DNA of 64,000 bases from Natronolimnobius baerhuensis. Its GTDB lineage: Archaea > Halobacteriota > Halobacteria > Halobacteriales > Natrialbaceae. The stretch lies in assembly GCF_002177135.1 (NCBI RefSeq), contig NZ_MWPH01000002.1, positions 1,197,255 through 1,261,254 of the forward strand, in the 5' to 3' direction. Of the stretch, positions 1-64,000 are shown one piece after another. Numbering within the stretch: the stretch's first letter is position 1; each line of letters opens with the position of its first letter. The translations under genes were made by a program, and so were the position numbers. Below the pieces are notes generated by a model. It made no database searches and had not been told where the DNA came from. It saw nothing but the letters and a program-made list of their open reading frames with translations.

Positions 1-520
1 CGGGAAGCGAGTCGGCAGAGCGCCGAACGCCAGTGATTCGAACGCCGAGCGCGCCGAGTACCTCGGCGACGCCGCCGCCGAGCGTGCCGGTGCCGACGAC
101 GCAGGCGGTCGTTCCGGGCAGGGTAAACGCCTCGTCCCATGCCGGACGACCCCCGCGACACTCCTGCTGGGCGGCGACGTGTGTATGGAGCCGACGCGCA
201 AACGCGAGCAGGTAGCCCGCGACCGTCTCGCCGACCGAGCGGTCGTGGATTCCCGTGCTATTGGTGAGCACAACGTCGTGCTCGTCGAACGCCTCGAGCG
301 GAAAGCGGTCGACGCCAGCTTGAATCGAGTGCACCCAGTCGACCTCGAGAAACGCTTCCCGGTGCTCGAGCGTGATGACGGCGTCGCAGGCGGCGATTTC
401 GTCGTCACCGACCACGTCGACCGTCGCCGGACAGTCTGCGAGTTCGTCGCGCAACTCCGCAGGTGGAAACACCTGTTCGACCGACTCGTGAACACCGATT
501 CGCTCGAGATCGAACTGCAT
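1..520 (-). CDS. D-2-hydroxyacid dehydrogenase, N-terminal part (runs off window)
   Basis: The minus strand from an ATG at 518-520 reads open to the left edge, giving about 173 residues of an NAD-dependent 2-hydroxyacid dehydrogenase of the SerA/GyaR type. The first ~115 residues look like the substrate-binding lobe (WVHSIQAGVDRFPLEAF, then LTNSTGIHDRSVGETVAGY). A Rossmann nucleotide-binding start follows (TTACVVGTGTLGGGVAEVL, a GxGxxGxxxA pattern). The family reduces or oxidises 2-oxo/2-hydroxy acids in the cytoplasm. The catalytic Arg/Glu/His residues lie beyond the window, so the substrate cannot be judged. The plus-strand frames over this stretch are shadows. Confidence 0.85.
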   Translation of the reverse strand, partial: MQFDLERIGVHESVEQVFPPAELRDELADCPATVDVVGDDEIAACDAVITLEHREAFLEVDWVHSIQAGVDRFPLEAFDEHDVVLTNSTGIHDRSVGETVAGYLLAFARRLHTHVAAQQECRGGRPAWDEAFTLPGTTACVVGTGTLGGGVAEVLGALGVRITGVRRSADSLP

Positions 521-904
521 GCCCGTCGATACGGCCGAGCCACGGTTGAACGTTTGCGTTCCCTCACCACGGTGCCGTCAGCCGAGCCGTGTTCGTTCGG
601 GATCGATAACGTGACACTACGCGCCGTGATCCGCTCGCTGTACGGAACCCGTACTACCGGACTCCCCTCTCGCTACGCAGCCAGCCGAGACTCGATTCTG
701 TTGGGACGCGCGTGTAATTCGTTGATACCGAGGCATTCGTATGGCCGTCTCGCGCCGGCGGTCGGCCTCGTGCCGAGTATCCACACTGGACAGACGTTCT
801 GTACTTTTGGCGATGAGAGTCATTCTGCATCTACTCCGAGGAGTCCGTTGCTTGTCTCTCAATAACAAGGATGCCGGGTGAGTTCAGGACTGGTACACAG
901 TCAT
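521..904. other. Intergenic region between divergent genes
   Basis: This 384-base stretch separates the minus-strand dehydrogenase from the plus-strand lipoprotein and should carry both promoters. The reading frames crossing it are arginine-rich and lack family motifs, so I see no gene. No repeat or strong hairpin was noticed. Confidence 0.6.
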
Positions 905-2215
905 ATGAAACGGCGCTCCTATCTCACGACGTCAGCAATCACTGTAACCGCGTTCGCAGGCTGTACCGGCGGCGACTCAGCACAGCGCAGCCAGGACGAC
1001 GCGACCGTCGATGACGACGACCGAGACGATGCCGACGGCGGCGAGGATTCCGTCGACGAAGGTGACTCCGATGACGACGAGCGTGCGGACGACGGGCCGG
1101 GGATACTGGGCACCTTCGACGACTTCGAGGATCTCGGACAGTGGGACGCGGTCGTCGGCGAACTCGAGGCGGACACCGAGCGCGCGTTCGAGGGCACGCA
1201 GTCGGCCCGTCTCCGGTCGTCTGACGACGACGAGCAGGTCATGATCAGACGGGAACTCGCGGAGCCAATCGACGTCCGCGGGGCCGCCCCCGCGCTCGCG
1301 CTCGCGGCCGACGACATGGCGAATCCGGTGATCCACCTCCGAGACGAGAGTGGGGACACCCTCCAGTACAAACAGCACGTTCGCGACTACTACCCGTTCA
1401 TTAGGCGGAACTTCGGACACACGGCGATCAGCGGCGATCCGGACCTGAGTGCGATTACCGAAATCGCCGTGTCCGACTGGAGCGGCGACCAGGGGCGCGA
1501 CGTCTGGATCGACGACCTCCACTTCGTCCCCCGCATCACTGAGGGCCGCGTACTGCTCCAGTTCCAAGGCGGATTCGAGACGGACTACACGCTCGCGTAT
1601 CCGATTCTCGAGGAGTACGGCCTCGAGGCGTCGACGTTCGTCGCCACCGACAGGATCCGACCGACCGAATCGGCCGAGGGTGATCGACTGACCGAAGCGC
1701 AACTCGCCGAACTCGTCGACGCCGGCTGGTCGCTCGGCACCGTCGGCGCCCGCCATCAGCACCTGCGCGATGTCGACTCGGACCGACTCGAGTCGGACAT
1801 TCTCTCGCCCCTCGAGTGGTTCGACGAGCGCGGCTACGACGACGCGCGATACTTCGCGTTCCCCGGCGGCCAGTTCGACCAGGAGATGCTCGACATCGTC
1901 GGCGACCACTACGACCTCGGCTTCTCGGGTCGCCACCGGGCCCAGGCGTACGCGACCAGCCCGCTCACTATCACGCGCATCTCGGGCGGCGTCGACCGGC
2001 GGAACCTCACCGCCGAGCAGATGATCGATGCAATCGATTGGACGGCGACTCACGGCGGGCTCACGACGATCACCATCTACGAGATGGACGACGAGGACGC
2101 CGACGCGCTCGAGGAAACGGCTGCACACCTCTCGGACCTCGTCGACGCGGGCGAGATCGAACTGATCACACCAGCTGAAATCGCGGACGGGTTCGTCTAT
2201 CGAGAGCGTGAGTAG
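905..2215 (+). CDS. NodB-like polysaccharide deacetylase-family lipoprotein, catalytic residues degenerate
   Basis: The protein has 436 residues from the ATG at 905, chosen over an upstream GTG at 878 because it begins with a twin-arginine/lipobox signal (MKRRSYLTTS, then FAGC with Cys20). A long acidic linker of about 70 residues follows, then a beta-sandwich-like segment (about 75-205) and a NodB-type domain (about 210-430). The domain's first motif, normally FDDG, reads FQGG. The HxxxH metal motif is reduced to one or two histidines (TVGARHQH). The later FAFPGGQF motif is kept. The fold is therefore recognisable, but the protein may bind cell-surface glycan rather than deacetylate it. It is probably membrane-anchored outside the cell. 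Confidence 0.75.
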   Translation: MKRRSYLTTSAITVTAFAGCTGGDSAQRSQDDATVDDDDRDDADGGEDSVDEGDSDDDERADDGPGILGTFDDFEDLGQWDAVVGELEADTERAFEGTQSARLRSSDDDEQVMIRRELAEPIDVRGAAPALALAADDMANPVIHLRDESGDTLQYKQHVRDYYPFIRRNFGHTAISGDPDLSAITEIAVSDWSGDQGRDVWIDDLHFVPRITEGRVLLQFQGGFETDYTLAYPILEEYGLEASTFVATDRIRPTESAEGDRLTEAQLAELVDAGWSLGTVGARHQHLRDVDSDRLESDILSPLEWFDERGYDDARYFAFPGGQFDQEMLDIVGDHYDLGFSGRHRAQAYATSPLTITRISGGVDRRNLTAEQMIDAIDWTATHGGLTTITIYEMDDEDADALEETAAHLSDLVDAGEIELITPAEIADGFVYRERE

Positions 2216-2455
2216 ACGACGCCCGAGAAGCGTCGAGAACGCAACTTGGCGAAAAACGTTCGTCTCGAGACGGTCAAAGGGAGTGACCCTCTTCTCGCAT
2301 TCGACTGTTTATGCGGGTCTGTTGAGTTCCTTGATAGATGATCCGTTCCAGGAGTCGTGCTGAATACAGGACGCGAATGCGATACGAGATGGGACGAAGA
2401 CGGTGCTCGATCACTATAGAGAAAATACTTACCGATTCTTCGAACAGACATCGAT

Positions 2456-2926
2456 ATGGAGCGCAGAGACGTCCTTGGAACAGCGTGCTCGTTCGTAGTC
2501 GCTGCTGTTGCAGACTGTCTCTCTGACCAGGACGAAATCGGCATGAGCGATAGCGTTCCTACCGAGATCACGAACTGGGAAGCGACTCGCGATCTCGCTC
2601 AGGATGCAGTGCCAGCCTCAGATGAACCCCCGCGTATCACAGTCGATGGTGACTCGACAGTCGTGGTCGAAGGGTACATTATTTATCCCTCTGGAAATTG
2701 TGACGAACTCGTAATTTCTCCAGACCGAACAGAGTACGACCCGGAAGATGGCTCGCTCTCCGTGTGGGTAGGCTACATCCGTGACCAGGAACCAGGCGAA
2801 GACTGTTCGATACCCGAGTCCTCCACTCCATATCAAGTACGCGTTAGCTTCGACGACGGAGTACCTGACACCGTGACGGCCCTCGAGTACGGGAGTCACG
2901 GGGAGAGGGAAGCAACGAAGCCGTAG
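2456..2926 (+). CDS. Hypothetical twin-arginine lipoprotein
   Basis: This is a 156-residue protein of unknown function. It begins MERRDVLGT, a twin-arginine-like signal, with a short hydrophobic stretch and a possible lipobox ending at Cys21 (AVADC). The rest looks like a small extracellular beta domain, with a pair of cysteines (GNCDEL and GEDCSI) that could form a disulfide. An AT-rich AAATACTTA-like box lies about 25-30 bases upstream and suits a leaderless transcript. I recognise no family. The neighbouring lipoprotein on the same strand is separated by 240 bases, so the two are probably not one operon. Confidence 0.6.
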   Translation: MERRDVLGTACSFVVAAVADCLSDQDEIGMSDSVPTEITNWEATRDLAQDAVPASDEPPRITVDGDSTVVVEGYIIYPSGNCDELVISPDRTEYDPEDGSLSVWVGYIRDQEPGEDCSIPESSTPYQVRVSFDDGVPDTVTALEYGSHGEREATKP

Positions 2927-3199
2927 GTTGTGAGTGATCAAAGGCAGACCATACTGTTCGCACGAAGAGTGGACAGACAGTTTGTATCAGTCATAGAGAG
3001 TTTCAACAGGCCCGTTTATGTAACTCTCCACTGCGTGAATTACTCGAGTAGATGGCTCTCTGTATAGCGGAACGATGGTGGCTCAGTGAAACGTATCATC
3101 ACAAGGGGCTAAGCGGGGGTAACTTTCGTCATCGCCACCGATCAGGGGTTCGAGTGTCGGACGCAAAAAGCTCACGGACGGGAAACCGCCGTACTTGAT

Positions 3200-4609
3200 C
3201 TAACTCTCCTCGAGTCCGCGCAACTCCTCGACGATTGAATTGATCTCGTCGGCCTCGAGCGCGCCGCGTTCGGTCGCGAACGCGCTCACGCAGTCGGCCG
3301 GCGTCACGTCGAACGTCGGATTCAGCACGTCGATAGCGGCGTCGCCGTCGTACACCGCCAACCGGTCGCCGGACTCGAGGTTGAGTTCCTCCCGCGTCGA
3401 GACCTTGTCCGTCGCGGCGACGACCGTCACCGGAATTCCTTCGCGAGCGGCGGCGATAGCGGCGGCTCGCGTCCCCGTCTTGTTCACCACCGCACCGTCC
3501 GCGCGGATGGTGTCCGCGCCGACCACGACGCGGTCGACGGACTCGGTCGCGAGGACGTGAGCCACGGCTGCGTCGGTGTGAACCGAAACCGGACACTCGA
3601 GTCCCTCGTCTGCGGCCAGTTCCTCCGCGACGGCGACGCCCTCCCGTGCCGGCCGGGATTCGGCGACGAACACCCGCGACGGCTCGCCCTGACGCAACGC
3701 CTCGAAGACGGTGCCCGAGCGCGAGAGCGTCAGTACCGACCCGTCGATTAACTCGCTCGCCGTCGCCGCCGCGTCGTCGTCGGCCGCGAGCGCGCGCTCG
3801 ATTCCGGTGTGGGCTGCCTCGAGGACGGCGGGCGCGCCAGCGTCGATATCGTCAGCATCCTCGTCGTCGCTTTCCAACGCCTCGGCCAGCACCCGATTCA
3901 CCCGGTTTCGAAGCACGGCCATCGAGGGCCGGGCCTCGAGCAATCTGCTCGCGAGTTCCGCGAGTTCTTCGCGTTCGCCGTCGGAATCAACGCTGGACTC
4001 ACGAGTCCCCCGGTCGCCGTTCCGAGGCGACTCCGTCGTCTCGCTCTCTTCTCGCTCTGCGACCAGCAAACCAGCGCGGTCGCGCAGCACCTCGAGTGCG
4101 CGAATCGAGAGATAAGCCGCACCGTGATCGTCATCTGCGGTGATCGAGCGCACGGTCGGCGCGACGCGCTCGTAGGCCGTCCAGAGTTCGGGGACGACCG
4201 GAATATCGGGGTCAACGCCCTCGAGCGCCGCCGTCGGCGACACCCACTCGAACTCGTCGTGCTCGTCGCTCAGTTCGATTTCGGGGTCGTCGACAGTGAC
4301 ATCGAACAGGTACGGATGAACCACCCACTCGCGGCTTTCCTCGAGCGTCTCGTCTTCGAATTGGACCGGCCGCCCGGAGCGGACGAGTGAGAGTGCGTCG
4401 TCCTCGAGGCCAGTCTCCTCGCTGATCTCGACGCGAACCTGTTCGCCGGGATCGCCTTCGGCGAAGCCTGAGGCGCCGCCCCACAGCCCCTGATAGGTGC
4501 CGACGGCGTCGCTGCGACGCAAGAGCAGTACCTCCCCGCGGTGGCGGCAAAACGCGGTGACGACGTGCGTTTCGTCGCCCTCGGCCGCTGAATCGTGCGC
4601 ATCGCTCAT
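3200..4609 (-). CDS. NUDIX domain fused to eIF2B alpha-like (ribose-1,5-bisphosphate isomerase-like) domain
   Basis: The protein has 469 residues from the ATG at 4607-4609; a second ATG at 4660 would add 17 residues. Residues ~1-150 form a NUDIX hydrolase-like domain (VTAFCRHRGEVLLLRRSD, WGGASGFAEGDPGEQV, VEISEETGL). Its box keeps the EExGL end but lacks the usual Arg-Glu pair. Residues ~190-465 match the eIF2B/ribose-1,5-bisphosphate isomerase/MtnA superfamily ([48 protein letters not shown]). Such proteins act on phosphorylated ribose or bind nucleotides. The fusion suggests one enzyme acting on a nucleotide-derived sugar phosphate. Substrate is unknown. Confidence 0.8.
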   Translation of the reverse strand: MSDAHDSAAEGDETHVVTAFCRHRGEVLLLRRSDAVGTYQGLWGGASGFAEGDPGEQVRVEISEETGLEDDALSLVRSGRPVQFEDETLEESREWVVHPYLFDVTVDDPEIELSDEHDEFEWVSPTAALEGVDPDIPVVPELWTAYERVAPTVRSITADDDHGAAYLSIRALEVLRDRAGLLVAEREESETTESPRNGDRGTRESSVDSDGEREELAELASRLLEARPSMAVLRNRVNRVLAEALESDDEDADDIDAGAPAVLEAAHTGIERALAADDDAAATASELIDGSVLTLSRSGTVFEALRQGEPSRVFVAESRPAREGVAVAEELAADEGLECPVSVHTDAAVAHVLATESVDRVVVGADTIRADGAVVNKTGTRAAAIAAAREGIPVTVVAATDKVSTREELNLESGDRLAVYDGDAAIDVLNPTFDVTPADCVSAFATERGALEADEINSIVEELRGLEES

Positions 4610-4734
4610 ACGCCGACCGACGGCACCCGCGGGGGAATCGCTTTCGGGATTCGACAGCACCAGGCGGTGCTCGGCTTGTTTTGTCGATCAGTCCTCGAGA
4701 CAGTCGTCGATCAGCGTTCAAGACCGGCCGTCGT

Positions 4735-5013
4735 CTACGCGTTCTCGGCTCGAATCCAGTAGGGAAAACTCGGGAGCGCGAGGAGGAGCGCCACGAACGC
4801 AACAGGGAGTTGCCAGTCGTCGGGAAACTCGGAGACGAACAGAACAAGTAACAGAGAGACAGATGCCGCGCCAGACGCAATCGTGACGCTGATCGATGCG
4901 CCGCGAAGTGAGACGAGAATCGGCACTAAACAAAGCGTCAGCACTGCCAGTACTCTCCCTAGTTCGAACACGAGCGTTACGCACCCATAGAAGAACAATA
5001 GAACTGCTGACAC
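4735..5013 (-). CDS. Small integral membrane protein
   Basis: This 92-residue protein has three hydrophobic stretches (LLFFYGCVTLVFELG, VLTLCLVPILVS plus ISVTIASGAASVSLLLVLF, and LPVAFVALLLALPSFPYW) and ends in a short charged tail. It reads as a three- or four-helix membrane protein with no recognised domain. It lies head-to-head with hyuA across 107 bases, which must hold both promoters, and about 125 bases upstream of the NUDIX fusion gene on the same strand. Function is unknown. Confidence 0.55.
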   Translation of the reverse strand: MSAVLLFFYGCVTLVFELGRVLAVLTLCLVPILVSLRGASISVTIASGAASVSLLLVLFVSEFPDDWQLPVAFVALLLALPSFPYWIRAENA

Positions 5014-5120
5014 ATATCGCTTCTCGAGCGGACGGCGACAGACAAAATGAGAGACCCGAGTCGGCCACTCGAGGCCGACAGTGCGTGAACTATACGCGGG
5101 TCGCGTTCGATGACCGAACC

Positions 5121-7202
5121 ATGACCATCGATACCACCGCCGACGACGCCCGAATCGGCGTCGATGTTGGCGGCACGTTCACCGACGTGGCGCTCTCCGT
5201 TGGCGACCGACTCGTCACCGCGAAAGTGCCGACGACCGATCCCCAGCACCGCGGCGTCCTCGAGGGGATCGATAAAGCCTGCGCCGAGACCGATATCGAT
5301 CCTGCCGACATCGCCGAGTTCGCCCACGCGATGACCGTCTCGGTCAACGCCCTGCTCGAGCGCGACGGCGCGAAGACTGCACTCATCACGACCGAGGGAT
5401 TTCGAGACGTCCTCGAGATCGGCCGGCAGAACCGGCCGCATCTGTACGATCTCGAGGCCGAGAAACCCGAACCGCTCGTGGCCCGTGACCGACGGTTCGA
5501 ACTCGACGAGCGGACGACGACCGACGGCCTCGAGCGCGCGGTCGATCCGGACGCGGTCCGCGACCTCGCCGAACTTATCCGCGAGCGCGATGTCGAGTCC
5601 GTTGCTGTCTGTCTGCTGCACTCCTACGCTGATCCGGCGAACGAACAGGCCGTCGCCGAGGTTCTTCGCGAAGAGCTTTCAGTTCCAGTGTCGGCCTCCC
5701 ACGAGGTGCTCGCGGAGTTTCGCGAGTTCGAGCGCACGTCGACGACGGCGGTCGACGCCTACGTGCGACCGGCAATCGACGACTACGTCGGCCGGCTGGT
5801 CGAGCACGCACGCGAGGACGGACTGCCAGCCCCGCGAATTATGCAGGCAAACGGCGGCATCGCGGACCCCGAAACCGTCCGCGAACACGCCGTGACGACA
5901 GTTCTCTCCGGCCCCGCAGCAGGCGTCGTGGGTGCAGGAGCAACAGTCGACGCGGACGAGCGGGGTGCGGAGAGTGACGACGATGGCCCGCTCGAGGGGC
6001 TGGTCACCTTCGATATGGGCGGCACCTCGAGCGACGTGAGCCTCGTCCGCGACGGACGGGCCGAACGGGCCACGGACGCCGAAATCGACGGCCTCCCGAT
6101 CCGAACGCCGATGGTCGACGTGAACACCGTCGGCGCGGGCGGCGGCTCGATTGCCTGGGTCGACGCCGGCGGCGCGCTCCGGGTCGGCCCCCGCTCTGCC
6201 GGTGCCGATCCGGGGCCGGTCTGCTACGGCAACGGCGGCACCGAGCCGACAGTCACCGACGCGAACGTCGTGCTGGGCTACATCGGCCCCGAAACCGCGC
6301 TGGGCGGTGAGATGACCCTCGACATCGACGCTGCCCGCGAGGCCCTCGAGCGACTCGCAGCCGAGGCCGACTTAGACGGCCCGCTCGAGGCCGCTCGCGG
6401 CGTCTACCGGGTTGCGAACGCGACGATGACACGAACGATCCGCGCGGTGACGGTCGAGCGCGGGCACGACCCGCGCGAGTTCGCGCTGGTGGGCTTCGGC
6501 GGCGCGGGGCCGATGCACGCCGCAGCGCTGGCCGATTCCCTCGAGATCGGGCGCGTCGTCGTCCCGCGACCGGGTGGCGTGCTCTCGGCGTTCGGCTTGC
6601 TGGCGGCCGACGAGAGCTACGACGCCGTCCGGACGGTTGGTTCAACACTGGATGATGCAGAGTCAGAGGCACTCGAGGTCGTCTACGACGACCTCGTTGC
6701 GGACGTGCTCGCGGACGCCTCAGACCCTGACGCCGCACGGGTCGAACGCGGCGCGGACTGTCGGTATGCGGGCCAGAGCTTCGAACTGTCCGTCGACGTC
6801 GACGAGTCGCTCGACCTCGAGACCGTCGCTGAGCGCTTCCACGCGGCCCACGAACGCGCCTACGGCTACGCGCTCGAGGAGACAATCGAGATCGTCAACC
6901 TGCGCGCGACGGCGACCGTCCCGGGCTCGGATCCAGCGATCCACCACGACGGCGCGGGCGACGCACGCGTCGGAACGCGCGAGGCGTACTTCCCGGAAAC
7001 CGGCGATGAACCCCGAGAAACCGCCGTCTACGACCGTGATCGACTCGAGGCGGGAGCGACGCTCGAGGGGCCGGCGATCCTCGAGCAGGCCGAGAGCACG
7101 ACCGTCGTTCCGCCGTCGTGGGCGGGCGAACTGCTGGCTAACGGGACGCTCGTGTTGACGCGTGCGGACGAGCGGGACGAGATGGAGGTGAGTGACCGAT
7201 GA
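5121..7202 (+). CDS. hyuA: N-methylhydantoinase A / 5-oxoprolinase A-type subunit
   Basis: The protein has 693 residues from the ATG at 5121, where the conserved N-terminus begins (ARIGVDVGGTFTDVALSV, the ASKHA-fold phosphate-binding start). Later hallmarks are EFAHAMTVSVNALLERDGAK, VLSGPAAGVVGA, VTFDMGGTSSDVSLV, VNTVGAGGGSIAW, and the C-terminal ALVGFGGAGPMHAAALA. HyuA proteins couple ATP hydrolysis to opening of five-membered cyclic amides (hydantoins, 5-oxoproline) together with HyuB. The stop overlaps the hyuB start by four bases (ATGA), so the two are translationally coupled. Longer upstream starts exist but add unconserved Arg-rich sequence. The exact substrate cannot be set from sequence. 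Confidence 0.92.
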   Translation: MTIDTTADDARIGVDVGGTFTDVALSVGDRLVTAKVPTTDPQHRGVLEGIDKACAETDIDPADIAEFAHAMTVSVNALLERDGAKTALITTEGFRDVLEIGRQNRPHLYDLEAEKPEPLVARDRRFELDERTTTDGLERAVDPDAVRDLAELIRERDVESVAVCLLHSYADPANEQAVAEVLREELSVPVSASHEVLAEFREFERTSTTAVDAYVRPAIDDYVGRLVEHAREDGLPAPRIMQANGGIADPETVREHAVTTVLSGPAAGVVGAGATVDADERGAESDDDGPLEGLVTFDMGGTSSDVSLVRDGRAERATDAEIDGLPIRTPMVDVNTVGAGGGSIAWVDAGGALRVGPRSAGADPGPVCYGNGGTEPTVTDANVVLGYIGPETALGGEMTLDIDAAREALERLAAEADLDGPLEAARGVYRVANATMTRTIRAVTVERGHDPREFALVGFGGAGPMHAAALADSLEIGRVVVPRPGGVLSAFGLLAADESYDAVRTVGSTLDDAESEALEVVYDDLVADVLADASDPDAARVERGADCRYAGQSFELSVDVDESLDLETVAERFHAAHERAYGYALEETIEIVNLRATATVPGSDPAIHHDGAGDARVGTREAYFPETGDEPRETAVYDRDRLEAGATLEGPAILEQAESTTVVPPSWAGELLANGTLVLTRADERDEMEVSDR

Positions 7203-8803
7203 CTGAGCACTCCGCAATCGATCCGGTGACGCTCGAGGTCCTGCGAAATCAACTCGAAAGCGTCGCTGAGGAGATGGGACAGACGCTCATCCGCGGAGCG
7301 TACTCGCCGAACATCAAGGAACGCCGGGACTGCTCGACAGCGCTGTTCGACGCGGAGGGCCGGATGATCGCCCAGGCCGAACACATTCCGGTGCATCTGG
7401 GCGCGATGCCCGCAGCCGTCGACGCGGTCCTCGAGTGCGACCCCGAGCCGGGCGACGTGTTCGTGCTCAACGACCCCTTCGCGGGCGGGACGCATCTGCC
7501 GGACGTGACGATGGTCTCGCCGCTCGCCGTTGGTACGGCCGGACGAGCGAACGAGTGCGACGAGGACGGCGAGAACAGCGCAGAAATCGTCGGCTACGCC
7601 GTCTCCCGCGCCCACCACGCAGACGTTGGCGGGATGACCCCCGGAAGCATGCCTGCTGGCGCGCAAGAAATCTATCAAGAGGGACTCCGGATACCGCCCA
7701 CACGGCTCGTCGCAGGCGGCGAGACGCGCGCGGACGTACGCTCGCTGATCCTCGCGAACGTCCGCAATCCGCGCGAGCGACGGGCGGACCTGCGGGCACA
7801 GCAAGCCGCAAACGAACGCGCGTCGGAGCGCCTCGAGAGCTTGTTCGCCGAACACGGCCGCGACACCGTCCTCGAGGGCTTTTCCGCCGTCATCGACTAC
7901 TCGCGCGAGCGAATCGAGTCGGAACTTGAGGCGCTGCCAGACGGCACCTATCGGGCGACCGACGTGCTCGAGGGCGACGGCGTCACCGACGAAGATATCG
8001 AGATCTGTGCCACCGTGACGGTCGACGGCGCGACGCTCGAGGTCGATTTCGCGGGCACGGCAGACCAACTCGCGGGCAACTGTAACGCGCCGCTGTCGGT
8101 CGCACAGAGTGCAGTCTACTTCGTCGTGCGCTGTCTCACGGACCCCGAAATCCCGCCGAACGAGGGCTGTTACGACCCCGTCAGTGTACACGCGCCCGAG
8201 GGTTCCTTGTTGAATCCGGAGCCGCCCGCAGCGGTCGTCGGCGGCAACGTCGAGACCAGCCAGCGCGTGACGGACGTGGTCTTTGCAGCGCTCGCACAGG
8301 CCGCACCCGACCGCGTGCCCGCACAGGGCCAGGGAACGATGAATAACCTCACAATCGGCGGCCGCGACGGCTCGTTTACCTACTACGAGACCATCGGCGG
8401 CGGCTTCGGTGCCCGATCCGACCGCGACGGCATGGACGGCGTCCAGGTCGGCATGACCAACACCCTGAACACGCCCGTCGAATCCCTCGAGGCGGAGTAC
8501 CCGCTCCGGGTCGAGCGCTACGCGCTTCGGGAGGGAAGCGGCGGCCGCGGCCGGCACCGGGGTGGGATGGGCATCGAGCGCAGCGTCACCCTCGAGTCGG
8601 ATGCGACGGTCTCGCTGTTGACCGAGCGCCGCCGTCACGCGCCAAAGGGCGTCGACGGCGGCGAAAACGGTGCAGTCGGCGAGAATCTCATCGACGGGGA
8701 GACTGTGCCCGCGAAGACAACGCTTGACGTGGAAGCGGGGACGACCGTCACGGTGCGGACGCCGGGCGGGGGCGGGCACGGCGATCCAGAGAAGTCACAA
8801 TAA
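7199..8803 (+). CDS. hyuB: N-methylhydantoinase B / 5-oxoprolinase B-type subunit
   Basis: The protein has 534 residues and starts in the ATGA overlap with hyuA. Family signatures are [19 protein letters not shown] at the N-terminus, [54 protein letters not shown], and the glycine-rich C-terminus ([29 protein letters not shown]). HyuB carries out amide ring hydrolysis with HyuA as ATP-dependent partner, in the cytoplasm. The pair is complete and intact, and forms its own two-gene operon. The 199 bases after it hold no gene but contain most of an 86-bp MITE-like element. Confidence 0.92.
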
Positions 8804-8932
8804 GCCGCTGCTATCATGTGGTTTCTCGTGTAGCTACAGACAGGTTCTCTCTGGCTAGGCAGAACACTTTGATTCGCTGAAAAAGCCTCGTTCCCTACCG
8901 TGCTTGGTTCTGTCCGTTCACTCGGGTGGAAC

Positions 8933-9018
8933 CTATAGTAACAACTGAAACTGTTTACACACCAATCGCATAGCCGTCGTTCGATTGGGTGTGCACTGAC
9001 TTTCAGTGGCTACTATAG
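8933..9018. mobile_element. 86-bp MITE-like inverted-repeat element, copy 1
   Basis: The element starts CTATAGTAACAACTGAAA and ends with the imperfect inverse, TTTCAGTGGCTACTATAG. An inner palindrome (CCAATCGCATAG...TCGATTGG) makes the whole unit fold as one hairpin. A second copy of exactly the same length lies at 36518-36603, with the same ends and a diverged middle. There is no coding capacity. The CTATAG ends are themselves palindromic, so they could be part of the terminal repeats or a target duplication. The right end overlaps the last codons of the histidine kinase gene at 9003. Confidence 0.75.
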
Positions 9019-10007
9019 TCCGTGGAAATTTCGAAACGTGCGCCGCCGCTATTGCTTTCAGTCACTGTCACTTCCCAGTCATGGCCGTTGATCACCTTAC
9101 TGACGATATTCAGTCCAAGGCCGGTCCCATCACTGGTACCTGAGTAGCCAGCATCGAATATCTGATCGCGCTCAGACTGCGGGATACCTGCACCGTCATC
9201 TGATACATAGAATCCGTCTTCAAGATCGCCGATAGTAACCGTGACAGTATCTCCACCATGGGTTACGGCGTTCTTCATAAGATTCTCCAGCAACTGTTTG
9301 AGCCGGCTGGGATCGGCCGCAAGATGACTGGTTGTCTCTGTCCGTAGTGTTGCCTCAGGTGAGTCGACCGTTCGCCAACAGGTTTCGGCAAGCGCTGCAA
9401 GGTCAACAGCCTGGATATCGTCGACAGCGCCCCCATCTCGTGCGATTGTGAGCAGATCATCAATGAGCGCCTCCATCCGCTCGTGAGAGTGTTCGATTTC
9501 GGCAAGTCGCGAGTCATCGTAGTCATCTTGGATCGACTCTAGGTAGCCGATGGCCACGTTCAATGGATTTCGCAGGTCGTGCGAAACAACGGACGCGAAT
9601 TCATCGAGCCGATTGTTCTGAGCGACAAGTTGATTGAACTGGGAGCGGTGCGCGAGCAGATTCGAGAGTCGACGGATGAGTATCTGCTGTTGAACCGGTG
9701 CATCGACAACATCATCAATAAGCGGTCTGTCGTCCCCGGGGGCTGTCAACAGTGACTCGTCGACGGTCGTCTCGGTCCGTCGAATCAGGACGATTGGAGT
9801 AAACGACGGGTCAGCCCCACTATCCAATCGCTCGAGTCGGTCGTGGTACTGTGAGAACGCCCGGTCGTCGACCAGATACAGATCACCGATCAGTTCGTCC
9901 ATCACAGTACTGACCGTAAACTGGTCTTCGAGGAGTCCCTCCAGTGCGTTTCTGTTGGCCTCGTCGGCGACGAGCAACTGAACCGTATTCGTCGTCTCGG
10001 TCGTCAT
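9003..10007 (-). CDS. Sensor histidine kinase with degenerate receiver-like N-terminus
   Basis: This 334-residue protein has no membrane segment. Residues 1-115 resemble a receiver-like domain (VQLLVADEANRNALEGLL, PIVLIRRTE). A short coiled linker follows, then a HisKA dimerisation/phosphoacceptor helix with His143 (FASVVSHDLRNPLNVA) and a HATPase domain (NLMKNAVTHGG, VSDDGAGIPQ, GTGLGLNIV). It should autophosphorylate and pass phosphate to an unidentified regulator. It lies 107 bases downstream of the kaiC-like gene on the same strand, so they are probably co-transcribed. Its last residues (YSSH) and stop codon are encoded by the terminal repeat of a MITE, so the native C-terminus may have been replaced. 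Confidence 0.85.
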   Translation of the reverse strand: MTTETTNTVQLLVADEANRNALEGLLEDQFTVSTVMDELIGDLYLVDDRAFSQYHDRLERLDSGADPSFTPIVLIRRTETTVDESLLTAPGDDRPLIDDVVDAPVQQQILIRRLSNLLAHRSQFNQLVAQNNRLDEFASVVSHDLRNPLNVAIGYLESIQDDYDDSRLAEIEHSHERMEALIDDLLTIARDGGAVDDIQAVDLAALAETCWRTVDSPEATLRTETTSHLAADPSRLKQLLENLMKNAVTHGGDTVTVTIGDLEDGFYVSDDGAGIPQSERDQIFDAGYSGTSDGTGLGLNIVSKVINGHDWEVTVTESNSGGARFEISTDYSSH

Positions 10008-10114
10008 CGGATCAGTGAAATGGTTGGCAGTACCGCCAGCGGTTCGTTCGGTGTGTTGATCCAGCGAGTCCCAATACCGATCACACTCATAGTCGGCGTG
10101 AACTGCACTTTGTC

Positions 10115-11572
10115 CTATCGGCCCGTTGAGTCCGATTTCTGTGGAATCCCCTCGAGAATCCCACGAACCCCAGTCAGTGGCTCGCCGACGTCGATGCCGT
10201 TCGGTGTGATCGTAAACTCCCGAAGCGACCGCTCGAAATTCCCGGCACGCTTTTTGAGAACACCAATCCCCTTGCGGAGTTCCCCATCAATCTCGACGTA
10301 GTTGAGATAGATGATAGTGTCCGCAATGTAGCTGATGTTCGCACTCGAGGCACTCGGCATGCCACTTACCTGATCCGTGGCGTCGAGAAGCAGGACGGCC
10401 ACGTCCCTGTTTTTGAGATACCGGATTAGTGCGTGGAGTTTCTGGCCGAGTTCATCCGTTTTGCCCTGCATCGAGACTTTGTAGCCGTCAACGCCATCGA
10501 TCATGATCAGGTCGGTGTCGTCGGTATCGATTCGGGTCATGACCCGCTGTGCGAACTCTTCGGCCGACATCGAGAGTGGTTCGATGGCTTCGATTGACAG
10601 CGCTCCCCGTTCCTGTTGTGCCGAAATTGGCACGCCCAGTGCGTCAGATCGGTGCATGTAGGTCTTCGGTGACTCTTCGAAAAGATACGCCACCGGGTTG
10701 GCACCGCGTTCGGCCGCGGCGGAGAGAAACTGAGTTCCGGTCGTCGTCTTCCCGACGCCAGTCGGCCCGGTGATAAACGTCGCCGTTCCTCGCTCGAGCC
10801 CGCCACCGAGCAGTGTATCGAGTGCCTCGATCCCCGAGGGCGTCTGTTCGGGATCGAACTCGCGATAGTTGTGTTCCGGCACCAGACTCGGATACACCTC
10901 GAACCCGCTCGAGCGAATCTCGAGGCCGTGGCTCCCGTCCTGTTGGCCGATGCCACGGTGTTTGGGGACGGCGATCCGCCGCCCATCGACGCCGCGCTCG
11001 AGTTCGACGATGCCGTCACTCAACGACCGGACTTCGTCGTCGGCTCGTGACGGTTCGTCCGTCTTCGTCGCGATGACTGTCGTTTCCCTCCCTTTCAGAA
11101 ATCGCATAAACGAAATCAGGCGCTTGCGAAATTGGTACTCCGATGGCTCGATGTATTGCAACTGTGAGATTGGATCGAGTAACACGCGGTCGGGGTTGAT
11201 CCCCTCGATTGCAGCCCTGATCTCCGCAATAAAGTGTTCGGATTCGACCACCTTTGTGTCTACGAGGTCGTAAGTGCTATCGGATTCGAAAAAATCGGAG
11301 TCCGGACCGAGATCGAGAAATTCGGCGTTCGAGAGATCAAGACCCAAACTCGAGGCGTTCGCGAGAATTTCGTCTTCGGACTCTTCACCGTGGACGAAGA
11401 GCACGGTTTCGTCGTTCTCGAGACCGGTTTCAAGGAATTTCATCCCGAGTAAGGTCTTGCCAGTCCCGGGACGGCCGACGACGAGATAGAGTCGGCCGAT
11501 CACCAATCCGCCGTTGAGAATTTTATCAAGTCCACCAACCCCGGTCTTGATCGTTTGTAATGTGGTTCCCAT
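10115..11572 (-). CDS. KaiC-like double RecA-domain ATPase
   Basis: The protein has 485 residues and two RecA/KaiC domains. The first begins TGVGGLDKILNGGLVIGRLY with Walker A GRPGTGKT. The second begins GIEALDTLLGGGLERG with Walker A GPTGVGKTTTG and Walker B LIMIDGVDGY. It is close to KaiC length (519 in cyanobacteria) but shorter, and no kaiA or kaiB is nearby. Archaeal KaiC-like proteins of this type usually act as ATP-dependent signalling partners of histidine kinases. The kinase gene directly downstream supports that role here. A circadian function cannot be inferred. Confidence 0.85.
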   Translation of the reverse strand: MGTTLQTIKTGVGGLDKILNGGLVIGRLYLVVGRPGTGKTLLGMKFLETGLENDETVLFVHGEESEDEILANASSLGLDLSNAEFLDLGPDSDFFESDSTYDLVDTKVVESEHFIAEIRAAIEGINPDRVLLDPISQLQYIEPSEYQFRKRLISFMRFLKGRETTVIATKTDEPSRADDEVRSLSDGIVELERGVDGRRIAVPKHRGIGQQDGSHGLEIRSSGFEVYPSLVPEHNYREFDPEQTPSGIEALDTLLGGGLERGTATFITGPTGVGKTTTGTQFLSAAAERGANPVAYLFEESPKTYMHRSDALGVPISAQQERGALSIEAIEPLSMSAEEFAQRVMTRIDTDDTDLIMIDGVDGYKVSMQGKTDELGQKLHALIRYLKNRDVAVLLLDATDQVSGMPSASSANISYIADTIIYLNYVEIDGELRKGIGVLKKRAGNFERSLREFTITPNGIDVGEPLTGVRGILEGIPQKSDSTGR

Positions 11573-11654
11573 AGAGTATCCATTCGGAAGAACGGCTCAC
11601 AAATAAATTTGTACGAAGAACGGCTGATAGGAGCCCTGTCGGCTGTGGCCACGA

Positions 11655-11849
11655 ATGGCAATGGATAGACAACAGTCGTCGGCGAACGCTCTCGAGACAG
11701 TATCCGAACTTTGCGAGCAGACCGACGATATCGCGGCTCGTTTTATTTCGTAGGTCGCCGACGGTGAGTTTCGGATCGTCGGACTGAGTGTGATGCTGCC
11801 GGGCGTTGTGATGGGAACGACGGCACTCTGGCTCGCAGCGCGAGGGTGA
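11655..11849 (+). pseudogene. Short membrane-protein frame interrupted by an in-frame TAG
   Basis: An ATG at 11655 opens a 32-codon frame (MAMDRQQSSANAL..., ETVSELCEQTDDIAARFIS) that stops at TAG (11751-11753). The same frame then continues for 31 more codons with a clear hydrophobic helix (FRIVGLSVMLPGVVMGTTAL) to TGA at 11847-11849. The two halves together look like one small soluble-plus-one-helix protein of about 64 residues. A nonsense mutation is the simplest explanation. A chance frame cannot be excluded. The rest of 11573-11955 holds nothing else I can support apart from promoters of the flanking divergent genes. Confidence 0.35.
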
Positions 11850-11955
11850 CTCTGGGCGGAACCGAACCAGCGAGGTGGCGTCGAGCATTCCCCATCTCGA
11901 TGGTTCCATTGTCCGGTGACGGTGCCCTTTTCACATCGCTCGCCCACCCTCCGGT

Positions 11956-12738
11956 ATGGAACTCACGCCAGTGACGGACCTGCCCGAAATCCGTCCCGGC
12001 GACGACCTCGCCGAACTCATCGCAGAACGGGCCGGCGACGACCTCGAGTCAGGCGACGTGCTCACCGTCGCGAGCACGGTCGTCTCGAAAGCCGAGGGGC
12101 GAGTCGCTGATCTCGAGGAGTACCCCGTCAGCGCCCGCGCACAGGAGATCGCCGACACAATCGGCGACCTCACGGAGGAGGAGAAAGATCCACGATTCGC
12201 CCAGGCGGTACTCGAGGAGAGCACCGAACTCCTGATCGACTGTCCCTTCCTGCTCACGGAAACCCGATTCGGCCACATCAACGTCAACGCGGGGATCGAT
12301 CAGTCGAACGTGCCGGGCCACGACCTGTTACTCCTGCCGAAGCGACCGACGAAAAGCGCCGAGCGAATCCGCGAGGGACTCGCGGAACACGGCTACGACG
12401 ATATCGCCGTCATTGTCACCGATACCTGCGGCCGCCCGTTCCGTCACGGCCAGCGCGGCGTCGCCATCGGCTGGGCCGGCATGCCTGCAAGCCGGGATTG
12501 GCGCGGCGAGATGGACCGCGACGGCGACGAACTCGAGGTCACGGTCCAGTCCGTGATCGACGAACTCGCCTCGGCGGCGAATCTCGTCACGGGCGAGGGC
12601 GCAGACGGCGTGCCGGCGGTCGTCGTCAGCGACTGGGAATTCGGCGACCTCGAGGGGAGCAACGAACTGTTCCGCTCAGTTGAAGACGACCTCGTTCGGC
12701 AGGCGCTTCGTGAGTGGGACTGGAAGGGTGGTGCCTGA
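11956..12738 (+). CDS. cofE: Coenzyme F420-0:L-glutamate ligase
   Basis: This 260-residue protein matches CofE over its whole length: LTVASTVVSKAEGRVADLEE near the start, LLTETRFGHINVNAGIDQSN in the middle, and VIVTDTCGRPFRHGQRGVAI. CofE adds glutamates to F420-0 using GTP, making the polyglutamate tail of the deazaflavin cofactor F420, in the cytoplasm. Its stop shares one base with the start of the next gene, an F420-dependent reductase. Cofactor tailing and cofactor use therefore appear co-translated. The protein looks complete and of normal length. Confidence 0.93.
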   Translation: MELTPVTDLPEIRPGDDLAELIAERAGDDLESGDVLTVASTVVSKAEGRVADLEEYPVSARAQEIADTIGDLTEEEKDPRFAQAVLEESTELLIDCPFLLTETRFGHINVNAGIDQSNVPGHDLLLLPKRPTKSAERIREGLAEHGYDDIAVIVTDTCGRPFRHGQRGVAIGWAGMPASRDWRGEMDRDGDELEVTVQSVIDELASAANLVTGEGADGVPAVVVSDWEFGDLEGSNELFRSVEDDLVRQALREWDWKGGA

Positions 12739-13754
12739 TGCCGGCCGATATCGGAGCAGACGGCGACGCGCCGACCTGGGGGATCGAACTCACGCCCGAG
12801 CATCCACTCGAGGAGATCGCCGATCTCGCGGCGCTCGCCGAAGACGAAGGGTTCGATCTGGCGCTCTCGAGCAGTCACTACTTCAATCGCGATCCGTTCG
12901 TCGCGCTCTCGTGGATGGCGAGTGCGACCGACGAGATTCGGCTTGGACCGGGCGTGGTCAACCCCTACGAGACCCATCCCGTACGACTCGCCGCGCAGGC
13001 GGCGACGATTGACGAGGTCAGCGACGGGCGCGGCGTGTTCGGCATCGGGGCCGGCGACCGCTCCGCCTTATCCAATCTCGGCGTCGAGCACGACCGGCCG
13101 CTCCGGCGCGTCCTCGAGACGTTCGATGTTGCGCGGGATTTGTGGGCCGGCGAGACGGTCACCCACGAGGGAACGTTCACCGCAAAAGACGCCTCACTCA
13201 ACCTCGAGGAGTGCAACCTCCCCGTCTATGTCGGTGCACAGGGGCCACACATGCTACGGATGAGCGCGAAACACGCCGACGGCGTGTTGATCAACGCGGC
13301 GCATCCGCGCGACCTCGAGTGGGCTGCAGGCCAACTCGAGCAGGGACTCGAGGAACGAACGAATGAAAAGGGCGACTTCGAGGCGCTGGCGTTCGCCTCC
13401 GTCAGCGTCGCCGCCGACGAAGACGAGGCGCGCGAAGCGGCTCGCCCACCAGTTGCCTTTATTGCGGGTGCAGCGGCCGAACCGGTGCTCGAGCGCCACG
13501 ATATCGACCGCGAGGCGGCGAGTACAGTTAGCGACGCTCTCGAGCAGGGCGAACTCGGCGAGGCATTCGGTTGCGTCACGCCTGCAATGATCGACGCCTT
13601 CTGTATCGCGGGCACAACTGAGACGGTCGCCGAGCAGTTCGAGGCCGCCCTCGAGTTCGTCGACGGTATCGTCGTCGGCTCGCCGCTCGGCCCAGATCTC
13701 GAGGATGCGATTGGCCGCGCAAGCGAAGCGCTCGAGCGTGCGAGGTCGCAGTAA
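12738..13754 (+). CDS. mer: F420-dependent methylenetetrahydromethanopterin reductase-like (Mer) protein
   Basis: The protein has 338 residues from the ATG at 12738, overlapping cofE by one base (TGATG). It belongs to the bacterial-luciferase-like, F420-dependent flavin-fold family: WGIELTPEHPLEEIADLAAL, IRLGPGVVNPYETHPVRLAA, VSDGRGVFGIGAGDRSAL, LPVYVGAQGPHMLRMSAKHA. Mer transfers hydride from F420H2 to the methylene group of a pterin C1 carrier. In haloarchaea this probably serves folate-type C1 metabolism rather than methanogenesis. Other F420 luciferase-family reductases are the main alternative. The cofE partner supports an F420 enzyme. Confidence 0.85.
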   Translation: MPADIGADGDAPTWGIELTPEHPLEEIADLAALAEDEGFDLALSSSHYFNRDPFVALSWMASATDEIRLGPGVVNPYETHPVRLAAQAATIDEVSDGRGVFGIGAGDRSALSNLGVEHDRPLRRVLETFDVARDLWAGETVTHEGTFTAKDASLNLEECNLPVYVGAQGPHMLRMSAKHADGVLINAAHPRDLEWAAGQLEQGLEERTNEKGDFEALAFASVSVAADEDEAREAARPPVAFIAGAAAEPVLERHDIDREAASTVSDALEQGELGEAFGCVTPAMIDAFCIAGTTETVAEQFEAALEFVDGIVVGSPLGPDLEDAIGRASEALERARSQ

Positions 13755-13771
13755 AATCGGTGCGTGTCGCG

Positions 13772-13966
13772 TTAGTTCGAGGTAAAGAGGCTACCGACGG
13801 CACCGAGTGTCAGGACGCCGAAGACGCCGAGTGCAGCGACAATGAGCAGTGTCCCGGCGAGGACGAGCAGGGGCGCGAGGCCATCGCCCATTGCGACTTC
13901 GGTGAAGTGGTCGTTCATCTCAATGATGTTGTCGATGATGACGTTGAGTGGAACGGTGGTGTCCAT
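13772..13966 (-). CDS. Small single-helix membrane protein
   Basis: The protein has 64 residues from the ATG at 13966; a start at 13981 would add five residues. The first ~30 residues are amphipathic (VPLNVIIDNIIEMNDHFTEV). One long hydrophobic helix follows (LLVLAGTLLIVAALGVFGVL) and the end is short. The gene converges on mer with only 17 bases between stops. Function is unknown. Its clean start and membrane topology make it a likely real small gene. Confidence 0.6.
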   Translation of the reverse strand: MDTTVPLNVIIDNIIEMNDHFTEVAMGDGLAPLLVLAGTLLIVAALGVFGVLTLGAVGSLFTSN

Positions 13967-14104
13967 GTGTGGAGGTTGCAAACGATGGTACTTGGCGGTG
14001 CCGGTCCCGACTCGAGTCTGACGGCTGTCGGATCAAACGCAACGGACACCACCCGTTCGTGTGAAGCCGGTGGCCCTAAACAGAGACACACCGTACAACG
14101 GGGT

Positions 14105-14332
14105 ATGAGCGACGACACAAGACTCTCCGATTTTGGCAGTGAGGGGGTTGCAGACGAGGTCGACGGCGAACGAGCGGGTGGCAGCGAGGAGGACGAGAGC
14201 GAAGCGACAGCGGCCACCGAACTCGCGACGTACGCCTGGGGCGAGTACGTCTGCACTCGCTGTGACGCAGAAAGCGAACGCGTCTGGCGAGACGATGGCG
14301 CGTTCGTCTGTCCGGACTGCAAGGAGTGGTAG
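14105..14332 (+). CDS. Small zinc-ribbon protein
   Basis: This 75-residue protein has an acidic, presumably disordered N-terminal half and a C-terminal zinc ribbon. The ribbon is a CxxC knuckle (YVCTRCDAE), 16 residues, then a second CxxC (FVCPDCKEW) at the very end. Small haloarchaeal proteins with an acidic tail and this terminal ribbon are common and mostly uncharacterised; nucleic-acid or protein contacts are the usual guess. Longer upstream frames are not convincing, and the ATG at 14105 fits the acidic start MSDDTRLSDF. Confidence 0.7.
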   Translation: MSDDTRLSDFGSEGVADEVDGERAGGSEEDESEATAATELATYAWGEYVCTRCDAESERVWRDDGAFVCPDCKEW

Positions 14333-14368
14333 GCAGCGCCGAAATCGGGAGAATCGAAACGCTCCGGC

Positions 14369-15340
14369 TCAGTTCTCGAGGGCCTGACTTCCTTCGCGAA
14401 GGCCGCGCATGTAGCCGATGGCGAACAGGCGACCGAGCATGTGGTAGCCGGGGTTCGAGTTGTCCTCGCCGGCCATCGTCGGGACGTGGTCGGGACGCAT
14501 CGGCACGTCGTCGTCGACGTGTTTCTCGTAAGCTCGCATGGCGGCGAACATGTCCGTCGGGCCGTTGTCGTGCCAGGTTTCGACGAAGCGGTTCCGGTCG
14601 CCTTCCACGTCGCGGAAATGAATGAAATTGATCTTCTCGCCGAAGCGTTCAATCGTCTCGGGGATATCGACACCCATCGCGGCGAAGTTGCCCTGGCAGA
14701 ACGTGATCCCGTTGTACTCGCTGTCGTAGCTATCGACTACGCGCTGGTAGGCCTCGGGACTGTTGATGATCCGGGGCATGTCGCCGAGCGATTCGCGGGG
14801 CGGGTCATCGGGGTGCAGTCCGAGTTTGACGCCGGCTTCCTCCGCTACGGGCGTGACTTCCTCGAGGAAGTACTCGAGGGCCTCCCAGAGTTGCTCGGCG
14901 GTGACGTCGGCGGCTTCGCGGTGGTCGGGCGAGCCGAGTTTGTCGGTGTCGAAGCCGGTGACGTAGGAACCGCCGCGGGACTCGAGGTGGGCTTCGGTGC
15001 GCGCCCAGCGGGTGCCGGCCATCCAGTCGTAGCAGACGACCGGGATGCCGACGTCGCCACAGTCCCGCAGGAACTGTTTGAACTCCGCAATGTCGGCGTC
15101 GCGGCCCTCCTCGCCGAGGCGGACGCGGTCCGGAATCGGGACGCTGCCCTCGATGACGTCGATGGTGAGGCCAGCGTCGACGAACCAGTTTTGCATCGCG
15201 CGGAGTTCGTCATACGTCCACTGGCTCTGATTATCGCCGATCTCGAGGGTGTGGACGACGACGCTGTCAACGCCGAGTTGTTTCGCTTGCTGCCAGCGTT
15301 CGTCGGGCTGGCGCGGCAAAATAAGGGATGGTGTGACCAT
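14369..15340 (-). CDS. uxuA: Mannonate dehydratase-like protein
   Basis: The protein has 323 residues from the ATG at 15340 (MVTPSLILPRQPDERW). It has the UxuA TIM-barrel signatures: VVCYDWMAGTRWAR, GVKLGLHPDDPPRESLGDMP, NGITFCQGNFAAMGVD, KINFIHFRDVEGDRNRFVET, and MRPDHVPTMAGED. The enzyme dehydrates D-mannonate to 2-keto-3-deoxygluconate in uronate breakdown, using a divalent metal. No other uronate gene is adjacent, but a D-lyxose-isomerase-like cupin lies 1.3 kb away, with a sensor kinase between them. The upstream in-frame ATG (15391) adds a non-conserved segment. Confidence 0.88.
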   Translation of the reverse strand: MVTPSLILPRQPDERWQQAKQLGVDSVVVHTLEIGDNQSQWTYDELRAMQNWFVDAGLTIDVIEGSVPIPDRVRLGEEGRDADIAEFKQFLRDCGDVGIPVVCYDWMAGTRWARTEAHLESRGGSYVTGFDTDKLGSPDHREAADVTAEQLWEALEYFLEEVTPVAEEAGVKLGLHPDDPPRESLGDMPRIINSPEAYQRVVDSYDSEYNGITFCQGNFAAMGVDIPETIERFGEKINFIHFRDVEGDRNRFVETWHDNGPTDMFAAMRAYEKHVDDDVPMRPDHVPTMAGEDNSNPGYHMLGRLFAIGYMRGLREGSQALEN

Positions 15341-15479
15341 AGCGAGCGATTTGGGGCCGATTGTATATATCTTACCAAGCGGGAGAGTCACCGAGCGAAG
15401 CGGGCCGTCTCAGCGCAATATTGTGAGTTTCTAGACACGTAAGGAACAACGTTTTTTCCGCCAATCAATTGAACACGGT

Positions 15480-16565
15480 ATGGACTTCCGGGAGCCAAAA
15501 ACGCTCATTCCAGCGGCCGTCGAAACACTCCCGATCAATTTTGCGATCCTCGATACCGATGGGACGATTCTGTACACGAACGACGCCTGGCAAGCATTCG
15601 GCAAGGCCAACGACATCGACGCTCAACCGGATACAATCGGAACCAACTACCTCGAGATTACCAGACAGGCGGAGACGGAGACGGCCCAAACTGCTGCCGC
15701 GGGGTTAGCCGAGATTCTAACGGGGGAGAGAGAACTCTTCGAGTTCGAATATCCCTGTCACTCGCCCGAAACAAAGCGGTGGTTTCTCATGCGGGCAGCG
15801 CAGTTCACCGAGGATGGGCAGCGATTCGTCGCTGTCGCACACTTCGACATCACTGACCGCTACCAGTACCAGCAGCAATTAGAGGCGTCCAACGAGCGCC
15901 TCCAGCAGTTCGCATACGTCGCCTCCCACGACTTACAGGAGCCGCTGCGGATGGTCACCAGCTACCTGCAACTACTCGAGAATCGGTACGGCGACGAACT
16001 CGACGAGGACGCCGAAGACTTCATCGAGTTCGCGGTCGACGGTGCCAGGCGGATGGAGGCCATGATCGAGGGCCTGCTTGCGTACTCCAGAGTCGAAACG
16101 CAGGGCAAGTCCTTCGAGTCGGTTTCGCTCGAAGCGGTGCTAGAGGATGTGCTGACCGATCTCGAGATCCAGATCAACGAAACCGGTGCCGAGATCACCG
16201 CCGAGTCGTTGCCGACCGTCGACGGGGATGCCAGCCAACTCCGTCAACTCTTCCAGAACCTGTTGGACAACGCCATCACGTACAGCGGCGAGGAGACGCC
16301 GCAGGTGTCGATTGGCGCACAGCGTGAGGGAGACGAGTGGGTCATTTCGGTCAGTGACGATGGAATCGGGATCGATCCAGACGAGACGGACCGGGTGTTC
16401 GAGGTGTTCCAGCGGCTCCACAGCCACGAGGAGTACAGCGGGACGGGGATCGGCCTCGCACTCTGTAAGCGGATCGTCGAACGACACGGGGGCGAAATCT
16501 GGGTTTCGTCCGCCCCCGGCGACGGCTCGACGTTTTCGTTTACGCTCCCAGCAGCGGACACGTGA
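15480..16565 (+). CDS. PAS-domain sensor histidine kinase
   Basis: This 361-residue soluble kinase has a PAS domain at ~12-125 (PINFAILDTDGTILYTNDAW to HFDITDRYQYQQQL). A coiled linker leads to a HisKA domain with His150 (QQFAYVASHDLQEPLRMV). A HATPase domain follows (NLLDNAITYSGEE, VSDDGIGIDPDE, GTGIGLALCKRIVERHGG). It should sense a cytoplasmic or light/redox signal through PAS; no Cys of the LOV type is visible. No response regulator is encoded beside it. It lies between mannonate dehydratase and a sugar-isomerase-like cupin, both on the opposite strand, so a regulatory link is only suggestive. Confidence 0.88.
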   Translation: MDFREPKTLIPAAVETLPINFAILDTDGTILYTNDAWQAFGKANDIDAQPDTIGTNYLEITRQAETETAQTAAAGLAEILTGERELFEFEYPCHSPETKRWFLMRAAQFTEDGQRFVAVAHFDITDRYQYQQQLEASNERLQQFAYVASHDLQEPLRMVTSYLQLLENRYGDELDEDAEDFIEFAVDGARRMEAMIEGLLAYSRVETQGKSFESVSLEAVLEDVLTDLEIQINETGAEITAESLPTVDGDASQLRQLFQNLLDNAITYSGEETPQVSIGAQREGDEWVISVSDDGIGIDPDETDRVFEVFQRLHSHEEYSGTGIGLALCKRIVERHGGEIWVSSAPGDGSTFSFTLPAADT

Positions 16566-16599
16566 TCGCTCGCTCAAGGACCGATGCGACTGTACCTTC

Positions 16600-17247
<648 letters not shown>

Positions 17248-17272
17248 TCAGTCGCGGCTCTAGTAACCTGCA

Positions 17273-17467
17273 ATGGCGAAAGGTACGGTCGAATTCTTCA
17301 ACGACACTGGCGGCTACGGGTTCATCGAGAGCGAGGAGTCAGACGACGACGTGTTCTTCCACATGGAAGACGTCGGCGGTCCCGATCTCGAGGAAGGACA
17401 AGAAGTCGAGTTCGACATCGAGCAGGCCGATAAAGGCCCGCGCGCGACGAACGTCGAACGACTGTGA
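17273..17467 (+). CDS. cspA: Cold-shock domain protein
   Basis: This 64-residue protein is a single cold-shock OB domain. RNP1-like (GGYGFIESEE) and RNP2-like (DVFFHMEDV) motifs are in place, starting from MAKGTVEFFNDT. The family binds single-stranded nucleic acid and acts as an RNA chaperone. It has the acidic surface typical of haloarchaeal versions. The gene stands alone behind its own TATA box and is divergent from the lyxose-isomerase-like gene. Confidence 0.95.
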   Translation: MAKGTVEFFNDTGGYGFIESEESDDDVFFHMEDVGGPDLEEGQEVEFDIEQADKGPRATNVERL

Positions 17468-17708
17468 GCTGATTCAGTCGAGGTATCGTTCTCTGATTAT
17501 TACGACCGGTGAGCAACAGCACTCGTGGTTTTGTAGTGGTGTTCTCGAGGATCTGTCAGCACCGCGGGTCGGCGGTTGCAACGCTTCCATTCATACGTTG
17601 ACACAAAGCATATATTTACCAACCCCTGAAACGGAGACAGACAACCAGTGCACCCGATGCGACGCCCGTCCCCGCAGCCGACCCCCGCCTCGAGTTGGTA
17701 CTGCCACG

Positions 17709-18737
17709 ATGACTGATCCTGACCCGACACCTGCGCCGGCGCATGCCGAGACCGACGGAGCGGCGACAGCCGGATTGCAGACCGACAGCGACACGGCCGA
17801 GCCGTTGCCGGTCGACGATGTCGCGACGCTCCACGAGGCGATTGAAGACAACGTCTCGCAGGTCATCGTCGGCCACAAGGCGGTTATCGAGCACGTCAGT
17901 CTCGCATTGCTCGCACGCGGGCACGTCCTGCTGGATGACGTTCCAGGCGTCGGCAAGACGATGCTTGCGCGCGCAATTGCGACCTCCATCGACTGTACGT
18001 TCCGGCGCATCCAGTTTACGCCGGACCTCCTGCCGACCGACGTCACCGGCGTCAACGTCTTCAACCAGAAAGACCGCGAGTTCGAGTTCCAGTCCGGCCC
18101 CGTCTTTGGCAACATCGTGCTTGGCGACGAGATCAATCGCGCGCCACCGAAAACCCAATCTGCCCTGCTCGAGGCCATGGAAGAACAACAGGTCACCGTC
18201 GACGGCGAGACGCACACACTTCCGGACCCCTTCACCGTCATCGCGACACAGAACGCCGTCGAGCCGAACCAGACCTACGAGTTGCCACTGGCCGAACTCG
18301 ACCGATTCATGAAGAAGCTCCACCTCGGCTATCCGACACCCGAGGAGGAAGCCGAGTTGCTCGGCCGAACCGTCGGCGACCACCCAATCGAATCGCTCGA
18401 GTCGATCACCGACCGGGAGACGATTGTTCGTGCACGCGAGACTGTCGCCAACGCACGCGTTGCTCAGCCGATCAGAGACTATGCGACACGACTCGTCGGC
18501 TACACGCGCGAGCACGCCCGAATCGGCGTCAGTCCGCGCGGCACAATCGCCCTGTTGCGCGGCGCACAGGCACGCGCTGTCACGAGCGGCCGAGCGTACG
18601 TCATCCCTGACGATATCCAGGCTGAAGCCCCAGCCGTCCTGAGCCACCGGATTCGCGTCGACGATCACGACCGCGACGGTGACGCTATCGTCAGCGAGGC
18701 CCTCGAGCGCGTCGCCGTCGAGACCCCAGAGCAGTAA
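17709..18737 (+). CDS. MoxR-family AAA+ ATPase
   Basis: The protein has 342 residues from the ATG at 17709. An acidic N-terminal extension of ~45 residues precedes the AAA+ core: VIVGHKAVIEHVSLALLARG, Walker A DDVPGVGKTM, Walker B IVLGDEINRAPPKTQSALLE, sensor 1 FTVIATQNAVE, and a C-terminal lid (GVSPRGTIALLRGAQARA). MoxR ATPases act as chaperones that insert cofactors or mature partner proteins, often with DUF58 proteins. The next two genes encode a DUF58 protein (13 bases on) and a transglutaminase membrane protein, making the classic operon. An AT-rich TATA-like box (CATATATTTA) sits near 17608, implying a leader of some 70 bases. A second MoxR is at 57590. Confidence 0.9.
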   Translation: MTDPDPTPAPAHAETDGAATAGLQTDSDTAEPLPVDDVATLHEAIEDNVSQVIVGHKAVIEHVSLALLARGHVLLDDVPGVGKTMLARAIATSIDCTFRRIQFTPDLLPTDVTGVNVFNQKDREFEFQSGPVFGNIVLGDEINRAPPKTQSALLEAMEEQQVTVDGETHTLPDPFTVIATQNAVEPNQTYELPLAELDRFMKKLHLGYPTPEEEAELLGRTVGDHPIESLESITDRETIVRARETVANARVAQPIRDYATRLVGYTREHARIGVSPRGTIALLRGAQARAVTSGRAYVIPDDIQAEAPAVLSHRIRVDDHDRDGDAIVSEALERVAVETPEQ

Positions 18738-18749
18738 CGACATCCCACC

Positions 18750-19826
18750 ATGCGACTGACTTACAGCGGTTGGACCGTCCTCGTCATCCTCGTCGGTGCC
18801 GTTGCACTGAGCTGGCAACACGGTCCACGGGCGTTGAACGCCGTCGTGACGCCGCTTGTGGTGGTGTTTGTAACCGGCGTTATTCTCACTGCCCGCGTCG
18901 ACCGCCCCACGGTCCATCGCCAGCGAGTGTCCGATGGCTCAGTCGGCGAGACGCGGACGGTCGAGTGCCGTCTCGAGTGTGGTGGGACAGTGTCTGCGGA
19001 TATCCTCGAGACGGTCGGCGACGGACTTAGCGTGTCGACAGCCGACGGCGAGACGAGCCAGGAAACTGACGTCGCCGTCTCGACGACAATCGACGGCGAG
19101 GCACGACTGGCCTACGATATCGAACTCGAGGAACGGGGCGAGCGCGTCGTTGGCCCGATCACGATCACCGTCTCAGACGTGTTCGGACTCATGACGCGGA
19201 CGTTTACCTACACGGAGACGACGACGGTGCTCGTCTACCCGTCCGTCTCCGAGCTACACAGTGAGTCAGCCGGCGATCTGCAGGCAATCGAAAACGCCGC
19301 GGGAACGCCCGAGCGCGAGGAGTTCGACCACCTGCGGGAGTACCACCGTGGCGACTCGCTGCGAGACGTCCACTGGAAATCCGCGGCGAAACGCCCCGGT
19401 GACGAACTGGTCGTCACCGAGTATCGAGATGAAGGGGCTGCCGGCTCGGTGACAATCGCTGCCGAATGCGAGGACAACAGCGAGCAGTTCGCTCGCGCCG
19501 TCGCCAGCATCGCAACGTACCTGCTCGAGCGCGACCGACGCGTCGGGCTGACGGTCGATGGACACCACCTCGAGCCGGGGTCAGACCGCAGTCATCGCCG
19601 CGAACTGCTTGGCATTCTCGCCGTTGCAACGGGCGAGGAACTGACCGAACGCGACCGCAACGCCGCAGATATTGTCATCACGGGAGACTGGCGAGAAATG
19701 CAGGTCGTGACCGACGAGCGGACGATTCCGTTCCCACGGCTGATTCATCCGCGTGAGCGTGCGCGTGCTCCCGGCTGGAGCGAGGGACAGACAGACCGCT
19801 CCAGCGAATCAGGGGTGATCGCATGA
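18750..19826 (+). CDS. DUF58 membrane-associated protein
   Basis: This 358-residue protein has two N-terminal helices (TVLVILVGAVALSWQ and LNAVVTPLVVVFVTGVILTA). A beta-rich region follows, and the DUF58 signature sits at ~190 (FDHLREYHRGDSLRDVHWKS, then AAKRPGDELVVTEY). The rest resembles a von Willebrand A-like fold. DUF58 proteins work with MoxR ATPases at the membrane; their molecular role is poorly known. The stop overlaps the next start by four bases (ATGA). A paralogue is at 54484. Confidence 0.88.
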   Translation: MRLTYSGWTVLVILVGAVALSWQHGPRALNAVVTPLVVVFVTGVILTARVDRPTVHRQRVSDGSVGETRTVECRLECGGTVSADILETVGDGLSVSTADGETSQETDVAVSTTIDGEARLAYDIELEERGERVVGPITITVSDVFGLMTRTFTYTETTTVLVYPSVSELHSESAGDLQAIENAAGTPEREEFDHLREYHRGDSLRDVHWKSAAKRPGDELVVTEYRDEGAAGSVTIAAECEDNSEQFARAVASIATYLLERDRRVGLTVDGHHLEPGSDRSHRRELLGILAVATGEELTERDRNAADIVITGDWREMQVVTDERTIPFPRLIHPRERARAPGWSEGQTDRSSESGVIA

Positions 19827-22228
19827 GTACCGAATCGGGGCCGACGGGCTCATCCGGATCCGGAACACGCGAGCACTCGGTCACGATTGGAACAGAAGGT
19901 GCCATTGAGACGGAAACATTCCGGCTGCTTGCACTTGGGTGCGTGCTCATCCTGACGGCGACCTACGTGAGCGTCCTGCGCGACGTCACTCGCGTCGTCG
20001 GCGGCACCCAGTCACTGCTCGTACTCGTCGCCGCCATGCTCGTCGTCGCGACGATTCTCGCGCGTCTGATTCGGCCCCGAACGGCGATTGTGACGGCGCT
20101 CATCGCTGCAGGGCTGGGCTTTGGCTACTATCTCGAGGCCAGTGGCGTCGGCGTCGGTGTGCTCACCGAGGCGACCGGCGACCTCATCGGCGACGTGGTG
20201 TTGCTCGCGACCGGCCTCGAGATCATGCGGATGCTCGAGGCGGGCCTCTGGACGCTTGGCTTTGCGCCCGGACCGGTCTTTCTCTCGTGGTATCTCGCCA
20301 TGCGCAGCCGGTACGGGCTGAGCGTGCTTGCAGGTGGGTCTGCACTGCTCTTTCTCGTCTTGACTGGAGATGCTGAAACGGGCGTGACGTTGCTCGGTGT
20401 GCTCGCCGCACTCGGGGCCGTCGGCTTCGGCGAACTCGAGTCTCGGGGCGGTGCAGTCGCACAGGCAGATCTGCTTGCGGTCCTGTTCGCTGCAATCATC
20501 GTCCTCTCGCTGTCGGTGACGCTCGTCCCCGGCGGAGCCACGACGCCAGCAGCGGTCGGTGGCAGCGGTGGTGGCACTGGCGCGACCACACTCGAGGGGA
20601 CGATTGACTCCTCGCCGGAACGGTCAGGGATCAGCGGCTCGGTCGAACTCTCGCCCGAAGTCCGCTTTACAGTCGAATCGCCCGAAGAGTTCTATTGGCG
20701 AACTGGCATCTATGACCGCTACACCGGCGACGAATGGGTTCGGTCGGGCCAGCAGACACAGACGTTCGACGAACTCGAGCCACCACCGGGAACGTCGAAT
20801 GTCGTTCCCTATCAACTGACTGCAGAGACGGAACTGGACGTCATGCCAGTCGCACCGGAACTGCTCGACCTCGAGTCCGAGGCGGCGCAGTACGCCGACC
20901 TCTCCGAACACGGCCAGCCACATCCAACGACGACACTACTCGAGGGTGACAGCTACGTCGCCGCGAGTGCAGTCGTTGATACGACTCCCGGAGTCCTGAA
21001 CGAGGGCGGAACGGCATACCCGGATGAGATCACGGAGCAGTATCTCCAGACGCCAGAAACCCTCTCGACGGAGTTCGAAACCTACACCGCCGAGATCACT
21101 GCCGATGCCGAGACGCCCTACGAGAAAGCCGACGCAATCGAATCCTACCTGCGAACGTCGAAAGACTACTCACTCGAGGTTGACCGTCCTGATGGCGATG
21201 TCGCAGACGAGTTCCTCCTCGAGATGGACGAGGGCTACTGCGTCTACTTTGCGACTGCGATGACACAGATGCTGCGCAGCGAGGACGTGCCCGCACGATA
21301 CGTCTCAGGGTATACGAGCGGCCAACAGGTCGATGACAACGAGTACGTCGTCCGCGGGCTGGACGCCCACGCCTGGGTCGAGGTGTACTTCCCCGACCAC
21401 GGCTGGGTTGCGTTCGAGCCGACGCCGCCGAGTGACCGCGATGACGCCCACGACGCCGAACTCGTCGACGCCCGAAACACCGGCGAAGACGACATCGACA
21501 CCGACGAAAGCGAGGACATCCCCATCACTGACGACGAGGACATCCTCGAGGAGCCGAACGTGCCCAACGGACAGGGTGAGCAGTCAGAAAACGAGTCCGA
21601 ATCCGATCCGACGGATCCCGACACAGACGCTGCTGAGGAGACAGACGAGCCGGAAACGCCACCCGACGAGGAAGATGCAAGCGAGGAAAATACCTCGAGT
21701 GAGGTGACCGATCCCGGCACTGCTGGAGCCGGCGAAACAAGTGGTGAGACAACTGCAGCATCGGAACGCAACCTGACGGAGCGAATTCCACTGACGCGTG
21801 AGACTGGCACACTCCTCGCTGTCATGCTGTTCGGACTGGTCGCAGGCGTCCACCGCATCGATGCGACGACGCGATTGCAGAACACGCTCGGACTGTACTG
21901 GCACGGCCGGCGCACCGACCCTGACCGTGACGCGACGCGGGCGTTCGAGCGACTCGAAGGGATGCTTGCTCGCGAGTATCGCCCGCGCCAGCCGGCCGAA
22001 TCACCGCGGCAGTATCTGGCGGCGCTGTCTGCGTCCGCTGAGAGCGCCACTGACGCGACCGTCGTCGACGATGCGCGCACGGAACGCGTCCTCGAGACGT
22101 ACGAACGGGCCGTCTACGGCGGTGGTGTCGACCGTGCTGAGGCGGACGGCGCAATCGAAGCCGTCGATGGACTCGCCCGCGAACGCCTCCCCGGATTTGC
22201 TGGCCGGTCGAACGCCGATAGCGAGTGA
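19823..22228 (+). CDS. TgpA-like membrane transglutaminase-domain protein
   Basis: The protein has 801 residues. About six helices fill residues ~30-240. An extracytoplasmic part follows with a transglutaminase core at ~430-540: catalytic Cys in EGYCVYFATAM, His in DAHAWVEVYF, Asp/Glu region WVAFEPTPP. A long Asp/Glu/Thr-rich linker (~550-645) leads to one more helix (GTLLAVMLFGLVAGV) and a C-terminal DUF4129-like cytoplasmic domain (YRPRQPAESPRQYLAALS). It is the third gene of the MoxR-DUF58-transglutaminase operon. The triad suggests an active peptidase or transglutaminase outside the membrane; its target is not known. Confidence 0.87.
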   Translation: MSTESGPTGSSGSGTREHSVTIGTEGAIETETFRLLALGCVLILTATYVSVLRDVTRVVGGTQSLLVLVAAMLVVATILARLIRPRTAIVTALIAAGLGFGYYLEASGVGVGVLTEATGDLIGDVVLLATGLEIMRMLEAGLWTLGFAPGPVFLSWYLAMRSRYGLSVLAGGSALLFLVLTGDAETGVTLLGVLAALGAVGFGELESRGGAVAQADLLAVLFAAIIVLSLSVTLVPGGATTPAAVGGSGGGTGATTLEGTIDSSPERSGISGSVELSPEVRFTVESPEEFYWRTGIYDRYTGDEWVRSGQQTQTFDELEPPPGTSNVVPYQLTAETELDVMPVAPELLDLESEAAQYADLSEHGQPHPTTTLLEGDSYVAASAVVDTTPGVLNEGGTAYPDEITEQYLQTPETLSTEFETYTAEITADAETPYEKADAIESYLRTSKDYSLEVDRPDGDVADEFLLEMDEGYCVYFATAMTQMLRSEDVPARYVSGYTSGQQVDDNEYVVRGLDAHAWVEVYFPDHGWVAFEPTPPSDRDDAHDAELVDARNTGEDDIDTDESEDIPITDDEDILEEPNVPNGQGEQSENESESDPTDPDTDAAEETDEPETPPDEEDASEENTSSEVTDPGTAGAGETSGETTAASERNLTERIPLTRETGTLLAVMLFGLVAGVHRIDATTRLQNTLGLYWHGRRTDPDRDATRAFERLEGMLAREYRPRQPAESPRQYLAALSASAESATDATVVDDARTERVLETYERAVYGGGVDRAEADGAIEAVDGLARERLPGFAGRSNADSE

Positions 22229-22340
22229 GCCGGCTCGTCGGAGACGGCTGGCTCATCTGCCGTTCGGACGCGTTCTGCGTGATTTCGACAGCACGAGCGC
22301 CCGAAAACGGAGTACACGACAGCGTAATCTTCCCGATAGT

Positions 22341-22349
22341 GTTTAATAT
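22341..22349 (+). promoter_or_regulatory. TATA box of the aIF1-like gene
   Basis: GTTTAATAT is centred about 28 bases before the ATG at 22374, a spacing that gives a leaderless transcript as is usual in haloarchaea. Confidence 0.55.
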
Positions 22350-22373
22350 GTCCATTTCGTACCATGGAACGTA

Positions 22374-22667
22374 ATGTCGGAAGTCTGCTCGACGTGCGGG
22401 CTGCCTGAGGAACTCTGCGTCTGCGAAGACGTAGCCAAGGGGCAACAGCAACTCAACATCCGCATTGACGAGCGCAGATACGGTAAAGAGGTAACGATCG
22501 TTGAAGGATTCGACCCGAAAGATGTCGATCTAGACAGTCTTTCATCGGATCTCAAATCAAAGTTCGCCTGTGGTGGCACCGTCGAAGACGGTCAGATCGA
22601 ACTGCAGGGCAACCACACCGGCCGCATCGAAGAGTTCCTTCGGGATCGCGGCTTCAATGTCGCATGA
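22374..22667 (+). CDS. sui1: Translation initiation factor SUI1/aIF1
   Basis: This 97-residue protein starts with a zinc-knuckle-like cysteine cluster ([13 protein letters not shown]; Cys5, 8, 15, 17). The SUI1 fold follows ([51 protein letters not shown]). aIF1 binds the small ribosomal subunit and checks start-codon choice. Length and motifs are normal. It is monocistronic with its own TATA box. Confidence 0.95.
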
Positions 22668-22876
22668 GCCCGCGATGATCTGATACCGTCGAACGTACCG
22701 CCCGACGGGTCCGAATCGGTCGGGTACGTCCGGTCGGCGGTGTACGTCGACTTCCGAACCCAAGATCGCGTCTCGACTCACCAACTACTCCGTTTTCACG
22801 ACACAACAGACCGACGCTCGAGTGGCGACTGTGGTGGTGAGAGGCACACGAGCGTGAGAGTCCCGACAGCCAAGAA

Positions 22877-23272
22877 CTAGAATGGCGATTCCGGACCAGT
22901 CGATGCGTCGTCAGCATCCCCATCGGCGTCCGCATCCGTTTCCGCCGGCCTGGCAAGGCCGTACTTGAGGCCGTACTCCTCGAGGCCGCCAGCCATGCTC
23001 TCGACGGTGGCATCGGCACTGCCTTCGTAGGACCCAATCAACTGAGCCGCCTGGACACTCGCTTTGCCGTGCGGGCAGACGGTCACGATTCGGTCTGCGT
23101 CCTCGAACTCGTCGATTCGACTCGTGAGTTCCTGAAATGGGACGTTCTCGCTACCAGGAATGCGACTATGGGCGAAACTCGCTTTATTACGGATATCGAC
23201 GATACGAACAGTCTCGTCGGATTTGTCCTCGAGAAGGGCATTGACCTCGTCAGTACTGATTTCGCCGTCCAT
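22877..23272 (-). CDS. Rhodanese-domain protein
   Basis: The protein has 131 residues from the ATG at 23272 (MDGEISTDEVNALL); an upstream in-frame start at 23308 adds 12 residues. It is a single rhodanese domain: VRIVDIRNKASFAHSRIPGS, then the active-site loop with catalytic Cys (IVTVCPHGKASVQAAQ) and a GGLEEYG end. An acidic, low-complexity tail closes it. Such proteins move sulfane sulfur or act as stand-alone sulfurtransferases in the cytoplasm. The substrate is not evident from context. Confidence 0.85.
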   Translation of the reverse strand: MDGEISTDEVNALLEDKSDETVRIVDIRNKASFAHSRIPGSENVPFQELTSRIDEFEDADRIVTVCPHGKASVQAAQLIGSYEGSADATVESMAGGLEEYGLKYGLARPAETDADADGDADDASTGPESPF

Positions 23273-23406
23273 TAGGACCGCATTTGAACGCGGGGCGAAT
23301 AAGCCCATGGGTCTGTACTGGAGTCAAGAGCAACAGTGTCTGGTCGTCGAAACGCCGGTAAAAAGCCGGCGTCGTCCCGACAGATGATCGGCGTTGGCAG
23401 GTGGTG

Positions 23407-23492
23407 TCATACGGTCGGTTGTAAGTCATTTCCGGGGCAACCGCGAACCGCTTTGCGGTTGCACCGGTAAACAGTTACAACCGAGCGTATCA
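23407..23492. repeat. 86-bp nested palindrome, MITE-like
   Basis: The ends TCATACGGTCGGTTGTAA and TTACAACCGAGCGTATCA are inverse copies with 16 of 18 bases matching. Inside them a second inverted repeat (GCAACCGC...GCGGTTGC) sits around a short loop. The unit therefore folds as a two-stage hairpin with no coding capacity. It occupies part of the 411-base gap between the rhodanese and NUDIX genes; I see nothing else there. No target-site duplication is obvious. It differs in sequence from the 86-bp elements at 8933 and 36518. A structured RNA is the alternative. Confidence 0.6.
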
Positions 23493-23683
23493 GCGGCTGT
23501 CCACCGCTGTGGCGAGGATACGGCCGCGTGTCGAACGGGATTGGGCAACGACAGCGGACCCCCATCCCTCGCCAGTCGTTGCTATCACTCGTACCGGATT
23601 AAACCTGTTGGCCGCATGAGTAATAACGGATGCCAACAAGTGTCAGTGATATCGCCAGCCGGAATCGACCTCACGGCACGTAC

Positions 23684-24289
23684 TCAGAGTAATTCATCTT
23701 CCTTCGCGAGCAAGAGCGCAGACACTGTCGAATCGTTCGCTGGCTGGGCACGAGCACGCTCGAGGGCTTCACTGACCGGCACAGTCTGCACCTCGAGAAA
23801 CTCGTTATTGTCGTGGTCGCGTTCGCCGAGTTCGAGGCCCTCCGCGTAGACGACCCCGCGGTCGTGTCGCAACAGGCCAGTCGCGACGGCGTACTCCTGA
23901 AGCAACGCCGTACTCGAGGGTCGAAAGCCGGTCTCTTCCTCGAGTTCGCGTGCTGCGGCCTGCGTGTAGGACTCGCCGTCTTCGACGATGCCAGCTGGGA
24001 GTTCGAGATGTGTCTCGCGAATCGCTGGCCGGAACTGTTCGACGAACAGCAGGTGATCCTCGTCCGAGTCGGGTCTAGCCTCGCCGCTCTCATCCTCGGC
24101 TGAGGAGACCGTCGCGATCTGTTCAGCCTCGAGTCGGGCAACGACGACAACAGCGGGCGGTAACGATGCCCAGTAGTAGCGTTTCTCGGTCCCATCGGGC
24201 TGCTCGAGGCGGTCGTAGCCGCCGTCGTACCAGGACGTTTCGTACTCGGGTACTTCCTCGAGAAGTGTCCAGTCGTCGGGAAGTGCCAT
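23684..24289 (-). CDS. NUDIX hydrolase, ADP-ribose pyrophosphatase type
   Basis: The protein has 201 residues from the ATG at 24289 (MALPDDWTLLEEV). The NUDIX box is perfect: GIVEDGESYTQAAAREL followed by EEETGF. The lead VEQFRPAIRETHLELPAG and a tail YAEGLELGERDHDNNEFLEV are typical of ADP-ribose/ADP-sugar pyrophosphatases. These clear ADP-ribose and related dinucleotides using Mg2+. All box residues (Gly, Glu, Arg-Glu, Glu-Glu, Gly) are in place, unlike the NUDIX domain of the fusion protein at 3200. A farther upstream start at 24343 adds non-conserved residues. Confidence 0.87.
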   Translation of the reverse strand: MALPDDWTLLEEVPEYETSWYDGGYDRLEQPDGTEKRYYWASLPPAVVVVARLEAEQIATVSSAEDESGEARPDSDEDHLLFVEQFRPAIRETHLELPAGIVEDGESYTQAAARELEEETGFRPSSTALLQEYAVATGLLRHDRGVVYAEGLELGERDHDNNEFLEVQTVPVSEALERARAQPANDSTVSALLLAKEDELL

Positions 24290-24363
24290 ACGAAAACGTC
24301 GGGCTCGAGCGGATAATACGTGGTGGTTGCGCTGGGCTTTCAAGACTCGACAAGACAGTTCGC

Positions 24364-24777
24364 TTAGGCGACGAGGTCGCGATAGATGCGGCCAAACGCT
24401 TGCCTCCGGAGGGTTGCAACGGCGGCATCCTCCTCGTTCTGGAAGGTCGCTGCAACCGCGGTTCCGTCCGGGCCAGCGTGCCAGACGACGTGGTCGACGC
24501 GCTCGTGGCCGGTTTCGACGACCTCGCCGTCGTACTCCTCAGACCACTGGTCGTACTCCTCGCGGGTTCCAACATGTACCTCGAGTAAACTCGCAAAGAG
24601 CGCATCGCGGGCGGTTTCGACGACGTCGCCGGTGACGCGGTCGGAATACTCCTCGCGGTCGAATTCCATCGCGCGGGCGACTTCGCGGACGACCGTCTGG
24701 GCTGGCGTCCCGACGCTCTCGTAGCGCTGTCGTGCGTCTGCGACCGAGTCTGGCGTAAACATCCCCACCGTGTGCAT
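24364..24777 (-). CDS. Conserved haloarchaeal protein (DUF5809-like)
   Basis: The protein has 137 residues from the ATG at 24777 (MHTVGMFTPDSVADARQRYE). It is soluble and acidic, with no signal or membrane helix. Segments such as TPAQTVVREVARAMEFDREE and HERVDHVVWHAGPDGTAVAA look globular and conserved. I recall a haloarchaeal domain family of this type, but no function. The gene lies just after the zinc-finger gene on the same strand (25 bases), and the two are probably co-transcribed. Confidence 0.7.
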   Translation of the reverse strand: MHTVGMFTPDSVADARQRYESVGTPAQTVVREVARAMEFDREEYSDRVTGDVVETARDALFASLLEVHVGTREEYDQWSEEYDGEVVETGHERVDHVVWHAGPDGTAVAATFQNEEDAAVATLRRQAFGRIYRDLVA

Positions 24778-24802
24778 AGCTGTACGCACACTCGGCGAGC
24801 AG

Positions 24803-25213
24803 TTACGCGTTTTCGTTTGGCTCGCCCTCAGAGTCGACCTCGGCTTCGTCGGAGTGCATCTGTCGCGTTAACTCCTGGGCTTCCTGCAAGACGCCCTCCG
24901 CTTCGGCCGTTAGCGAACCGCGCCCCGGCTGTCGACTCTGGCGCGCGATGCCATCCTCGAGCCCGCCGGGACGACCGGGGTCGTGGCCATGATTGTGTTC
25001 GGTGTCGTCGAACGCCGACGTCTCGATTTCCTCGGCGTGCTGGCTGACGAGTTCGCCCAGTTCGTCCGGCCCGCAGTCGCCCCAGTTGGGTGCGTGTTCC
25101 TCGAGCCATTCCCGATGCTCCTCGCGGCCGAGCGAGGCGGTGATCGCAAGGTGATTCGCAAGGTGTTTCGCGTCCGCCTGTTCGGCAGCACAAACCGGGC
25201 AGGCATATCCCAT
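24803..25213 (-). CDS. Conserved haloarchaeal zinc-finger protein (DUF5810-like)
   Basis: This 136-residue protein opens with a C2H2-like zinc site (YACPVCAAEQADAKHLANHL; Cys5, Cys8, His17, His21). A helical region (EEHREWLEEHAPNWGDCGPD) and an acidic, probably disordered tail follow. Together with the downstream gene it forms a pair of small conserved proteins. The finger suggests contact with nucleic acid or protein, but no role is known. Start choice is clear because the finger begins at residue 3. Confidence 0.72.
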   Translation of the reverse strand: MGYACPVCAAEQADAKHLANHLAITASLGREEHREWLEEHAPNWGDCGPDELGELVSQHAEEIETSAFDDTEHNHGHDPGRPGGLEDGIARQSRQPGRGSLTAEAEGVLQEAQELTRQMHSDEAEVDSEGEPNENA

Positions 25214-25247
25214 ACCCAGACAAGGCCTCGCGTCGGTAAAAGCCCAC

Positions 25248-25784
25248 TCACTCGAGTTTTCTGATCATAATAATCGCATCCTCGCCGTCCTCGTAATAGC
25301 CGGGAACCCGGCGTAGCGGCTCGAAGCCGAACGACCGATACAGCCGTTTCGCGCCGTCGTTCGACCGACGAACCTCGAGTTTGATGGTATCGGAACCGCG
25401 TGCGGCGAGGACGGCAATTGACCGACGAAGGAGTGCAGAGCCGACGCCGTCACCGCGTCGATCCGGGTGGACGGCGATGTCTTTGATGTGTCCGAGCGTC
25501 CGGCCGTAGGTCATCGAGGTGTCTGCGATGATGTAGCCGACGATACTGGCATTGGCGTCGGAGGCTGTCGCCACGAGAAATCCAGGTTCGCCGAGAAAGC
25601 GTTCGAACGCGTCGTATGGCCACGGCTGAGAAAACGATTCATCCTCAATACGGACGACGGCGAGCAAGTCGGCGCGCTCCGCCGGGCGGATCGCAGGATC
25701 GATTGCGTCGCTCACCTCATCGCCTTCATCCGCATCACTCCCCGGAAACGACGTGGTCACAGCAGTCACTTGGCGTTCAGACAT
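25248..25784 (-). CDS. rimI: Ribosomal-protein alanine N-acetyltransferase (RimI/NAT type)
   Basis: The protein has 178 residues from the ATG at 25784; another ATG lies three codons upstream. After an acidic lead of ~30 residues it is one GNAT domain: IRPAERADLLAVVRIEDESF, FLGEPGFLVATAS, the acetyl-CoA loop HPDRRGDGVGSALLRRSI, and RRSNDGAKRLYRSFGFEPLR. The family acetylates protein N-termini from acetyl-CoA in the cytoplasm; archaeal RimI acts broadly on nascent proteins. All landmark segments are present. Confidence 0.85.
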   Translation of the reverse strand: MSERQVTAVTTSFPGSDADEGDEVSDAIDPAIRPAERADLLAVVRIEDESFSQPWPYDAFERFLGEPGFLVATASDANASIVGYIIADTSMTYGRTLGHIKDIAVHPDRRGDGVGSALLRRSIAVLAARGSDTIKLEVRRSNDGAKRLYRSFGFEPLRRVPGYYEDGEDAIIMIRKLE

Positions 25785-25869
25785 TAAAAACAATGGGCAG
25801 CCATCGGCCGAAACGTGACCGACGCCGGGCTGCCATAGTGAGTCGAGTGCCAGTAACTCACAAACGGCG

Positions 25870-26364
25870 TTACTCAGCCGGAATCGCGTCCATCTCGAAC
25901 TCCTCGGTCAACTCCGTGAGTTCTTCGAGTGCATCCTGTTCCTCCCGCAGGTTCTCTTCAAGAAGGTCGGCGGCATCGTCCATTCCGAGTTGGTCAGCCA
26001 GCGGAATCAGATTTCCGTAGGCAGCGATTTCGTAGTGTTCGGTCTTCTCCGCCGCGGCCATGTTGTGATAGTCCATCACCTCCTGGTTCGGCTCCATCGA
26101 TTCGAACTCCTCGTACTCCTCGATCAATCCCTTGATTCCCTCACACTCTTCTTTCTCCGGTGGCTCGCCGACCATCTCGAAGACCTCCTCGAGGCGGTCG
26201 ATCTGCTGTTTGGTCTCCTCGCGGTGCTCGGCAAACGCGCTCGCGATTTCCTCGCGTCCGGTGTTCTCCTCGAGATCGGAAAGCGCCTCGAGCAACTCGT
26301 GCTCGGCGTGATAGATGTCTTCGAGACCGTGCTCGAACAGGTCGTGAATGGTGTCCATGCTCAT
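25870..26364 (-). CDS. Ferritin-like DUF892 (YciE/YciF-type) protein
   Basis: This 164-residue, very acidic, all-helical protein matches the DUF892 ferritin-like family: TIHDLFEHGLEDIYHAEHEL, AFAEHREETKQQIDRLEEVF, NMAAAEKTEHYEIAAYGNLI. Glu and His placed across four helices could bind a di-metal centre. Members are induced by osmotic or oxidative stress in bacteria; the exact reaction is unsettled. A second ATG two codons in is also possible. The gene stands alone. Confidence 0.85.
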   Translation of the reverse strand: MSMDTIHDLFEHGLEDIYHAEHELLEALSDLEENTGREEIASAFAEHREETKQQIDRLEEVFEMVGEPPEKEECEGIKGLIEEYEEFESMEPNQEVMDYHNMAAAEKTEHYEIAAYGNLIPLADQLGMDDAADLLEENLREEQDALEELTELTEEFEMDAIPAE

Positions 26365-26458
26365 GGGTGCTCCGAGAACCCGTTCGCCAGTGATGTGAAA
26401 AAATCGCCAGCCTGCGACGGCAGGCGTCAGCGACGTCTCGATTGGTCCATTGAACAGG

Positions 26459-26752
26459 TCACTCGTCAGTAGAGTCTGTGGCGTTCTCGACGCGATCAGC
26501 GTGTGTCTCGAGGGCTGTTGCCAGTGTTCGGGCCTGGTCAGGAGTCAGTTCGAACTCATCCAGATGCTGTGGCAGGTGGGTTTCAGTGACGGTATCAAGT
26601 TCAGTTTGTAGTCGAACGCAGTCAGGGTCATCCGTCGCAGTCGTTGCGTTCACCACCGCAATCGATTCGCGGTCGAACGACTCTCCCGTGACGGTCGCTT
26701 CGACGTACTCGAGCGTCGTCCGAGCGGTAACCGAAATGAATCGATTCGACAT
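26459..26752 (-). CDS. Conserved haloarchaeal hypothetical protein
   Basis: The protein has 97 residues from the ATG at 26752 (MSNRFISVTARTTLEYVEAT). It is small, acidic and soluble. The first half could be beta strands (EATVTGESFDRESIAVVN). The second half is helical and ends in a helix-loop-helix like segment (HLDEFELTPDQARTLATALE). I do not recognise a named family with certainty. The start five residues upstream (26767) is possible. Confidence 0.6.
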   Translation of the reverse strand: MSNRFISVTARTTLEYVEATVTGESFDRESIAVVNATTATDDPDCVRLQTELDTVTETHLPQHLDEFELTPDQARTLATALETHADRVENATDSTDE

Positions 26753-27241
26753 CGCCACGACGTACACAACGGCGACATATAACGGAGATGGATGCGGCAG
26801 CCGCCAAGAGATGACGCTGTTCGTGCCTTCTTTAGGAAAATATTGCTCCTTCTCGAGAACCGAACACGGATCACTGCAGGACAGTCAGCACTGACCTATG
26901 AGAGATCACGCGTCACAGGACGAACTGTTGGTATCGGCAAACAACGTCGCCACCCCCTCTCACGCGCCGGTTCAGTCAGAGTCTCGCTGCTCCAAAGATG
27001 TCGGCTGGGCGATGTGGTTCCGTTCGAACCCATCGAACAGACCAGACGCTCGTCTCGAGACGGACCACTCGCTTGCCCAGTCGGTCCGTTGCCGATCACC
27101 AACCCACACAAGACGGTTTCGTGCCGTACAGCACTCATTTCAGTCATCCGAGATAGAGGCACATGTCCCCGGTATAACCGAGCACGGGTATTGTTTGCAG
27201 CCGAAGCGGTACTTAAGATACTAGCGCTCCAACGCCGTTTC
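26753..27241. other. Intergenic region, no gene supported
   Basis: Nearly 490 bases lie between a minus-strand hypothetical gene and a plus-strand small gene. Frames on both strands are Arg/Ser-rich shadows or lack any conserved pattern. Near 27210-27222 a TATA-like stretch (TACTTAAGATA) sits about 25 bases before the ATG at 27242 and is the likely promoter of that gene. I saw no repeat. Confidence 0.5.
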
Positions 27242-27397
27242 ATGACTGACGTGGCCGAACGGACCGCGGAGGCGAAGACACACGACGATGAATCGGAGCG
27301 TGACGATGCCCACCTCGAGGATATCGAGGAGGGAGCTGGCTGCACGGAAATTTGGGAGCATCTCTCGGAAAAGCGTGCGGAGACACAGAGCCGCTGA
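27242..27397 (+). CDS. Small acidic protein with GCTEIWEHL motif
   Basis: This 51-residue frame starts at an ATG 20-30 bases behind a TATA-like box. It is strongly acidic for 30 residues (MTDVAERTAEAKTHDDESE...) and ends with EGAGCTEIWEHLSEKRAETQ. Short haloarchaeal proteins with this Gly-Cys-Thr-Glu-Ile/Val-Trp-Glu-His-Leu-Ser ending recur, which supports a real gene. Function is unknown. It precedes the ParB-helix-like gene by 83 bases. Confidence 0.6.
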   Translation: MTDVAERTAEAKTHDDESERDDAHLEDIEEGAGCTEIWEHLSEKRAETQSR

Positions 27398-27450
27398 CGA
27401 CCCACTTGACCGCCGACACAGCGGACGATTCAATCGCTCTCAGAGCGAGG

Positions 27451-27458
27451 TTTTTAAC
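27451..27458 (+). promoter_or_regulatory. TATA box before the gene at 27481
   Basis: TTTTTAAC begins 30 bases before the ATG at 27481, a spacing that fits a leaderless transcript. Confidence 0.5.
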
Positions 27459-27480
27459 ACCCACGCACATATCGACACAC

Positions 27481-28194
27481 ATGGCTGATAATCGGTCCGG
27501 AGACCGTCGCGAGCGCGACGACTCGGGGCCAGCTGCTGATCGCGACCAATCAATTCCGACGGACCGAGAGTCCCCCGTCGGTGCGCCGGTTATCCGGGGC
27601 GACGAATCCGTCGCCGGCAGGCGCGCGCGCGAAGCGGTCCAGTTCGATCCCGACGACCCCGATAGTCTCGCAGACGCGGCTACAACTGTTCGCCAATTCG
27701 CCGGTGGCGATACCGGTGATGACCATCTGTTCATGCTTCGTGGCGCAGCCGCCTGCGCAGCGCTTGTCCGTGGCGAGGGCTCGTACAAGGCCGCCGCCGA
27801 ACGAGCCGGAGACGAAACCACCGTGTCGTTCATCCGCAAGTGGGCTCGCGTTCACGACTTACCGCGATCCGTCCGAAAACAGGTCGCGACCGGCAAAATT
27901 GCACCCACTGCTGCGAAACACATCGCGCGCGTCGCCGGCGAGGCACGACTCTTGCTCGCCTGGGCTGCACTCGACGGCGACCTCACCGTCCGCGAAGTCC
28001 GCAGCGTCGCCAGTGCAGTCAACGACGGTACGCCAATCGAGCAGGCACTCCTCGAGCACGACGTCGTCCTCGGCGAGTTCACTGTCACCCTCTCGCCGGC
28101 AACATATCGCGATCTACGCCAGCAAGCCTCGATTGAGGATATCGATCCCGGTGCTATCGTCACCGACGCCCTCGAGCAGTATTTCGAGGAGTAA
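27481..28194 (+). CDS. Conserved haloarchaeal protein with ParB-like HTH region
   Basis: The protein has 237 residues from the ATG at 27481. After a disordered charged lead (~45) comes a soluble helical core. GSYKAAAERAGDETTVSFIR, then VRKQVATGKIAPTAAKHIAR, resembles the helix-turn-helix and following helices of ParB/KorB DNA-binding domains. A C-terminal helix set ends EDIDPGAIVTDALEQYFEE. DNA binding is inferred from that resemblance only. It is chromosomal and stands just before tRNA-Lys, with no ParA nearby. Longer upstream starts overlap the preceding small gene and are rejected. Confidence 0.7.
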   Translation: MADNRSGDRRERDDSGPAADRDQSIPTDRESPVGAPVIRGDESVAGRRAREAVQFDPDDPDSLADAATTVRQFAGGDTGDDHLFMLRGAAACAALVRGEGSYKAAAERAGDETTVSFIRKWARVHDLPRSVRKQVATGKIAPTAAKHIARVAGEARLLLAWAALDGDLTVREVRSVASAVNDGTPIEQALLEHDVVLGEFTVTLSPATYRDLRQQASIEDIDPGAIVTDALEQYFEE

Positions 28195-28228
28195 GTCACA
28201 CCGTCACAACGCGCGTAGCGAAAGAAAA

Positions 28229-28236
28229 CGTTTAAC
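28229..28236 (+). promoter_or_regulatory. TATA box of tRNA-Lys
   Basis: CGTTTAAC is centred about 30 bases before the 5' end of the tRNA at 28263. Confidence 0.55.
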
Positions 28237-28262
28237 CGCCACTCACCGAAAGTATCACTCGA

Positions 28263-28336
<74 letters not shown>

Positions 28337-28836
28337 CTTTCCTGTCGCGAACAAATTCGTGAGCAACAGGTAACGGAACCGGCGGGATTTGAATGCAGGG
28401 AGGTCGCGCGCAACGGAGTGAGCACGTCCGACTGTGTGTTCAAATCGCGCCCGGCCCGCTTTTGCGACGAACAATTTCGTGAGGAGCAAAGCGGCCAAAG
28501 CGATTTGAAGTAGACGAGTCGCAGCCAGCGAGGGATCTTCGATCCCTCGAGCAGTCGGCGCTCTGCGCCGACGACCGCGCAACGAAGTGAGCAGGAACGT
28601 CTCGGCGTAGTTCATAATCGCGCCCGGCCCGCACAATGAAGTGAGCAGGAACGCCTCGACGTCATTCATACTTGCGCCCGGCCCGCTTTTGCGACGAACA
28701 ATTTCACGAGGACCACAACTGCCAGAGCCATCGGTACCGCTCGGTACGGTATCACTCGAGGACACCTACATTTCATCGCCACTCGAGCAAAAAATTCAAT
28801 AGATCGTATTGGTGATCTTACGAAGTGATTGGATAA
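28337..28836. repeat. Repeated copies of the tRNA-Lys 3' end and flank
   Basis: The 28-base end of tRNA-Lys plus flank (GTGTTCAAATCGCGCCCGGC and on) recurs at 28436-28463, in a shorter form at 28610-28632 and again at 28663-28690. Copies at 28464 and 28691 are followed by the same GCGACGAACAATTTC flank. A second motif, CAACGAAGTGAGCAGGAACG, is interleaved (28411, 28579, 28634, with changes). No integrase gene is adjacent. The minus-strand open frame across this region follows from the repeats and is not a gene. The last 100 bases before 28837 carry the promoter of the glycosyltransferase. Confidence 0.8.
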
Positions 28837-30027
28837 ATGTATACGGTACTCGCGACGGCGACACATCATCCCGAGGAGATCAACCCGTACTCCGGGCTGT
28901 GGAACGCCCGGTCGTTCGAGGCGTTTTGCAAGCGGGATGTCGGCTTCAACGTCGTCTCACCGCGACCGTTCGCACCACCGGTTGGGCCGTACTCCGACTA
29001 TCGACAGATTCCGCGCGTGGAGTCGTTCGACGGCTACGACGTCCATCGACCGCGATTCTTCTATGGCATCCCAAAACGCCTGTTCTACGGAACTGCGGGG
29101 AACTCGTTTGCCAAACGCGTGCCGACCTACGCCGAACAGACCTTTGGCGTCCCAGATGTCATCCACGCCTGCCACATCTACATCGACGGCTACGGCTTCC
29201 TCGAGTACTCGCGCGACCACGATATTCCGCTGTTCGTCGTCGCACACGGCTCGATTCTCAACGAGTATGACGAGTTCACCAGCGGCGTCCAAGCGAAAAT
29301 TCGCGAGACGATCAGCCACGCCGAGCAGGTACTGTGTGTAAGCAACGCACTCGAGGAGCGAGCGACGGAGATCGTTCCCGATGCCGAGACGACGTTGTTT
29401 CCGATTGGAGCGGACCCGGAGAATTTCCCGACGGATCGTGCGACAGAACTGCGTCGCGAAAACAACATTCCAACGGACGAACCGTTCGTCCTGTTCTGTG
29501 GCCTGTTTATCGAGCGCAAAGGCCTCGAGGAGATCATGGCGGTGCTCCCGACGCTCGAGGACGAGACGGCCCAGGTCGCGTTCGTCGGCCATCAGGGCGA
29601 GCTTCGAGAAGAACTCGAGGAGGCCGTCGCCGACGCTGGCCTCGAGGACCGCGTCGAGATCCATCAGGGGCTATCGACCGACGCGCTCAGAGAGTACTTC
29701 GCGATGGCGGACCTGTTGTTGCTCCCGAGTCACGCAGAGGGGCGACCAACGGTCATCTACGAGGCGATGGCTGCGGAGACGGCCGTTCTGTCGACAACGG
29801 TCGGTGGCATCCCCGAGCAGGTCGTCGACGGCGAAACAGGGGTTCTCATCCCACCTGGCGATGTCGACGCCCTCCGGGAATCACTCGAGCGCCTCCTTGC
29901 TGATCGCCAGCGAGTGCTCGAACTGGGCGAAAACGGTCATCAGCGACTGCACGCGGAGGGGTGGACCTGGGAAGCTCACGCCGAACGCATGGAAACCCTC
30001 CATCGCGCCGCACTCGAGGACGGATAG
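28837..30027 (+). CDS. Glycosyltransferase family 4 (GT-B)
   Basis: This 396-residue GT-B protein has an N-terminal acceptor lobe to ~190 (MYTVLATATHHPEEINPYSG) and a C-terminal donor-binding lobe: FVLFCGLFIERKGLEEIMAV, VEIHQGLSTDALREYFAMAD, and the EX7E-like motif region LLPSHAEGRPTVIYEAMAAE. It should transfer a sugar from a nucleotide donor to a lipid- or glycan-linked acceptor on the cytoplasmic face. The next glycosyltransferase begins immediately after its stop, so the two form one unit. This opens the surface-glycan region. Confidence 0.88.
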   Translation: MYTVLATATHHPEEINPYSGLWNARSFEAFCKRDVGFNVVSPRPFAPPVGPYSDYRQIPRVESFDGYDVHRPRFFYGIPKRLFYGTAGNSFAKRVPTYAEQTFGVPDVIHACHIYIDGYGFLEYSRDHDIPLFVVAHGSILNEYDEFTSGVQAKIRETISHAEQVLCVSNALEERATEIVPDAETTLFPIGADPENFPTDRATELRRENNIPTDEPFVLFCGLFIERKGLEEIMAVLPTLEDETAQVAFVGHQGELREELEEAVADAGLEDRVEIHQGLSTDALREYFAMADLLLLPSHAEGRPTVIYEAMAAETAVLSTTVGGIPEQVVDGETGVLIPPGDVDALRESLERLLADRQRVLELGENGHQRLHAEGWTWEAHAERMETLHRAALEDG

Positions 30028-31116
30028 ATGCACCCACTCGTCGTAACCGCACGTCGCCCCTGGGAAGTGCTCGAGCCACTCGAGGCGGTCGGAGTCTCGT
30101 TTTCGGCAGTGCAGGTCGATCCATCCGATGGTGTCGGTCGGCGATTCGTCGACACGTATCGACGCGTCCGAGACACAATCGCTACAGCACCTGTCGACAC
30201 CGTCCTGATCGACGTCTACGACGTTCCTGGGCTGGCCGCCTGGGCCGCTGCGAAGCGATCCGGGACGCCACTCGTCGTCAGACTCGTCGGTGACAAAATC
30301 GGCGATGTGGTCGACGATCAGGTCGCGAGTAACCGAACCGCCGGGTCGTATGCAGGACAACTGAGCCACCGAGCGACGGATCTGATGAACAGACGCATCA
30401 TTGGGGCTGCAGACGGAGCAGTCGTCGTCTCGCAGGAACTCAAAGAACGCTACTGCGAGCGCGGCCACTTCGAGGGTCACGAGGTCGCCGTGGTGCCCGT
30501 CCCGTTTCGACCGGACGTATTCGGCGCTACAGCGCCCGAACCGCAGGACGAGTCCGACGAGGAACTGATTCTCTCGGTCACAAATCTCGCGTTCAAACGC
30601 AAATTCGACGGGATGTGTGATGCGCTCGCTGGCGTTGAGGCCGTCCTCGAGCGCCGCCAGTCTGCCCGATACGTCATCGCAGGCGGCGGCCAGTTCGTTG
30701 CCCCGCTTCGAGAGCACATCGAACGCCACTGTGCCCCCGACATTCGCGACCGAATCACCGTTGCTGGGTTCGTCGACGACATCGACCGCCTCTATGCAAG
30801 CGCAGACGTCCTCGTCTACATCTCGTATCTCGACGGCTATCCCAACGTCGTCCTCGAGGCACAGGGCTGTGGACTCCCAGTCGTCGCGAACGACGACCTT
30901 GGAATGCGCGATCAGATCACCGACGGCGAAACTGGGCTGTTGGTCGACCCTACCGCAGACGGACACCTTCCTCGAGCGGTGAGCCAACTGCTCGAGGACG
31001 ACGATGAACGAGTGCGACTCGGAAACAATGCCAGAGAGCGCGTCGAAACCGAGAACGCACAGTCTGTCATCGGCAGCGAACTGCAGGACGGACTGGCCCA
31101 GATCAGGACAGGGTAA
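30028..31116 (+). CDS. Glycosyltransferase family 4 (GT-B), second of the pair
   Basis: The protein has 362 residues and its ATG directly abuts the previous stop. The N-lobe is short (MHPLVVTARRPWEVLEPLEA). The C-lobe carries ILSVTNLAFKRKFDGMCDAL, ITVAGFVDDIDRLYASADVL, and YLDGYPNVVLEAQGCGLPVV, the donor-phosphate EX7E-type region. It is diverged from its neighbour, so it probably adds a different sugar. The donor and acceptor cannot be read from sequence. Confidence 0.86.
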   Translation: MHPLVVTARRPWEVLEPLEAVGVSFSAVQVDPSDGVGRRFVDTYRRVRDTIATAPVDTVLIDVYDVPGLAAWAAAKRSGTPLVVRLVGDKIGDVVDDQVASNRTAGSYAGQLSHRATDLMNRRIIGAADGAVVVSQELKERYCERGHFEGHEVAVVPVPFRPDVFGATAPEPQDESDEELILSVTNLAFKRKFDGMCDALAGVEAVLERRQSARYVIAGGGQFVAPLREHIERHCAPDIRDRITVAGFVDDIDRLYASADVLVYISYLDGYPNVVLEAQGCGLPVVANDDLGMRDQITDGETGLLVDPTADGHLPRAVSQLLEDDDERVRLGNNARERVETENAQSVIGSELQDGLAQIRTG

Positions 31117-31238
31117 CGACAGGCGGTTGGTCGTCACACCCGACGCCAGGGGAGTCACATCGGCTCCTGACCGCAGTCGTCTCACCGCGACGCGAGCGAA
31201 ATAAACATCGATTTATCCCTTTATTCTAATTCTAGTGT

Positions 31239-32072
31239 ATGGATCAAATATCTGTACTCGTCCGAACATACAAGGGTGACGACCCCGACGGGCTTGCGGC
31301 GTCGATTGACAGTCTGCTCGCCCAGACGCGGCTGCCGGACGAAATCGTCGTCGTCGAAGACGGCCCGCTAACGGAGCCACTCGAGGAGACGCTGGCAACA
31401 CTCGAGCGTGAGGCAGTGGTTCCCATCGAGCGGGTTGCCCACGCTGAGAATCAGGGCAACGGGGCAGCCTGTCGCACCGGTATCGAGGCAGCCACCTCCG
31501 ATCTCGTCGCGATTCAGGATGCCGACGATCTGGCCGTTCCACAGCGCCTCGAGTGGTCACTCGAGTTGTTGCGCGCGACCGGTGCCGATCTCGTCGGTGG
31601 CTATATCGAGGAGTTCGAGGCCGATCCCGAGCGGCCACACAGCCGTCGGACAGTGCCGTGTGAGCCGGCGGCGATCCGCCAGAGTGCGAAACTTCGCAAC
31701 CCGATCAATCACACGACAGTTCTGGCGCGCCGGCAGCCGATTCTGGACGTTGGCAACTATCGGCAACTGCGGCTGGGTGAAGACTACGAACTCTGGACGC
31801 GGCTGCTGGCGGCGGGCTATACGTTCGTTAACAGTCCGCGGGTGCTGGCGAAAGTGCGGGCAGGCCCACAGATGTACCGGCGACGTGGTGGATTCACACA
31901 CGTCTATGGCGAGTTCGATCTCCAGCGGCGGCTGGCAGCGACTGGCTTTGTCTCACGCCCGCGGGCGGCAGCCAACTTCGTCGTGCGATCAGCACCAAAA
32001 GTGGCACCGAACGCCGTTCGCGGACGGATTATTTCGACGCTCCTGCGCGACCAACAGCCAACTCCGAGCTAG
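31239..32072 (+). CDS. Glycosyltransferase family 2
   Basis: This 277-residue GT-A protein begins ISVLVRTYKGDDPDGLAASI. The nucleotide-binding EDGPL follows, then a DxD-like metal motif (VAIQDADDLAVP) and the acceptor part (NHTTVLARRQPILDVGNYRQ, RLGEDYELWTRLLAAGYTF). It would transfer a sugar from a nucleotide donor using a metal ion. Its stop codon interlocks with that of the convergent gene in a CTAG palindrome. An AT-rich TTTATCC box lies about 25-30 bases before the start. Confidence 0.87.
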   Translation: MDQISVLVRTYKGDDPDGLAASIDSLLAQTRLPDEIVVVEDGPLTEPLEETLATLEREAVVPIERVAHAENQGNGAACRTGIEAATSDLVAIQDADDLAVPQRLEWSLELLRATGADLVGGYIEEFEADPERPHSRRTVPCEPAAIRQSAKLRNPINHTTVLARRQPILDVGNYRQLRLGEDYELWTRLLAAGYTFVNSPRVLAKVRAGPQMYRRRGGFTHVYGEFDLQRRLAATGFVSRPRAAANFVVRSAPKVAPNAVRGRIISTLLRDQQPTPS

Positions 32073-33412
32073 TACTTCGCGTGGGTCGTCTCCGCCACCC
32101 GCTGCGAGTGTTTGTTGAGCGAGTGCAGGATGATCGACGTAAAGCACGCGAAAATCCCGGCCAGCGTGAAGAAAATCGAGACGAGCGCCAGCCCGAGTGG
32201 GAATGTGCCGCTGTCGATGTAGTTTGCCATCGTGAGATAGGCAAAGCCGATCCCACAGGTCGCACTCAGCAGGCCGGGAATCCCGAGACTCGAGATGGGG
32301 CGTTCTTCTTCGACCGTCCGGAGGATATTGGTGACGAGGTGGATGCCATGGGCGATTGGATTCTGGCTGCTGGCGTTGTCGACGTCGTAGGAGACCGTCG
32401 TTCCGACTTCGTCGATAGCAAAGGACTGGTGGTGTGCGTGATGGAGGATATCCGTGCTTGCACCCATTTCGTTGCCAATGGAGTCGTCGGCCGCGAGTGA
32501 CTCGATTGCGGTCCGGTCGTATGCACGGAAGCCACTCTGCGTATCGCCGATCCAGCTACTCGGGCGGACGATTCCAAGCCCGAGGTTGGTGAGGGTGTTG
32601 ACGACGAATAGGCCACCGCGACGATACAGTGGAAACGTGGTGTCAGATTCCGGTTCGAACCGACTCCCGATGACCAGTTCTGCGTCGGTCTCGCGCTGGG
32701 TCTCGACGAGTGTGTGGATGTCCTCCGGATCGTGTTGGCCATCCCCATCGAGGATGACGAGATGATCCGCGTGTGCGCGATCTGCCTCGCGGAAAATCGT
32801 TTTCAGTGAGCCGCCGTAGCCGCTGTTTTCCTCGTGCTCGAGGACGGCTGCACCGGCCTCTCGAGCGAGTGTCGCGGTGTCGTCGGTGCTGCCATCGTCG
32901 ACGACGAGGACCTCATCGGCGTACTCGAGGGCGTCAGCAACGACGTCCTCGATTGTCGCTGCCTCGTTGTACGCTGGAATCGCAGCCAGCACGCGCGGTG
33001 TCGTCTCGACGGTTGGGCTGGCCACCGCATCTATCGTATAGCGGTCAGTGTCCATCGCCTGCCGGTAGCTTCGGCTGTAATCGACCGCAGCGTCGGGATT
33101 CCGGTGGGCGATCAACCCCGGAAAGCCGATGGCACGCGCTTCAGTAGTCAGCCGATCCCACGGATCGACGTGTTCTCGCTCTCTCTCGAGTGGGTCTACC
33201 GTCCGGACATCGATTTCGTCCGCGAGTTGGTAGCCGGCGACCGTCTCATCGACAGCGGTGACAATCGGCTCGAATCCGCGTCGTTTCGCCTGCAGTGCGG
33301 CCGCTGGAATCGAGTCGCTATTTTCTGGTGTCGCCACTACTCCCACCGCGGGTGTCGACGTCGATACCGTTCGTTGCTCGCGTGTTCGTTCGTCGTATGT
33401 TGTTTTCGACAT
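32069..33412 (-). CDS. Dolichyl-phosphate sugar synthase-like GT2 with C-terminal membrane helices
   Basis: The 447 residues fall into three parts. An N-terminal ~120-residue region (VGVVATPENSDSIPAAALQA) has no clear family. A GT2 catalytic domain follows (VLAAIPAYNEAATIEDVVAD, VLVVDDGSTDDTATLAREAG, HLVILDGDGQHDPEDIHTLV, SSWIGDTQSGFRAYDRTAIE). Two C-terminal helices close it (LGIPGLLSATCGIGFAYLTM and FPLGLALVSIFFTLAGIFAC). This layout is typical of enzymes that load a sugar onto dolichol phosphate for archaeal N-glycosylation. The sugar is unknown. Confidence 0.85.
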   Translation of the reverse strand: MSKTTYDERTREQRTVSTSTPAVGVVATPENSDSIPAAALQAKRRGFEPIVTAVDETVAGYQLADEIDVRTVDPLEREREHVDPWDRLTTEARAIGFPGLIAHRNPDAAVDYSRSYRQAMDTDRYTIDAVASPTVETTPRVLAAIPAYNEAATIEDVVADALEYADEVLVVDDGSTDDTATLAREAGAAVLEHEENSGYGGSLKTIFREADRAHADHLVILDGDGQHDPEDIHTLVETQRETDAELVIGSRFEPESDTTFPLYRRGGLFVVNTLTNLGLGIVRPSSWIGDTQSGFRAYDRTAIESLAADDSIGNEMGASTDILHHAHHQSFAIDEVGTTVSYDVDNASSQNPIAHGIHLVTNILRTVEEERPISSLGIPGLLSATCGIGFAYLTMANYIDSGTFPLGLALVSIFFTLAGIFACFTSIILHSLNKHSQRVAETTHAKY

Positions 33413-33678
33413 CCTATCGTACCAGCACCCTGTATCGTCGTAATATTATTATAGAAGTCTAATAAAATTATCTGAGTAGGCGAGTGTGTATTTGCTGTTG
33501 GGAGGAACGGGACATCTCGCACATAGAAACCTCCTACACCACCCGTATACGTTCTTATCGAGAAATAACTACTTCAACAGAGCTATCTTGGTAGAAAAAC
33601 TAATGTGGGTCAGCGTCCGAATAACAGGCTCGAGTCCGTGACTGCCTGCGACTGACGAGCGCCGACTGACACCGACTG

Positions 33679-35499
33679 ATGGCATACCGAACTGCGACCG
33701 CTGAACCGGATGTACTCGCCTCGAGAGGGACGAAACTCTGTCTCATCATGACGAGTCTCTGGCTCAGTTACGTCGCACTGTTGCCGCCAGCGACGGGCTA
33801 TGAGGTGTCGCTCCTCGATGCCGTTCACCCGGTCGCACGTGGACTGTTCGTTGTGGCACTCCTCTGTGGTGTACTCGTGCTGGTCCGTGCAGCGATGGTC
33901 GATGTGCAGCCGAGATACTGGCTGGGAAGTGCCGGCTGTCTGATTGTCGCCTACGCCGGCTACTTTGCACTCCCACTCGCCCGTGAGTACGTCCTCTATG
34001 GCCGCTTCAGCTACGATGTGCTCGTCCATCTCGGGCTCATCGATGACATTCTCGAGACGGGTGTGCTGTCGGATTTACTGTACCCGGCGACGCATCTCCT
34101 CAGTGTTGCATTGACGGTTCTCGCCGGCATGCAACCAGAATCGACCGTTGCACTGCTTGGCTTCTGGTTCAAGGTGTTGCTGATTGCCGGCATCGTACTC
34201 TTTGTCCGGTCCCACGCAGAGAACCACTCGCTTGCACTTCTCACGTTCGTCGCGGCGATGCCTATCTTCTTTACGAGCAACCGATTCTCGCTCGCTCCCT
34301 GGCTGTTCGGATTAACGTTGCTCCCGGTTGCACTGTATATCGTTCACCGATTCGCGGCTGATTCGGTTCGACGCACAGCGTACCCCTTTAGTGTGCTCGC
34401 CGTTGCCCTGATCATCTACCATCCGATCTCGGCGTTTTATACGTTTACTGCAGCGACTGTACTCCTCGGCGTCGTCGCGCTCTCGAACCGATCCGCTACT
34501 CGAGGCTGGGTTCCTGACCTCCGTGGCGTCGGTCTCGTCTGCAGCGGCTTTGCCGGCCTCCTCGGGTGGCACGTCCATCACGGAACCGTTGACGGAAACG
34601 TCCGCTCGTCAATCGTGTCGCTCGTAACGATGGAAGCCGGTGGCGGCGCTGAGACCGCAACCCGTGCAGCCGAAGTCAACTACACGCTCGAGCAACTCCT
34701 GTTTACGTTCGTCATCCCGAACTGGGGCGTCTTGTTTTTATACTTCGCACTCGCTGGCATCGCGACGATGCTCATTGGCTACCGGTTGCTCCGGCGGCGA
34801 GCAACAGAATTCGACGGGCACGTTGCCGTCCAGGTCGCCCTCGGTGGGGTACTCACGGTCGCGTTTCTGGTCATCCAACTGTATGGCAGTAGCATCATCA
34901 GATCCGCGCAGTATCTGATACTGTTTGCCATCCCCGCCGTTGGCGTTCTCCTCTGGTCACTCATCGAGACACATGGTCGCCATCAGGGGCAGCGTCGTCG
35001 AGTCGTCACCGCAGTCGTTCTCGCTCTCCTCGTTGCCTCCCTGGGCGGTGCAACCATCTACTCGACGACAACCGCCTATTCGGAGAACACACACCTGACA
35101 GCCGCGAGTACAACAGGGTATAGCTGGCATCTCGAGACCAAAGACCGGACAGAGCCGACGTATACGGACATGAGCCGGGACGTCTTTGCGTACTACGAGT
35201 ACGGCTACGCCGATGCAGACGCGTTGATCCGCTCGGACGAACACGTCTCTGCACACACATATCTGTCGCCCCATCTGGGGTATCACGAGAGTCCAACGGT
35301 TCGGTCGTGGCTTCCCGCAGACGGCTACATTGTCATCCGAACCGCGGACCTCGTCTGGCACGAAGCCGAACCCGAGTGGCGACACGACGACCTCGTCCGC
35401 ATTACTGGCGACGATTATGATGCGTTAGCACAGGACCACACCGCGAATCGAATCTACTCGAACGGCGAGGTCCGAATCTGGCAGACACGACACCAATGA
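33679..35499 (+). CDS. Polytopic membrane protein, GT-C-like
   Basis: This 606-residue protein has about 11-13 hydrophobic helices up to ~450, then an extracytoplasmic C-terminal domain. An early loop (GRFSYDVLVHLGLIDDILET) followed by LYPATHLLSVAL resembles the first acidic loop of GT-C glycosyltransferases and ligases that use lipid-phosphate sugars. No standard catalytic motif of AglB (WWDxG) is seen. It overlaps the FkbM methyltransferase gene by four bases and so belongs to the glycan unit. A flippase- or ligase-like role is possible. Confidence 0.65.
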   Translation: MAYRTATAEPDVLASRGTKLCLIMTSLWLSYVALLPPATGYEVSLLDAVHPVARGLFVVALLCGVLVLVRAAMVDVQPRYWLGSAGCLIVAYAGYFALPLAREYVLYGRFSYDVLVHLGLIDDILETGVLSDLLYPATHLLSVALTVLAGMQPESTVALLGFWFKVLLIAGIVLFVRSHAENHSLALLTFVAAMPIFFTSNRFSLAPWLFGLTLLPVALYIVHRFAADSVRRTAYPFSVLAVALIIYHPISAFYTFTAATVLLGVVALSNRSATRGWVPDLRGVGLVCSGFAGLLGWHVHHGTVDGNVRSSIVSLVTMEAGGGAETATRAAEVNYTLEQLLFTFVIPNWGVLFLYFALAGIATMLIGYRLLRRRATEFDGHVAVQVALGGVLTVAFLVIQLYGSSIIRSAQYLILFAIPAVGVLLWSLIETHGRHQGQRRRVVTAVVLALLVASLGGATIYSTTTAYSENTHLTAASTTGYSWHLETKDRTEPTYTDMSRDVFAYYEYGYADADALIRSDEHVSAHTYLSPHLGYHESPTVRSWLPADGYIVIRTADLVWHEAEPEWRHDDLVRITGDDYDALAQDHTANRIYSNGEVRIWQTRHQ

Positions 35500-36488
35500 T
35501 CCGAAAACTATACCGCGTATACGCCGACCCAACCGGCGCACGCTACTACCTCCGACGAAAAGGCGCTGAAATCGTCCTCCTGTTACGACAGTGGCGCGTG
35601 CTTACGGCCCTCTTGCTCGCGTTCAAAGTCGGCACGGGATACGACCTCCTCGAGCGCTACGTTGATCGAACGCTCGATAATCGCGGCGAGTACGCCGTCG
35701 TAGACATCGACGATGGCGAACTCAAACTGGACCTGTCCGACCGTGGCATCTCGCGCGATCTCTACCTGTTTCGAACCCGCGAGACACACACGACAGCGAT
35801 CTACCGGCGCGAACTCGAGCGCGTCGAACGCGACGTCGATGGCCCGATGCAGATCGTCGATATCGGCGCAAACATCGGCTACTTCGCACTCACCGAGTTA
35901 GCCATGACGAGCGAGGAGACGTCGGTGATCGCGTTCGAACCCGACGGAGAGACGATTCAGTTGCTCGAGGAGAATATTTCACGAAACGGCTATCAGGACC
36001 GGGTCACCCTCGAACGCGCAGCGGTTGGCCCAAAACAGGGGTCCGCGACCCTCGAGCGGGCAACGCACTCGAATCTCAATCAGATTCAGACGTCATCGAT
36101 TGAGGGTCACCACGCTGACGTTGAGTCGACGACAACCGTCTCGATGTGGTCGCTCGAGTCCTATCTGGCAGCGACAGAGCTCGAACCCGAACGGATCAGC
36201 GTCGTTCGGATGGACGTCGAAGGCTATGAAGTCGAGATCATCGAGGGGATGGAATCCCTTCTGACAGCAGAGACGCCGCTGTTGCTCTTTCTGGAAATGC
36301 ATCCGCACTTACTGTCGGACGAACAGACAGAGGCCCTCCTTGAGCGATTCGCGGCTGCCGGACTCGAGATCGTCTCCGTCTCAATCGAAGGCAGTATCTC
36401 GATTCTGCAGTACGAGGAGCGCCAGGATGTGACGTACGACGACCTCGCAGAGATCGATCACGGCTACCGGCTGTTTTTACGCCGATAA
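35496..36488 (+). CDS. FkbM-family methyltransferase
   Basis: The 330-residue protein begins inside the ATGA overlap. The SAM-binding start is MQIVDIGANIGYFALTELAM, then VIAFEPDGETIQLLEENISR and the FkbM motif VVRMDVEGYEVEIIEGMESL, ending LLFLEMHPHLLSDEQTEALL. FkbM enzymes methylate hydroxyl groups, here most likely on a sugar of the surface glycan. The gene ends 29 bases before the second 86-bp MITE copy. Confidence 0.88.
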   Translation: MIRKLYRVYADPTGARYYLRRKGAEIVLLLRQWRVLTALLLAFKVGTGYDLLERYVDRTLDNRGEYAVVDIDDGELKLDLSDRGISRDLYLFRTRETHTTAIYRRELERVERDVDGPMQIVDIGANIGYFALTELAMTSEETSVIAFEPDGETIQLLEENISRNGYQDRVTLERAAVGPKQGSATLERATHSNLNQIQTSSIEGHHADVESTTTVSMWSLESYLAATELEPERISVVRMDVEGYEVEIIEGMESLLTAETPLLLFLEMHPHLLSDEQTEALLERFAAAGLEIVSVSIEGSISILQYEERQDVTYDDLAEIDHGYRLFLRR

Positions 36489-36517
36489 GTCGGCTCACGA
36501 AGATTACTCCAGAATGC

Positions 36518-36603
36518 CTATAGTAACAACTGAAATTGTGTATACACCTAATCGCACGACTGCGTTGCGATAAGTGTGTAAATAGTTTCACTGACTACTA
36601 TAG
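36518..36603. mobile_element. 86-bp MITE-like inverted-repeat element, copy 2
   Basis: This copy has the same length as the one at 8933 and near-identical ends (CTATAGTAACAACTGAAA and TTTCACTGACTACTATAG), with a diverged palindromic core. On its right side it abuts a reading frame at a kinase catalytic loop. It is too short to code for a transposase and would need one supplied in trans. Confidence 0.78.
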
Positions 36604-37036
36604 ATGTTCTCCGGATGGAGATCACCATGTACTGGTGTCGAAACAGCTGTACTGGCTGCGAGACGACTCCAGCAGGTGGTGACAGATCGAGTGAGGGAAT
36701 CGTCAATGCACGCTCGAGTTCCATCGGGAGGACACGTCGGTGTGCATTGCCAAAGGCCACCTGAAAGTCGCGTAACCACTCAAAGCCAGTCGAGAGGACC
36801 CGCCGAAACGTCTCGGGGTCACACTCGAGCGTTGCAGACAGCGCCGTGCCATCGAGTGGCTGTTCCGTTCGAACTGGACCGACTCGTGTCTCGGTAAGAT
36901 GACCTGCGGGGAGTGTCTCAGCGACCGAGGATCCCGTCCCACGCAACGACTCGAGCAGTCCAGTCCGAGATCCAAGTGTCGCCACTCGAGTGAGAGGATT
37001 TAGCTGAACAGTTCGGTATAGGGTCACTGGTGTCAT
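36604..37036 (-). pseudogene. Broken phosphotransferase/kinase (APH-like), cut by MITE
   Basis: The minus strand holds a decayed kinase-like gene. One frame gives TLYRTVQLNPLTRVATLGSR, TEQPLDGTALSATLECDPE and GFEWLRDFQVAFGNAHRR. Near 36670 the frame is lost, and the catalytic-loop motif VHGDLHPENI appears in another frame, ending exactly where the MITE begins (36603). Nothing after the Asn of that loop (the metal-binding Asp motif and C-lobe) can be found beyond the element. HGDxHxxN is the hallmark of aminoglycoside/choline-kinase-like phosphotransferases. The upstream stretch 37037-37141 may hold the eroded N-terminus, but stops break every frame. Confidence 0.7.
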
Positions 37037-37141
37037 TGGTCAATAGCTGTCCCTGCTCGCAGTCACACGTTGGACAGGACGTTGATCGAGGCAACGGTGT
37101 ATCCCACTGTCGACAGCGACGGATATCTGATGGAATTATTG

Positions 37142-38605
37142 TCATACGAGATGGGATCGAACCGCCTGCATGTCGAGTAAGCCAGTCAGGACAGCCGTCA
37201 CGGCCCAGACGAGAACGCCAACCGTGATGACGGAAAACAGAGTCAGCCAGCCCTGAATCGAACCTGCGACAGTTGCAACCGCGACGGACATCACGAGCGT
37301 AATGAAGACGATCCCACCGCTCTGGCGGAGGATGTACAGAATCCGGAGATCGAACTCCTGATTGATGATGTAGAGGTTCGCAAGCGTATACACTGAGTGG
37401 GTTATGACCGTTGCAACGGCAGCCCCGACGACGCCATGTCGAGGGATCAATATGATATTCAACACGACGTTAGCGACGGCGGTGATTCCTTTCGCCACGG
37501 CACGCGCTCTGGCCCGGCCGAGATAGTCGAGTCCGTTGCTCGTAATGTTCGTAATCGCCAGCAACACGGCATACAGTGCAAACACCTGTAACACCGGAAC
37601 GGCCTCGAGATACTCCGCCCCGAAGACCAGTTCGACGAACGGCTCGGCGACCAGTACGAGGCCAGCTGCCGCAGGGACGTAGACCAGTAGTCCGTTCGTT
37701 AGTGCCGCTTCGTAAAGTCGTGCGGCCGTATCCGCGTTGCCCTGTTCTTTTTGCACCTCGTAGGTCGGCGACAGCGTAAAGCCAAGCGAGGCCATTGGCG
37801 CTTCGACGGACTCGATAACCTGCTTTGCAACCGTGTAGAAGCCAACAGCGGCAGGCGTCAGAAAGAACCCGATCAAAATCGTATCAACCTGCTTGTCGAG
37901 GACGTTTGCCGTACTCGTCGCCGTAATCGGAATCGAATACTCTCCGATCCGACGCCGAAGACCCGACTCGCGTGGCGCTCGAGGTGACGAGCGATAGTAG
38001 CGCCAGTAGATGATGATGCCGCCGACAGCTGCAGCGAGTCCCAGGCTCAGCGCGTAGCCAAGCAGCGCCCCGATTGCTTCGTAGCCGAGGATAACCAGTG
38101 CAACGACGAACAACAGTTTCGAACTCGCATCAATGATTTTGACGAGGGCTGCGGTTTTGATATCCTCGAATCCCTGCAGAACCTTTCGGACGAACGTCTT
38201 CAACGTCCCACAGAGGACGAACAACACACCGACGAGCAACAACGGCTCGAGGTCGGGTTCACCGGCGAGGGCTGCGATTTCGGCTGCAAACACGAACAGT
38301 CCGAGGCAGGTGATCGCGATTGTCACGAGATTCGCGAGCAAACCAAACTCGAGGATATGTGGGAGTTGCCCGCGTGCAGACGTGTTGTACTTCGCGACGT
38401 ACCGGCCGGTCGATTTGCCGAGACCGAGTTTGCTGACCATTTTTGCCGTCCCGAGAATCGAGAGGGCGAAAAAGAGCAACCCGTAGCCGTCTGGCTCGAG
38501 CAATCGGGCGAGCATGACGGTGAGGATCATGCCGGAACAAATCGCAGCGATCCGACTGACGAGTTCGATTCTGAACCGGTTTCCGAGGTCTGTCTGGAGG
38601 CTCAT
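37142..38605 (-). CDS. Oligosaccharide flippase (Wzx/MATE-like)
   Basis: The protein has 487 residues from the ATG at 38605 (MSLQTDLGNRFRIELVSRIA); an ATG at 38644 would add 13. It has about 14 membrane helices in the polysaccharide-exporter arrangement. Family segments are LLFFALSILGTAKMVSKLGL, TAAVGFYTVAKQVIESVEAP near the middle, and LVLVAEPFVELVFGAEYLEA. It should move lipid-linked oligosaccharide across the membrane. Placement among glycosyltransferases and epimerases supports this. It lies directly beyond the broken kinase gene. Confidence 0.85.
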   Translation of the reverse strand: MSLQTDLGNRFRIELVSRIAAICSGMILTVMLARLLEPDGYGLLFFALSILGTAKMVSKLGLGKSTGRYVAKYNTSARGQLPHILEFGLLANLVTIAITCLGLFVFAAEIAALAGEPDLEPLLLVGVLFVLCGTLKTFVRKVLQGFEDIKTAALVKIIDASSKLLFVVALVILGYEAIGALLGYALSLGLAAAVGGIIIYWRYYRSSPRAPRESGLRRRIGEYSIPITATSTANVLDKQVDTILIGFFLTPAAVGFYTVAKQVIESVEAPMASLGFTLSPTYEVQKEQGNADTAARLYEAALTNGLLVYVPAAAGLVLVAEPFVELVFGAEYLEAVPVLQVFALYAVLLAITNITSNGLDYLGRARARAVAKGITAVANVVLNIILIPRHGVVGAAVATVITHSVYTLANLYIINQEFDLRILYILRQSGGIVFITLVMSVAVATVAGSIQGWLTLFSVITVGVLVWAVTAVLTGLLDMQAVRSHLV

Positions 38606-38659
38606 GGTAGCTATCTCAGTGGAAATCCGCTCGAGTGACGACAACGGGGGCGAAAGCGA

Positions 38660-39502
38660 TCATCGGCTGTCTTCGAGGAGGTCAGCGAGGTCGGGATGCT
38701 CGAGGTGGGTTCTCTCGGCGGGATCGAGCGATTCGGGGCCGGTTTCACGGAGTGTATTGCGAAGGCGTTGCCACTCGGCGTGTCGAATGCCGATCCGAAC
38801 GGTGATTTCGTCCACCTCGAGGAGTTTCGAGAGCGCAAGTCGGTGATTGCCGTCATTGAAGTGCAACAGTTCGCCGTCACGTCCGATACTGAGGACGGGA
38901 TCTCGAAGCGGGAACTGATCGAGACCCTGTGCGACGAGGTCACGCTGTGAGATGTAGCCGTGGTCGTCCATGGCCGCATAGAGGCGATCAACGTGAGCAC
39001 ACTGCTCACCGAGTTCTGCCCGCGAGCCACAGCCCCACTTTCGGCCGCCGGAATCGATAGCCTCGAGTGCATCCTGATACCAGGGAGTCTCAGCCCAGTC
39101 GTGGCCCTGATCGTAGACGGCGGCGATGGACCGGTAGAACGTTCGGTCAGTGATGCGAACGCGATTTCGGTCCCAGGACCCGTCACTGACCAGTCCACGG
39201 TAGTGGTCGCGGTCGACGACAGTGTCTTCGTCGGATGCAAAGCGATAGGTGATCGCGTCGGGCGAAACAGTGAATCGTTTGTTCGGATCGGCGTCAGTGT
39301 AGCGTTCGGGTGCACGACGACGTCGGAGTTGGTGATAGCGGTTTCGGACGCTGTGCCAGCGATCCCACGTTCCTAGTGCAAGCCCCGGAGAAATTCCAAG
39401 CAAGGCGTGGTTGAACGTCGTTCGGTGGATGCCTTTCTTGATGAGACTCCAGGTTCCTTCCTCGCGCCTGACCGCCGCAGCGGTTGTGATCAGCCCCGCC
39501 AT
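38660..39502 (-). CDS. ParB-like-fold hypothetical protein of glycan clusters
   Basis: This 280-residue soluble protein has a basic N-terminus with a short hydrophobic patch (TFNHALLGISPGLALGTW) and a helical middle. The C-terminal part holds PVLSIGRDGELLHFNDGNHR followed by LALSKLLEVDEI. That pattern resembles the ParB/sulfiredoxin nuclease-like fold, in which a GxHR-type loop binds a nucleotide. Such proteins often occur in archaeal glycan clusters without an assigned role. It lies 54 bases upstream of the flippase start on the same strand. Confidence 0.7.
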   Translation of the reverse strand: MAGLITTAAAVRREEGTWSLIKKGIHRTTFNHALLGISPGLALGTWDRWHSVRNRYHQLRRRRAPERYTDADPNKRFTVSPDAITYRFASDEDTVVDRDHYRGLVSDGSWDRNRVRITDRTFYRSIAAVYDQGHDWAETPWYQDALEAIDSGGRKWGCGSRAELGEQCAHVDRLYAAMDDHGYISQRDLVAQGLDQFPLRDPVLSIGRDGELLHFNDGNHRLALSKLLEVDEITVRIGIRHAEWQRLRNTLRETGPESLDPAERTHLEHPDLADLLEDSR

Positions 39503-39770
39503 TCGTTCTCACTCATCTGCGACCAGATCATTGTCCTCCCGGTCCTCGAGACGTTCGTGGCCCCGAACGGCGATTCTGGCTCTCTCAAGTGGGTGAATCC
39601 ACGTTCGTCGATGCAGTACGGCATATCGTCTCTCGTTCGTATCGCAGTTATATTCACTAATATATGTACTGATTTTGTTGAATATATTGTGGTTTTGCTC
39701 GAGACCGTAGCGGGCGGACGACAAGCAATTGGTGGTAAGCGTCCCAACCGACCCGCTCACACGACTCGAG

Positions 39771-40709
39771 TCAGGCTGGCTGTGGCTGGCGCTCGAACTC
39801 TGCGAGCAGTTGCGCGGCTGCACGTCGAACTGCACCGTCGCTCTCGAAGCGTGGTTCCCAGCCCAGCTCAGACAGTTTCTCGATTCCGAGGCGCATCTTC
39901 GGGACGTCGCCAACCCAGCCGCGGTCACCGCCAGTGTACTCGTAGGTCGGCTCGAGACCGAGTTCGTCGCTGACGATGTCGGCGATCTGGGTGACTGAGG
40001 TCGTCGTCTGCGTCCCGAGATTGTAGGTGTTCATCGGGTCGTCAGTGGTCTCGACGACGGTGAGAAGTGCGTCGAGACAGTCTGTAATGTGCATGTAGGA
40101 TTTTTCCTGCCGACCGTTACCGAGGATCGTCAGCGTCGACGGATCGTCACGGAGTTTTTCGATGAAATCCGGAATCACGGCCCCTCGGAGTCGTGGGCCG
40201 ACGATATTCGCGAATCGGACGTTCCAGACCGTAAAATCGTGTGAGTGCGCATACGTCGAGAGCAACCCTTCGTCGGCGAGTTTGCTCGCGCCGTACAGAC
40301 TGATCGGCTCGAGTGGTGAGTAGTCCTCGGGTGTCGGTCGCGGTGCTTCGCCGTAGACGGTCGACGAAGAGGTATAGGCCAGTTCCGTCACGTCAGCCTC
40401 GTTCATGGCTTGTAAGACGGTTGCCGTCATCCGCGTGTTTCGCCGGAACTGTTCGTGTGGCGCATCGGCATCGACGGCTTTCGACGCCGCGAGGTGAAAC
40501 ACCCGGTCGATATCCGCAGTCAGGACACCCTCGAGTGCGTCCGAATCGGTGAGATCACGCTCGAAAACGGTCGCCTCGTCGGGGACCCAGTCGCGGCGAC
40601 CGGTCGAGCAGTTATCGACGACGGCGACCTCATCACCGCGCTCGAGGAGTCGGTCGGTCAGTTGTGAGCCAATGAATCCTGCACCACCAGTAACGAGAAC
40701 GCGTTCCAT
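39771..40709 (-). CDS. NAD-dependent sugar-nucleotide epimerase/dehydratase
   Basis: The protein has 312 residues from the ATG at 40709 (MERVLVTGGAGFIGSQLTDR). It is an extended-SDR enzyme with the GxxGxxG NAD site at its N-terminus, AYTSSSTVYGEA for the catalytic Ser/Thr, and the YxxxK motif in SLYGASKLADEGLL. Such enzymes epimerise UDP-sugars (UDP-glucose/galactose type) or make related sugars. It is divergent from the second epimerase gene, with a very AT-rich 145-base gap between them. Upstream in-frame residues (to 40775) look non-conserved. Confidence 0.87.
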   Translation of the reverse strand: MERVLVTGGAGFIGSQLTDRLLERGDEVAVVDNCSTGRRDWVPDEATVFERDLTDSDALEGVLTADIDRVFHLAASKAVDADAPHEQFRRNTRMTATVLQAMNEADVTELAYTSSSTVYGEAPRPTPEDYSPLEPISLYGASKLADEGLLSTYAHSHDFTVWNVRFANIVGPRLRGAVIPDFIEKLRDDPSTLTILGNGRQEKSYMHITDCLDALLTVVETTDDPMNTYNLGTQTTTSVTQIADIVSDELGLEPTYEYTGGDRGWVGDVPKMRLGIEKLSELGWEPRFESDGAVRRAAAQLLAEFERQPQPA

Positions 40710-40854
40710 TAGTTCAGACGGAACAGTGTCGAGGTAAAATATATTTCGGTCATGAATGTACAATATTAATCTCAAATAGAGTAGTTGTAGATATTTCTTT
40801 TAATATAGTAGGGTTCCAAAATATTCATATTAGTGCTATAGAATATGAAATTAG

Positions 40855-41100
40855 ATGAGTACACGAGTGCCGCTCGAGCAAATCAACTGCCCGGCGTGTC
40901 CGGAACTGGCGTATGGGACGTACAAGGGGTACGATGCGGTTGTCTGTACAGAGACTGCAGATCCCCAGATCGTGCTATGGGGGACTGGAGCTGAATTCTC
41001 AGAGCGTTCACGACAGTCAGCAGTCACCACATCATCGGAGACGAACCCACGGCCATCCACGGCGTCAACAACGGAAACAGAGGTCCATGACGACGACTGA
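40855..41100 (+). CDS. Small cysteine-containing hypothetical protein
   Basis: This 81-residue frame has a compact N-terminal part (INCPACPELAYGTYKGYDAV, then VCTETADPQIVLWG) and a Thr/Ser/Glu-rich tail. CPAC plus a later Cys could bind a metal with a partner, though a fourth ligand is missing. Its end overlaps the epimerase start by 14 bases in another frame, so the two are likely co-transcribed. I do not recognise it. The even spread of hydrophobic residues argues that the first 45 residues are a true domain. Confidence 0.45.
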   Translation: MSTRVPLEQINCPACPELAYGTYKGYDAVVCTETADPQIVLWGTGAEFSERSRQSAVTTSSETNPRPSTASTTETEVHDDD

Positions 41101-42034
41101 AATCACGGGGAAGCAAATCCTCGTTACTGGCGGTGCAGGGTTTATCGGGAGCCATCTGACACGAGCGCTCGTCGACGAAAACGACGTCCGCGTTCTCGAT
41201 GCGCTCACAACGGGATCACGCTCGAATGTCCCTGAGGAAGCCACGTTCATCGAAGGAGATATCCGAGATGAGACAGCACTCGAGCGAGCAATCGACGGCG
41301 TCGACCTGATCTTTCACGAAGCCGCACTCGTCAGCGTCACGCGATCTATCGACGAGCCAACGACTAGCCACGCGATCAACGTCAACGCAACGCTGGCGCT
41401 GCTCGAGAAAGCCAGAGACCACGACGCACGAGTCGTGCTTGCCTCGAGTGCAGCGATGTACGGCCATCCGGAGACGGTCCCAATCGACGAAACGGCACCG
41501 AAGAGGCCCACCTCGCCGTACGGCATCGACAAACACACCGTCGATCAGTATGCACGCCAGTATCACGAACAGTACGGCCTCGAGGTCGTGGCACTGCGCT
41601 ACTTCAATGTTTTCGGGCCGGGACAGGTTGCTGGCCCCTACAGCGGCGTCATTAGCGTCTTTCTCGAGCAGGCACTGGCGGGTGAGCCGATTACGGTCGA
41701 AGGCGATGGGAGCCAGACGCGGGATTTCGTCTACATCGACGACATCGTGCAGGCAAACTGCCTCGCGGGGACGACTGACGCCGTTGGCCGCGCGTTCAAC
41801 GTCGGCACTGGTGAGTCGGTCACAATTCGGGCGGTCGCCGAGCGGATACAGGAACAGACAGGAACGGATGCAGAAATCGTCCACGTCGACCCGCGTTCGG
41901 GCGATATCGAACACTCGAGGGCGGATATCTCGGCCGCCAGATCGGCGTTGGGATTCGAGCCAACGGTCTCGTTCGATGCCGGCCTCGAGCAGACACTCGA
42001 GTGGTATCGAGGCCAGCAGACACCAACGGTCTAA
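41087..42034 (+). CDS. UDP-sugar epimerase (extended SDR)
   Basis: The protein has 315 residues from the ATG at 41087 (MTTTEITGKQILVTGGAGFI). It has the NAD site GGAGFIGSHLTRALVDEN, the catalytic Ser in VVLASSAAMYGHPE, YxxxK in SPYGIDKHTVDQYARQY, and ALRYFNVFGPGQVAGPYSGV plus GDGSQTRDFVYIDDIVQA, typical of UDP-glucose/GlcNAc 4-epimerases. The first gene of the lasso-cluster plus-strand run begins only ten bases after its stop. It may therefore share a transcript with the nucleotidyltransferase, although it more naturally serves the glycan genes. Confidence 0.87.
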   Translation: MTTTEITGKQILVTGGAGFIGSHLTRALVDENDVRVLDALTTGSRSNVPEEATFIEGDIRDETALERAIDGVDLIFHEAALVSVTRSIDEPTTSHAINVNATLALLEKARDHDARVVLASSAAMYGHPETVPIDETAPKRPTSPYGIDKHTVDQYARQYHEQYGLEVVALRYFNVFGPGQVAGPYSGVISVFLEQALAGEPITVEGDGSQTRDFVYIDDIVQANCLAGTTDAVGRAFNVGTGESVTIRAVAERIQEQTGTDAEIVHVDPRSGDIEHSRADISAARSALGFEPTVSFDAGLEQTLEWYRGQQTPTV

Positions 42035-42043
42035 CAGAGTACC

Positions 42044-43369
42044 ATGGGGGACACATACTCGAAAGAAGGGGCATTCATCGTTCGCTGTCTTCAGGCGTGG
42101 CACCGCGGGACAGCCGTTCCAGCCGACGAGAGACCGGAGACAGATTCACTCGAGTGGGACCGGGTCCTCGAGTTGACGAGACGCCATTCCGTCGGCCCGC
42201 AGGTTGCGGCGGCGCTCCGTGAGACGACGGCCGCACAGGCGCTCTCCGTGGGCACCCAGGAGGCATCGACAGCGCCACCCGAGTCGACAGATACTAAGAC
42301 AGAATCGACGATAGCACCACAAACCGAGGATTCGACAGCCGTCGTAGACAGCGTTCCAGCGCATGTGTCCGAACGCCTGCGCGAGCGAAGCGCGTTCGTT
42401 GCCAGACGAAACCTCCAGCAGTTTCACGAACTCGCGTCGCTGTCGGCGACGTTTCAGGCGACGGGCATCCGCGCGATTCCCTATCGTGGGCCGGTGATGG
42501 CCCAACTCGGCTACGGCGATGTCGGCCAGCGAGAGTTCGGTGACCTAGACTTGCTCGTCGACCGCGAGGACATCCCCGTCATCAAATCGATCCTGCTCGA
42601 GCGCGGGTACGAACCGGCATACGTGCTCGACTCAACTGACGAATTAACCGTCTCACAGGAGCGGTGTTACCGCCGTCTCGGGCGCGAGTACACGTTCAAA
42701 CACACGGAGAGCGGAATCGAGGTCGAACTTCACTGGCGTGTACTCGCACGGCGGTTTCCAACCGGGTTCGACCTCGAGTCGGTGTGGGACCGACGCGAGG
42801 AACTGACCGTTGCCGGCACCTCGATGCCGGTACTATCCCCCACCGACCGACTCTTGCTGAGTTGTGTTCATGGCACGCGCCACCGCTGGGAGCGACTCCA
42901 CTGGTGGTGTGACGTCAGTCGCTGCCTCGAGAATGAGAGTCTCGACTGGGACGCAATCGTCCGACGCGCTCGAGCGCACACCTGCGAGCGGCAACTGTTG
43001 GTCGGACTGGCGGTCGTCGACTCTCTCTTTGCAGTGGGACTTCCCGACTGGATCGACCGTCTGATCGCAGACGAACCTGGACTCGAGGCGTTGTGTACGC
43101 ACGTCCACGAGCGGTTGTTCGATGAGACGACCTACTGGTTGCTCGATGAACGCCAGTATCAGGCGCGGACGCTAGATCGACGGCGGGACAAAGCCTCATT
43201 CTGGCTGTCGTGGCTGTTCGGCCCGAATCGCTCAGACGTCGAAGCGGTCGCGATTCCGTGGCCACTGACGCCACTGTATCGTCTCGTCCGACCGATCCGA
43301 CTCGCAAGCGGCGTGTTCGACCGATTCCGAACGGAGACTCACCCGGACACGGAGACCCAATGGTCCTGA
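42044..43369 (+). CDS. Lasso-cluster nucleotidyltransferase-like protein
   Basis: This 441-residue protein matches the NTP_transf_5-like family found in kinase-containing lasso-peptide clusters. After a variable lead with a Thr/Ser-rich insert (~68-105) come FHELASLSATFQATGIRAIP and YRGPVMAQLGYGDV, then the polymerase-beta-type metal motif FGDLDLLVDRED (Asp167, Asp169). GIEVELHWRVLARRFPTGFD and LSCVHGTRHRWERLHWWCDV follow. The family is thought to transfer a nucleotide, but the target in lasso pathways is not proven. The stop lies one base before the exporter start, so the two are co-expressed. It probably modifies the peptide or a partner. Confidence 0.8.
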   Translation: MGDTYSKEGAFIVRCLQAWHRGTAVPADERPETDSLEWDRVLELTRRHSVGPQVAAALRETTAAQALSVGTQEASTAPPESTDTKTESTIAPQTEDSTAVVDSVPAHVSERLRERSAFVARRNLQQFHELASLSATFQATGIRAIPYRGPVMAQLGYGDVGQREFGDLDLLVDREDIPVIKSILLERGYEPAYVLDSTDELTVSQERCYRRLGREYTFKHTESGIEVELHWRVLARRFPTGFDLESVWDRREELTVAGTSMPVLSPTDRLLLSCVHGTRHRWERLHWWCDVSRCLENESLDWDAIVRRARAHTCERQLLVGLAVVDSLFAVGLPDWIDRLIADEPGLEALCTHVHERLFDETTYWLLDERQYQARTLDRRRDKASFWLSWLFGPNRSDVEAVAIPWPLTPLYRLVRPIRLASGVFDRFRTETHPDTETQWS

Positions 43370-43370
43370 C

Positions 43371-45284
43371 ATGACCAACAGCGTGAATGCGACCGGCCGT
43401 GTCGGTGACGGCGACGATGGCAGCGACATCCCCAATACCGACGATGACACCAGTGCAGAGACGACGACCATCGAATCGAGCGAACCAACGCTTCGCGAGA
43501 AACTCGAGGCGTTGTGGACGGTCGTCGTCTTTCGGCCAGTAACAGTTGGCGTTATTCTGGCCCTCAAAGCGGTTGCAGCGGTGTTCGAGGGCGTTGGGCT
43601 GACGTTTCTCCTGCCGATCATCGAGGTTGCACAGGACGGTGGGACGCTTCGTGAGGAGGCGACGGGACCGCTTGCGTACTTCGTCGACGGCTACGAACTG
43701 CTTGGGATTACGGCCACGTTCGAAACGCTGTTGCTCGGCCTCGCTGCAGTCATGACGCTTCGATATAGCGTGAGTTTTCTCGTTGGCTGGATACAAGCGG
43801 CGCTGACACAGCAGTATATGGCCTCGCTCAGACGGGACGCCTACGAGTCACTGCTGGCTGCAGAAGTCGGCTACCTCGATCAGGCCGACGGTGACGAGAT
43901 TACCAATACGATTATCACCGAGGCTCGAACGTCAGCACGCTTGATCGGCGATATCCTCTCGGTCATCGAAAAGGGACTGTTCGCAGTCGTCTACGCGACG
44001 GTTGCACTGGTGATCTCGCCGACGTTGACCGTCCTTACGATACTCGTCCTCGGGACCGTCGTCGGAGTGAGTCGGTACGCCCTCGCACCCGGTTACGAAA
44101 TCGGCGACCGAGTCGCCACAGCGAACGAACGGATCCAGTCGCTCGTCAACGCCGGGACGCGCGGGCTATACGAGGTGAAACTGTTCACCATGCAACCGAC
44201 ACTCACTACCGAGTACGACCGCGCACACGACCGTCTCATCGAGACGTTCGTCAGACTCGAGCGGAATCAGGTTGCGTTAAGTGCGATCACGAAACTCCTC
44301 AATGCCTTCGTGATCTTTGTGCTCGTCTATCTCGCGGTTGCTCACCTGGCGCTGTCGTTTGCCGCACTTGGAGTCTTTCTGTTTGCAATGTTCCGACTCT
44401 CGCCGCTGATTAGTGGCCTCAACAACACGCTGTACTCGATTGATGGCGCGTTGCCACATCTTGTCCGCACACAGCGACTCATCGAGGCGTTCGACCAGCA
44501 CGCTGAATCCAGTGGGTCGGAACCAGCACCCACACCGACGACCACACTCGAGATGGACGATGTCACGTTCCAGTACGATCAGGACGCCGCCGGAACAGCA
44601 GTGACCGACGTCTCACTGCGCCTCGAGCGTGGCGAAACGATTGCACTGGCTGGTCCCTCTGGGGCCGGCAAATCGACGATTGTGTCGCTGCTGTCTGGAC
44701 TGTACGAGCCGGATGCGGGGACGATTCGGGCGAACGGGACGTCGATTAGCCAATTCGACCGGCACTCGTGGTACGAACGAGTGACCGTCGTCCCACAGCA
44801 ACCGTTTCTGTTTACCGGGACTGTCCGTGACAACGTTGCAATCGCCGACCCAACTGCGAGTGACGACGCCATTGCCCGTGCCTGCGAGATTAGTCAAGTG
44901 AACGCCTTTCTCGAGACGTTACCACAGGGAGTAAACACCCAACTCGGCGACGATGGTGTTCGCCTCTCAGGTGGCCAGCGACAGCGAATTGCGATTGCAA
45001 GAGCACTGCTCACTGATGCCGACATCTTGATCCTCGACGAAGCGACGAGCGAACTCGACTCGCCGACCGAGGAGGCCATTCTCGAGGGGCTCGAGGCGAC
45101 AGACCGCGAGTACGCGACGATTGTTATCGGCCACTGGCTGTCGACCGTCAGAGATGCAGACCGAATTTATACGGTTGTTGACGGCAAAATCGTCGAATCA
45201 GGGACACACGCCGAACTGATCGCTGGTGAGACACACTATGCAACACTGTATCAGCCACAGGTCGAACCGGCCCAGTCGCTGTAG
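43371..45284 (+). CDS. ABC exporter, fused permease/ATPase (lasso D-type)
   Basis: The protein has 637 residues, with an acidic lead of ~40, then a six-helix exporter domain (first helix VTVGVILALKAVAAVFEGVG; another VIFVLVYLAVAHLALSFAAL). The ATPase follows, with Walker A GPSGAGKST at 428-436, signature RLSGGQRQRIAIARALL, Walker B ILILDEATSELDSPT, and an H-loop Ile-Gly-His. Such half-transporters dimerise and pump substrate outward. In lasso clusters the D protein exports the mature peptide and gives self-protection. Its position between the nucleotidyltransferase and kinase genes matches that role. A lipid-oligosaccharide exporter is the alternative, given the glycan region next door. Confidence 0.85.
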   Translation: MTNSVNATGRVGDGDDGSDIPNTDDDTSAETTTIESSEPTLREKLEALWTVVVFRPVTVGVILALKAVAAVFEGVGLTFLLPIIEVAQDGGTLREEATGPLAYFVDGYELLGITATFETLLLGLAAVMTLRYSVSFLVGWIQAALTQQYMASLRRDAYESLLAAEVGYLDQADGDEITNTIITEARTSARLIGDILSVIEKGLFAVVYATVALVISPTLTVLTILVLGTVVGVSRYALAPGYEIGDRVATANERIQSLVNAGTRGLYEVKLFTMQPTLTTEYDRAHDRLIETFVRLERNQVALSAITKLLNAFVIFVLVYLAVAHLALSFAALGVFLFAMFRLSPLISGLNNTLYSIDGALPHLVRTQRLIEAFDQHAESSGSEPAPTPTTTLEMDDVTFQYDQDAAGTAVTDVSLRLERGETIALAGPSGAGKSTIVSLLSGLYEPDAGTIRANGTSISQFDRHSWYERVTVVPQQPFLFTGTVRDNVAIADPTASDDAIARACEISQVNAFLETLPQGVNTQLGDDGVRLSGGQRQRIAIARALLTDADILILDEATSELDSPTEEAILEGLEATDREYATIVIGHWLSTVRDADRIYTVVDGKIVESGTHAELIAGETHYATLYQPQVEPAQSL

Positions 45285-45372
45285 GCATCGCTGCTAGCCA
45301 CTCGAGACGGTGCCACTAGTATTCACATAACAAAGTCGTTACTACAAAGTACAGTGGATTCGAATACAGACT

Positions 45373-46302
45373 ATGTATCGGTACGCTGCGTACGGACTCG
45401 AGATTCAGTCGTCGATTCAGTTACCGGAGTTTCCACGGTCCGAGACCACTCAGCCGGCCGACGCGGTGTTTCGCCAGGGAGCTGTCGAACGAGTTCCGGA
45501 GTCAGTTCCCAGCGTGGGTCGCCGACGGATCGAGGCCGAACCTGGCCGCTGTCGGTTCAGCTACGATGGACTCGGTTCGTTTCTCGTCGAAGATGGGGAT
45601 CGAATCGTCTTCGACGCCGCAGCCGAACTCAAGGAAGGAGACAGTCCGCGCAAACTCATCCGTCGGCTCTTTGCCAACGAACTCATCTGTATGCTCGTCC
45701 ATCAGCGCGGAGAGTTGGTCCTCCATGCGAGTGCCGTCGCCATCAACGACGAGGCAGCGATCTTTCTCGGTCCGAAAGGGGCCGGGAAATCCACAACCGC
45801 CGTTGCGTTTCACGAGCAGGGATACCCGGTTCTCGAGGATGACCTCGTTGGAATCCGATTCGACGAGTCAGGACAGCCCGTCGTCGTCCCCGGCATCCCA
45901 CAGGTACGGCTGCTACCGGATGCAATCGACGGACTCGCACTCGAAGGAACGACTCAACCAGAACAGGAGGGAGACGCCGAGAAGCGATACAAAACCGTCG
46001 ATACCGTTCAGGAACCGAAACCGCTTACACGATGTTATTTCCTCGAGACGGGACCCGAAATCGCGTTTGAGCCAGTCCCCGCACAGAATCGAGTCCTACA
46101 GGTGATTGCACAGACGTATACTAGCGGACTGCTCGCCAAGACGGACACCGTTGCGGACAACTTCGAGTTATGTACAGCGATTGCATCGGCGTCGTCGTTC
46201 GCAACGCTCACTCGCCCACAGGACCACACACAGTTGCCTGCAGTCATCGATGCAGTTGTCGACCACATGGCACCAAGTGCGCAGAAAAACAGCATTGACT
46301 GA
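45373..46302 (+). CDS. HprK-like lasso-peptide kinase
   Basis: This 309-residue protein resembles the C-terminal kinase part of HPr kinase. Residues 1-115 include RYAAYGLEIQSSIQLPEF and a small beta region. His118 (LVLHASAVAIN) precedes Walker A GPKGAGKST at 133-141, and VLEDDLVGIRF carries the acidic metal residues. In bacterial lasso clusters of this type the kinase phosphorylates a serine of the precursor's C-terminal part. Here both precursors end ITGSI plus one residue, so a Ser is available but is not the last residue. It converges on the precursor genes. Confidence 0.85.
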   Translation: MYRYAAYGLEIQSSIQLPEFPRSETTQPADAVFRQGAVERVPESVPSVGRRRIEAEPGRCRFSYDGLGSFLVEDGDRIVFDAAAELKEGDSPRKLIRRLFANELICMLVHQRGELVLHASAVAINDEAAIFLGPKGAGKSTTAVAFHEQGYPVLEDDLVGIRFDESGQPVVVPGIPQVRLLPDAIDGLALEGTTQPEQEGDAEKRYKTVDTVQEPKPLTRCYFLETGPEIAFEPVPAQNRVLQVIAQTYTSGLLAKTDTVADNFELCTAIASASSFATLTRPQDHTQLPAVIDAVVDHMAPSAQKNSID

Positions 46303-46312
46303 CGATCCCCCA

Positions 46313-46330
46313 CCCCCTTACTGGAGGGGG
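46313..46330. terminator. GC-rich hairpin between convergent lasso units
   Basis: CCCCCT and AGGGGG pair around a six-base loop just after the kinase stop and before the minus-strand precursor stop. No T-run follows on either strand, so termination is uncertain. Confidence 0.3.
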
Positions 46331-46407
46331 AACGGCCAGCCTGCGAACTGTTTTGCATTCGTTCGGCGATTCATCGCTTCCGGCCAGCGTGGTGTCTATG
46401 GGCGCAG

Positions 46408-46566
46408 TTAGACAATCGAACCGGTGATGACCATCCCAGCATCGGCAGTCGCCTCCGTCACCGAATCTTCGCTGTCACCGATTTTATCGTTCTGGGTGAG
46501 TGTTTCGACTGTGCCGTATGCGGTCAGTGCTGGCCGTTCGTACCGTGGTGATGTGCTATCTGACAT
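46408..46566 (-). CDS. Lasso peptide precursor 1
   Basis: This 52-residue peptide carries the canonical lasso leader motif YxxPxLxxxGxxxxxT: Tyr9, Pro12, Leu14, Gly18 and Thr24 in YERPALTAYGTVETLT. Cutting after the residue following Thr24 leaves a 27-residue core beginning NDKIGDSED, with Glu8 or Asp9 as possible ring acceptor. Cutting before Gly30 leaves GDSEDSVTE..., where Gly1 could close on Glu9. The tail ends AGMVITGSIV. It is the last gene of the B1-B2-C-A2-A1 run. An AT-rich box (46590-46602) about 27 bases upstream gives it its own promoter. It is too short for many gene callers. Confidence 0.85.
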   Translation of the reverse strand: MSDSTSPRYERPALTAYGTVETLTQNDKIGDSEDSVTEATADAGMVITGSIV

Positions 46567-46587
46567 CAACTAATACATGGCCCCCAA

Positions 46588-46602
46588 CCATTATAATATT
46601 AA
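46588..46602 (-). promoter_or_regulatory. TATA-like promoter of lasso precursor 1
   Basis: On the minus strand TTAATATTATAA lies 25-35 bases before the ATG at 46566. It suggests separate strong transcription of this precursor. Confidence 0.5.
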
Positions 46603-46638
46603 CTGTCTTGAGTATAAAATAAAATCGGTTGCGTGGTG

Positions 46639-46794
46639 TTAGAAGATGGATCCAGTGATGGACACACCGGTGTCAGCCGCTGCCTCCGTCACTGCATCTT
46701 CGCTGTCACCGACTTTGTCGTTCTGCGTGAGCGTTTCGACTGTACCATACTCGGTCAATTCCGGACGGTCGTATCGTGATGTATTGTCGGACAT
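46639..46794 (-). CDS. Lasso peptide precursor 2
   Basis: The peptide has 51 residues from the ATG at 46794; an upstream ATG at 46821 adds nine residues without leader features. The leader motif is intact: Tyr8, Pro11, Leu13, Gly17 and Thr23 in YDRPELTEYGTVETLT. The core region reads NDKVGDSEDAVTEAAADTGV and ends SITGSIF. It is a close paralogue of precursor 1, 72 bases away, identical through GTVETLTQNDK and GDSED and differing mainly toward the C-terminus. The two probably give related but distinct products from one maturation machinery. Confidence 0.85.
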   Translation of the reverse strand: MSDNTSRYDRPELTEYGTVETLTQNDKVGDSEDAVTEAAADTGVSITGSIF

Positions 46795-46820
46795 CGCCGT
46801 ATAGTTTATTCTGTATAGCA

Positions 46821-46830
46821 ATAAAATTTA
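46821..46830 (-). promoter_or_regulatory. TATA-like promoter of lasso precursor 2
   Basis: On the minus strand TAAATTTTAT lies 27-36 bases before the ATG at 46794. Confidence 0.4.
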
Positions 46831-46880
46831 GTGCCTAATAAATTGGTCTTGAACGGAGAGAAGTGGTAAACTGCGGGCGC

Positions 46881-48785
46881 TTATGACTGCTCGAGTGCGG
46901 TCGGCTGCTTTTGGTGTGGCCATGCCTCGAGCCAGGCCGCAAGTGAGCGAGCACGCCAGAGTGTCCGAGCATCGCGACTCGAGGGTGACGTTTCAAAACG
47001 GTCGGATGCGGCCTGCAGTTCATCCATATCGAGATAGCGCGCCAGAGAACCGGGATTCTCGAGCAGGTTGGTGAGTGCCTCCCTTTCGTTTGTGAGTGCG
47101 TTCCAGAACGCTTCGTCCATCATCGTTTTCCAGGGCCGTTCCTGGATCGACTGCGGCAGGAGGTCGGAAAGGGACCGACGAACAATTGCTCTCGTCCAAC
47201 CATCACGAAACTGCTGGGAGGGAGGCATTGCCAGTGAGAGTTCAAGCAAGCGTTTATCCGCAAAGGGATAGCGCGGTTCGACGCCGAACGCCCCATAGCG
47301 CAGGTCGATTGCCTCGAGATTGGCGGCGTGGCGTTCGGAGGTGAGCGAACGATACTGGCGGAGTCGGTCGGTAGTCGCGACACGGAGTGAGTGCGATCCA
47401 GCAAGCGACTGGTAGCGCTCGCGGAGGCCGATCCGGTCGACGAATACGGGATTCAACGCAGGATTCGCCTGCGCCTCGAGAATGGGCTTGCCACGATGGG
47501 TTCGATACGTGCGTCGAACTGAATCTGGAACGAGCGAAAAGAGGACATGGCGAACGAACAGATGGCTCGCCGGTGTCCCGAAGTGCTCGCCCATTGCCTG
47601 CAGTTCACGCCTGAGATGTCGCCAGCGTGCGGTCCGGAACAGTTGCGGTAACAGTCCGAGGCCGTAGTTCGACGTACAGTCGCCGAGAACGCCATTTAAG
47701 GCGATATCGACGCCAACTTCGTCAGTCCGACGTGACAGTTCCCACACCGAAAAGTAGAGCGTGTTGTGTGGCGGTCGGTCGAAGTACGTCAGCATCTCTG
47801 CTTCGTTCTCGAGTACACCGATCCCATCTGGTCGAACGAAATGCGGGACAATCCCGGACTGGTCGGTGACAGCCTCGATATACTCGCGTTCGTCACTCGA
47901 GTCGGCCTCATCGAAGACCGTCGAGAACGTGTGGAGTGGCTCGTCATCGGGGAGGATATCTCGAGCAACGACAGTGACCGACGAGGAGTCGAGACCGCCA
48001 CTGAGTTCCGAGCCAATTTCCCCCGCAGTACGGAGTCGACAGCGGACGGCCTCCTCGAACGTTTCCCGAAAGCGACGTTCGTAGGCGGCATCCGATGGGC
48101 ACGAAAGCGTTTTCGACGGGTCGAGGCTCCAGTATTGCCAGTACTCGCAGTCGGTGGGCGTGACGACCATCGCATGTGCTGGTGGAAGCCGTTGGACGTG
48201 TTCGTAGTACGAAATCGTCTCGTCCTCGAGTCGGCCCGTCAGGAAGTCACCGATCCGTCGCTCATCGATAGTTCCCGGAACGCTCGAGAGGGGAAGCAAT
48301 GCCTTGAGTTCGGTTGCAAACGCGAACGTGGCATCGGTCTGATGGTAATAAAACGGTTTGACGCCGACGTGGTCGCGCGCACAGAACAGGCGTGACTCTC
48401 GCTCGTCCCAGATGGCAAACGCGAAGGCCCCAATCAGGTGCTCGACACACGCAGTGCCCCACTTTCGATAGGCTGCAAGTAGCAGGTGACTATCGGGGGC
48501 CGCTGGCGAGAGCGACGACATCGACCCCGAAAGTGCCGCCAGTAACTTCGCGCGATTGTCGAGGCGAGCATCCGCGGTAATCACCAGGTCACCATCGCGA
48601 TACGGCTGCTCGTCGCGGGCCTGTGGTGTCGTTGCAAGCAGTTGATGGCCCAGTCCCACTCGACGCGCCTGCCAGCAGTCGCCGCCATCCGGTCCCCGAT
48701 GGGCCAGTCGCTCGTGCATTCGCTCGAGTATGCCAGCCTCGAGTGGGTCTCCGTTGCGGTCGAGCAGTCCGAGGAGTGCACTCAT
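46881..48785 (-). CDS. Lasso macrolactam synthetase (asparagine synthetase-like, C protein)
   Basis: This 634-residue protein is related to asparagine synthetase B. The N-terminal glutaminase-like domain (1-~200) starts Met-Ser instead of Met-Cys, so the Cys2 nucleophile is missing, as expected of lasso cyclases that do not use glutamine. The later LAHRGPDGGDCW is retained. The synthetase domain has the ATP PP-loop SGGLDSS at 262-268 and the downstream YPFADKRLLELSLAMP motif. It would adenylate the ring Asp/Glu side chain of the precursor and close the macrolactam with the new N-terminus. It overlaps B2 by four bases and precedes both precursor genes. Confidence 0.88.
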   Translation of the reverse strand: MSALLGLLDRNGDPLEAGILERMHERLAHRGPDGGDCWQARRVGLGHQLLATTPQARDEQPYRDGDLVITADARLDNRAKLLAALSGSMSSLSPAAPDSHLLLAAYRKWGTACVEHLIGAFAFAIWDERESRLFCARDHVGVKPFYYHQTDATFAFATELKALLPLSSVPGTIDERRIGDFLTGRLEDETISYYEHVQRLPPAHAMVVTPTDCEYWQYWSLDPSKTLSCPSDAAYERRFRETFEEAVRCRLRTAGEIGSELSGGLDSSSVTVVARDILPDDEPLHTFSTVFDEADSSDEREYIEAVTDQSGIVPHFVRPDGIGVLENEAEMLTYFDRPPHNTLYFSVWELSRRTDEVGVDIALNGVLGDCTSNYGLGLLPQLFRTARWRHLRRELQAMGEHFGTPASHLFVRHVLFSLVPDSVRRTYRTHRGKPILEAQANPALNPVFVDRIGLRERYQSLAGSHSLRVATTDRLRQYRSLTSERHAANLEAIDLRYGAFGVEPRYPFADKRLLELSLAMPPSQQFRDGWTRAIVRRSLSDLLPQSIQERPWKTMMDEAFWNALTNEREALTNLLENPGSLARYLDMDELQAASDRFETSPSSRDARTLWRARSLAAWLEAWPHQKQPTALEQS

Positions 48786-49297
48786 GGCTGTTCACGCCTA
48801 TTGAGTGGTGGAAGCGGTTCGAACCGTGAGAGGTCCTCGAGATGACCGAGCAAGACCGACTCATCGTACTCGATCCAACTGTGGGCTTCGAAGCCCGCTG
48901 GTGTGTCAGCCTCGAGACTGGCGTGGTCGCTGCCAGTTTCAGACGCTGGTTCGTCGTCGGAGTCCTCACCGCAGGCAGGTGCAACGCCGATTCGATGAAC
49001 GATATCGTGATCGTAGAGTCGGTGGATCGTCTCGGCAGTAACGGATCGCATTAGACAGGTTCGATGGCCTGGAATCGACCGGTCAGCAGTGTCGACCGCC
49101 CAGGCGACGTGTGCGGGCGACGGGGAACCGGGGACAACGCGAGCGACCGGGCGCGCGATCACCAGCAGTCCGTGTCTAAACGGTGCAAACGGCAGGAGTG
49201 CGAACGCGACTCGAGCCAGCACTAATAGGGTGGCTGCTACGAGGAGTCGGAACTTCTCCCCGAGCGGGACCGCGAGGAAGCCGGCTATCCGTCCCAT
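48782..49297 (-). CDS. Lasso leader peptidase (McjB-type transglutaminase fold, B2)
   Basis: The protein has 171 residues. The first ~55 are partly hydrophobic (LLVAATLLVLARVAFALLPF), then the McjB C-terminal domain follows: VAWAVDTADRSIPGHRTCLM with catalytic Cys81, ETIHRLYDHDIVHRIGVAPA, and FEAHSWIEYDESVL with catalytic His139. An acidic insert (~110-130) is unlike bacterial homologues and suits a halophile. It should cut the leader from the precursor after B1 delivers it. B1 lies nine bases upstream and the cyclase overlaps its end, so all three are translated together. Confidence 0.87.
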   Translation of the reverse strand: MGRIAGFLAVPLGEKFRLLVAATLLVLARVAFALLPFAPFRHGLLVIARPVARVVPGSPSPAHVAWAVDTADRSIPGHRTCLMRSVTAETIHRLYDHDIVHRIGVAPACGEDSDDEPASETGSDHASLEADTPAGFEAHSWIEYDESVLLGHLEDLSRFEPLPPLNRREQP

Positions 49298-49305
49298 GTA
49301 CTTCG

Positions 49306-49632
49306 TTACTCCTGTGTCGCCGGGTTGTTGTCGGCCTCAACCTCGATGAGTCCGGCATCGATCATCTCATGAAGGATGTCGCGAACGTCCCGTCGGCACT
49401 GTTCGGCCGAGACGTCGTCGTACGCCGCATGAATCGTCTCACAGAGGCTCTCGACAGTCCGTGGCTCCTGGACGAGTTCCCAGAGATGTGAGCCAACCTC
49501 GTTGAAGCCGTAGTACGTCCCCGACTCGAGTTCGAGGAGAACGGTTTCACCGTCGATTGTTGTCGCTAGATGGTCCTCGGTTGCGACAACTGCCGCCGTC
49601 ACTGGAATCGATTCAGTATCCCCCATAGTCAT
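49306..49632 (-). CDS. PqqD-like leader-binding protein (lasso B1/RRE)
   Basis: The protein has 108 residues from the ATG at 49632; GTG 49635 and ATG 49626 are alternatives. It is a stand-alone PqqD/RiPP-recognition element: ATTIDGETVLLELESGTYYG followed by FNEVGSHLWELVQEPRTVES, then a helical part (RRDVRDILHEMIDAGLIEVE). In lasso pathways B1 grips the Tyr/Pro/Leu/Gly leader motif and hands it to the B2 protease. It is the first gene of the maturation operon, behind a strong TATA-like box. Confidence 0.87.
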   Translation of the reverse strand: MTMGDTESIPVTAAVVATEDHLATTIDGETVLLELESGTYYGFNEVGSHLWELVQEPRTVESLCETIHAAYDDVSAEQCRRDVRDILHEMIDAGLIEVEADNNPATQE

Positions 49633-49656
49633 CACTTATTTATTCCATCCTTCACA

Positions 49657-49669
49657 CTATAAATATATG
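49657..49669 (-). promoter_or_regulatory. TATA box of the lasso maturation operon
   Basis: On the minus strand CATATATTTATAG lies 25-37 bases before the B1 start at 49632. It is the strongest TATA match in this cluster. Confidence 0.6.
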
Positions 49670-49735
49670 TTGTTTCAAGTCCGAAACACTCATGCAGCGG
49701 ACACACAGACACTCGAGAACTGAGACGAGACACCG

Positions 49736-50371
49736 ATGGATTTCACGAGAACAGCAGAGACGGACAGACAGGCCAGACGACTCCTCGCGATTCTCTTGCT
49801 CGGTGGGATTCTCAGCGGCCTATTCGTGTGGTACGGTATAACCGGTCCGCCGGATTCGGCGAGCGCCCAGTTACCAGACGAGTCCGAGTTTGGGCCAGCA
49901 ACTGACGAGTACATCGGTGAGCGGGTCGCCGCAACCGGCACAATCGTCGACACAGATCCCGTCAGACTCGAGGTCGAGTACGGTGATGAGTCGACAACGG
50001 TCGTCCTCGAGGGGTATACCGCGCCGGCTGAGGTGGGGTCGTACGAACTCGTCACGGGCACCCTCCGCGATGAGTCGACGATTGCTGTCGTCGGAAGCGA
50101 GGCCAGAGAACCCTGGGAAGCGACCTACATGTACGCCGTCTCGATACTCGCGATTTGCTGGATTGTCGTTCGTCTCGGCCGTGGCTGGCGCTTCGACCGC
50201 GACCAGTTCGCCTTGGTCCCTCGAACCCAAACCCGAACCCAGGTAGCGACACACCAGAACGCGAGCGGAGCATCGACTCGAGAGACGAATATGAGCGCGC
50301 ACGTGACTACGAACACTAACGCGAGTCCAGCCGCCAGCGACGGTTGCGACGAGGGAGACACAGATGGCTGA
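49736..50371 (+). CDS. Membrane protein with OB-like extracellular domain
   Basis: The protein has 211 residues. An N-terminal helix (RLLAILLLGGILSGLFVWYG) anchors it. Residues ~55-125 form a small beta domain (RVAATGTIVDTDPVRLEVEY, TTVVLEGYTAPAEVGSYELV) resembling an OB-fold. A second helix (YMYAVSILAICWIVVRLG) and a Thr/Asn-rich tail follow. It is divergent from the lasso B1 gene (103 bases) and overlaps the next gene by eight bases. Its function, and any role in lasso self-protection, are unknown. Confidence 0.65.
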   Translation: MDFTRTAETDRQARRLLAILLLGGILSGLFVWYGITGPPDSASAQLPDESEFGPATDEYIGERVAATGTIVDTDPVRLEVEYGDESTTVVLEGYTAPAEVGSYELVTGTLRDESTIAVVGSEAREPWEATYMYAVSILAICWIVVRLGRGWRFDRDQFALVPRTQTRTQVATHQNASGASTRETNMSAHVTTNTNASPAASDGCDEGDTDG

Positions 50372-50867
50372 TCTCCTGACACACGTTCTCGTCGGCTACT
50401 GTCTCGGCACAGCACTCTCGATTCGCGTTACGTGGATTCGGCCGGCACACGTGACGATGGTCATGGTCGGGGCAGCGCTGCCTGACCTCGCGAAGATCGA
50501 ACTCGTCGTCTCCTGGCGAACGATGGTCAGTCGCTTTGGCGTCCCCTGGGACTGGTTCGCGTTACATACGCTTGGTGGCACAGTCGTAACAGTCCTGCTC
50601 GTGAGTCTGTTGCTCGAGCCAAAAGAACGCTGGCGAGTGGCGTGCCTGCTCGCAGTCGGCGTTGCCTCGCATCACGTTTTCGACGTCATCTTGCTTTCAC
50701 GAACCGGCCTCTCCTACCCGGTTTTCTGGCCGCTAACGACGTATCAGCCGCCGGCCGGTGGACTGTTTTACAGTTGGGATCGCTGGCCGGCCGCTGTCAC
50801 TGGTATCGCCGCCTTCTGTCTCTGGCGGTACCGCCTGCGACGCGAAAACAGTCCCTCACCCGTCTGA
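50364..50867 (+). CDS. YdjM-like membrane-bound metal-dependent hydrolase family protein
   Basis: This 167-residue protein has about five helices and the family's early motif MADLLTHVLVGYCLGTAL followed by GAALPDLAKIELV, with a conserved His and Asp. HTLGGTVVTVLLVSLLLEPK and VASHHVFDVILL bring further His residues. The YdjM/DUF457 group is annotated as membrane hydrolases on fold similarity, with no proven reaction. It overlaps the upstream gene by eight bases and its end runs 12 bases into the convergent DUF1616 gene. Confidence 0.75.
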   Translation: MADLLTHVLVGYCLGTALSIRVTWIRPAHVTMVMVGAALPDLAKIELVVSWRTMVSRFGVPWDWFALHTLGGTVVTVLLVSLLLEPKERWRVACLLAVGVASHHVFDVILLSRTGLSYPVFWPLTTYQPPAGGLFYSWDRWPAAVTGIAAFCLWRYRLRRENSPSPV

Positions 50868-51959
50868 GTCAGTCACATCCACCCAGATCGAGACATCGTC
50901 TGCTGCAGTGTCGGTCGAGGGATCGTCCGGTACTGCGTCGAGATACAGCGCCCAGACGAGTCGGACCTCGCCCGTCATCGTCGGACGAACGTCGTGACGG
51001 TGATGCCACGTCTCATTGTGTGCCAATTCCGTCTCGAATCGCTCGAGTTCGCGCTGCTCTGTGACCGTCACGTTCGTCTCGCTGTGGCGGTCGATCTGTT
51101 GCTCGAGGACGACAACGGAGTACTCGACAGGGCGGTGTTCGTGATTGTCGAGGCCGACGACGAGGGTTGTGGAGTCACCGGGCGCAAGCGTCGTTGGATA
51201 GCCGTCGGCAACGAGGTCGCCGTCGTCATCCTCAGTGAGCAAAGCAATGCCGGAGAACTGCTCACCCGGACTGGAACCCTCCCCAGGAATCGCTGACGGG
51301 GCAACGACAGCGACGGTGATCGTGCTTACAGCCAGTACCACTGCGATGATGACGATGATGTTGAGCACCCCATCGACTCGCGTCGGTGGGTGGACCACGC
51401 CGTCTCGAGCGACCGCGAGCCATCGTCGGTACGGAACGCGAAATCGATCCTCGGGTGGAAGTCGAAGCCGCCGAATTGCCGCGACTCCAGTTCCAACGAG
51501 TACGAGGCCCCCAAGTGCAACCGTGACCGTCTCGGGTTGGATCCCCCAAGGCGTGACGTGCAACCCGACGCCGACAACCGGAACGAGTGCAACGCTGAGT
51601 GCCGCCGACAGAATCAGGCGCTCGAGGCCGTCAATCCCGTCTCGTCTCGAGGCTGCAGCCGCAGGGTGGGCCACACTCGAGTCAGTGCCCGCGGTTTCGG
51701 TGGTCGTCGGCGGAACAGACGCATCTTGAGCAGTCGGCGAAGTGCCAGCCGCTGGAAATAACGCCGCAACGAAGGCATATCCGGGAGCGAACAGGACGAA
51801 CAACACTCCGGCAACGAGGTGGAGCGCCGTCCCACGGAGACCGGGAAACAGGGACAGACCAACGGTACAAATCGTGAGGGCGGTGATACCGACCAGATCG
51901 ACTGGCACGGCCCGCAAACGCCACCAGCGGTGGTCACGATGTAACTGCCTGTTCGACAT
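50856..51959 (-). CDS. DUF1616 membrane protein
   Basis: The protein has 367 residues, with an N-terminal helix pair (VDLVGITALTICTVGLSLFP and LVAGVLFVLFAPGYAFVAAL). A Thr/Ala-rich loop (~75-110), two more helices (LSVALVPVVGVGLHVTPWGI, VALGGLVLVGTGVAAIRRLR) and another at ~215 follow. An extracytoplasmic C-terminal beta domain carries LAPGDSTTLVVGLDNHEHRP, a DUF1616 hallmark. Such proteins are widespread in haloarchaea and often occur near glycan and lipoprotein genes. No function is established. Confidence 0.83.
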   Translation of the reverse strand: MSNRQLHRDHRWWRLRAVPVDLVGITALTICTVGLSLFPGLRGTALHLVAGVLFVLFAPGYAFVAALFPAAGTSPTAQDASVPPTTTETAGTDSSVAHPAAAASRRDGIDGLERLILSAALSVALVPVVGVGLHVTPWGIQPETVTVALGGLVLVGTGVAAIRRLRLPPEDRFRVPYRRWLAVARDGVVHPPTRVDGVLNIIVIIAVVLAVSTITVAVVAPSAIPGEGSSPGEQFSGIALLTEDDDGDLVADGYPTTLAPGDSTTLVVGLDNHEHRPVEYSVVVLEQQIDRHSETNVTVTEQRELERFETELAHNETWHHRHDVRPTMTGEVRLVWALYLDAVPDDPSTDTAADDVSIWVDVTDSDG

Positions 51960-52053
51960 ACACAGACATCACTGTTCAGGTACAAAAATTAAGTGATGTT
52001 ATAGCTGGAACACGTCCGCTGAGTACGGCGATACTGACTGACAGGAGACCGCC

Positions 52054-54387
52054 TCAGGTTTCGATCACGAGTCCATCCAGCGCGTCGAGGTCAACTGGTT
52101 TATCGTCCGTGAGTTTGAGCAGTGCCTGTGCGGTGAGCAGTGCCTCTTCGGCCGTCTCGACCGTGACTGTCGCTGGCCCGAATGCAGCGCGTTCGTACAG
52201 CGATGTGAGCAACTCGAGGTCGTCAGTTTGCGGGCCAGTATAGCGCTCGTAAAACTCCCAGTGAGTCAGCGACTGCGCCGTCTCGCCAGCCACTGTTGTA
52301 TGGAGTTGCAGCCGAACCGCTGCATAGGCCAGTTCAACAGCCTCGTTCGTCCGTCCACTCGAGAGGCGGTCGTCGGCCTGCTCGAGCAGGTCATCACTTT
52401 TTGTTGACGACGTGGGTGCAGGTCCAGAGCCAGAATCGGGTTCGGCTGCCTCGACAGTGGATGAGAGTGTCGACTGCGCTAGCGATGTCTCACCGGAGTG
52501 GCCCTCATCAGTCGAGTGAGTCGCCGCGCCAGCGCTCGAGCCAAACTGGCTTTTCGACTTGCGTCCCACACCGAAGCGTGACCGGAAGCGACGGCGAACG
52601 CTCGAGCTACTGTACCAAATACCACTCCCGGCAGCACCGAGGACGGCAAGGGCACCGGCCAGTACGACCGCGAGTCTCGGCCACCCGTCGACACCCGCAA
52701 CGAGCGTCGGTAACTGCCCATCGGTGACAGACGTCGTCACGGCAATTTCGTTCAGATTCGTGTTGGTGCCGTCGTAGCTGACGGTCACCTGCTGGTCGAC
52801 AGCAACGGACCCTGGCGAGAGTGTCTCGGAAAACTGGCCGCCAGCATCGGTCCAGATCGTTCCAACAGGAGTGCCCTCGAGTGTGACCGCTACCGGCTGG
52901 CCCGGAACTGGCGTCCCCTCGAGCGTCGTTAGCGTCCCCGCAACTGCGAGGTCGCCGTCATCAGTTCGGACAGCCTCACTGTACAGTGCCGTCTCGCTCT
53001 CTCTGACGGTCAGGTCGTGTGTCGCACTCGCCGACGTAATCGCGCGGTCAGTGCCGTCGACCGTTGCAATCAGTTCGTGCTCGCCTGCTGGGACCGACGC
53101 TGGAAGCACGATATCGCCCTCGAGTGTCCCCGATTCGGTCTCGAGGGTGCCGAGTGTGGTGTCCCCGATTGTCAGTGTGACTGGTGCCCCATCGACCGAG
53201 CGGTTCTTGGCTGTCAGCGTTCCTGACAGCCCAATCCGCTCGCCATAGGCGACACCCGACTCGAGGTCGTCGTCTGGGAGTGACGAGGGCTGGTAGCCAT
53301 GATCGGTGTCAGCATCGAGGGAGAGGGTGGCTGGCGCGGCGTCGACTGCGACCGGAACCGTCGTTTCCGTCTTCTGATGGGGGATTCCGGGCGCTGGCCG
53401 ATACTGGACTGGAATCTCGTCGACAGTAGGAGACAGCGGGTCCGGCTGATACGAGACAGTGAACGTCCCGTCATCGACGGCTACCGACTGTGACTCACCG
53501 TTGATCTCGAGTGGAAGTGAGTCAATCTCGGTCCACGACTCGGCTGGTTCGGACGCAGTCTCGAGGGTTCCAGTTATCGTCACCGTCTCCGTCGGCCCGA
53601 CCGAATCGGCATCCGCCGTAGCCGTAAGCGTTGTCGGAGCAAACTGTGCCTCCCGAATAGTCTCTTGGCGTTCCTGAATGGACTGGGGACGATCAGCAAG
53701 CGACTCGGCTAGTGCTGGCCCATCGACTGCCGCGAGAGCGTCGATCACCGACCGATGCTCTGCGAGTCGTTCGGTTGCCACATCAACGTCGGCAGCCAGG
53801 GTATCGAGTTCACGAGCATGCTCGAGGGCCCCAGCCTCGTTGCCATCGTCAATCGCCTGTTCGTATGCCGTTTCAGTGTCATCGTAGCTGTCGACTGCCT
53901 CGATCAGAGCTAGCTGCTCGACTCGAGTCTGTTCAAACGCGTCGACGACGTCTGCTGGCTCGAGGTCGTCTGACCGCGTCTCGAGTGGTGTCTCGGGTCC
54001 GCCAGCCTGGGCCTCAGAAAGTGGGTCCGCTTCGTCTAACTCGCCGGCAGCACCAGTTTCGGCGACGAGTGTCTCGTACTGGTCGACGCGCTCGACGTAC
54101 GTCTCATCGAGCGGCACGCGTGCGTCATCGATGGTTCCAGCCGCAATCGCGGCCGAACTGCGCTGTAATCGGTCCTCAAGATCATCGATGAACCACGCTT
54201 GCAGGCTATCGTAGTCGCCATCGTCATCATACTCCGCGGGGTCGAGGTGGACGACAGGATCGCTGTCGTTCGCCGCTGGCACGGTCGAACTCGTGGCGAT
54301 GCTCGAGCCAGCAGCGACGGCGAGGCCGACACAGCAGACGAGTGCAACGAGGACGCAAAGACGAGCCCAGTCGACGTTCACATACAC
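52054..54387 (-). CDS. Large surface protein with Ig-like domains and C-terminal DUF4129
   Basis: The protein has 777 residues. A signal peptide (LCVLVALVCCVGLAVAAGSS) leads into a helical, Glu/Asp-rich region (~40-250). Several immunoglobulin-like beta modules follow (PTTLTATADADSVGPTETVT at ~255; YGERIGLSGTLTAKNRSVDG; TVSYDGTNTNLNEIAVTTSV). One membrane helix (WPRLAVVLAGALAVLGAAGS) then leads into a cytoplasmic DUF4129 domain (RTNEAVELAYAAVRLQLHTT). DUF4129 is usually attached to transglutaminase proteins in MoxR/DUF58 operons. Here it stands alone, beside the second such gene set. Confidence 0.8.
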   Translation of the reverse strand: MYVNVDWARLCVLVALVCCVGLAVAAGSSIATSSTVPAANDSDPVVHLDPAEYDDDGDYDSLQAWFIDDLEDRLQRSSAAIAAGTIDDARVPLDETYVERVDQYETLVAETGAAGELDEADPLSEAQAGGPETPLETRSDDLEPADVVDAFEQTRVEQLALIEAVDSYDDTETAYEQAIDDGNEAGALEHARELDTLAADVDVATERLAEHRSVIDALAAVDGPALAESLADRPQSIQERQETIREAQFAPTTLTATADADSVGPTETVTITGTLETASEPAESWTEIDSLPLEINGESQSVAVDDGTFTVSYQPDPLSPTVDEIPVQYRPAPGIPHQKTETTVPVAVDAAPATLSLDADTDHGYQPSSLPDDDLESGVAYGERIGLSGTLTAKNRSVDGAPVTLTIGDTTLGTLETESGTLEGDIVLPASVPAGEHELIATVDGTDRAITSASATHDLTVRESETALYSEAVRTDDGDLAVAGTLTTLEGTPVPGQPVAVTLEGTPVGTIWTDAGGQFSETLSPGSVAVDQQVTVSYDGTNTNLNEIAVTTSVTDGQLPTLVAGVDGWPRLAVVLAGALAVLGAAGSGIWYSSSSVRRRFRSRFGVGRKSKSQFGSSAGAATHSTDEGHSGETSLAQSTLSSTVEAAEPDSGSGPAPTSSTKSDDLLEQADDRLSSGRTNEAVELAYAAVRLQLHTTVAGETAQSLTHWEFYERYTGPQTDDLELLTSLYERAAFGPATVTVETAEEALLTAQALLKLTDDKPVDLDALDGLVIET

Positions 54388-54483
54388 TCATTCGTACCTA
54401 AAATCAAAAAGCTATTCAATTGAATCAGCTGTATGTGTACAGACAACGGAGGGGCCGACCGGTGGTCCCAACGGGAGCCAACA

Positions 54484-55989
54484 ATGCATCTAGAGACACG
54501 ACTGCGTACGTGTGGGGCGCTTGCCCTCGCCCTCGTCGGACTGGCAATACTGTTTGACTCGGTCGTCGTGTTACTCGGTGCAAGCGCACTCTGTGGCTGG
54601 CTCCTCGCTCGCTCCCTCGCGTTCGCTGCTGAACTCGAGCGGACCCTCGAGTCCCTCCATGTCGAGCAGGAACTCGAGCGAACGACCGTCCGCGCTGGCG
54701 CGACCGTACAGCACTCGGTCACCGCAACGCTTGCGACACCGAGTCGACTGCGGCTCACACTCGAAGCCACTGTGCCACCGACCGCGACGCTCGAGGGAGA
54801 CGTACCAACGCTTGCGCTCACGCCAGGGATGTCCGCAGCACGCGTCTCACAGCCACTTTCGTGGCCAGTCGCCGGTCACTACGATTTCGATGGGGTGACG
54901 ATCACGGCGACAGATGGTTTCTTTCGAAAAACGATTTCACTCGAACAGGACTGCTCAATCACTGTCGAGACGAGCCCAGCAGCGCCCACGCAAGCGAAGA
55001 CGGCAGGAACGCAGTTTGCAGCCGCCAGCGACACTTCCCGCAGTCGACTGGGAACCCGTGGTCATCCAGCATACGCACGGGAGTACGTCCCCGGCGATTC
55101 ACTCGAGCAAATCGACTGGAAAGCAACGGCACGGCTTGGGACGACCTACATCAGGGAGTTCGAGACAGCGACGAGCCAGCCCGAACACCTCATCGTCGAC
55201 CACCGCGGAGCCGATGCGAACACGCGGACTGCCCTTCAGACAGCCGCGCTCTCAGTCGTCTCCCGTGCATCACGAAACCGCGATCCCATCGGAGTGCTCA
55301 TTCTCGGCGACGATGGACTCACCGCTAGTCTCGACCCGACCGCAACCGACAACGGCTATCGAACCGTCCAGAATCGGCTGTACGAACTCGAGGCCGCTCC
55401 CGAGACACAGACAACAGCGAACACAGCCAACTGCCGACTCACCGCTGACCGGGCACGCGCTCATCTCGCGAATCTTGGTCCGCCACCGACGACCGACACG
55501 ACAACTCGAGAAGATGACCCGTTCGTCTCGATGCTTCGTCCGTTCTACGACGAACAAGTCCGTGGCACCGACGGCAACTATCGGTCGGTCGAGTCACTCA
55601 CCGAGGCACTGCGTCTCCGTCGAAGTGGACCAGTGACTGCTCAGCGAACGACGCTGCTCTCGGCTGGCACTCACCCTGCTGATCTCCACAGGGCAGTCTC
55701 GCTCGCGCGAACACATGGTGACGTCACAGTCGGCCTCGCGACGCCGTCGTCATCACCACAGCCTCGCCCCTCACAGATTCCTGCCGACGATAGACATGCC
55801 CCAGCCGAAACAGGATCTCCCGCTGGACTCGAGACCGATATTGCACACACCGACGCACTCGAGGATGCCCAGTTCCGGCGACAACTTGCACGACAGAACG
55901 GAATCACCGTCCGTTCCATCACGACCGCACACACGGAAGCGACGACAGAGGCAGAACACGAGACAATCACTCGAGGTGAGCACCGATGA
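54484..55989 (+). CDS. DUF58 protein, second copy
   Basis: The protein has 501 residues from the ATG at 54484; an in-frame ATG at 54433 would add 17 residues, nearer to an AT-rich box. N-terminal helices (CGALALALVGLAILFDSVVV, LLGASALCGWLLARSLAFAA) precede a beta region. The DUF58 motif is AREYVPGDSLEQIDWKATAR, then LGTTYIREFETATS. A ~150-residue C-terminal extension is polar and poorly ordered. The stop overlaps the next start (ATGA). With the downstream genes and the MoxR at 57590 it forms a second MoxR/DUF58 set. Confidence 0.85.
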   Translation: MHLETRLRTCGALALALVGLAILFDSVVVLLGASALCGWLLARSLAFAAELERTLESLHVEQELERTTVRAGATVQHSVTATLATPSRLRLTLEATVPPTATLEGDVPTLALTPGMSAARVSQPLSWPVAGHYDFDGVTITATDGFFRKTISLEQDCSITVETSPAAPTQAKTAGTQFAAASDTSRSRLGTRGHPAYAREYVPGDSLEQIDWKATARLGTTYIREFETATSQPEHLIVDHRGADANTRTALQTAALSVVSRASRNRDPIGVLILGDDGLTASLDPTATDNGYRTVQNRLYELEAAPETQTTANTANCRLTADRARAHLANLGPPPTTDTTTREDDPFVSMLRPFYDEQVRGTDGNYRSVESLTEALRLRRSGPVTAQRTTLLSAGTHPADLHRAVSLARTHGDVTVGLATPSSSPQPRPSQIPADDRHAPAETGSPAGLETDIAHTDALEDAQFRRQLARQNGITVRSITTAHTEATTEAEHETITRGEHR

Positions 55990-56552
55990 ATCCACTCATC
56001 GGCGCGACATCCGGTCCCTCCTTGAGAGGACCGGGACCGCTCATCGCCCTGTGTCTCATCGTCATCGGCCTTTGGGTGAGTGCCGGTCCAATCGGGCTTG
56101 GTGTAAGCATCGGAGTCATCCTCACTTGGCTCGCGTTAGGAACGCCGTATGCGGTCGCGGTTGGCTTCATCGGTCTCGCAGCCAGTGCACCAACCGAAAC
56201 GGGAACGATGATCGAGACAGCCCACTGGCTCCCGATTTCGGGATACGCGCTATTGCTCGCCAGCGACAGCGGCCCAGCCCCATCGCGTCGGCACCGCTTC
56301 CTCGCACTTGCGAGTATCGCGTGCCTGGTTGCACTCGCTGGTCTCGTCTACACACTCCGGCCGGCCAGTCTGTGGCTCGCTGGATTGACGGTACTGATCT
56401 GTACAGTCGGACTCACACTGCTCTGTCACCGATACGAACGATACCGCCTCGAGCAAGCCCTCGAGAGCACAAACCACCAAGGCGAACACGGATCCGCGGT
56501 CGAACACGGTACCGACCCCACCGATGACGCCGAGACAGCTGCGCATTCATGA
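55986..56552 (+). CDS. Polytopic membrane protein
   Basis: The 188 residues contain five or six helices (LIALCLIVIGLWVSAGPIGL, GVILTWLALGTPYAVAVGFI, FLALASIACLVALAGLVYTL, LWLAGLTVLICTVGLTLLCH) and an acidic, His-rich tail. No domain is recognised. It is coupled on both sides by ATGA overlaps, between DUF58 and the next membrane protein, so it probably acts in the same complex. Confidence 0.7.
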   Translation: MNPLIGATSGPSLRGPGPLIALCLIVIGLWVSAGPIGLGVSIGVILTWLALGTPYAVAVGFIGLAASAPTETGTMIETAHWLPISGYALLLASDSGPAPSRRHRFLALASIACLVALAGLVYTLRPASLWLAGLTVLICTVGLTLLCHRYERYRLEQALESTNHQGEHGSAVEHGTDPTDDAETAAHS

Positions 56553-57508
56553 CTCCCACGCACACCGATACTGAGACAGCCACCCACCGGGGCATCGAAG
56601 AGACGACCAAACACCGTGACGAGCCAGCCGAAACCGGCCGCGAAAACGGACACAACACAGCCGATTCAACAACACCCGATGGCCCCTCGAGAGCAACACT
56701 CAGTGCCCGCCTCGAGCAACTCGAGGCCGAAAATCACCACCTCCGTGCAGAATACGGCCGGGTTCGCCAGTCACGATATCGAAAGCGAGCGCTTGGACTC
56801 GCCGCCATTGGACTCTGTGCAATCGGCGGCGCAGTTGCCTTTCCAAACGTACAGGACGTGCTTCTCGCACTCGGTGGAACGGGGCTGATCGGGGCGGTTC
56901 TGACCTATTATCTCGCCCCAGAACAGTTCGTCGCCGCCGATATCGGCGAGCGAATCTACACTGCACTCGCGACCAACCAGGCGCGACTCACGGATGCACT
57001 CGGCCTGAGTGAGAACCGCCACTACGTCCCAACCAAGGGCAACCGTCCCGGGTGTCGACTGATCGTCCCTCGCTCCCAGCAGTACCACCCACCCGAAACT
57101 GTCGACGGCGACAGCGATCCAATCGTCACTGCCGCCGACCACCGGGGACTCCGCCTCGAGCCAAGCGGTCTCGGCCTCTTCGAGGAGTTCGATGACGCAC
57201 TCACCACCGAACGCGCGAGGACTCCAGATGCGTTAGCAACGCAACTCACCAGCGCGCTGGTCGAGCAGTTCGAACTCGCTGCCCGCGCCGAACCCGCAGT
57301 CGGCCCCGAACAAGTGACGTTCGCGATCACCGACAGTACGTTCGGCGACTGCGACCGATTCGACCACCCTGTCGCCTCATTTCTCGCTGTCAGCCTCGCA
57401 ATCGGTCTCGAGCGGCCGATCACACTCGAGGTTGCTGCCGCCGATAATCGCACAGACTGGTTGTTGACGTGTCGCTGGGAGCGTAACGATAAGACTGACG
57501 ACAAGTAG
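56549..57508 (+). CDS. Coiled-coil membrane protein of the DUF58 operon
   Basis: The protein has 319 residues. A charged disordered lead (~50) and a coiled coil (LSARLEQLEAENHHLRAEYG) precede two helices (ALGLAAIGLCAIGGAVAFPN, VLLALGGTGLIGAVLTYYLA). A soluble C-terminal domain of ~180 residues follows (YVPTKGNRPGCRLIVPRSQQ, EQVTFAITDSTFGDCDRFDH). No family is recognised with confidence. It is the last gene of the 54484-57508 operon and converges with the MoxR gene. Confidence 0.68.
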   Translation: MTPTHTDTETATHRGIEETTKHRDEPAETGRENGHNTADSTTPDGPSRATLSARLEQLEAENHHLRAEYGRVRQSRYRKRALGLAAIGLCAIGGAVAFPNVQDVLLALGGTGLIGAVLTYYLAPEQFVAADIGERIYTALATNQARLTDALGLSENRHYVPTKGNRPGCRLIVPRSQQYHPPETVDGDSDPIVTAADHRGLRLEPSGLGLFEEFDDALTTERARTPDALATQLTSALVEQFELAARAEPAVGPEQVTFAITDSTFGDCDRFDHPVASFLAVSLAIGLERPITLEVAAADNRTDWLLTCRWERNDKTDDK

Positions 57509-57589
57509 GACTTTCATAGTCGGCCGGCCTGTTTTATCGGAGCGGAGACTGTCTGGGAATCGATTCGTCCACACCGACACCGACACTCC

Positions 57590-58651
57590 TTACTCGAGAG
57601 TAGAGTGCTCGATTGCAGTCGACTCCGAGCCGCTGCCCGCCGTCGTGGCGTCCCCGAGTGTGTCAGTTCCCGGTGGCTCGACTGACTCGAGTATATCCTC
57701 GATAACGGCCGTCCGGGTAACCCCAGCCAGGTCAGCATCGGGAGCCAAGACGAGCCGATGGGCGAGAATCGGAGTGACGAACCGCTTGACATCGTCCGGG
57801 ATGACGTAGTCTCGACCGGTAATTGCCGCTGCAGCTTTGATTGAGGTCATAAACGCCAGTGTTGCCCGTGGGGACGCCCCATGAGTGACCTGTGGGTGCG
57901 TCCGCGTCGCCGCAACCAGATCGAGAACGTACGATTTGATCGCGGGGGCGACATGGCGCTCGTGAACGGACTGACGTGCAAGCAACAACTCGCCAGCCCC
58001 AACGACTGGATCGACTGACTCAGGGCCAAGATTTGGATTCGACTCGAACTGCTCGATCAATGTGCGTTCAGTGTCTCGATCCGGTAGGCCCATCTCGAGT
58101 TTGAACTGGAACCGATCACGCTGGGCTTCCGGGAGTTCGAACACACCATCCATCTCGAGTGGGTTTTGCGTCGCGACGACGAGAAACGGCGTCGGCAGCG
58201 AGTACGTCCGCCCTTCGATTGTCACTTGTTTCTCTTCCATCGCCTCGAGCAGGGCCGACTGGGCTTTCGGCGTTGCCCGGTTGATCTCGTCTGCGACGAC
58301 AACGTTTGCAAAGATTGGTCCCTGCAACCGTTCGAACTCGCCGCGTCCCTCGCGGTAGATCGTCGTCCCGGTGATATCTGCAGGAAGGACGTCGGCTGTC
58401 AGTTGGATCCGGCTGTACTCGAGGCCGGTCGCCTGTGCGAGGAGGGTTGCAGCGGTCGTCTTTGCAACACCGGGGACGCCCTCGATGAGGACGTGTCCAC
58501 CCGTCAACAGCGCAACGGTCAGTTGCTCGACGATATCGTCGTTCCCGACGAGAACGCGGCCGATTTCCGCTTGCAGCGTCTCGTAGAGTTTGGCTGGATC
58601 GTCAGTTCGGTTAGCAGACTGTTCGCCATCGATCATGTCGTTGTTTGTCAT
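57590..58651 (-). CDS. MoxR-family AAA+ ATPase, second copy
   Basis: The protein has 353 residues, with the AAA+ core RVLVGNDDIVEQLTVALLTG, Walker A EGVPGVAKTTAATLL, Walker B VVVADEINRATPKAQSALLE, and sensor TPFLVVATQNPLEMDGVFEL. The usual Gly-Lys of Walker A reads GVAKTT, with Ala in place of Gly before Lys; this is common in MoxR. A lid domain (HGASPRATLAFMTSIKAAAA) and an acidic tail follow. It is encoded downstream of DUF4350 with an ATGA overlap. It probably serves as chaperone for the DUF58 set on the opposite strand. Confidence 0.9.
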   Translation of the reverse strand: MTNNDMIDGEQSANRTDDPAKLYETLQAEIGRVLVGNDDIVEQLTVALLTGGHVLIEGVPGVAKTTAATLLAQATGLEYSRIQLTADVLPADITGTTIYREGRGEFERLQGPIFANVVVADEINRATPKAQSALLEAMEEKQVTIEGRTYSLPTPFLVVATQNPLEMDGVFELPEAQRDRFQFKLEMGLPDRDTERTLIEQFESNPNLGPESVDPVVGAGELLLARQSVHERHVAPAIKSYVLDLVAATRTHPQVTHGASPRATLAFMTSIKAAAAITGRDYVIPDDVKRFVTPILAHRLVLAPDADLAGVTRTAVIEDILESVEPPGTDTLGDATTAGSGSESTAIEHSTLE

Positions 58652-59802
58652 TGATGTCCACCTGAAGTGTCGTTCTGAGTCGTTCCACTGGCTCGCTCAG
58701 CAGTATCCTGAGAGCGTGGCCGCTGCATCCGAGTCGATGACCGTTCGAGACGGTGGCGTTCGGACTGCCCGTCGAAACGAGCAGACGCGAGTGCTTCGAG
58801 AACTCGAGTTCGAAGCGCCTGCCCCGTCCGCCGAACACCCTGGCTCGTCGATAGCCCCACCGTGAGGATTACGGCGATCCCGAGAGCGACCTGCAACAGT
58901 GGCGATGTTCGAACCGTAATAAGCGCACTCGCAACCGGTGGCAACGACTCACCGTGAGACACATCGAACACCACTCGGTCTGCATCCGCCGAAAGTGCCT
59001 GAATGAACGCGTTGGTATCCGTTCGGTCGACCATCGCATTGCTCACAAGACTCGGATCACTAACAGCAACAACCCGACCATCACCGACCGATTCGACCGT
59101 CGCAACCGGTTGTGAGTCAGGACCGCTAGCCGAGTCAGACTCGAGGCGGGCAAATGAACTCGTCTCGAACAAAACCCTTACGTCGCCCTCGTGTTGGCCG
59201 TCCCCATCAATATCGACGACACTCGCATGGTTGAGCGTTATCTGCTCGGCCTCACCAGTGAGAGTGTGGTCGGTCGCAGCCGTTGCAATCGGCATCATCG
59301 GGCCATCCGCATGCTGGTACTCATCACGCACCAGTTGGCCGTCGATACGTGCCGTCGCCCCGATATCCTCAAGCAGTGAGTCACCGTGTGCAGTACCACT
59401 CTCGAGGACAACGAGTGTCCCGCCGCGGTCGACGAACTGCCCGAGTGCGTCGCTACTCGCCTCATCGTACGGTCGCTCCGGCGCAGCGACGAGTGCAACG
59501 GTTTCCGTCGAATACTCGTCGTACGCACTCGGCTGGCGAACGAGTTCGAACGTAGTGTCCGAATCGGCTGCCACTGTCGTTCGCAGTTCACTCGTCCCAT
59601 CCCAGTCGGTGTTGAACGGACCGAACACCGCTGTCGAGGTCGATGCACCGACGCCAATCGTTGCAACGACGGCGAGTGCCAGCCCAATCACGATAACTCG
59701 AGACCACTCGAGTTCGATTGTGAGGTCCAAACCGGCGTTCTCGGCGTCAGTACGCACATCCGTGGCAGATCCGTTGTGATCGCGGTCTGGTGGGCCGCTC
59801 AT
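58648..59802 (-). CDS. DUF4350 membrane protein
   Basis: The protein has 384 residues from the ATG at 59802; farther upstream starts run through unconserved Arg/Cys-rich sequence. An N-terminal helix (WSRVIVIGLALAVVATIGVG) precedes a Rossmann-like extracytoplasmic domain (VALVAAPERPYDEASSDALG, FVDRGGTLVVLESGTAHGDS, GDGRVVAVSDPSLVSNAMVD). A second helix (TSPLLQVALGIAVILTVGLS) and a basic tail follow. DUF4350 proteins go with MoxR and DUF58 in many archaea and bacteria. The four-base overlaps on both sides fix the operon. Confidence 0.85.
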   Translation of the reverse strand: MSGPPDRDHNGSATDVRTDAENAGLDLTIELEWSRVIVIGLALAVVATIGVGASTSTAVFGPFNTDWDGTSELRTTVAADSDTTFELVRQPSAYDEYSTETVALVAAPERPYDEASSDALGQFVDRGGTLVVLESGTAHGDSLLEDIGATARIDGQLVRDEYQHADGPMMPIATAATDHTLTGEAEQITLNHASVVDIDGDGQHEGDVRVLFETSSFARLESDSASGPDSQPVATVESVGDGRVVAVSDPSLVSNAMVDRTDTNAFIQALSADADRVVFDVSHGESLPPVASALITVRTSPLLQVALGIAVILTVGLSTSQGVRRTGQALRTRVLEALASARFDGQSERHRLERSSTRMQRPRSQDTAERASGTTQNDTSGGHQ

Positions 59803-60080
59803 AGTCCAACCATCTCCGGTGGGAGAAGTGCAAGGAGCCAGCGGCCGATAACGACGGCAAACCCGACCAGCCCTGCAATAACCAGCCATGGCAATCGCTT
59901 TCGCCAACTCGGCTCAACCGCAAACGGTGCGGTTAGCTCGGTGATGATCAACAGTCCAATCAGCGAGCAGATGAACACCGACTCGAGCGAGAGCGCATCG
60001 AACACCACCAACACGAGGATCGACCCAAGCATCCAGACGAGTTGCCAGTGGACGAACTGCATCCGACGCTCAGTTGCCAT
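59799..60080 (-). CDS. Small membrane protein of the MoxR/DUF4350 operon
   Basis: The protein has 93 residues and three helices (WQLVWMLGSILVLVVFDALS, LESVFICSLIGLLIITELTA, LPWLVIAGLVGFAVVIGRWL). It is first in the operon and overlaps DUF4350 by four bases. No family is recognised. It lies twelve bases after the glmS stop, so read-through from the glm genes is possible. Confidence 0.7.
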   Translation of the reverse strand: MATERRMQFVHWQLVWMLGSILVLVVFDALSLESVFICSLIGLLIITELTAPFAVEPSWRKRLPWLVIAGLVGFAVVIGRWLLALLPPEMVGL

Positions 60081-60092
60081 CGTACGGCCACC

Positions 60093-61892
60093 TCACTCGA
60101 CAGTCACGCTCTTTGCAAGATTCCGTGGCTTGTCGATTGATCGCTCGAGTTCGTGTGCCACCCAGTATGAGACCAGCTGTAACTGGACGTTGCCCAAAAT
60201 CGGGGCCAGTGCCGGATGGGACGCTGGAATCTCGAGAACGTGATCCGCGTACTGTTCGACATCCGAACAGCCGTCGGTCACTGCAACGACTGGCGCACCG
60301 CGAGTCTGGACCTCTTTGACGTTGCCAAGCGTCTTCGTCGGTTTCGAGCCAGCCGTCACGAGCGCGAACACCGGCGTCTCCCCAGTCACGAGCGCCAGTG
60401 GCCCGTGTTTCAACTCACCGGCTGCAAAGCCCTCGGCGTGTTTGTACGTAATCTCTTTCATCTTCAACGCCCCCTCGAGGGCAACCGGGGCGTTGTGCCC
60501 GCGCCCAATGAAGAAATACGCACCTGCATCAGAAAACTCCGCAGCGATTTCTCGAGCCTGTGACTCATCGAGAACCGTCTGGAGCTTTCCAGGCAGATCC
60601 CTGAGTGCTGAGACTAACTGACTATCGTACTCACCAGTGAGCGCACTTGCGACCAGTACGAGTGCAATCTGCTGAGAGACGAACGTCTTCGTCGCTGCAA
60701 CACCGATCTCCGGGCCCGCACGGACGTACATCACGTGATCGCACTCTCGAGCCGCCGAACTACCGACGACATTCGTCACGGCAAGCGTCGTCGATCCAGC
60801 GCTGTTTGCACTCCGAAGCGCCCCCATCGTATCCGCAGTTTCACCACTCTGTGTCACACCGATAACGAGCGTCTCCGAATCGACAGGCACTGCATCCGTG
60901 TCGTACTCACTCGCCAGAAACGCCGTCGCAGAAATCCCCCGTTGACGAAGCATTTGTGCCCCATACAACGCCGCATGATAGGATGTCCCACAGGCAACGA
61001 ACTGGACCTGCTCTGGGACTGCAAGCGACTCGAGTGACTCGACCGAAATCGAGCGCTCGAGTTCCGCGACGCGCTCGCGAAGACACTGCCGAACAGCCGT
61101 TGGCTGCTCGTGAATCTCTTTGAGCATATAGTGGTCGTAGCCGCTTTTGCCCGCATCCTCCGCATCCCACTCGATTGTCTCAACCGACGTGTCGACGACC
61201 GTGCCATCGTTGTCGGTAACTGTGATTGTCTCCGGTGTGATCGTCGCGAACTCGCCATCATCGAGATAGATTACCCGATCCGTATACTCGATAAACGCCG
61301 GCACATCACTGGCCAGATAGTGGCCATCCTCACCAACGCCTAACACAAGCGGCGACTCGTGACGGGCCGCATACACCGTCTCGCTGCCCGCAAATACCGC
61401 TGCAATCGCATAACTCCCCTCGAGTTGGGCGATTGCGTGGCGAAATGCCGCCTCACAATCGAGTCCGTCCTCGAGCGCGTCGACGATCAGATTTGGGACA
61501 ACCTCAGTATCAGTGTCGCTTTCAAACACGTACCCGCGTGTCTCGAGAGTATCACGGAGCGCACGATAATTTTCGATGATGCCGTTGTGAACCACCGCAA
61601 CTCGCGTTTCACTATCCGTGTGTGGGTGTGCGTTTACATCGGATGGCGGTCCGTGTGTACTCCAGCGCGTATGACCAATCCCTGCGCTTCCATCGAGACT
61701 GTCCGACGTCAGTGCCTCCTCGAGTGCCGACAGATTCCCCTCACGTTTGCGAACGGCAATCGAAGGCTCTGCAACAGCGACGCCAGCCGAGTCATAGCCA
61801 CGATACTCGAGGCCAGAAAGCCCATCCATGAGCACGTCGAGTACGTCCGCCTCACCACTGGTCCCTCCAACATAGCCGATAATGCCACACAT
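60093..61892 (-). CDS. glmS: Glutamine-fructose-6-phosphate aminotransferase
   Basis: This 599-residue protein starts MCGIIGYVGG with the catalytic Cys2 of the glutaminase domain (GIGHTRWSTHGPPSDVNAHP follows). Two SIS sugar-phosphate isomerase domains follow (VQFVACGTSYHAALYGAQML, ALEGALKMKEITYKHAEGFA, ELKHGPLALV), with the conserved C-terminal KPRNLAKSVTVE. It makes glucosamine-6-phosphate from fructose-6-phosphate and glutamine, the entry to amino-sugar nucleotides. It overlaps the upstream nucleotidylyltransferase gene by one base. Confidence 0.96.
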   Translation of the reverse strand: MCGIIGYVGGTSGEADVLDVLMDGLSGLEYRGYDSAGVAVAEPSIAVRKREGNLSALEEALTSDSLDGSAGIGHTRWSTHGPPSDVNAHPHTDSETRVAVVHNGIIENYRALRDTLETRGYVFESDTDTEVVPNLIVDALEDGLDCEAAFRHAIAQLEGSYAIAAVFAGSETVYAARHESPLVLGVGEDGHYLASDVPAFIEYTDRVIYLDDGEFATITPETITVTDNDGTVVDTSVETIEWDAEDAGKSGYDHYMLKEIHEQPTAVRQCLRERVAELERSISVESLESLAVPEQVQFVACGTSYHAALYGAQMLRQRGISATAFLASEYDTDAVPVDSETLVIGVTQSGETADTMGALRSANSAGSTTLAVTNVVGSSAARECDHVMYVRAGPEIGVAATKTFVSQQIALVLVASALTGEYDSQLVSALRDLPGKLQTVLDESQAREIAAEFSDAGAYFFIGRGHNAPVALEGALKMKEITYKHAEGFAAGELKHGPLALVTGETPVFALVTAGSKPTKTLGNVKEVQTRGAPVVAVTDGCSDVEQYADHVLEIPASHPALAPILGNVQLQLVSYWVAHELERSIDKPRNLAKSVTVE

Positions 61893-63193
61893 CAGGATCG
61901 TACCTCCGTTTCTGCCTCAACAGTCCCACGGACGGTCGCCCCAGCCTGGACATGGACATCCGGACCAACAATCGTCCCCGGCGCATACGTCACATCACCC
62001 TCGTCTTGAGTTCGGTCAGCGATCAACGCCCCCAGTGAGACTGCTTCGAAGACCCGATCACCGACACGAACATCACCTGGCCCGCCAGTAACCGTCGTCC
62101 CGACACCGATTTCGGCGCCCTGTCCCGTCACGCACTCGACGAGGGTCGCATTCGTCCGGACACGTGTATCCGTATCCAATACACTGTGTGTCACGACTGC
62201 GTCTGCCTCAACTGTCACGTTCTCACCGAGACATGCATATGGCCCAACCACCGCGCCCGGACCGATCTCACAACAGGGTTCAATAACAACTGGCTCCCGG
62301 ATAACCGCTGTTTCGTGAATTGACGCTTCGGGACCCACACCGTCGCCTCGAGACGCAGCCCTGGATACCCCAGACCCACCATCGGCGCTCGGCGTGTCAT
62401 CAACCGATGCTCGACCAGTAGCAACGCCTCGGTCGAGTAACTTCGATCCAACACGCAACAGGTCCCAAGGATATGTTGCATCGACCCACAGTCCCTCAGA
62501 CTCGACGGCCTGAACCGGTCTGTCCGCCGTGGCCCCAGCATCGATTATCCGCGAAATCGCATCGATCAACGAGTGCTCGCCAGCCTGCGGTTCCGTTGCA
62601 GAAATTGCATCGAATATCGCAGGCTCGAGTGCATAGACGCCCGCATTAAGCCGATACCCTCGTTCATCTCGTGGCTGTTCGACCAACTCAGCGACTGGCA
62701 CTGTTGACTCAGCGTCAGCAGTGTCAGCTCTTGGATCAGACGCTTGCTCAAGCAAAACCCCACCATACTCACTCACATCGTGTCGGCGTAACACACCAAG
62801 CGTCGCTACTGCATCCGTCCGCCTATGTGCTGACTGGACTGCCTCGATACTACGCTGATCGACGAGTTGGTCCCCATTGATAACAAGTATCGGCCCAGAA
62901 ACCGCATCTCGAGCACAGAGCAACGCATGTCCAGTCCCAAGTTGAGTCCGTTGTCTCACGTACGTCAACGGCACATTTCGATATGAGGGACCGAAATACG
63001 ACTGGACGCGCTCACGCTGATAGCCAACGACAACCGTGATATCGGTACTGCCAGCATCGATAAGACGATCAAATACTCGAGCAAGAATCGGCTTTGTTGC
63101 CGCAGGAAGCATCGGTTTCGGTCGATTTCGAGTAAGCGGACGAAGGCGGCTTCCTTCACCTGCTGCGAGGACTACTGCAGAGAACGCACTCAT
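61892..63193 (-). CDS. glmU: GlmU-like sugar-1-phosphate nucleotidylyltransferase/acyltransferase
   Basis: The protein has 433 residues. The N-terminal nucleotidylyltransferase domain opens SAVVLAAGEGSRLRPLTRNR followed by PKPMLP, with the uridine/thymidine loop at LGTGHALLCARDAV. The C-terminal half is a left-handed beta-helix of hexapeptide repeats (VIEPCCEIGPGAVVGPYACL, TVEADAVVTHSVLDTDTRVR). It fits archaeal bifunctional GlcN-1-P acetyltransferase/UDP-GlcNAc pyrophosphorylase. Coupling to glmS strongly supports UDP-GlcNAc synthesis. A glucose-1-phosphate thymidylyltransferase-like role is the alternative. Confidence 0.88.
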   Translation of the reverse strand: MSAFSAVVLAAGEGSRLRPLTRNRPKPMLPAATKPILARVFDRLIDAGSTDITVVVGYQRERVQSYFGPSYRNVPLTYVRQRTQLGTGHALLCARDAVSGPILVINGDQLVDQRSIEAVQSAHRRTDAVATLGVLRRHDVSEYGGVLLEQASDPRADTADAESTVPVAELVEQPRDERGYRLNAGVYALEPAIFDAISATEPQAGEHSLIDAISRIIDAGATADRPVQAVESEGLWVDATYPWDLLRVGSKLLDRGVATGRASVDDTPSADGGSGVSRAASRGDGVGPEASIHETAVIREPVVIEPCCEIGPGAVVGPYACLGENVTVEADAVVTHSVLDTDTRVRTNATLVECVTGQGAEIGVGTTVTGGPGDVRVGDRVFEAVSLGALIADRTQDEGDVTYAPGTIVGPDVHVQAGATVRGTVEAETEVRS

Positions 63194-63255
63194 GATATCT
63201 GCACCATATTTTTCTCAGTACTTAACTCTATATACAACTAAATATAGTGTGTAAG

Positions 63256-63429
63256 TTATACACTAGTTGATGAATCAAATTGGGGAGCAAACCCAGTGAC
63301 AGAGACATCTTTGATAGAACACGGTGTCGCCTCCCACCGAACGAGTTTGACTTGAAAACCGCAAGTTTGGACACGAATGATGAACTGAATATGTTGTTCG
63401 AATGGCAGAGTCGCTGTGAGTACGACACT
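63256..63429 (-). pseudogene. Gene remnant without start codon
   Basis: A minus-strand frame of 57 codons (TATLPFEQHIQFIIRVQTCG, FQVKLVRWEATPCSIKDVSV, then TGFAPQFDSSTSV and stop) looks like the C-terminal end of a secreted or surface beta protein. It follows directly after an in-frame TAG and has no ATG. The residue pattern is protein-like, unlike the overlapping Ser/Arg-rich frame. It is best read as the surviving tail of a lost gene; no family can be named. An imperfect palindrome (TAGTGTGTAAGTTATACACT) covers its stop. Confidence 0.35.
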
Positions 63430-63450
63430 CTAACAGAGTAGACGCGATTC

Positions 63451-63651
63451 ATGCGTGCTCTCAATCGATCCCATAAGCAGTGCACCGAACGGATCGAACA
63501 ACTCGAGCCAGTTCAAAGCAAATAAACGCCAATTTCTCAGCAACATGCGAAAGACGTAGCGATGGAAATCATCGAAATGAACAGCGAGTCTGACAACGAG
63601 CCGATGGAGTCGATCCACCTGACAGTGGGTTGGTCTCAAAAAATTATATAA
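63451..63651 (+). pseudogene. Short frame broken by one in-frame TAA
   Basis: An ATG at 63451 opens MRALNRSHKQCTERIEQLEP, ending four codons later at TAA (63523-63525). The same frame continues for 41 codons (SQQHAKDVAMEIIEMNSESD, NEPMESIHLTVGWSQKII) to the next TAA. The Glu/Asp-rich content resembles a haloarchaeal protein interrupted by a nonsense change. A chance frame remains possible. Apart from this, the remnant at 63256 and tRNA-Cys, the 63194-63686 gap shows nothing else. Confidence 0.3.
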
Positions 63652-63686
63652 GACCTGTTGTCTCGAGTTGTAAGGAAATGTGTAAA

Positions 63687-63762
63687 AGCCAAGGGCCGGA
63701 TTTGAACCGGCGGTGGGCGGCTCTGCAGGCCGCTGCGTTCGGCCGGACTCTGCCACCTTGGC
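63687..63762 (-). tRNA. tRNA-Cys (anticodon GCA)
   Basis: On the minus strand the acceptor GCCAAGG pairs with CCTTGGC, with discriminator T. The anticodon stem GCGGC/GCCGC holds the loop CTGCAGA with anticodon GCA, and the T arm has GGTTCAAATCC. It lies downstream of the 5S gene, the usual final gene of haloarchaeal rRNA operons. Confidence 0.93.
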
Positions 63763-63843
63763 GCGCAACTGTTTGTAATTACTGCGTTCGTTTAAGCGTA
63801 GCGGTCTGTCGGAATGACGTTTTGACCAAAATACAAAAAGCTC

Positions 63844-63868
63844 CACAGAGCACTGCCGTCGCTCTGTG
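63844..63868 (-). terminator. Hairpin with T-run between 5S rRNA and tRNA-Cys
   Basis: CACAGAGC and GCTCTGTG pair over a nine-base loop. On the minus strand GAGCTTTTTG follows. It may be an attenuating terminator or an RNA-processing signal, since tRNA-Cys lies beyond it. Confidence 0.5.
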
Positions 63869-63890
63869 AAGCAATATGAAAGTATGAATG

Positions 63891-64000
63891 GGGCGGCGAA
63901 TCCGCGTTCCCAGAGGGTCGCCCACTCCAGTACTAACCGATACGCAGGCGAGCTTATCTTCCGTGTTCGGGATGGGTACGGGAGGCACCTCGCCGCTCTG
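63891..64000 (-). rRNA. rrf: 5S ribosomal RNA, 3' part (runs off window)
   Basis: The minus strand reads the conserved 5S body: CCCGTACCCATCCCGAACAC, then GGAAGATAAGC, AGTACTGGAGTGGGCGACC and CTCTGGGAACGCGGATTCG, ending CGCCGCCC. About the first ten bases lie past the right edge. The 3' end is set by pairing and may be off by one or two bases. The 23S and 16S genes should lie to the right. Confidence 0.95.

Follow-up and report, generated by a model that had tools for sequence, protein, structure and literature searches.

We analysed a window of 64,000 nucleotides of Natronolimnobius baerhuensis (GCF_002177135.1, forward strand of NZ_MWPH01000002.1, positions 1,197,255 to 1,261,254), in which seven kinds of lasso-peptide part lie within 42044-49635 (Table 1). 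A nucleotidyltransferase (NT), an ABC exporter and an HprK-like kinase are encoded on the plus strand, and the leader-binding protein B1, the leader peptidase B2, the cyclase C and two precursors, A1 and A2, on the minus strand. Every part that a first-pass annotation had placed in this single block is present, and its reading of the block as a complete lasso-peptide cluster carrying a kinase and a nucleotidyltransferase finds support in the profiles and motifs, in the fold and in the gene neighbourhood.

Table 1. Features of the lasso-peptide locus and its right flank (positions within the window).
Feature	Position	Strand	Evidence or content
NT, lasso-associated nucleotidyltransferase, 441 aa	42044..43369	+	PF14907, 201.8 bits (cut-off 31.2)
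ABC exporter, 637 aa	43371..45284	+	PF00005 and PF00664 over cut-off
HprK-like kinase, 309 aa	45373..46302	+	Motif H118-G133-G136-G138-K139-S140-D156-D157; fold
Precursor A1, 52 aa	46408-46566	-	Leader to Thr24, then Q-NDKIGDSEDSVTEATADAGMVITGSIV
AT-rich promoter-like stretch 5' of A1	46567..46638	-	TTTTATTTTATACTCAARACAGTTAATATTATA; common to same-genus relative
Precursor A2, 51 aa	46639-46794	-	Leader to Thr23, then Q-NDKVGDSEDAVTEAAADTGVSITGSIF
C-A2 gap with TATA-like block	46795..46880	-	GGCACTAAATTTTATTG; common to same-genus relative
C, AsnB-like macrolactam cyclase, 634 aa	46881..48785	-	NF033535 lasso cyclase, 632 bits (cut-off 525)
B2, leader peptidase, 171 aa	48782..49297	-	NF033537, 78.3 bits (cut-off 33)
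B1, PqqD-like leader-binding protein, 109 aa	49306..49635	-	PF05402, 72 bits (cut-off 23.4)
First right-flank gene	49736-50371
Second right-flank gene, YdjM-like	50364-50867

Profile comparison bore out the annotation in part: C, B2, NT, the PqqD match of B1 and precursor A1 scored over their cut-offs, but B1 against NF033536 (69 bits, cut-off 80), the kinase and precursor A2 fell under theirs. The cyclase begins MSALL, so its second residue is Ser rather than Cys, and the predicted loss of the Cys2 nucleophile is confirmed. Its ATP motif reads SGGLDSS, with S262, G263, G264, D266 and S267 invariant across 20 rows; among solved structures it matched AsnB-type enzymes and CarA, as well as a single ribosomal chain that looks like a chance hit. 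Cys81 and His139 of B2, singled out in the annotation, are kept without exception in the 15 haloarchaeal B2 rows, and a search of B2 against solved structures found no match. The PqqD-like character given to B1 is upheld by its match to TbiB1, a solved lasso B1 (5v1u, E 1.5e-12).

The kinase was recognized by motif and fold, with no family profile above its cut-off (HprK_rel_A gave 33 against 200). H118, G133, G138, K139, S140, D156 and D157 are invariant across 15 rows, and the H-G-G-G-K-S-D-D spacing equals that given for BsfK in the available portion of its description (PMC10368454). The AlphaFold model (pLDDT 90.8) matched PEPCK and HprK folds, and profile comparison also assigned the protein to HprK. 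A single exporter gene separates the kinase and NT genes. Loss of the kinase in one relative (L030) was considered and rejected, the gene being found on another contig; the tail Ser is kept in that genome despite this separation, which we weighed against our main reading.

Both precursors read Y-x2-P-x-L-x3-G-x5-T, the leader reported in the annotation. A1 scores 21.5 bits against NF033521 (cut-off 19) and A2 18.5 bits, just under it; in a precursor search of the organism's own genome A2 was the second match (E 1.1e-19), and none was found besides these two. Comparison with a same-genus relative gave dN 0.047 and dS 0.99 for A1, and dN 0.077 and dS 0.84 for A2. The two precursors are under purifying selection and are not chance ORFs. 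The AT-rich stretch upstream of A1 and the TATA-like block between C and A2 are candidate promoters.

The same set of genes recurs in other haloarchaeal genomes, as the annotation had proposed to check. Across 19 haloarchaeal loci, the window included, C is present in 19, B1, B2 and the kinase in 18 each, NT in 16 and the ABC exporter in 15, and all six occur together in 14. By itself, a haloarchaeal cluster of this kind is not unusual: of 391 genomes in the class Halobacteria, 16 hold a cyclase at E 1e-60 or better, and archaeal lasso clusters are already known, with precursors named in public records and clusters mentioned in papers. Public haloarchaeal entries that automatic annotation already labels as a 'lasso RiPP family leader peptide-containing protein' (Natrarchaeobius, Halobellus, Natronobiforma and others) and a plasmid cluster of Halopiger xanaduensis belong to the same precursor and enzyme families. 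For such annotated precursors, the accessible portions of the literature searched yielded no core, ring or spacing rule. Spread on plasmids was considered and set aside, with two plasmid records matching at E 1e-60. A phylum-wide cyclase search matched 42 of 392 genomes, in which we took matches near 300 bits to be plain asparagine synthetases; five genomes outside the class gave matches of at least 400 bits, and in one of them (L161) a search for a precursor-like ORF found none.

Of the 15 loci L028-L042, six (L028, L029, L030, L031, L032 and L034) have both right-flank genes next to the cluster. We rejected them as lasso-linked: relatives of the first occur in 82 and of the YdjM-like gene in 94 of 125 family genomes, compared with 11 for the cyclase, and we therefore took them to be general neighbours. 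In an empty-site comparison of seven regions fetched from genomes where the search found no cyclase, the DUF1616 gene instead adjoins glmU/glmS in four, and neither was seen in three.

The cluster resembles the pade (paeninodin), psm and bsf clusters, as partially available accounts describe them (PMC9266682, PMC8498205, PMC10368454), in having A, B1, B2, C, D, an HprK-like kinase and a YxxPxL leader, and it shares the NT with psm (pseudomycoidin) and bsf (Bradymonas). Unlike the three as there described, it lies in an archaeal host, its gene blocks converge, and its core is acidic with a single Lys. The label 'paeninodin-like' holds for the gene set but not for the C-terminal Ser, which is missing from both precursors (A1 ends SIV, A2 SIF) and occurs in 17 of the 128 precursors of haloarchaeal type that we collected, the window's two included; instead an internal [LIVF]xGS is kept in 122 of the 128, a further difference from the three bacterial clusters. 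According to the accessible text of the respective papers, PadeK phosphorylates the C-terminal Ser (PMC9266682) and BsfK phosphorylates Ser3 (PMC10368454); because BsfK uses Ser3, kinase-type clusters are broader than the C-terminal Ser feature. Cyanobacterial clusters of NCBIfam NF033535/NF033528 (for example L046-L053) have a cyclase about 40% identical to that of the window and contain B1, B2, C, A, a kinase, an ABC exporter and mostly NT, all in the same direction. Their listed precursors keep the rule of a Thr at position -2 of the leader, with an acid at core position 7, 8 or 9, and have no K-x5-D near the start.

The 128 haloarchaeal-type precursors share a rigid [N/D]-K-x5-D block in which Lys and the Asp six residues later are invariant. 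This invariance is partly selected, since 120 among the matches listed came from a profile with K and D as invariant columns; variation in the linker to the leader was not selected. The distance from Thr to Lys is 3, 4, 5, 6 or 7 residues in 1, 36, 57, 11 and 23 precursors, respectively. Under the Thr -2 rule, A1 and A2 each offer Glu8 and Asp9, and 65 of the 128 have no acid at core positions 7-9. The annotation took the leader Thr, which A1 and A2 both have, as given, but the spacing that goes with it does not hold in these 65. In the haloarchaeal precursor L037 the Thr -2 core is KRGRGQD, so that even this rule makes Lys residue 1 and Asp residue 7. Because the Lys-Asp spacing is fixed and the distance from the leader varies, the ring is likely placed by a non-textbook rule.

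Outside the haloarchaea we hand-picked 61 precursors from locus ORFs, dropping unlikely ORFs and counting repeats within a locus once; four loci (L054, L055, L082 and L158) had been inspected by eye before counting. K-x5-D occurs in 9 of 11 precursors that break the Thr -2 rule and in 1 of 50 that keep it (9/11 versus 1/43 with similar cores collapsed). Fisher's test gave p = 3e-8 and, after collapsing, 1e-7, values that ignore kinship; the counts are not independent because relatives share ancestry. A second, overlapping search found the block in 21 of 22 rule-breakers and 0 of 19 rule-keepers (19/20 versus 0/12 without the nine shared members; 5/6 versus 0/12 with one per similar group). On the cyclase tree the K-x5-D versus classic label changes four times, with L037 labelled classic although it contains K-x5-D. 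A Bacteroidetes cyclase (L081) falls among haloarchaeal cyclases at an open fork of this tree, whose bootstrap had not converged.

In 28 members outside the haloarchaea, the residue before Lys (K-1) is Leu in 6, Gly in 4, Pro in 4, Asn, Arg, Lys and Ala in 3 each, Val in 1 and another residue in the last. At K-2, Pro occurs in 1 of the 28 (the bacterial L082). Neither start next to Lys is free of Pro in these members, which was counted for a start at Lys.

From these parts we infer how a ring would be closed and threaded, and how the product would be modified, exported and put to function; the antimicrobial or signalling role raised in the annotation is a possible one. B1 would bind the Y-P-L-G leader and B2, through Cys81 and His139, would remove it; the AsnB-like cyclase would then adenylate the Asp of K-x5-D (Asp34 in A1) for attack by an amine. 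The HprK-like kinase would phosphorylate the Ser of the conserved tail motif ITGS, NT is predicted to add a hexose or nucleotide to the Ser phosphate, and the ABC protein is predicted to serve in export and immunity. Two ring peptides closed on the invariant Asp are the probable products of the precursors, with Lys likely the first ring residue. Our best single reading, held at somewhat short of even confidence, is that the amine of Lys28 in A1 closes a seven-residue ring, K-I-G-D-S-E-D, the cut falling directly after the conserved Asn/Asp; characterised lasso rings have 7, 8 and 9 residues, according to the accessible part of a review (PMC13352647). The broader proposal, that K-x5-D marks a separate precursor class in which the amine of Lys, and not that of the residue two after the leader Thr, closes a seven-residue Lys-Asp ring placed by the core, is more tentative still. 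As judged from sequence, the class would span several bacterial phyla as well as haloarchaea and an archaeon outside them. The boldest version holds that the Lys side-chain amine may be the nucleophile, so that an enzyme of AsnB type would form a graspetide-like crosslink between Lys and Asp; with a side-chain amine in the ring, no spacing rule would bind the leader any longer.

A classical Thr -2 lasso is the strongest competitor, although we consider it unlikely on balance. It would give cores NDKIGDSED.../NDKVGDSED... with a ring from Asn1 to Asp9 (or Glu8), the cut sliding to K-2 in relatives. The window's Thr-to-Asp distance of 10 is that of many bacterial relatives, all 36 precursors with a Thr-to-Lys distance of 4 (A1 and A2 among them) have an acid at 7-9, and the Gly, Gly and Ser at K-2 in L158, an archaeal locus outside the haloarchaea, suit a nine-residue ring. 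Metanodin, a soil-bacterial peptide, has an experimentally established Asn1 with Thr two residues earlier, as this reading has it for the window; K-x5-D is not described for it in the available portion of the report (PMC12670498). Against it, conservation over the 15 columns from K-4 to K+10 is lowest at K-2 (3.34 bits, 14 residue types), where L082 has Pro, and the Thr -2 rule with a ring of 7-9 residues is impossible for the 65 precursors noted above.

An eight-residue ring, [N/D]1-K2-x-G-x3-D8 (Asp1-Asp8 in A1), arranged as in lariocidin, is less probable again. Of the 128 haloarchaeal-type precursors, 124 have Asn or Asp at K-1 (N 90, D 34, E 3, S 1), the Thr -2 rule gives Val1-Lys2-Asp8 in L159, and paired type-II precursors fit G1-D8 by the same rule; yet K-1 is highly variable in the 28 members outside the haloarchaea. 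In the solved lariocidin lasso, as set out in the accessible text (PMC11451635), Lys2-Asp8 has the identical K-x5-D spacing but the ring amine is that of Ser1, and in LAR-B a second isopeptide bond links the side chain of Lys2 with the C-terminus instead of with Asp.

It is very improbable that the Thr -2 cut is constant, the window being a nine-residue member and longer-linker relatives forming 10-12-residue, probably unthreaded macrolactams. This would preserve the known peptidase rule, and the regions retrieved for L038 and L042 have a single B2 and a single C next to precursors with Thr-to-Lys distances of 6 and 5, a pairing that we also counted for the main reading. The idea runs against the characterised ring sizes of 7-9 and the strong drop in production after one-residue changes of ring size, in cases covered by the accessible part of the same review (PMC13352647), and it leaves the rigidity of K-x5-D without explanation. 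An ordinary asparagine synthetase and transporter operon belonging to the adjoining polysaccharide locus, in which the small ORFs would be noise, has almost nothing left to recommend it: sugar epimerase and glycosyltransferase genes adjoin the cluster, as does a flippase-looking gene judged by eye, but C lacks Cys2 and scores 632 bits as a lasso cyclase against 254 (under the cut-off of 267) as AsnB, the same parts cluster in cyanobacteria as well, and we rejected this explanation on profile scores and the dN/dS of the precursors.

To return to the K-x5-D block, what appears to be new is a precursor class with a rigid K-x5-D and a variable distance to the leader Thr. Lasso prediction depends heavily on finding Thr as the next-to-last leader residue, with an acid at core positions 7-9; about half of the haloarchaeal-type precursors that we collected and a distinct bacterial group lie outside this rule, and their cores are thus likely to be mispredicted or missed. 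Ring closure by Lys would broaden the scope of lasso cyclases; if Lys is not the ring amine, the peptidase must locate its cut by the core. For archaeal lasso peptides, either outcome would supply a core rule, together with a testable internal kinase site.

Whether the window proteins belong to lasso families, as the first-pass annotation had proposed, was addressed by profile searches. The AsnB-like macrolactam cyclase (C), leader peptidase (B2), PqqD-like leader binder (B1) and nucleotidyltransferase (NT) exceeded Pfam/NCBIfam cut-offs, as did precursor A1 with the NCBIfam lasso leader model; precursor A2 fell slightly below the latter cut-off, and B1 below that of one lasso-specific NCBIfam model. 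The residues described earlier are all present: Ser replaces Cys2 in C, B2 has Cys81 and His139, and A1 and A2 alike carry the Y-P-L-G-T leader. Relative to a same-genus relative, changes are mostly silent in both A1 (dN 0.047, dS 0.99) and A2 (dN 0.077, dS 0.84), and promoter-like AT-rich stretches common to the two organisms precede each gene; both precursors therefore behave like genuine genes. A search of N. baerhuensis's own genome yielded no third precursor. The hairpin-like sequence between the converging blocks (CCCCCTTACTGGAGGGGG) is possibly a terminator for both, and sequence comparison revealed no counterpart in the haloarchaeal locus L028. The window cluster is a genuine, complete and conserved lasso-type cluster, whose product features are all predictions.

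Coordinates of the lasso cluster, its surroundings and two precursor sites in other loci
Sequence	Position	Strand	Feature
Window	42044-49635		Lasso cluster, two converging gene blocks
Window	within 42044-49635	+	NT, ABC exporter, HprK-like kinase
Window	within 42044-49635	-	Right to left: B1, B2, C, A2, A1
Window	46303-46407		GC-rich, hairpin-like sequence between blocks
Window	49736-58651		Right flank: family-less small protein, YdjM, DUF1616, large membrane-type protein, DUF58, MoxR-type ATPase
Window	17124-22228		MoxR-ATPase + DUF58-type gene set (recognised by eye)
Window	52054-58651		MoxR-ATPase + DUF58-type gene set (Pfam)
L043 (haloarchaeal)	10865-11020		Precursor-like ORF adjoining a distant cyclase
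L158 (archaeon, another family)	8202-8541	-	Three tandem K-x5-D precursors (KASGTAD, KPPGTAD, KVPGTAD)

The cyclase was detected at E 1e-60 or better in 16 of 391 genomes of the class; it also occurs in 11 of 125 of the family and in both genus genomes examined (2/2). Across 19 haloarchaeal loci (the window plus L028-L045), C was present in 19, B1, B2 and the kinase in 18 each, NT in 16 and the ABC exporter in 15; all six occur together in 14, including the window. Cyanobacteria have the same parts, all in one direction. In a 66-row cyclase tree, the 22 haloarchaeal sequences form a single group (support 94/99) with a type-I branch of 17 rows, the window's type, and a type-II branch of three, while cyclases of other archaea are placed among bacteria. 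A 60-row tree positions Bacteroidetes locus L081 within the haloarchaeal sequences, at a fork left open.

Three haloarchaeal loci (L029, L033, L035) have one B1 and one B2 surrounded by a pair of cyclases and by two or three kinases, a type-I system plus a second, type-II system; their type-II precursors read T-x-GxHFSxVDGNSGTTGNRG, compatible with a classical Gly1-Asp8 lasso. The precursor-like ORF of L043 has a Gly-Lys/Arg repeat after the leader (GKGRGRGRGRGRG), without an acid close to the start. The right flank adjoins the lasso cluster again in L028, L030, L031 and L032, and in L034 up to the stretch end; its genes are largely widespread without a lasso cluster.

A profile of 23 haloarchaeal type-I precursors matched 137 relatives at E 0.01, and 120 listed matches plus the query precursors not among them gave a set of 128, including A1 and A2. 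Named sources are all haloarchaea; many others are metagenome contigs. Every member contains [N/D/E/S]-K-x5-D (128/128), its Lys and Asp, six residues apart, being invariant in a set whose search profile itself favours both. The residue before Lys (K-1) is N in 90, D in 34, E in 3 and S in 1, and Gly occupies K+2 in 107. Shuffling the first 16 letters after the leader Thr in the 120 listed sequences gave K-x5-D in 11%. The Thr-to-Lys distance varies: 3 in 1 precursor, 4 in 36, 5 in 57, 6 in 11 and 7 in 23, with 8 in haloarchaeal locus L045, outside this set. Characterised lasso cores begin two residues past Thr, or past Ile in one reported case (PMC10368454). Under this rule 65 of the 128 lack an Asp or Glu at core positions 7-9; each of these 65 belongs to the 91 precursors whose distance is at least 5. 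The fetched stretches of L038 and L042 each pair a single B2 and a single C with precursors whose distances differ (6 and 5).

Of 61 precursors from bacteria and other archaea that adjoin cyclase relatives, 50 kept the Thr rule and 11 broke it. Recounted on full sequences, K-x5-D lay within 16 residues of Thr in 9 of 11 rule-breakers versus 1 of 50 rule-keepers (9/11 versus 1/43 with similar cores collapsed). When 24 of these served as queries in a further search, 41 proteins were returned, and the motif occurred in 21/22 rule-breakers versus 0/19 rule-keepers (19/20 versus 0/12 after removing 9 proteins of the first set; 5/6 versus 0/12 with one per similar-core group). On the 60-row cyclase tree the K-x5-D class comprises the haloarchaeal type-I branch, L054+L055 (Rokubacteria, Chloroflexi), L065+L069 (Acidobacteriota), L158 and L082 (Dehalococcoidia); the tree shows at least 4 switches of class label (shuffled mean 18.6), and well supported branches force at least 2 of them. 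All 28 distinct members from outside haloarchaea have Gly at K+3; Pro stands at K-1 in 4 of them and at K-2 in 1. The tandem L158 precursors are adjoined by B1, B2, C, kinase, ABC and NT in a host of the same phylum. About 14 precursors of the further search (P0133-P0160), the named ones from Acidobacteriota, read K-x-K-x-[PLF]-G-x-x-D-D-F-G at Thr-to-Lys distances of 5 to 8; among the bacterial groups of the class that were found, this set of precursors is the largest.

The spacing of the ring amine from the ring Asp must be constant, which leaves as amine donors K-2 (ring of 9), K-1 (ring of 8) or Lys itself, through its own amine or side chain (ring of 7). In classical lasso families the fixed core points are residue 1 and the acid. 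In the K-x5-D class Lys and Asp play this part, K-2 is under little constraint, and Pro is possible at K-1 and K-2; moreover L037, alone of seven other haloarchaeal precursors checked, has K-x5-D, and the Thr rule there gives Lys1-Asp7. We therefore lean, tentatively and at slightly less than even confidence, towards Lys as the predicted ring amine residue. A ring of 9 from K-2 would fit the Thr rule in the window (Asn1-Asp9), Asn1 being proven in metanodin (PMC12670498), and small residues occupy K-2 in L158. A ring of 8 from K-1 has parallels in lariocidin (Ser1-Lys2-Asp8; PMC11451635) and in locus L159 (Val1-Lys2-Asp8). Ring sizes 7, 8 and 9 have each been characterised (PMC13352647).

The target of phosphorylation by PadeK and PsmK is a C-terminal Ser, to which PsmN adds hexoses (PMC9266682). 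Such a Ser ends 15 of 38 bacterial and other-archaeal precursors versus 17 of 128 haloarchaeal-type ones, which instead mostly carry an internal [LIVF]-x-G-S (122/128; the other six have Thr in 2, Asp in 2, Glu in 1 and Ala in 1). It lies 11 residues past the ring Asp in 96 of 128 and 16 in the window. We infer that this internal Ser is the kinase site; haloarchaeal locus L030 retains it, with its kinase gene on another contig.

Archaeal lasso clusters are already known. Relatives of the window precursors appear in public records as 'lasso RiPP family leader peptide-containing protein' (for example in Natrarchaeobius and Halobellus), and passages of the literature mention a haloarchaeal cluster that includes B1, B2 and a kinase as well as a Halopiger plasmid lasso cluster (PMC10093198), archaeal lassopeptides (PMC12144867) and, citing Tietz et al. 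2017, Euryarchaeota as an underexplored lasso source (PMC7533575). The portions of open-licence literature consulted described neither a lasso product nor a core rule for archaea; a paper elsewhere may describe one. What is new is a precursor class whose leader Thr is uncoupled from the core.
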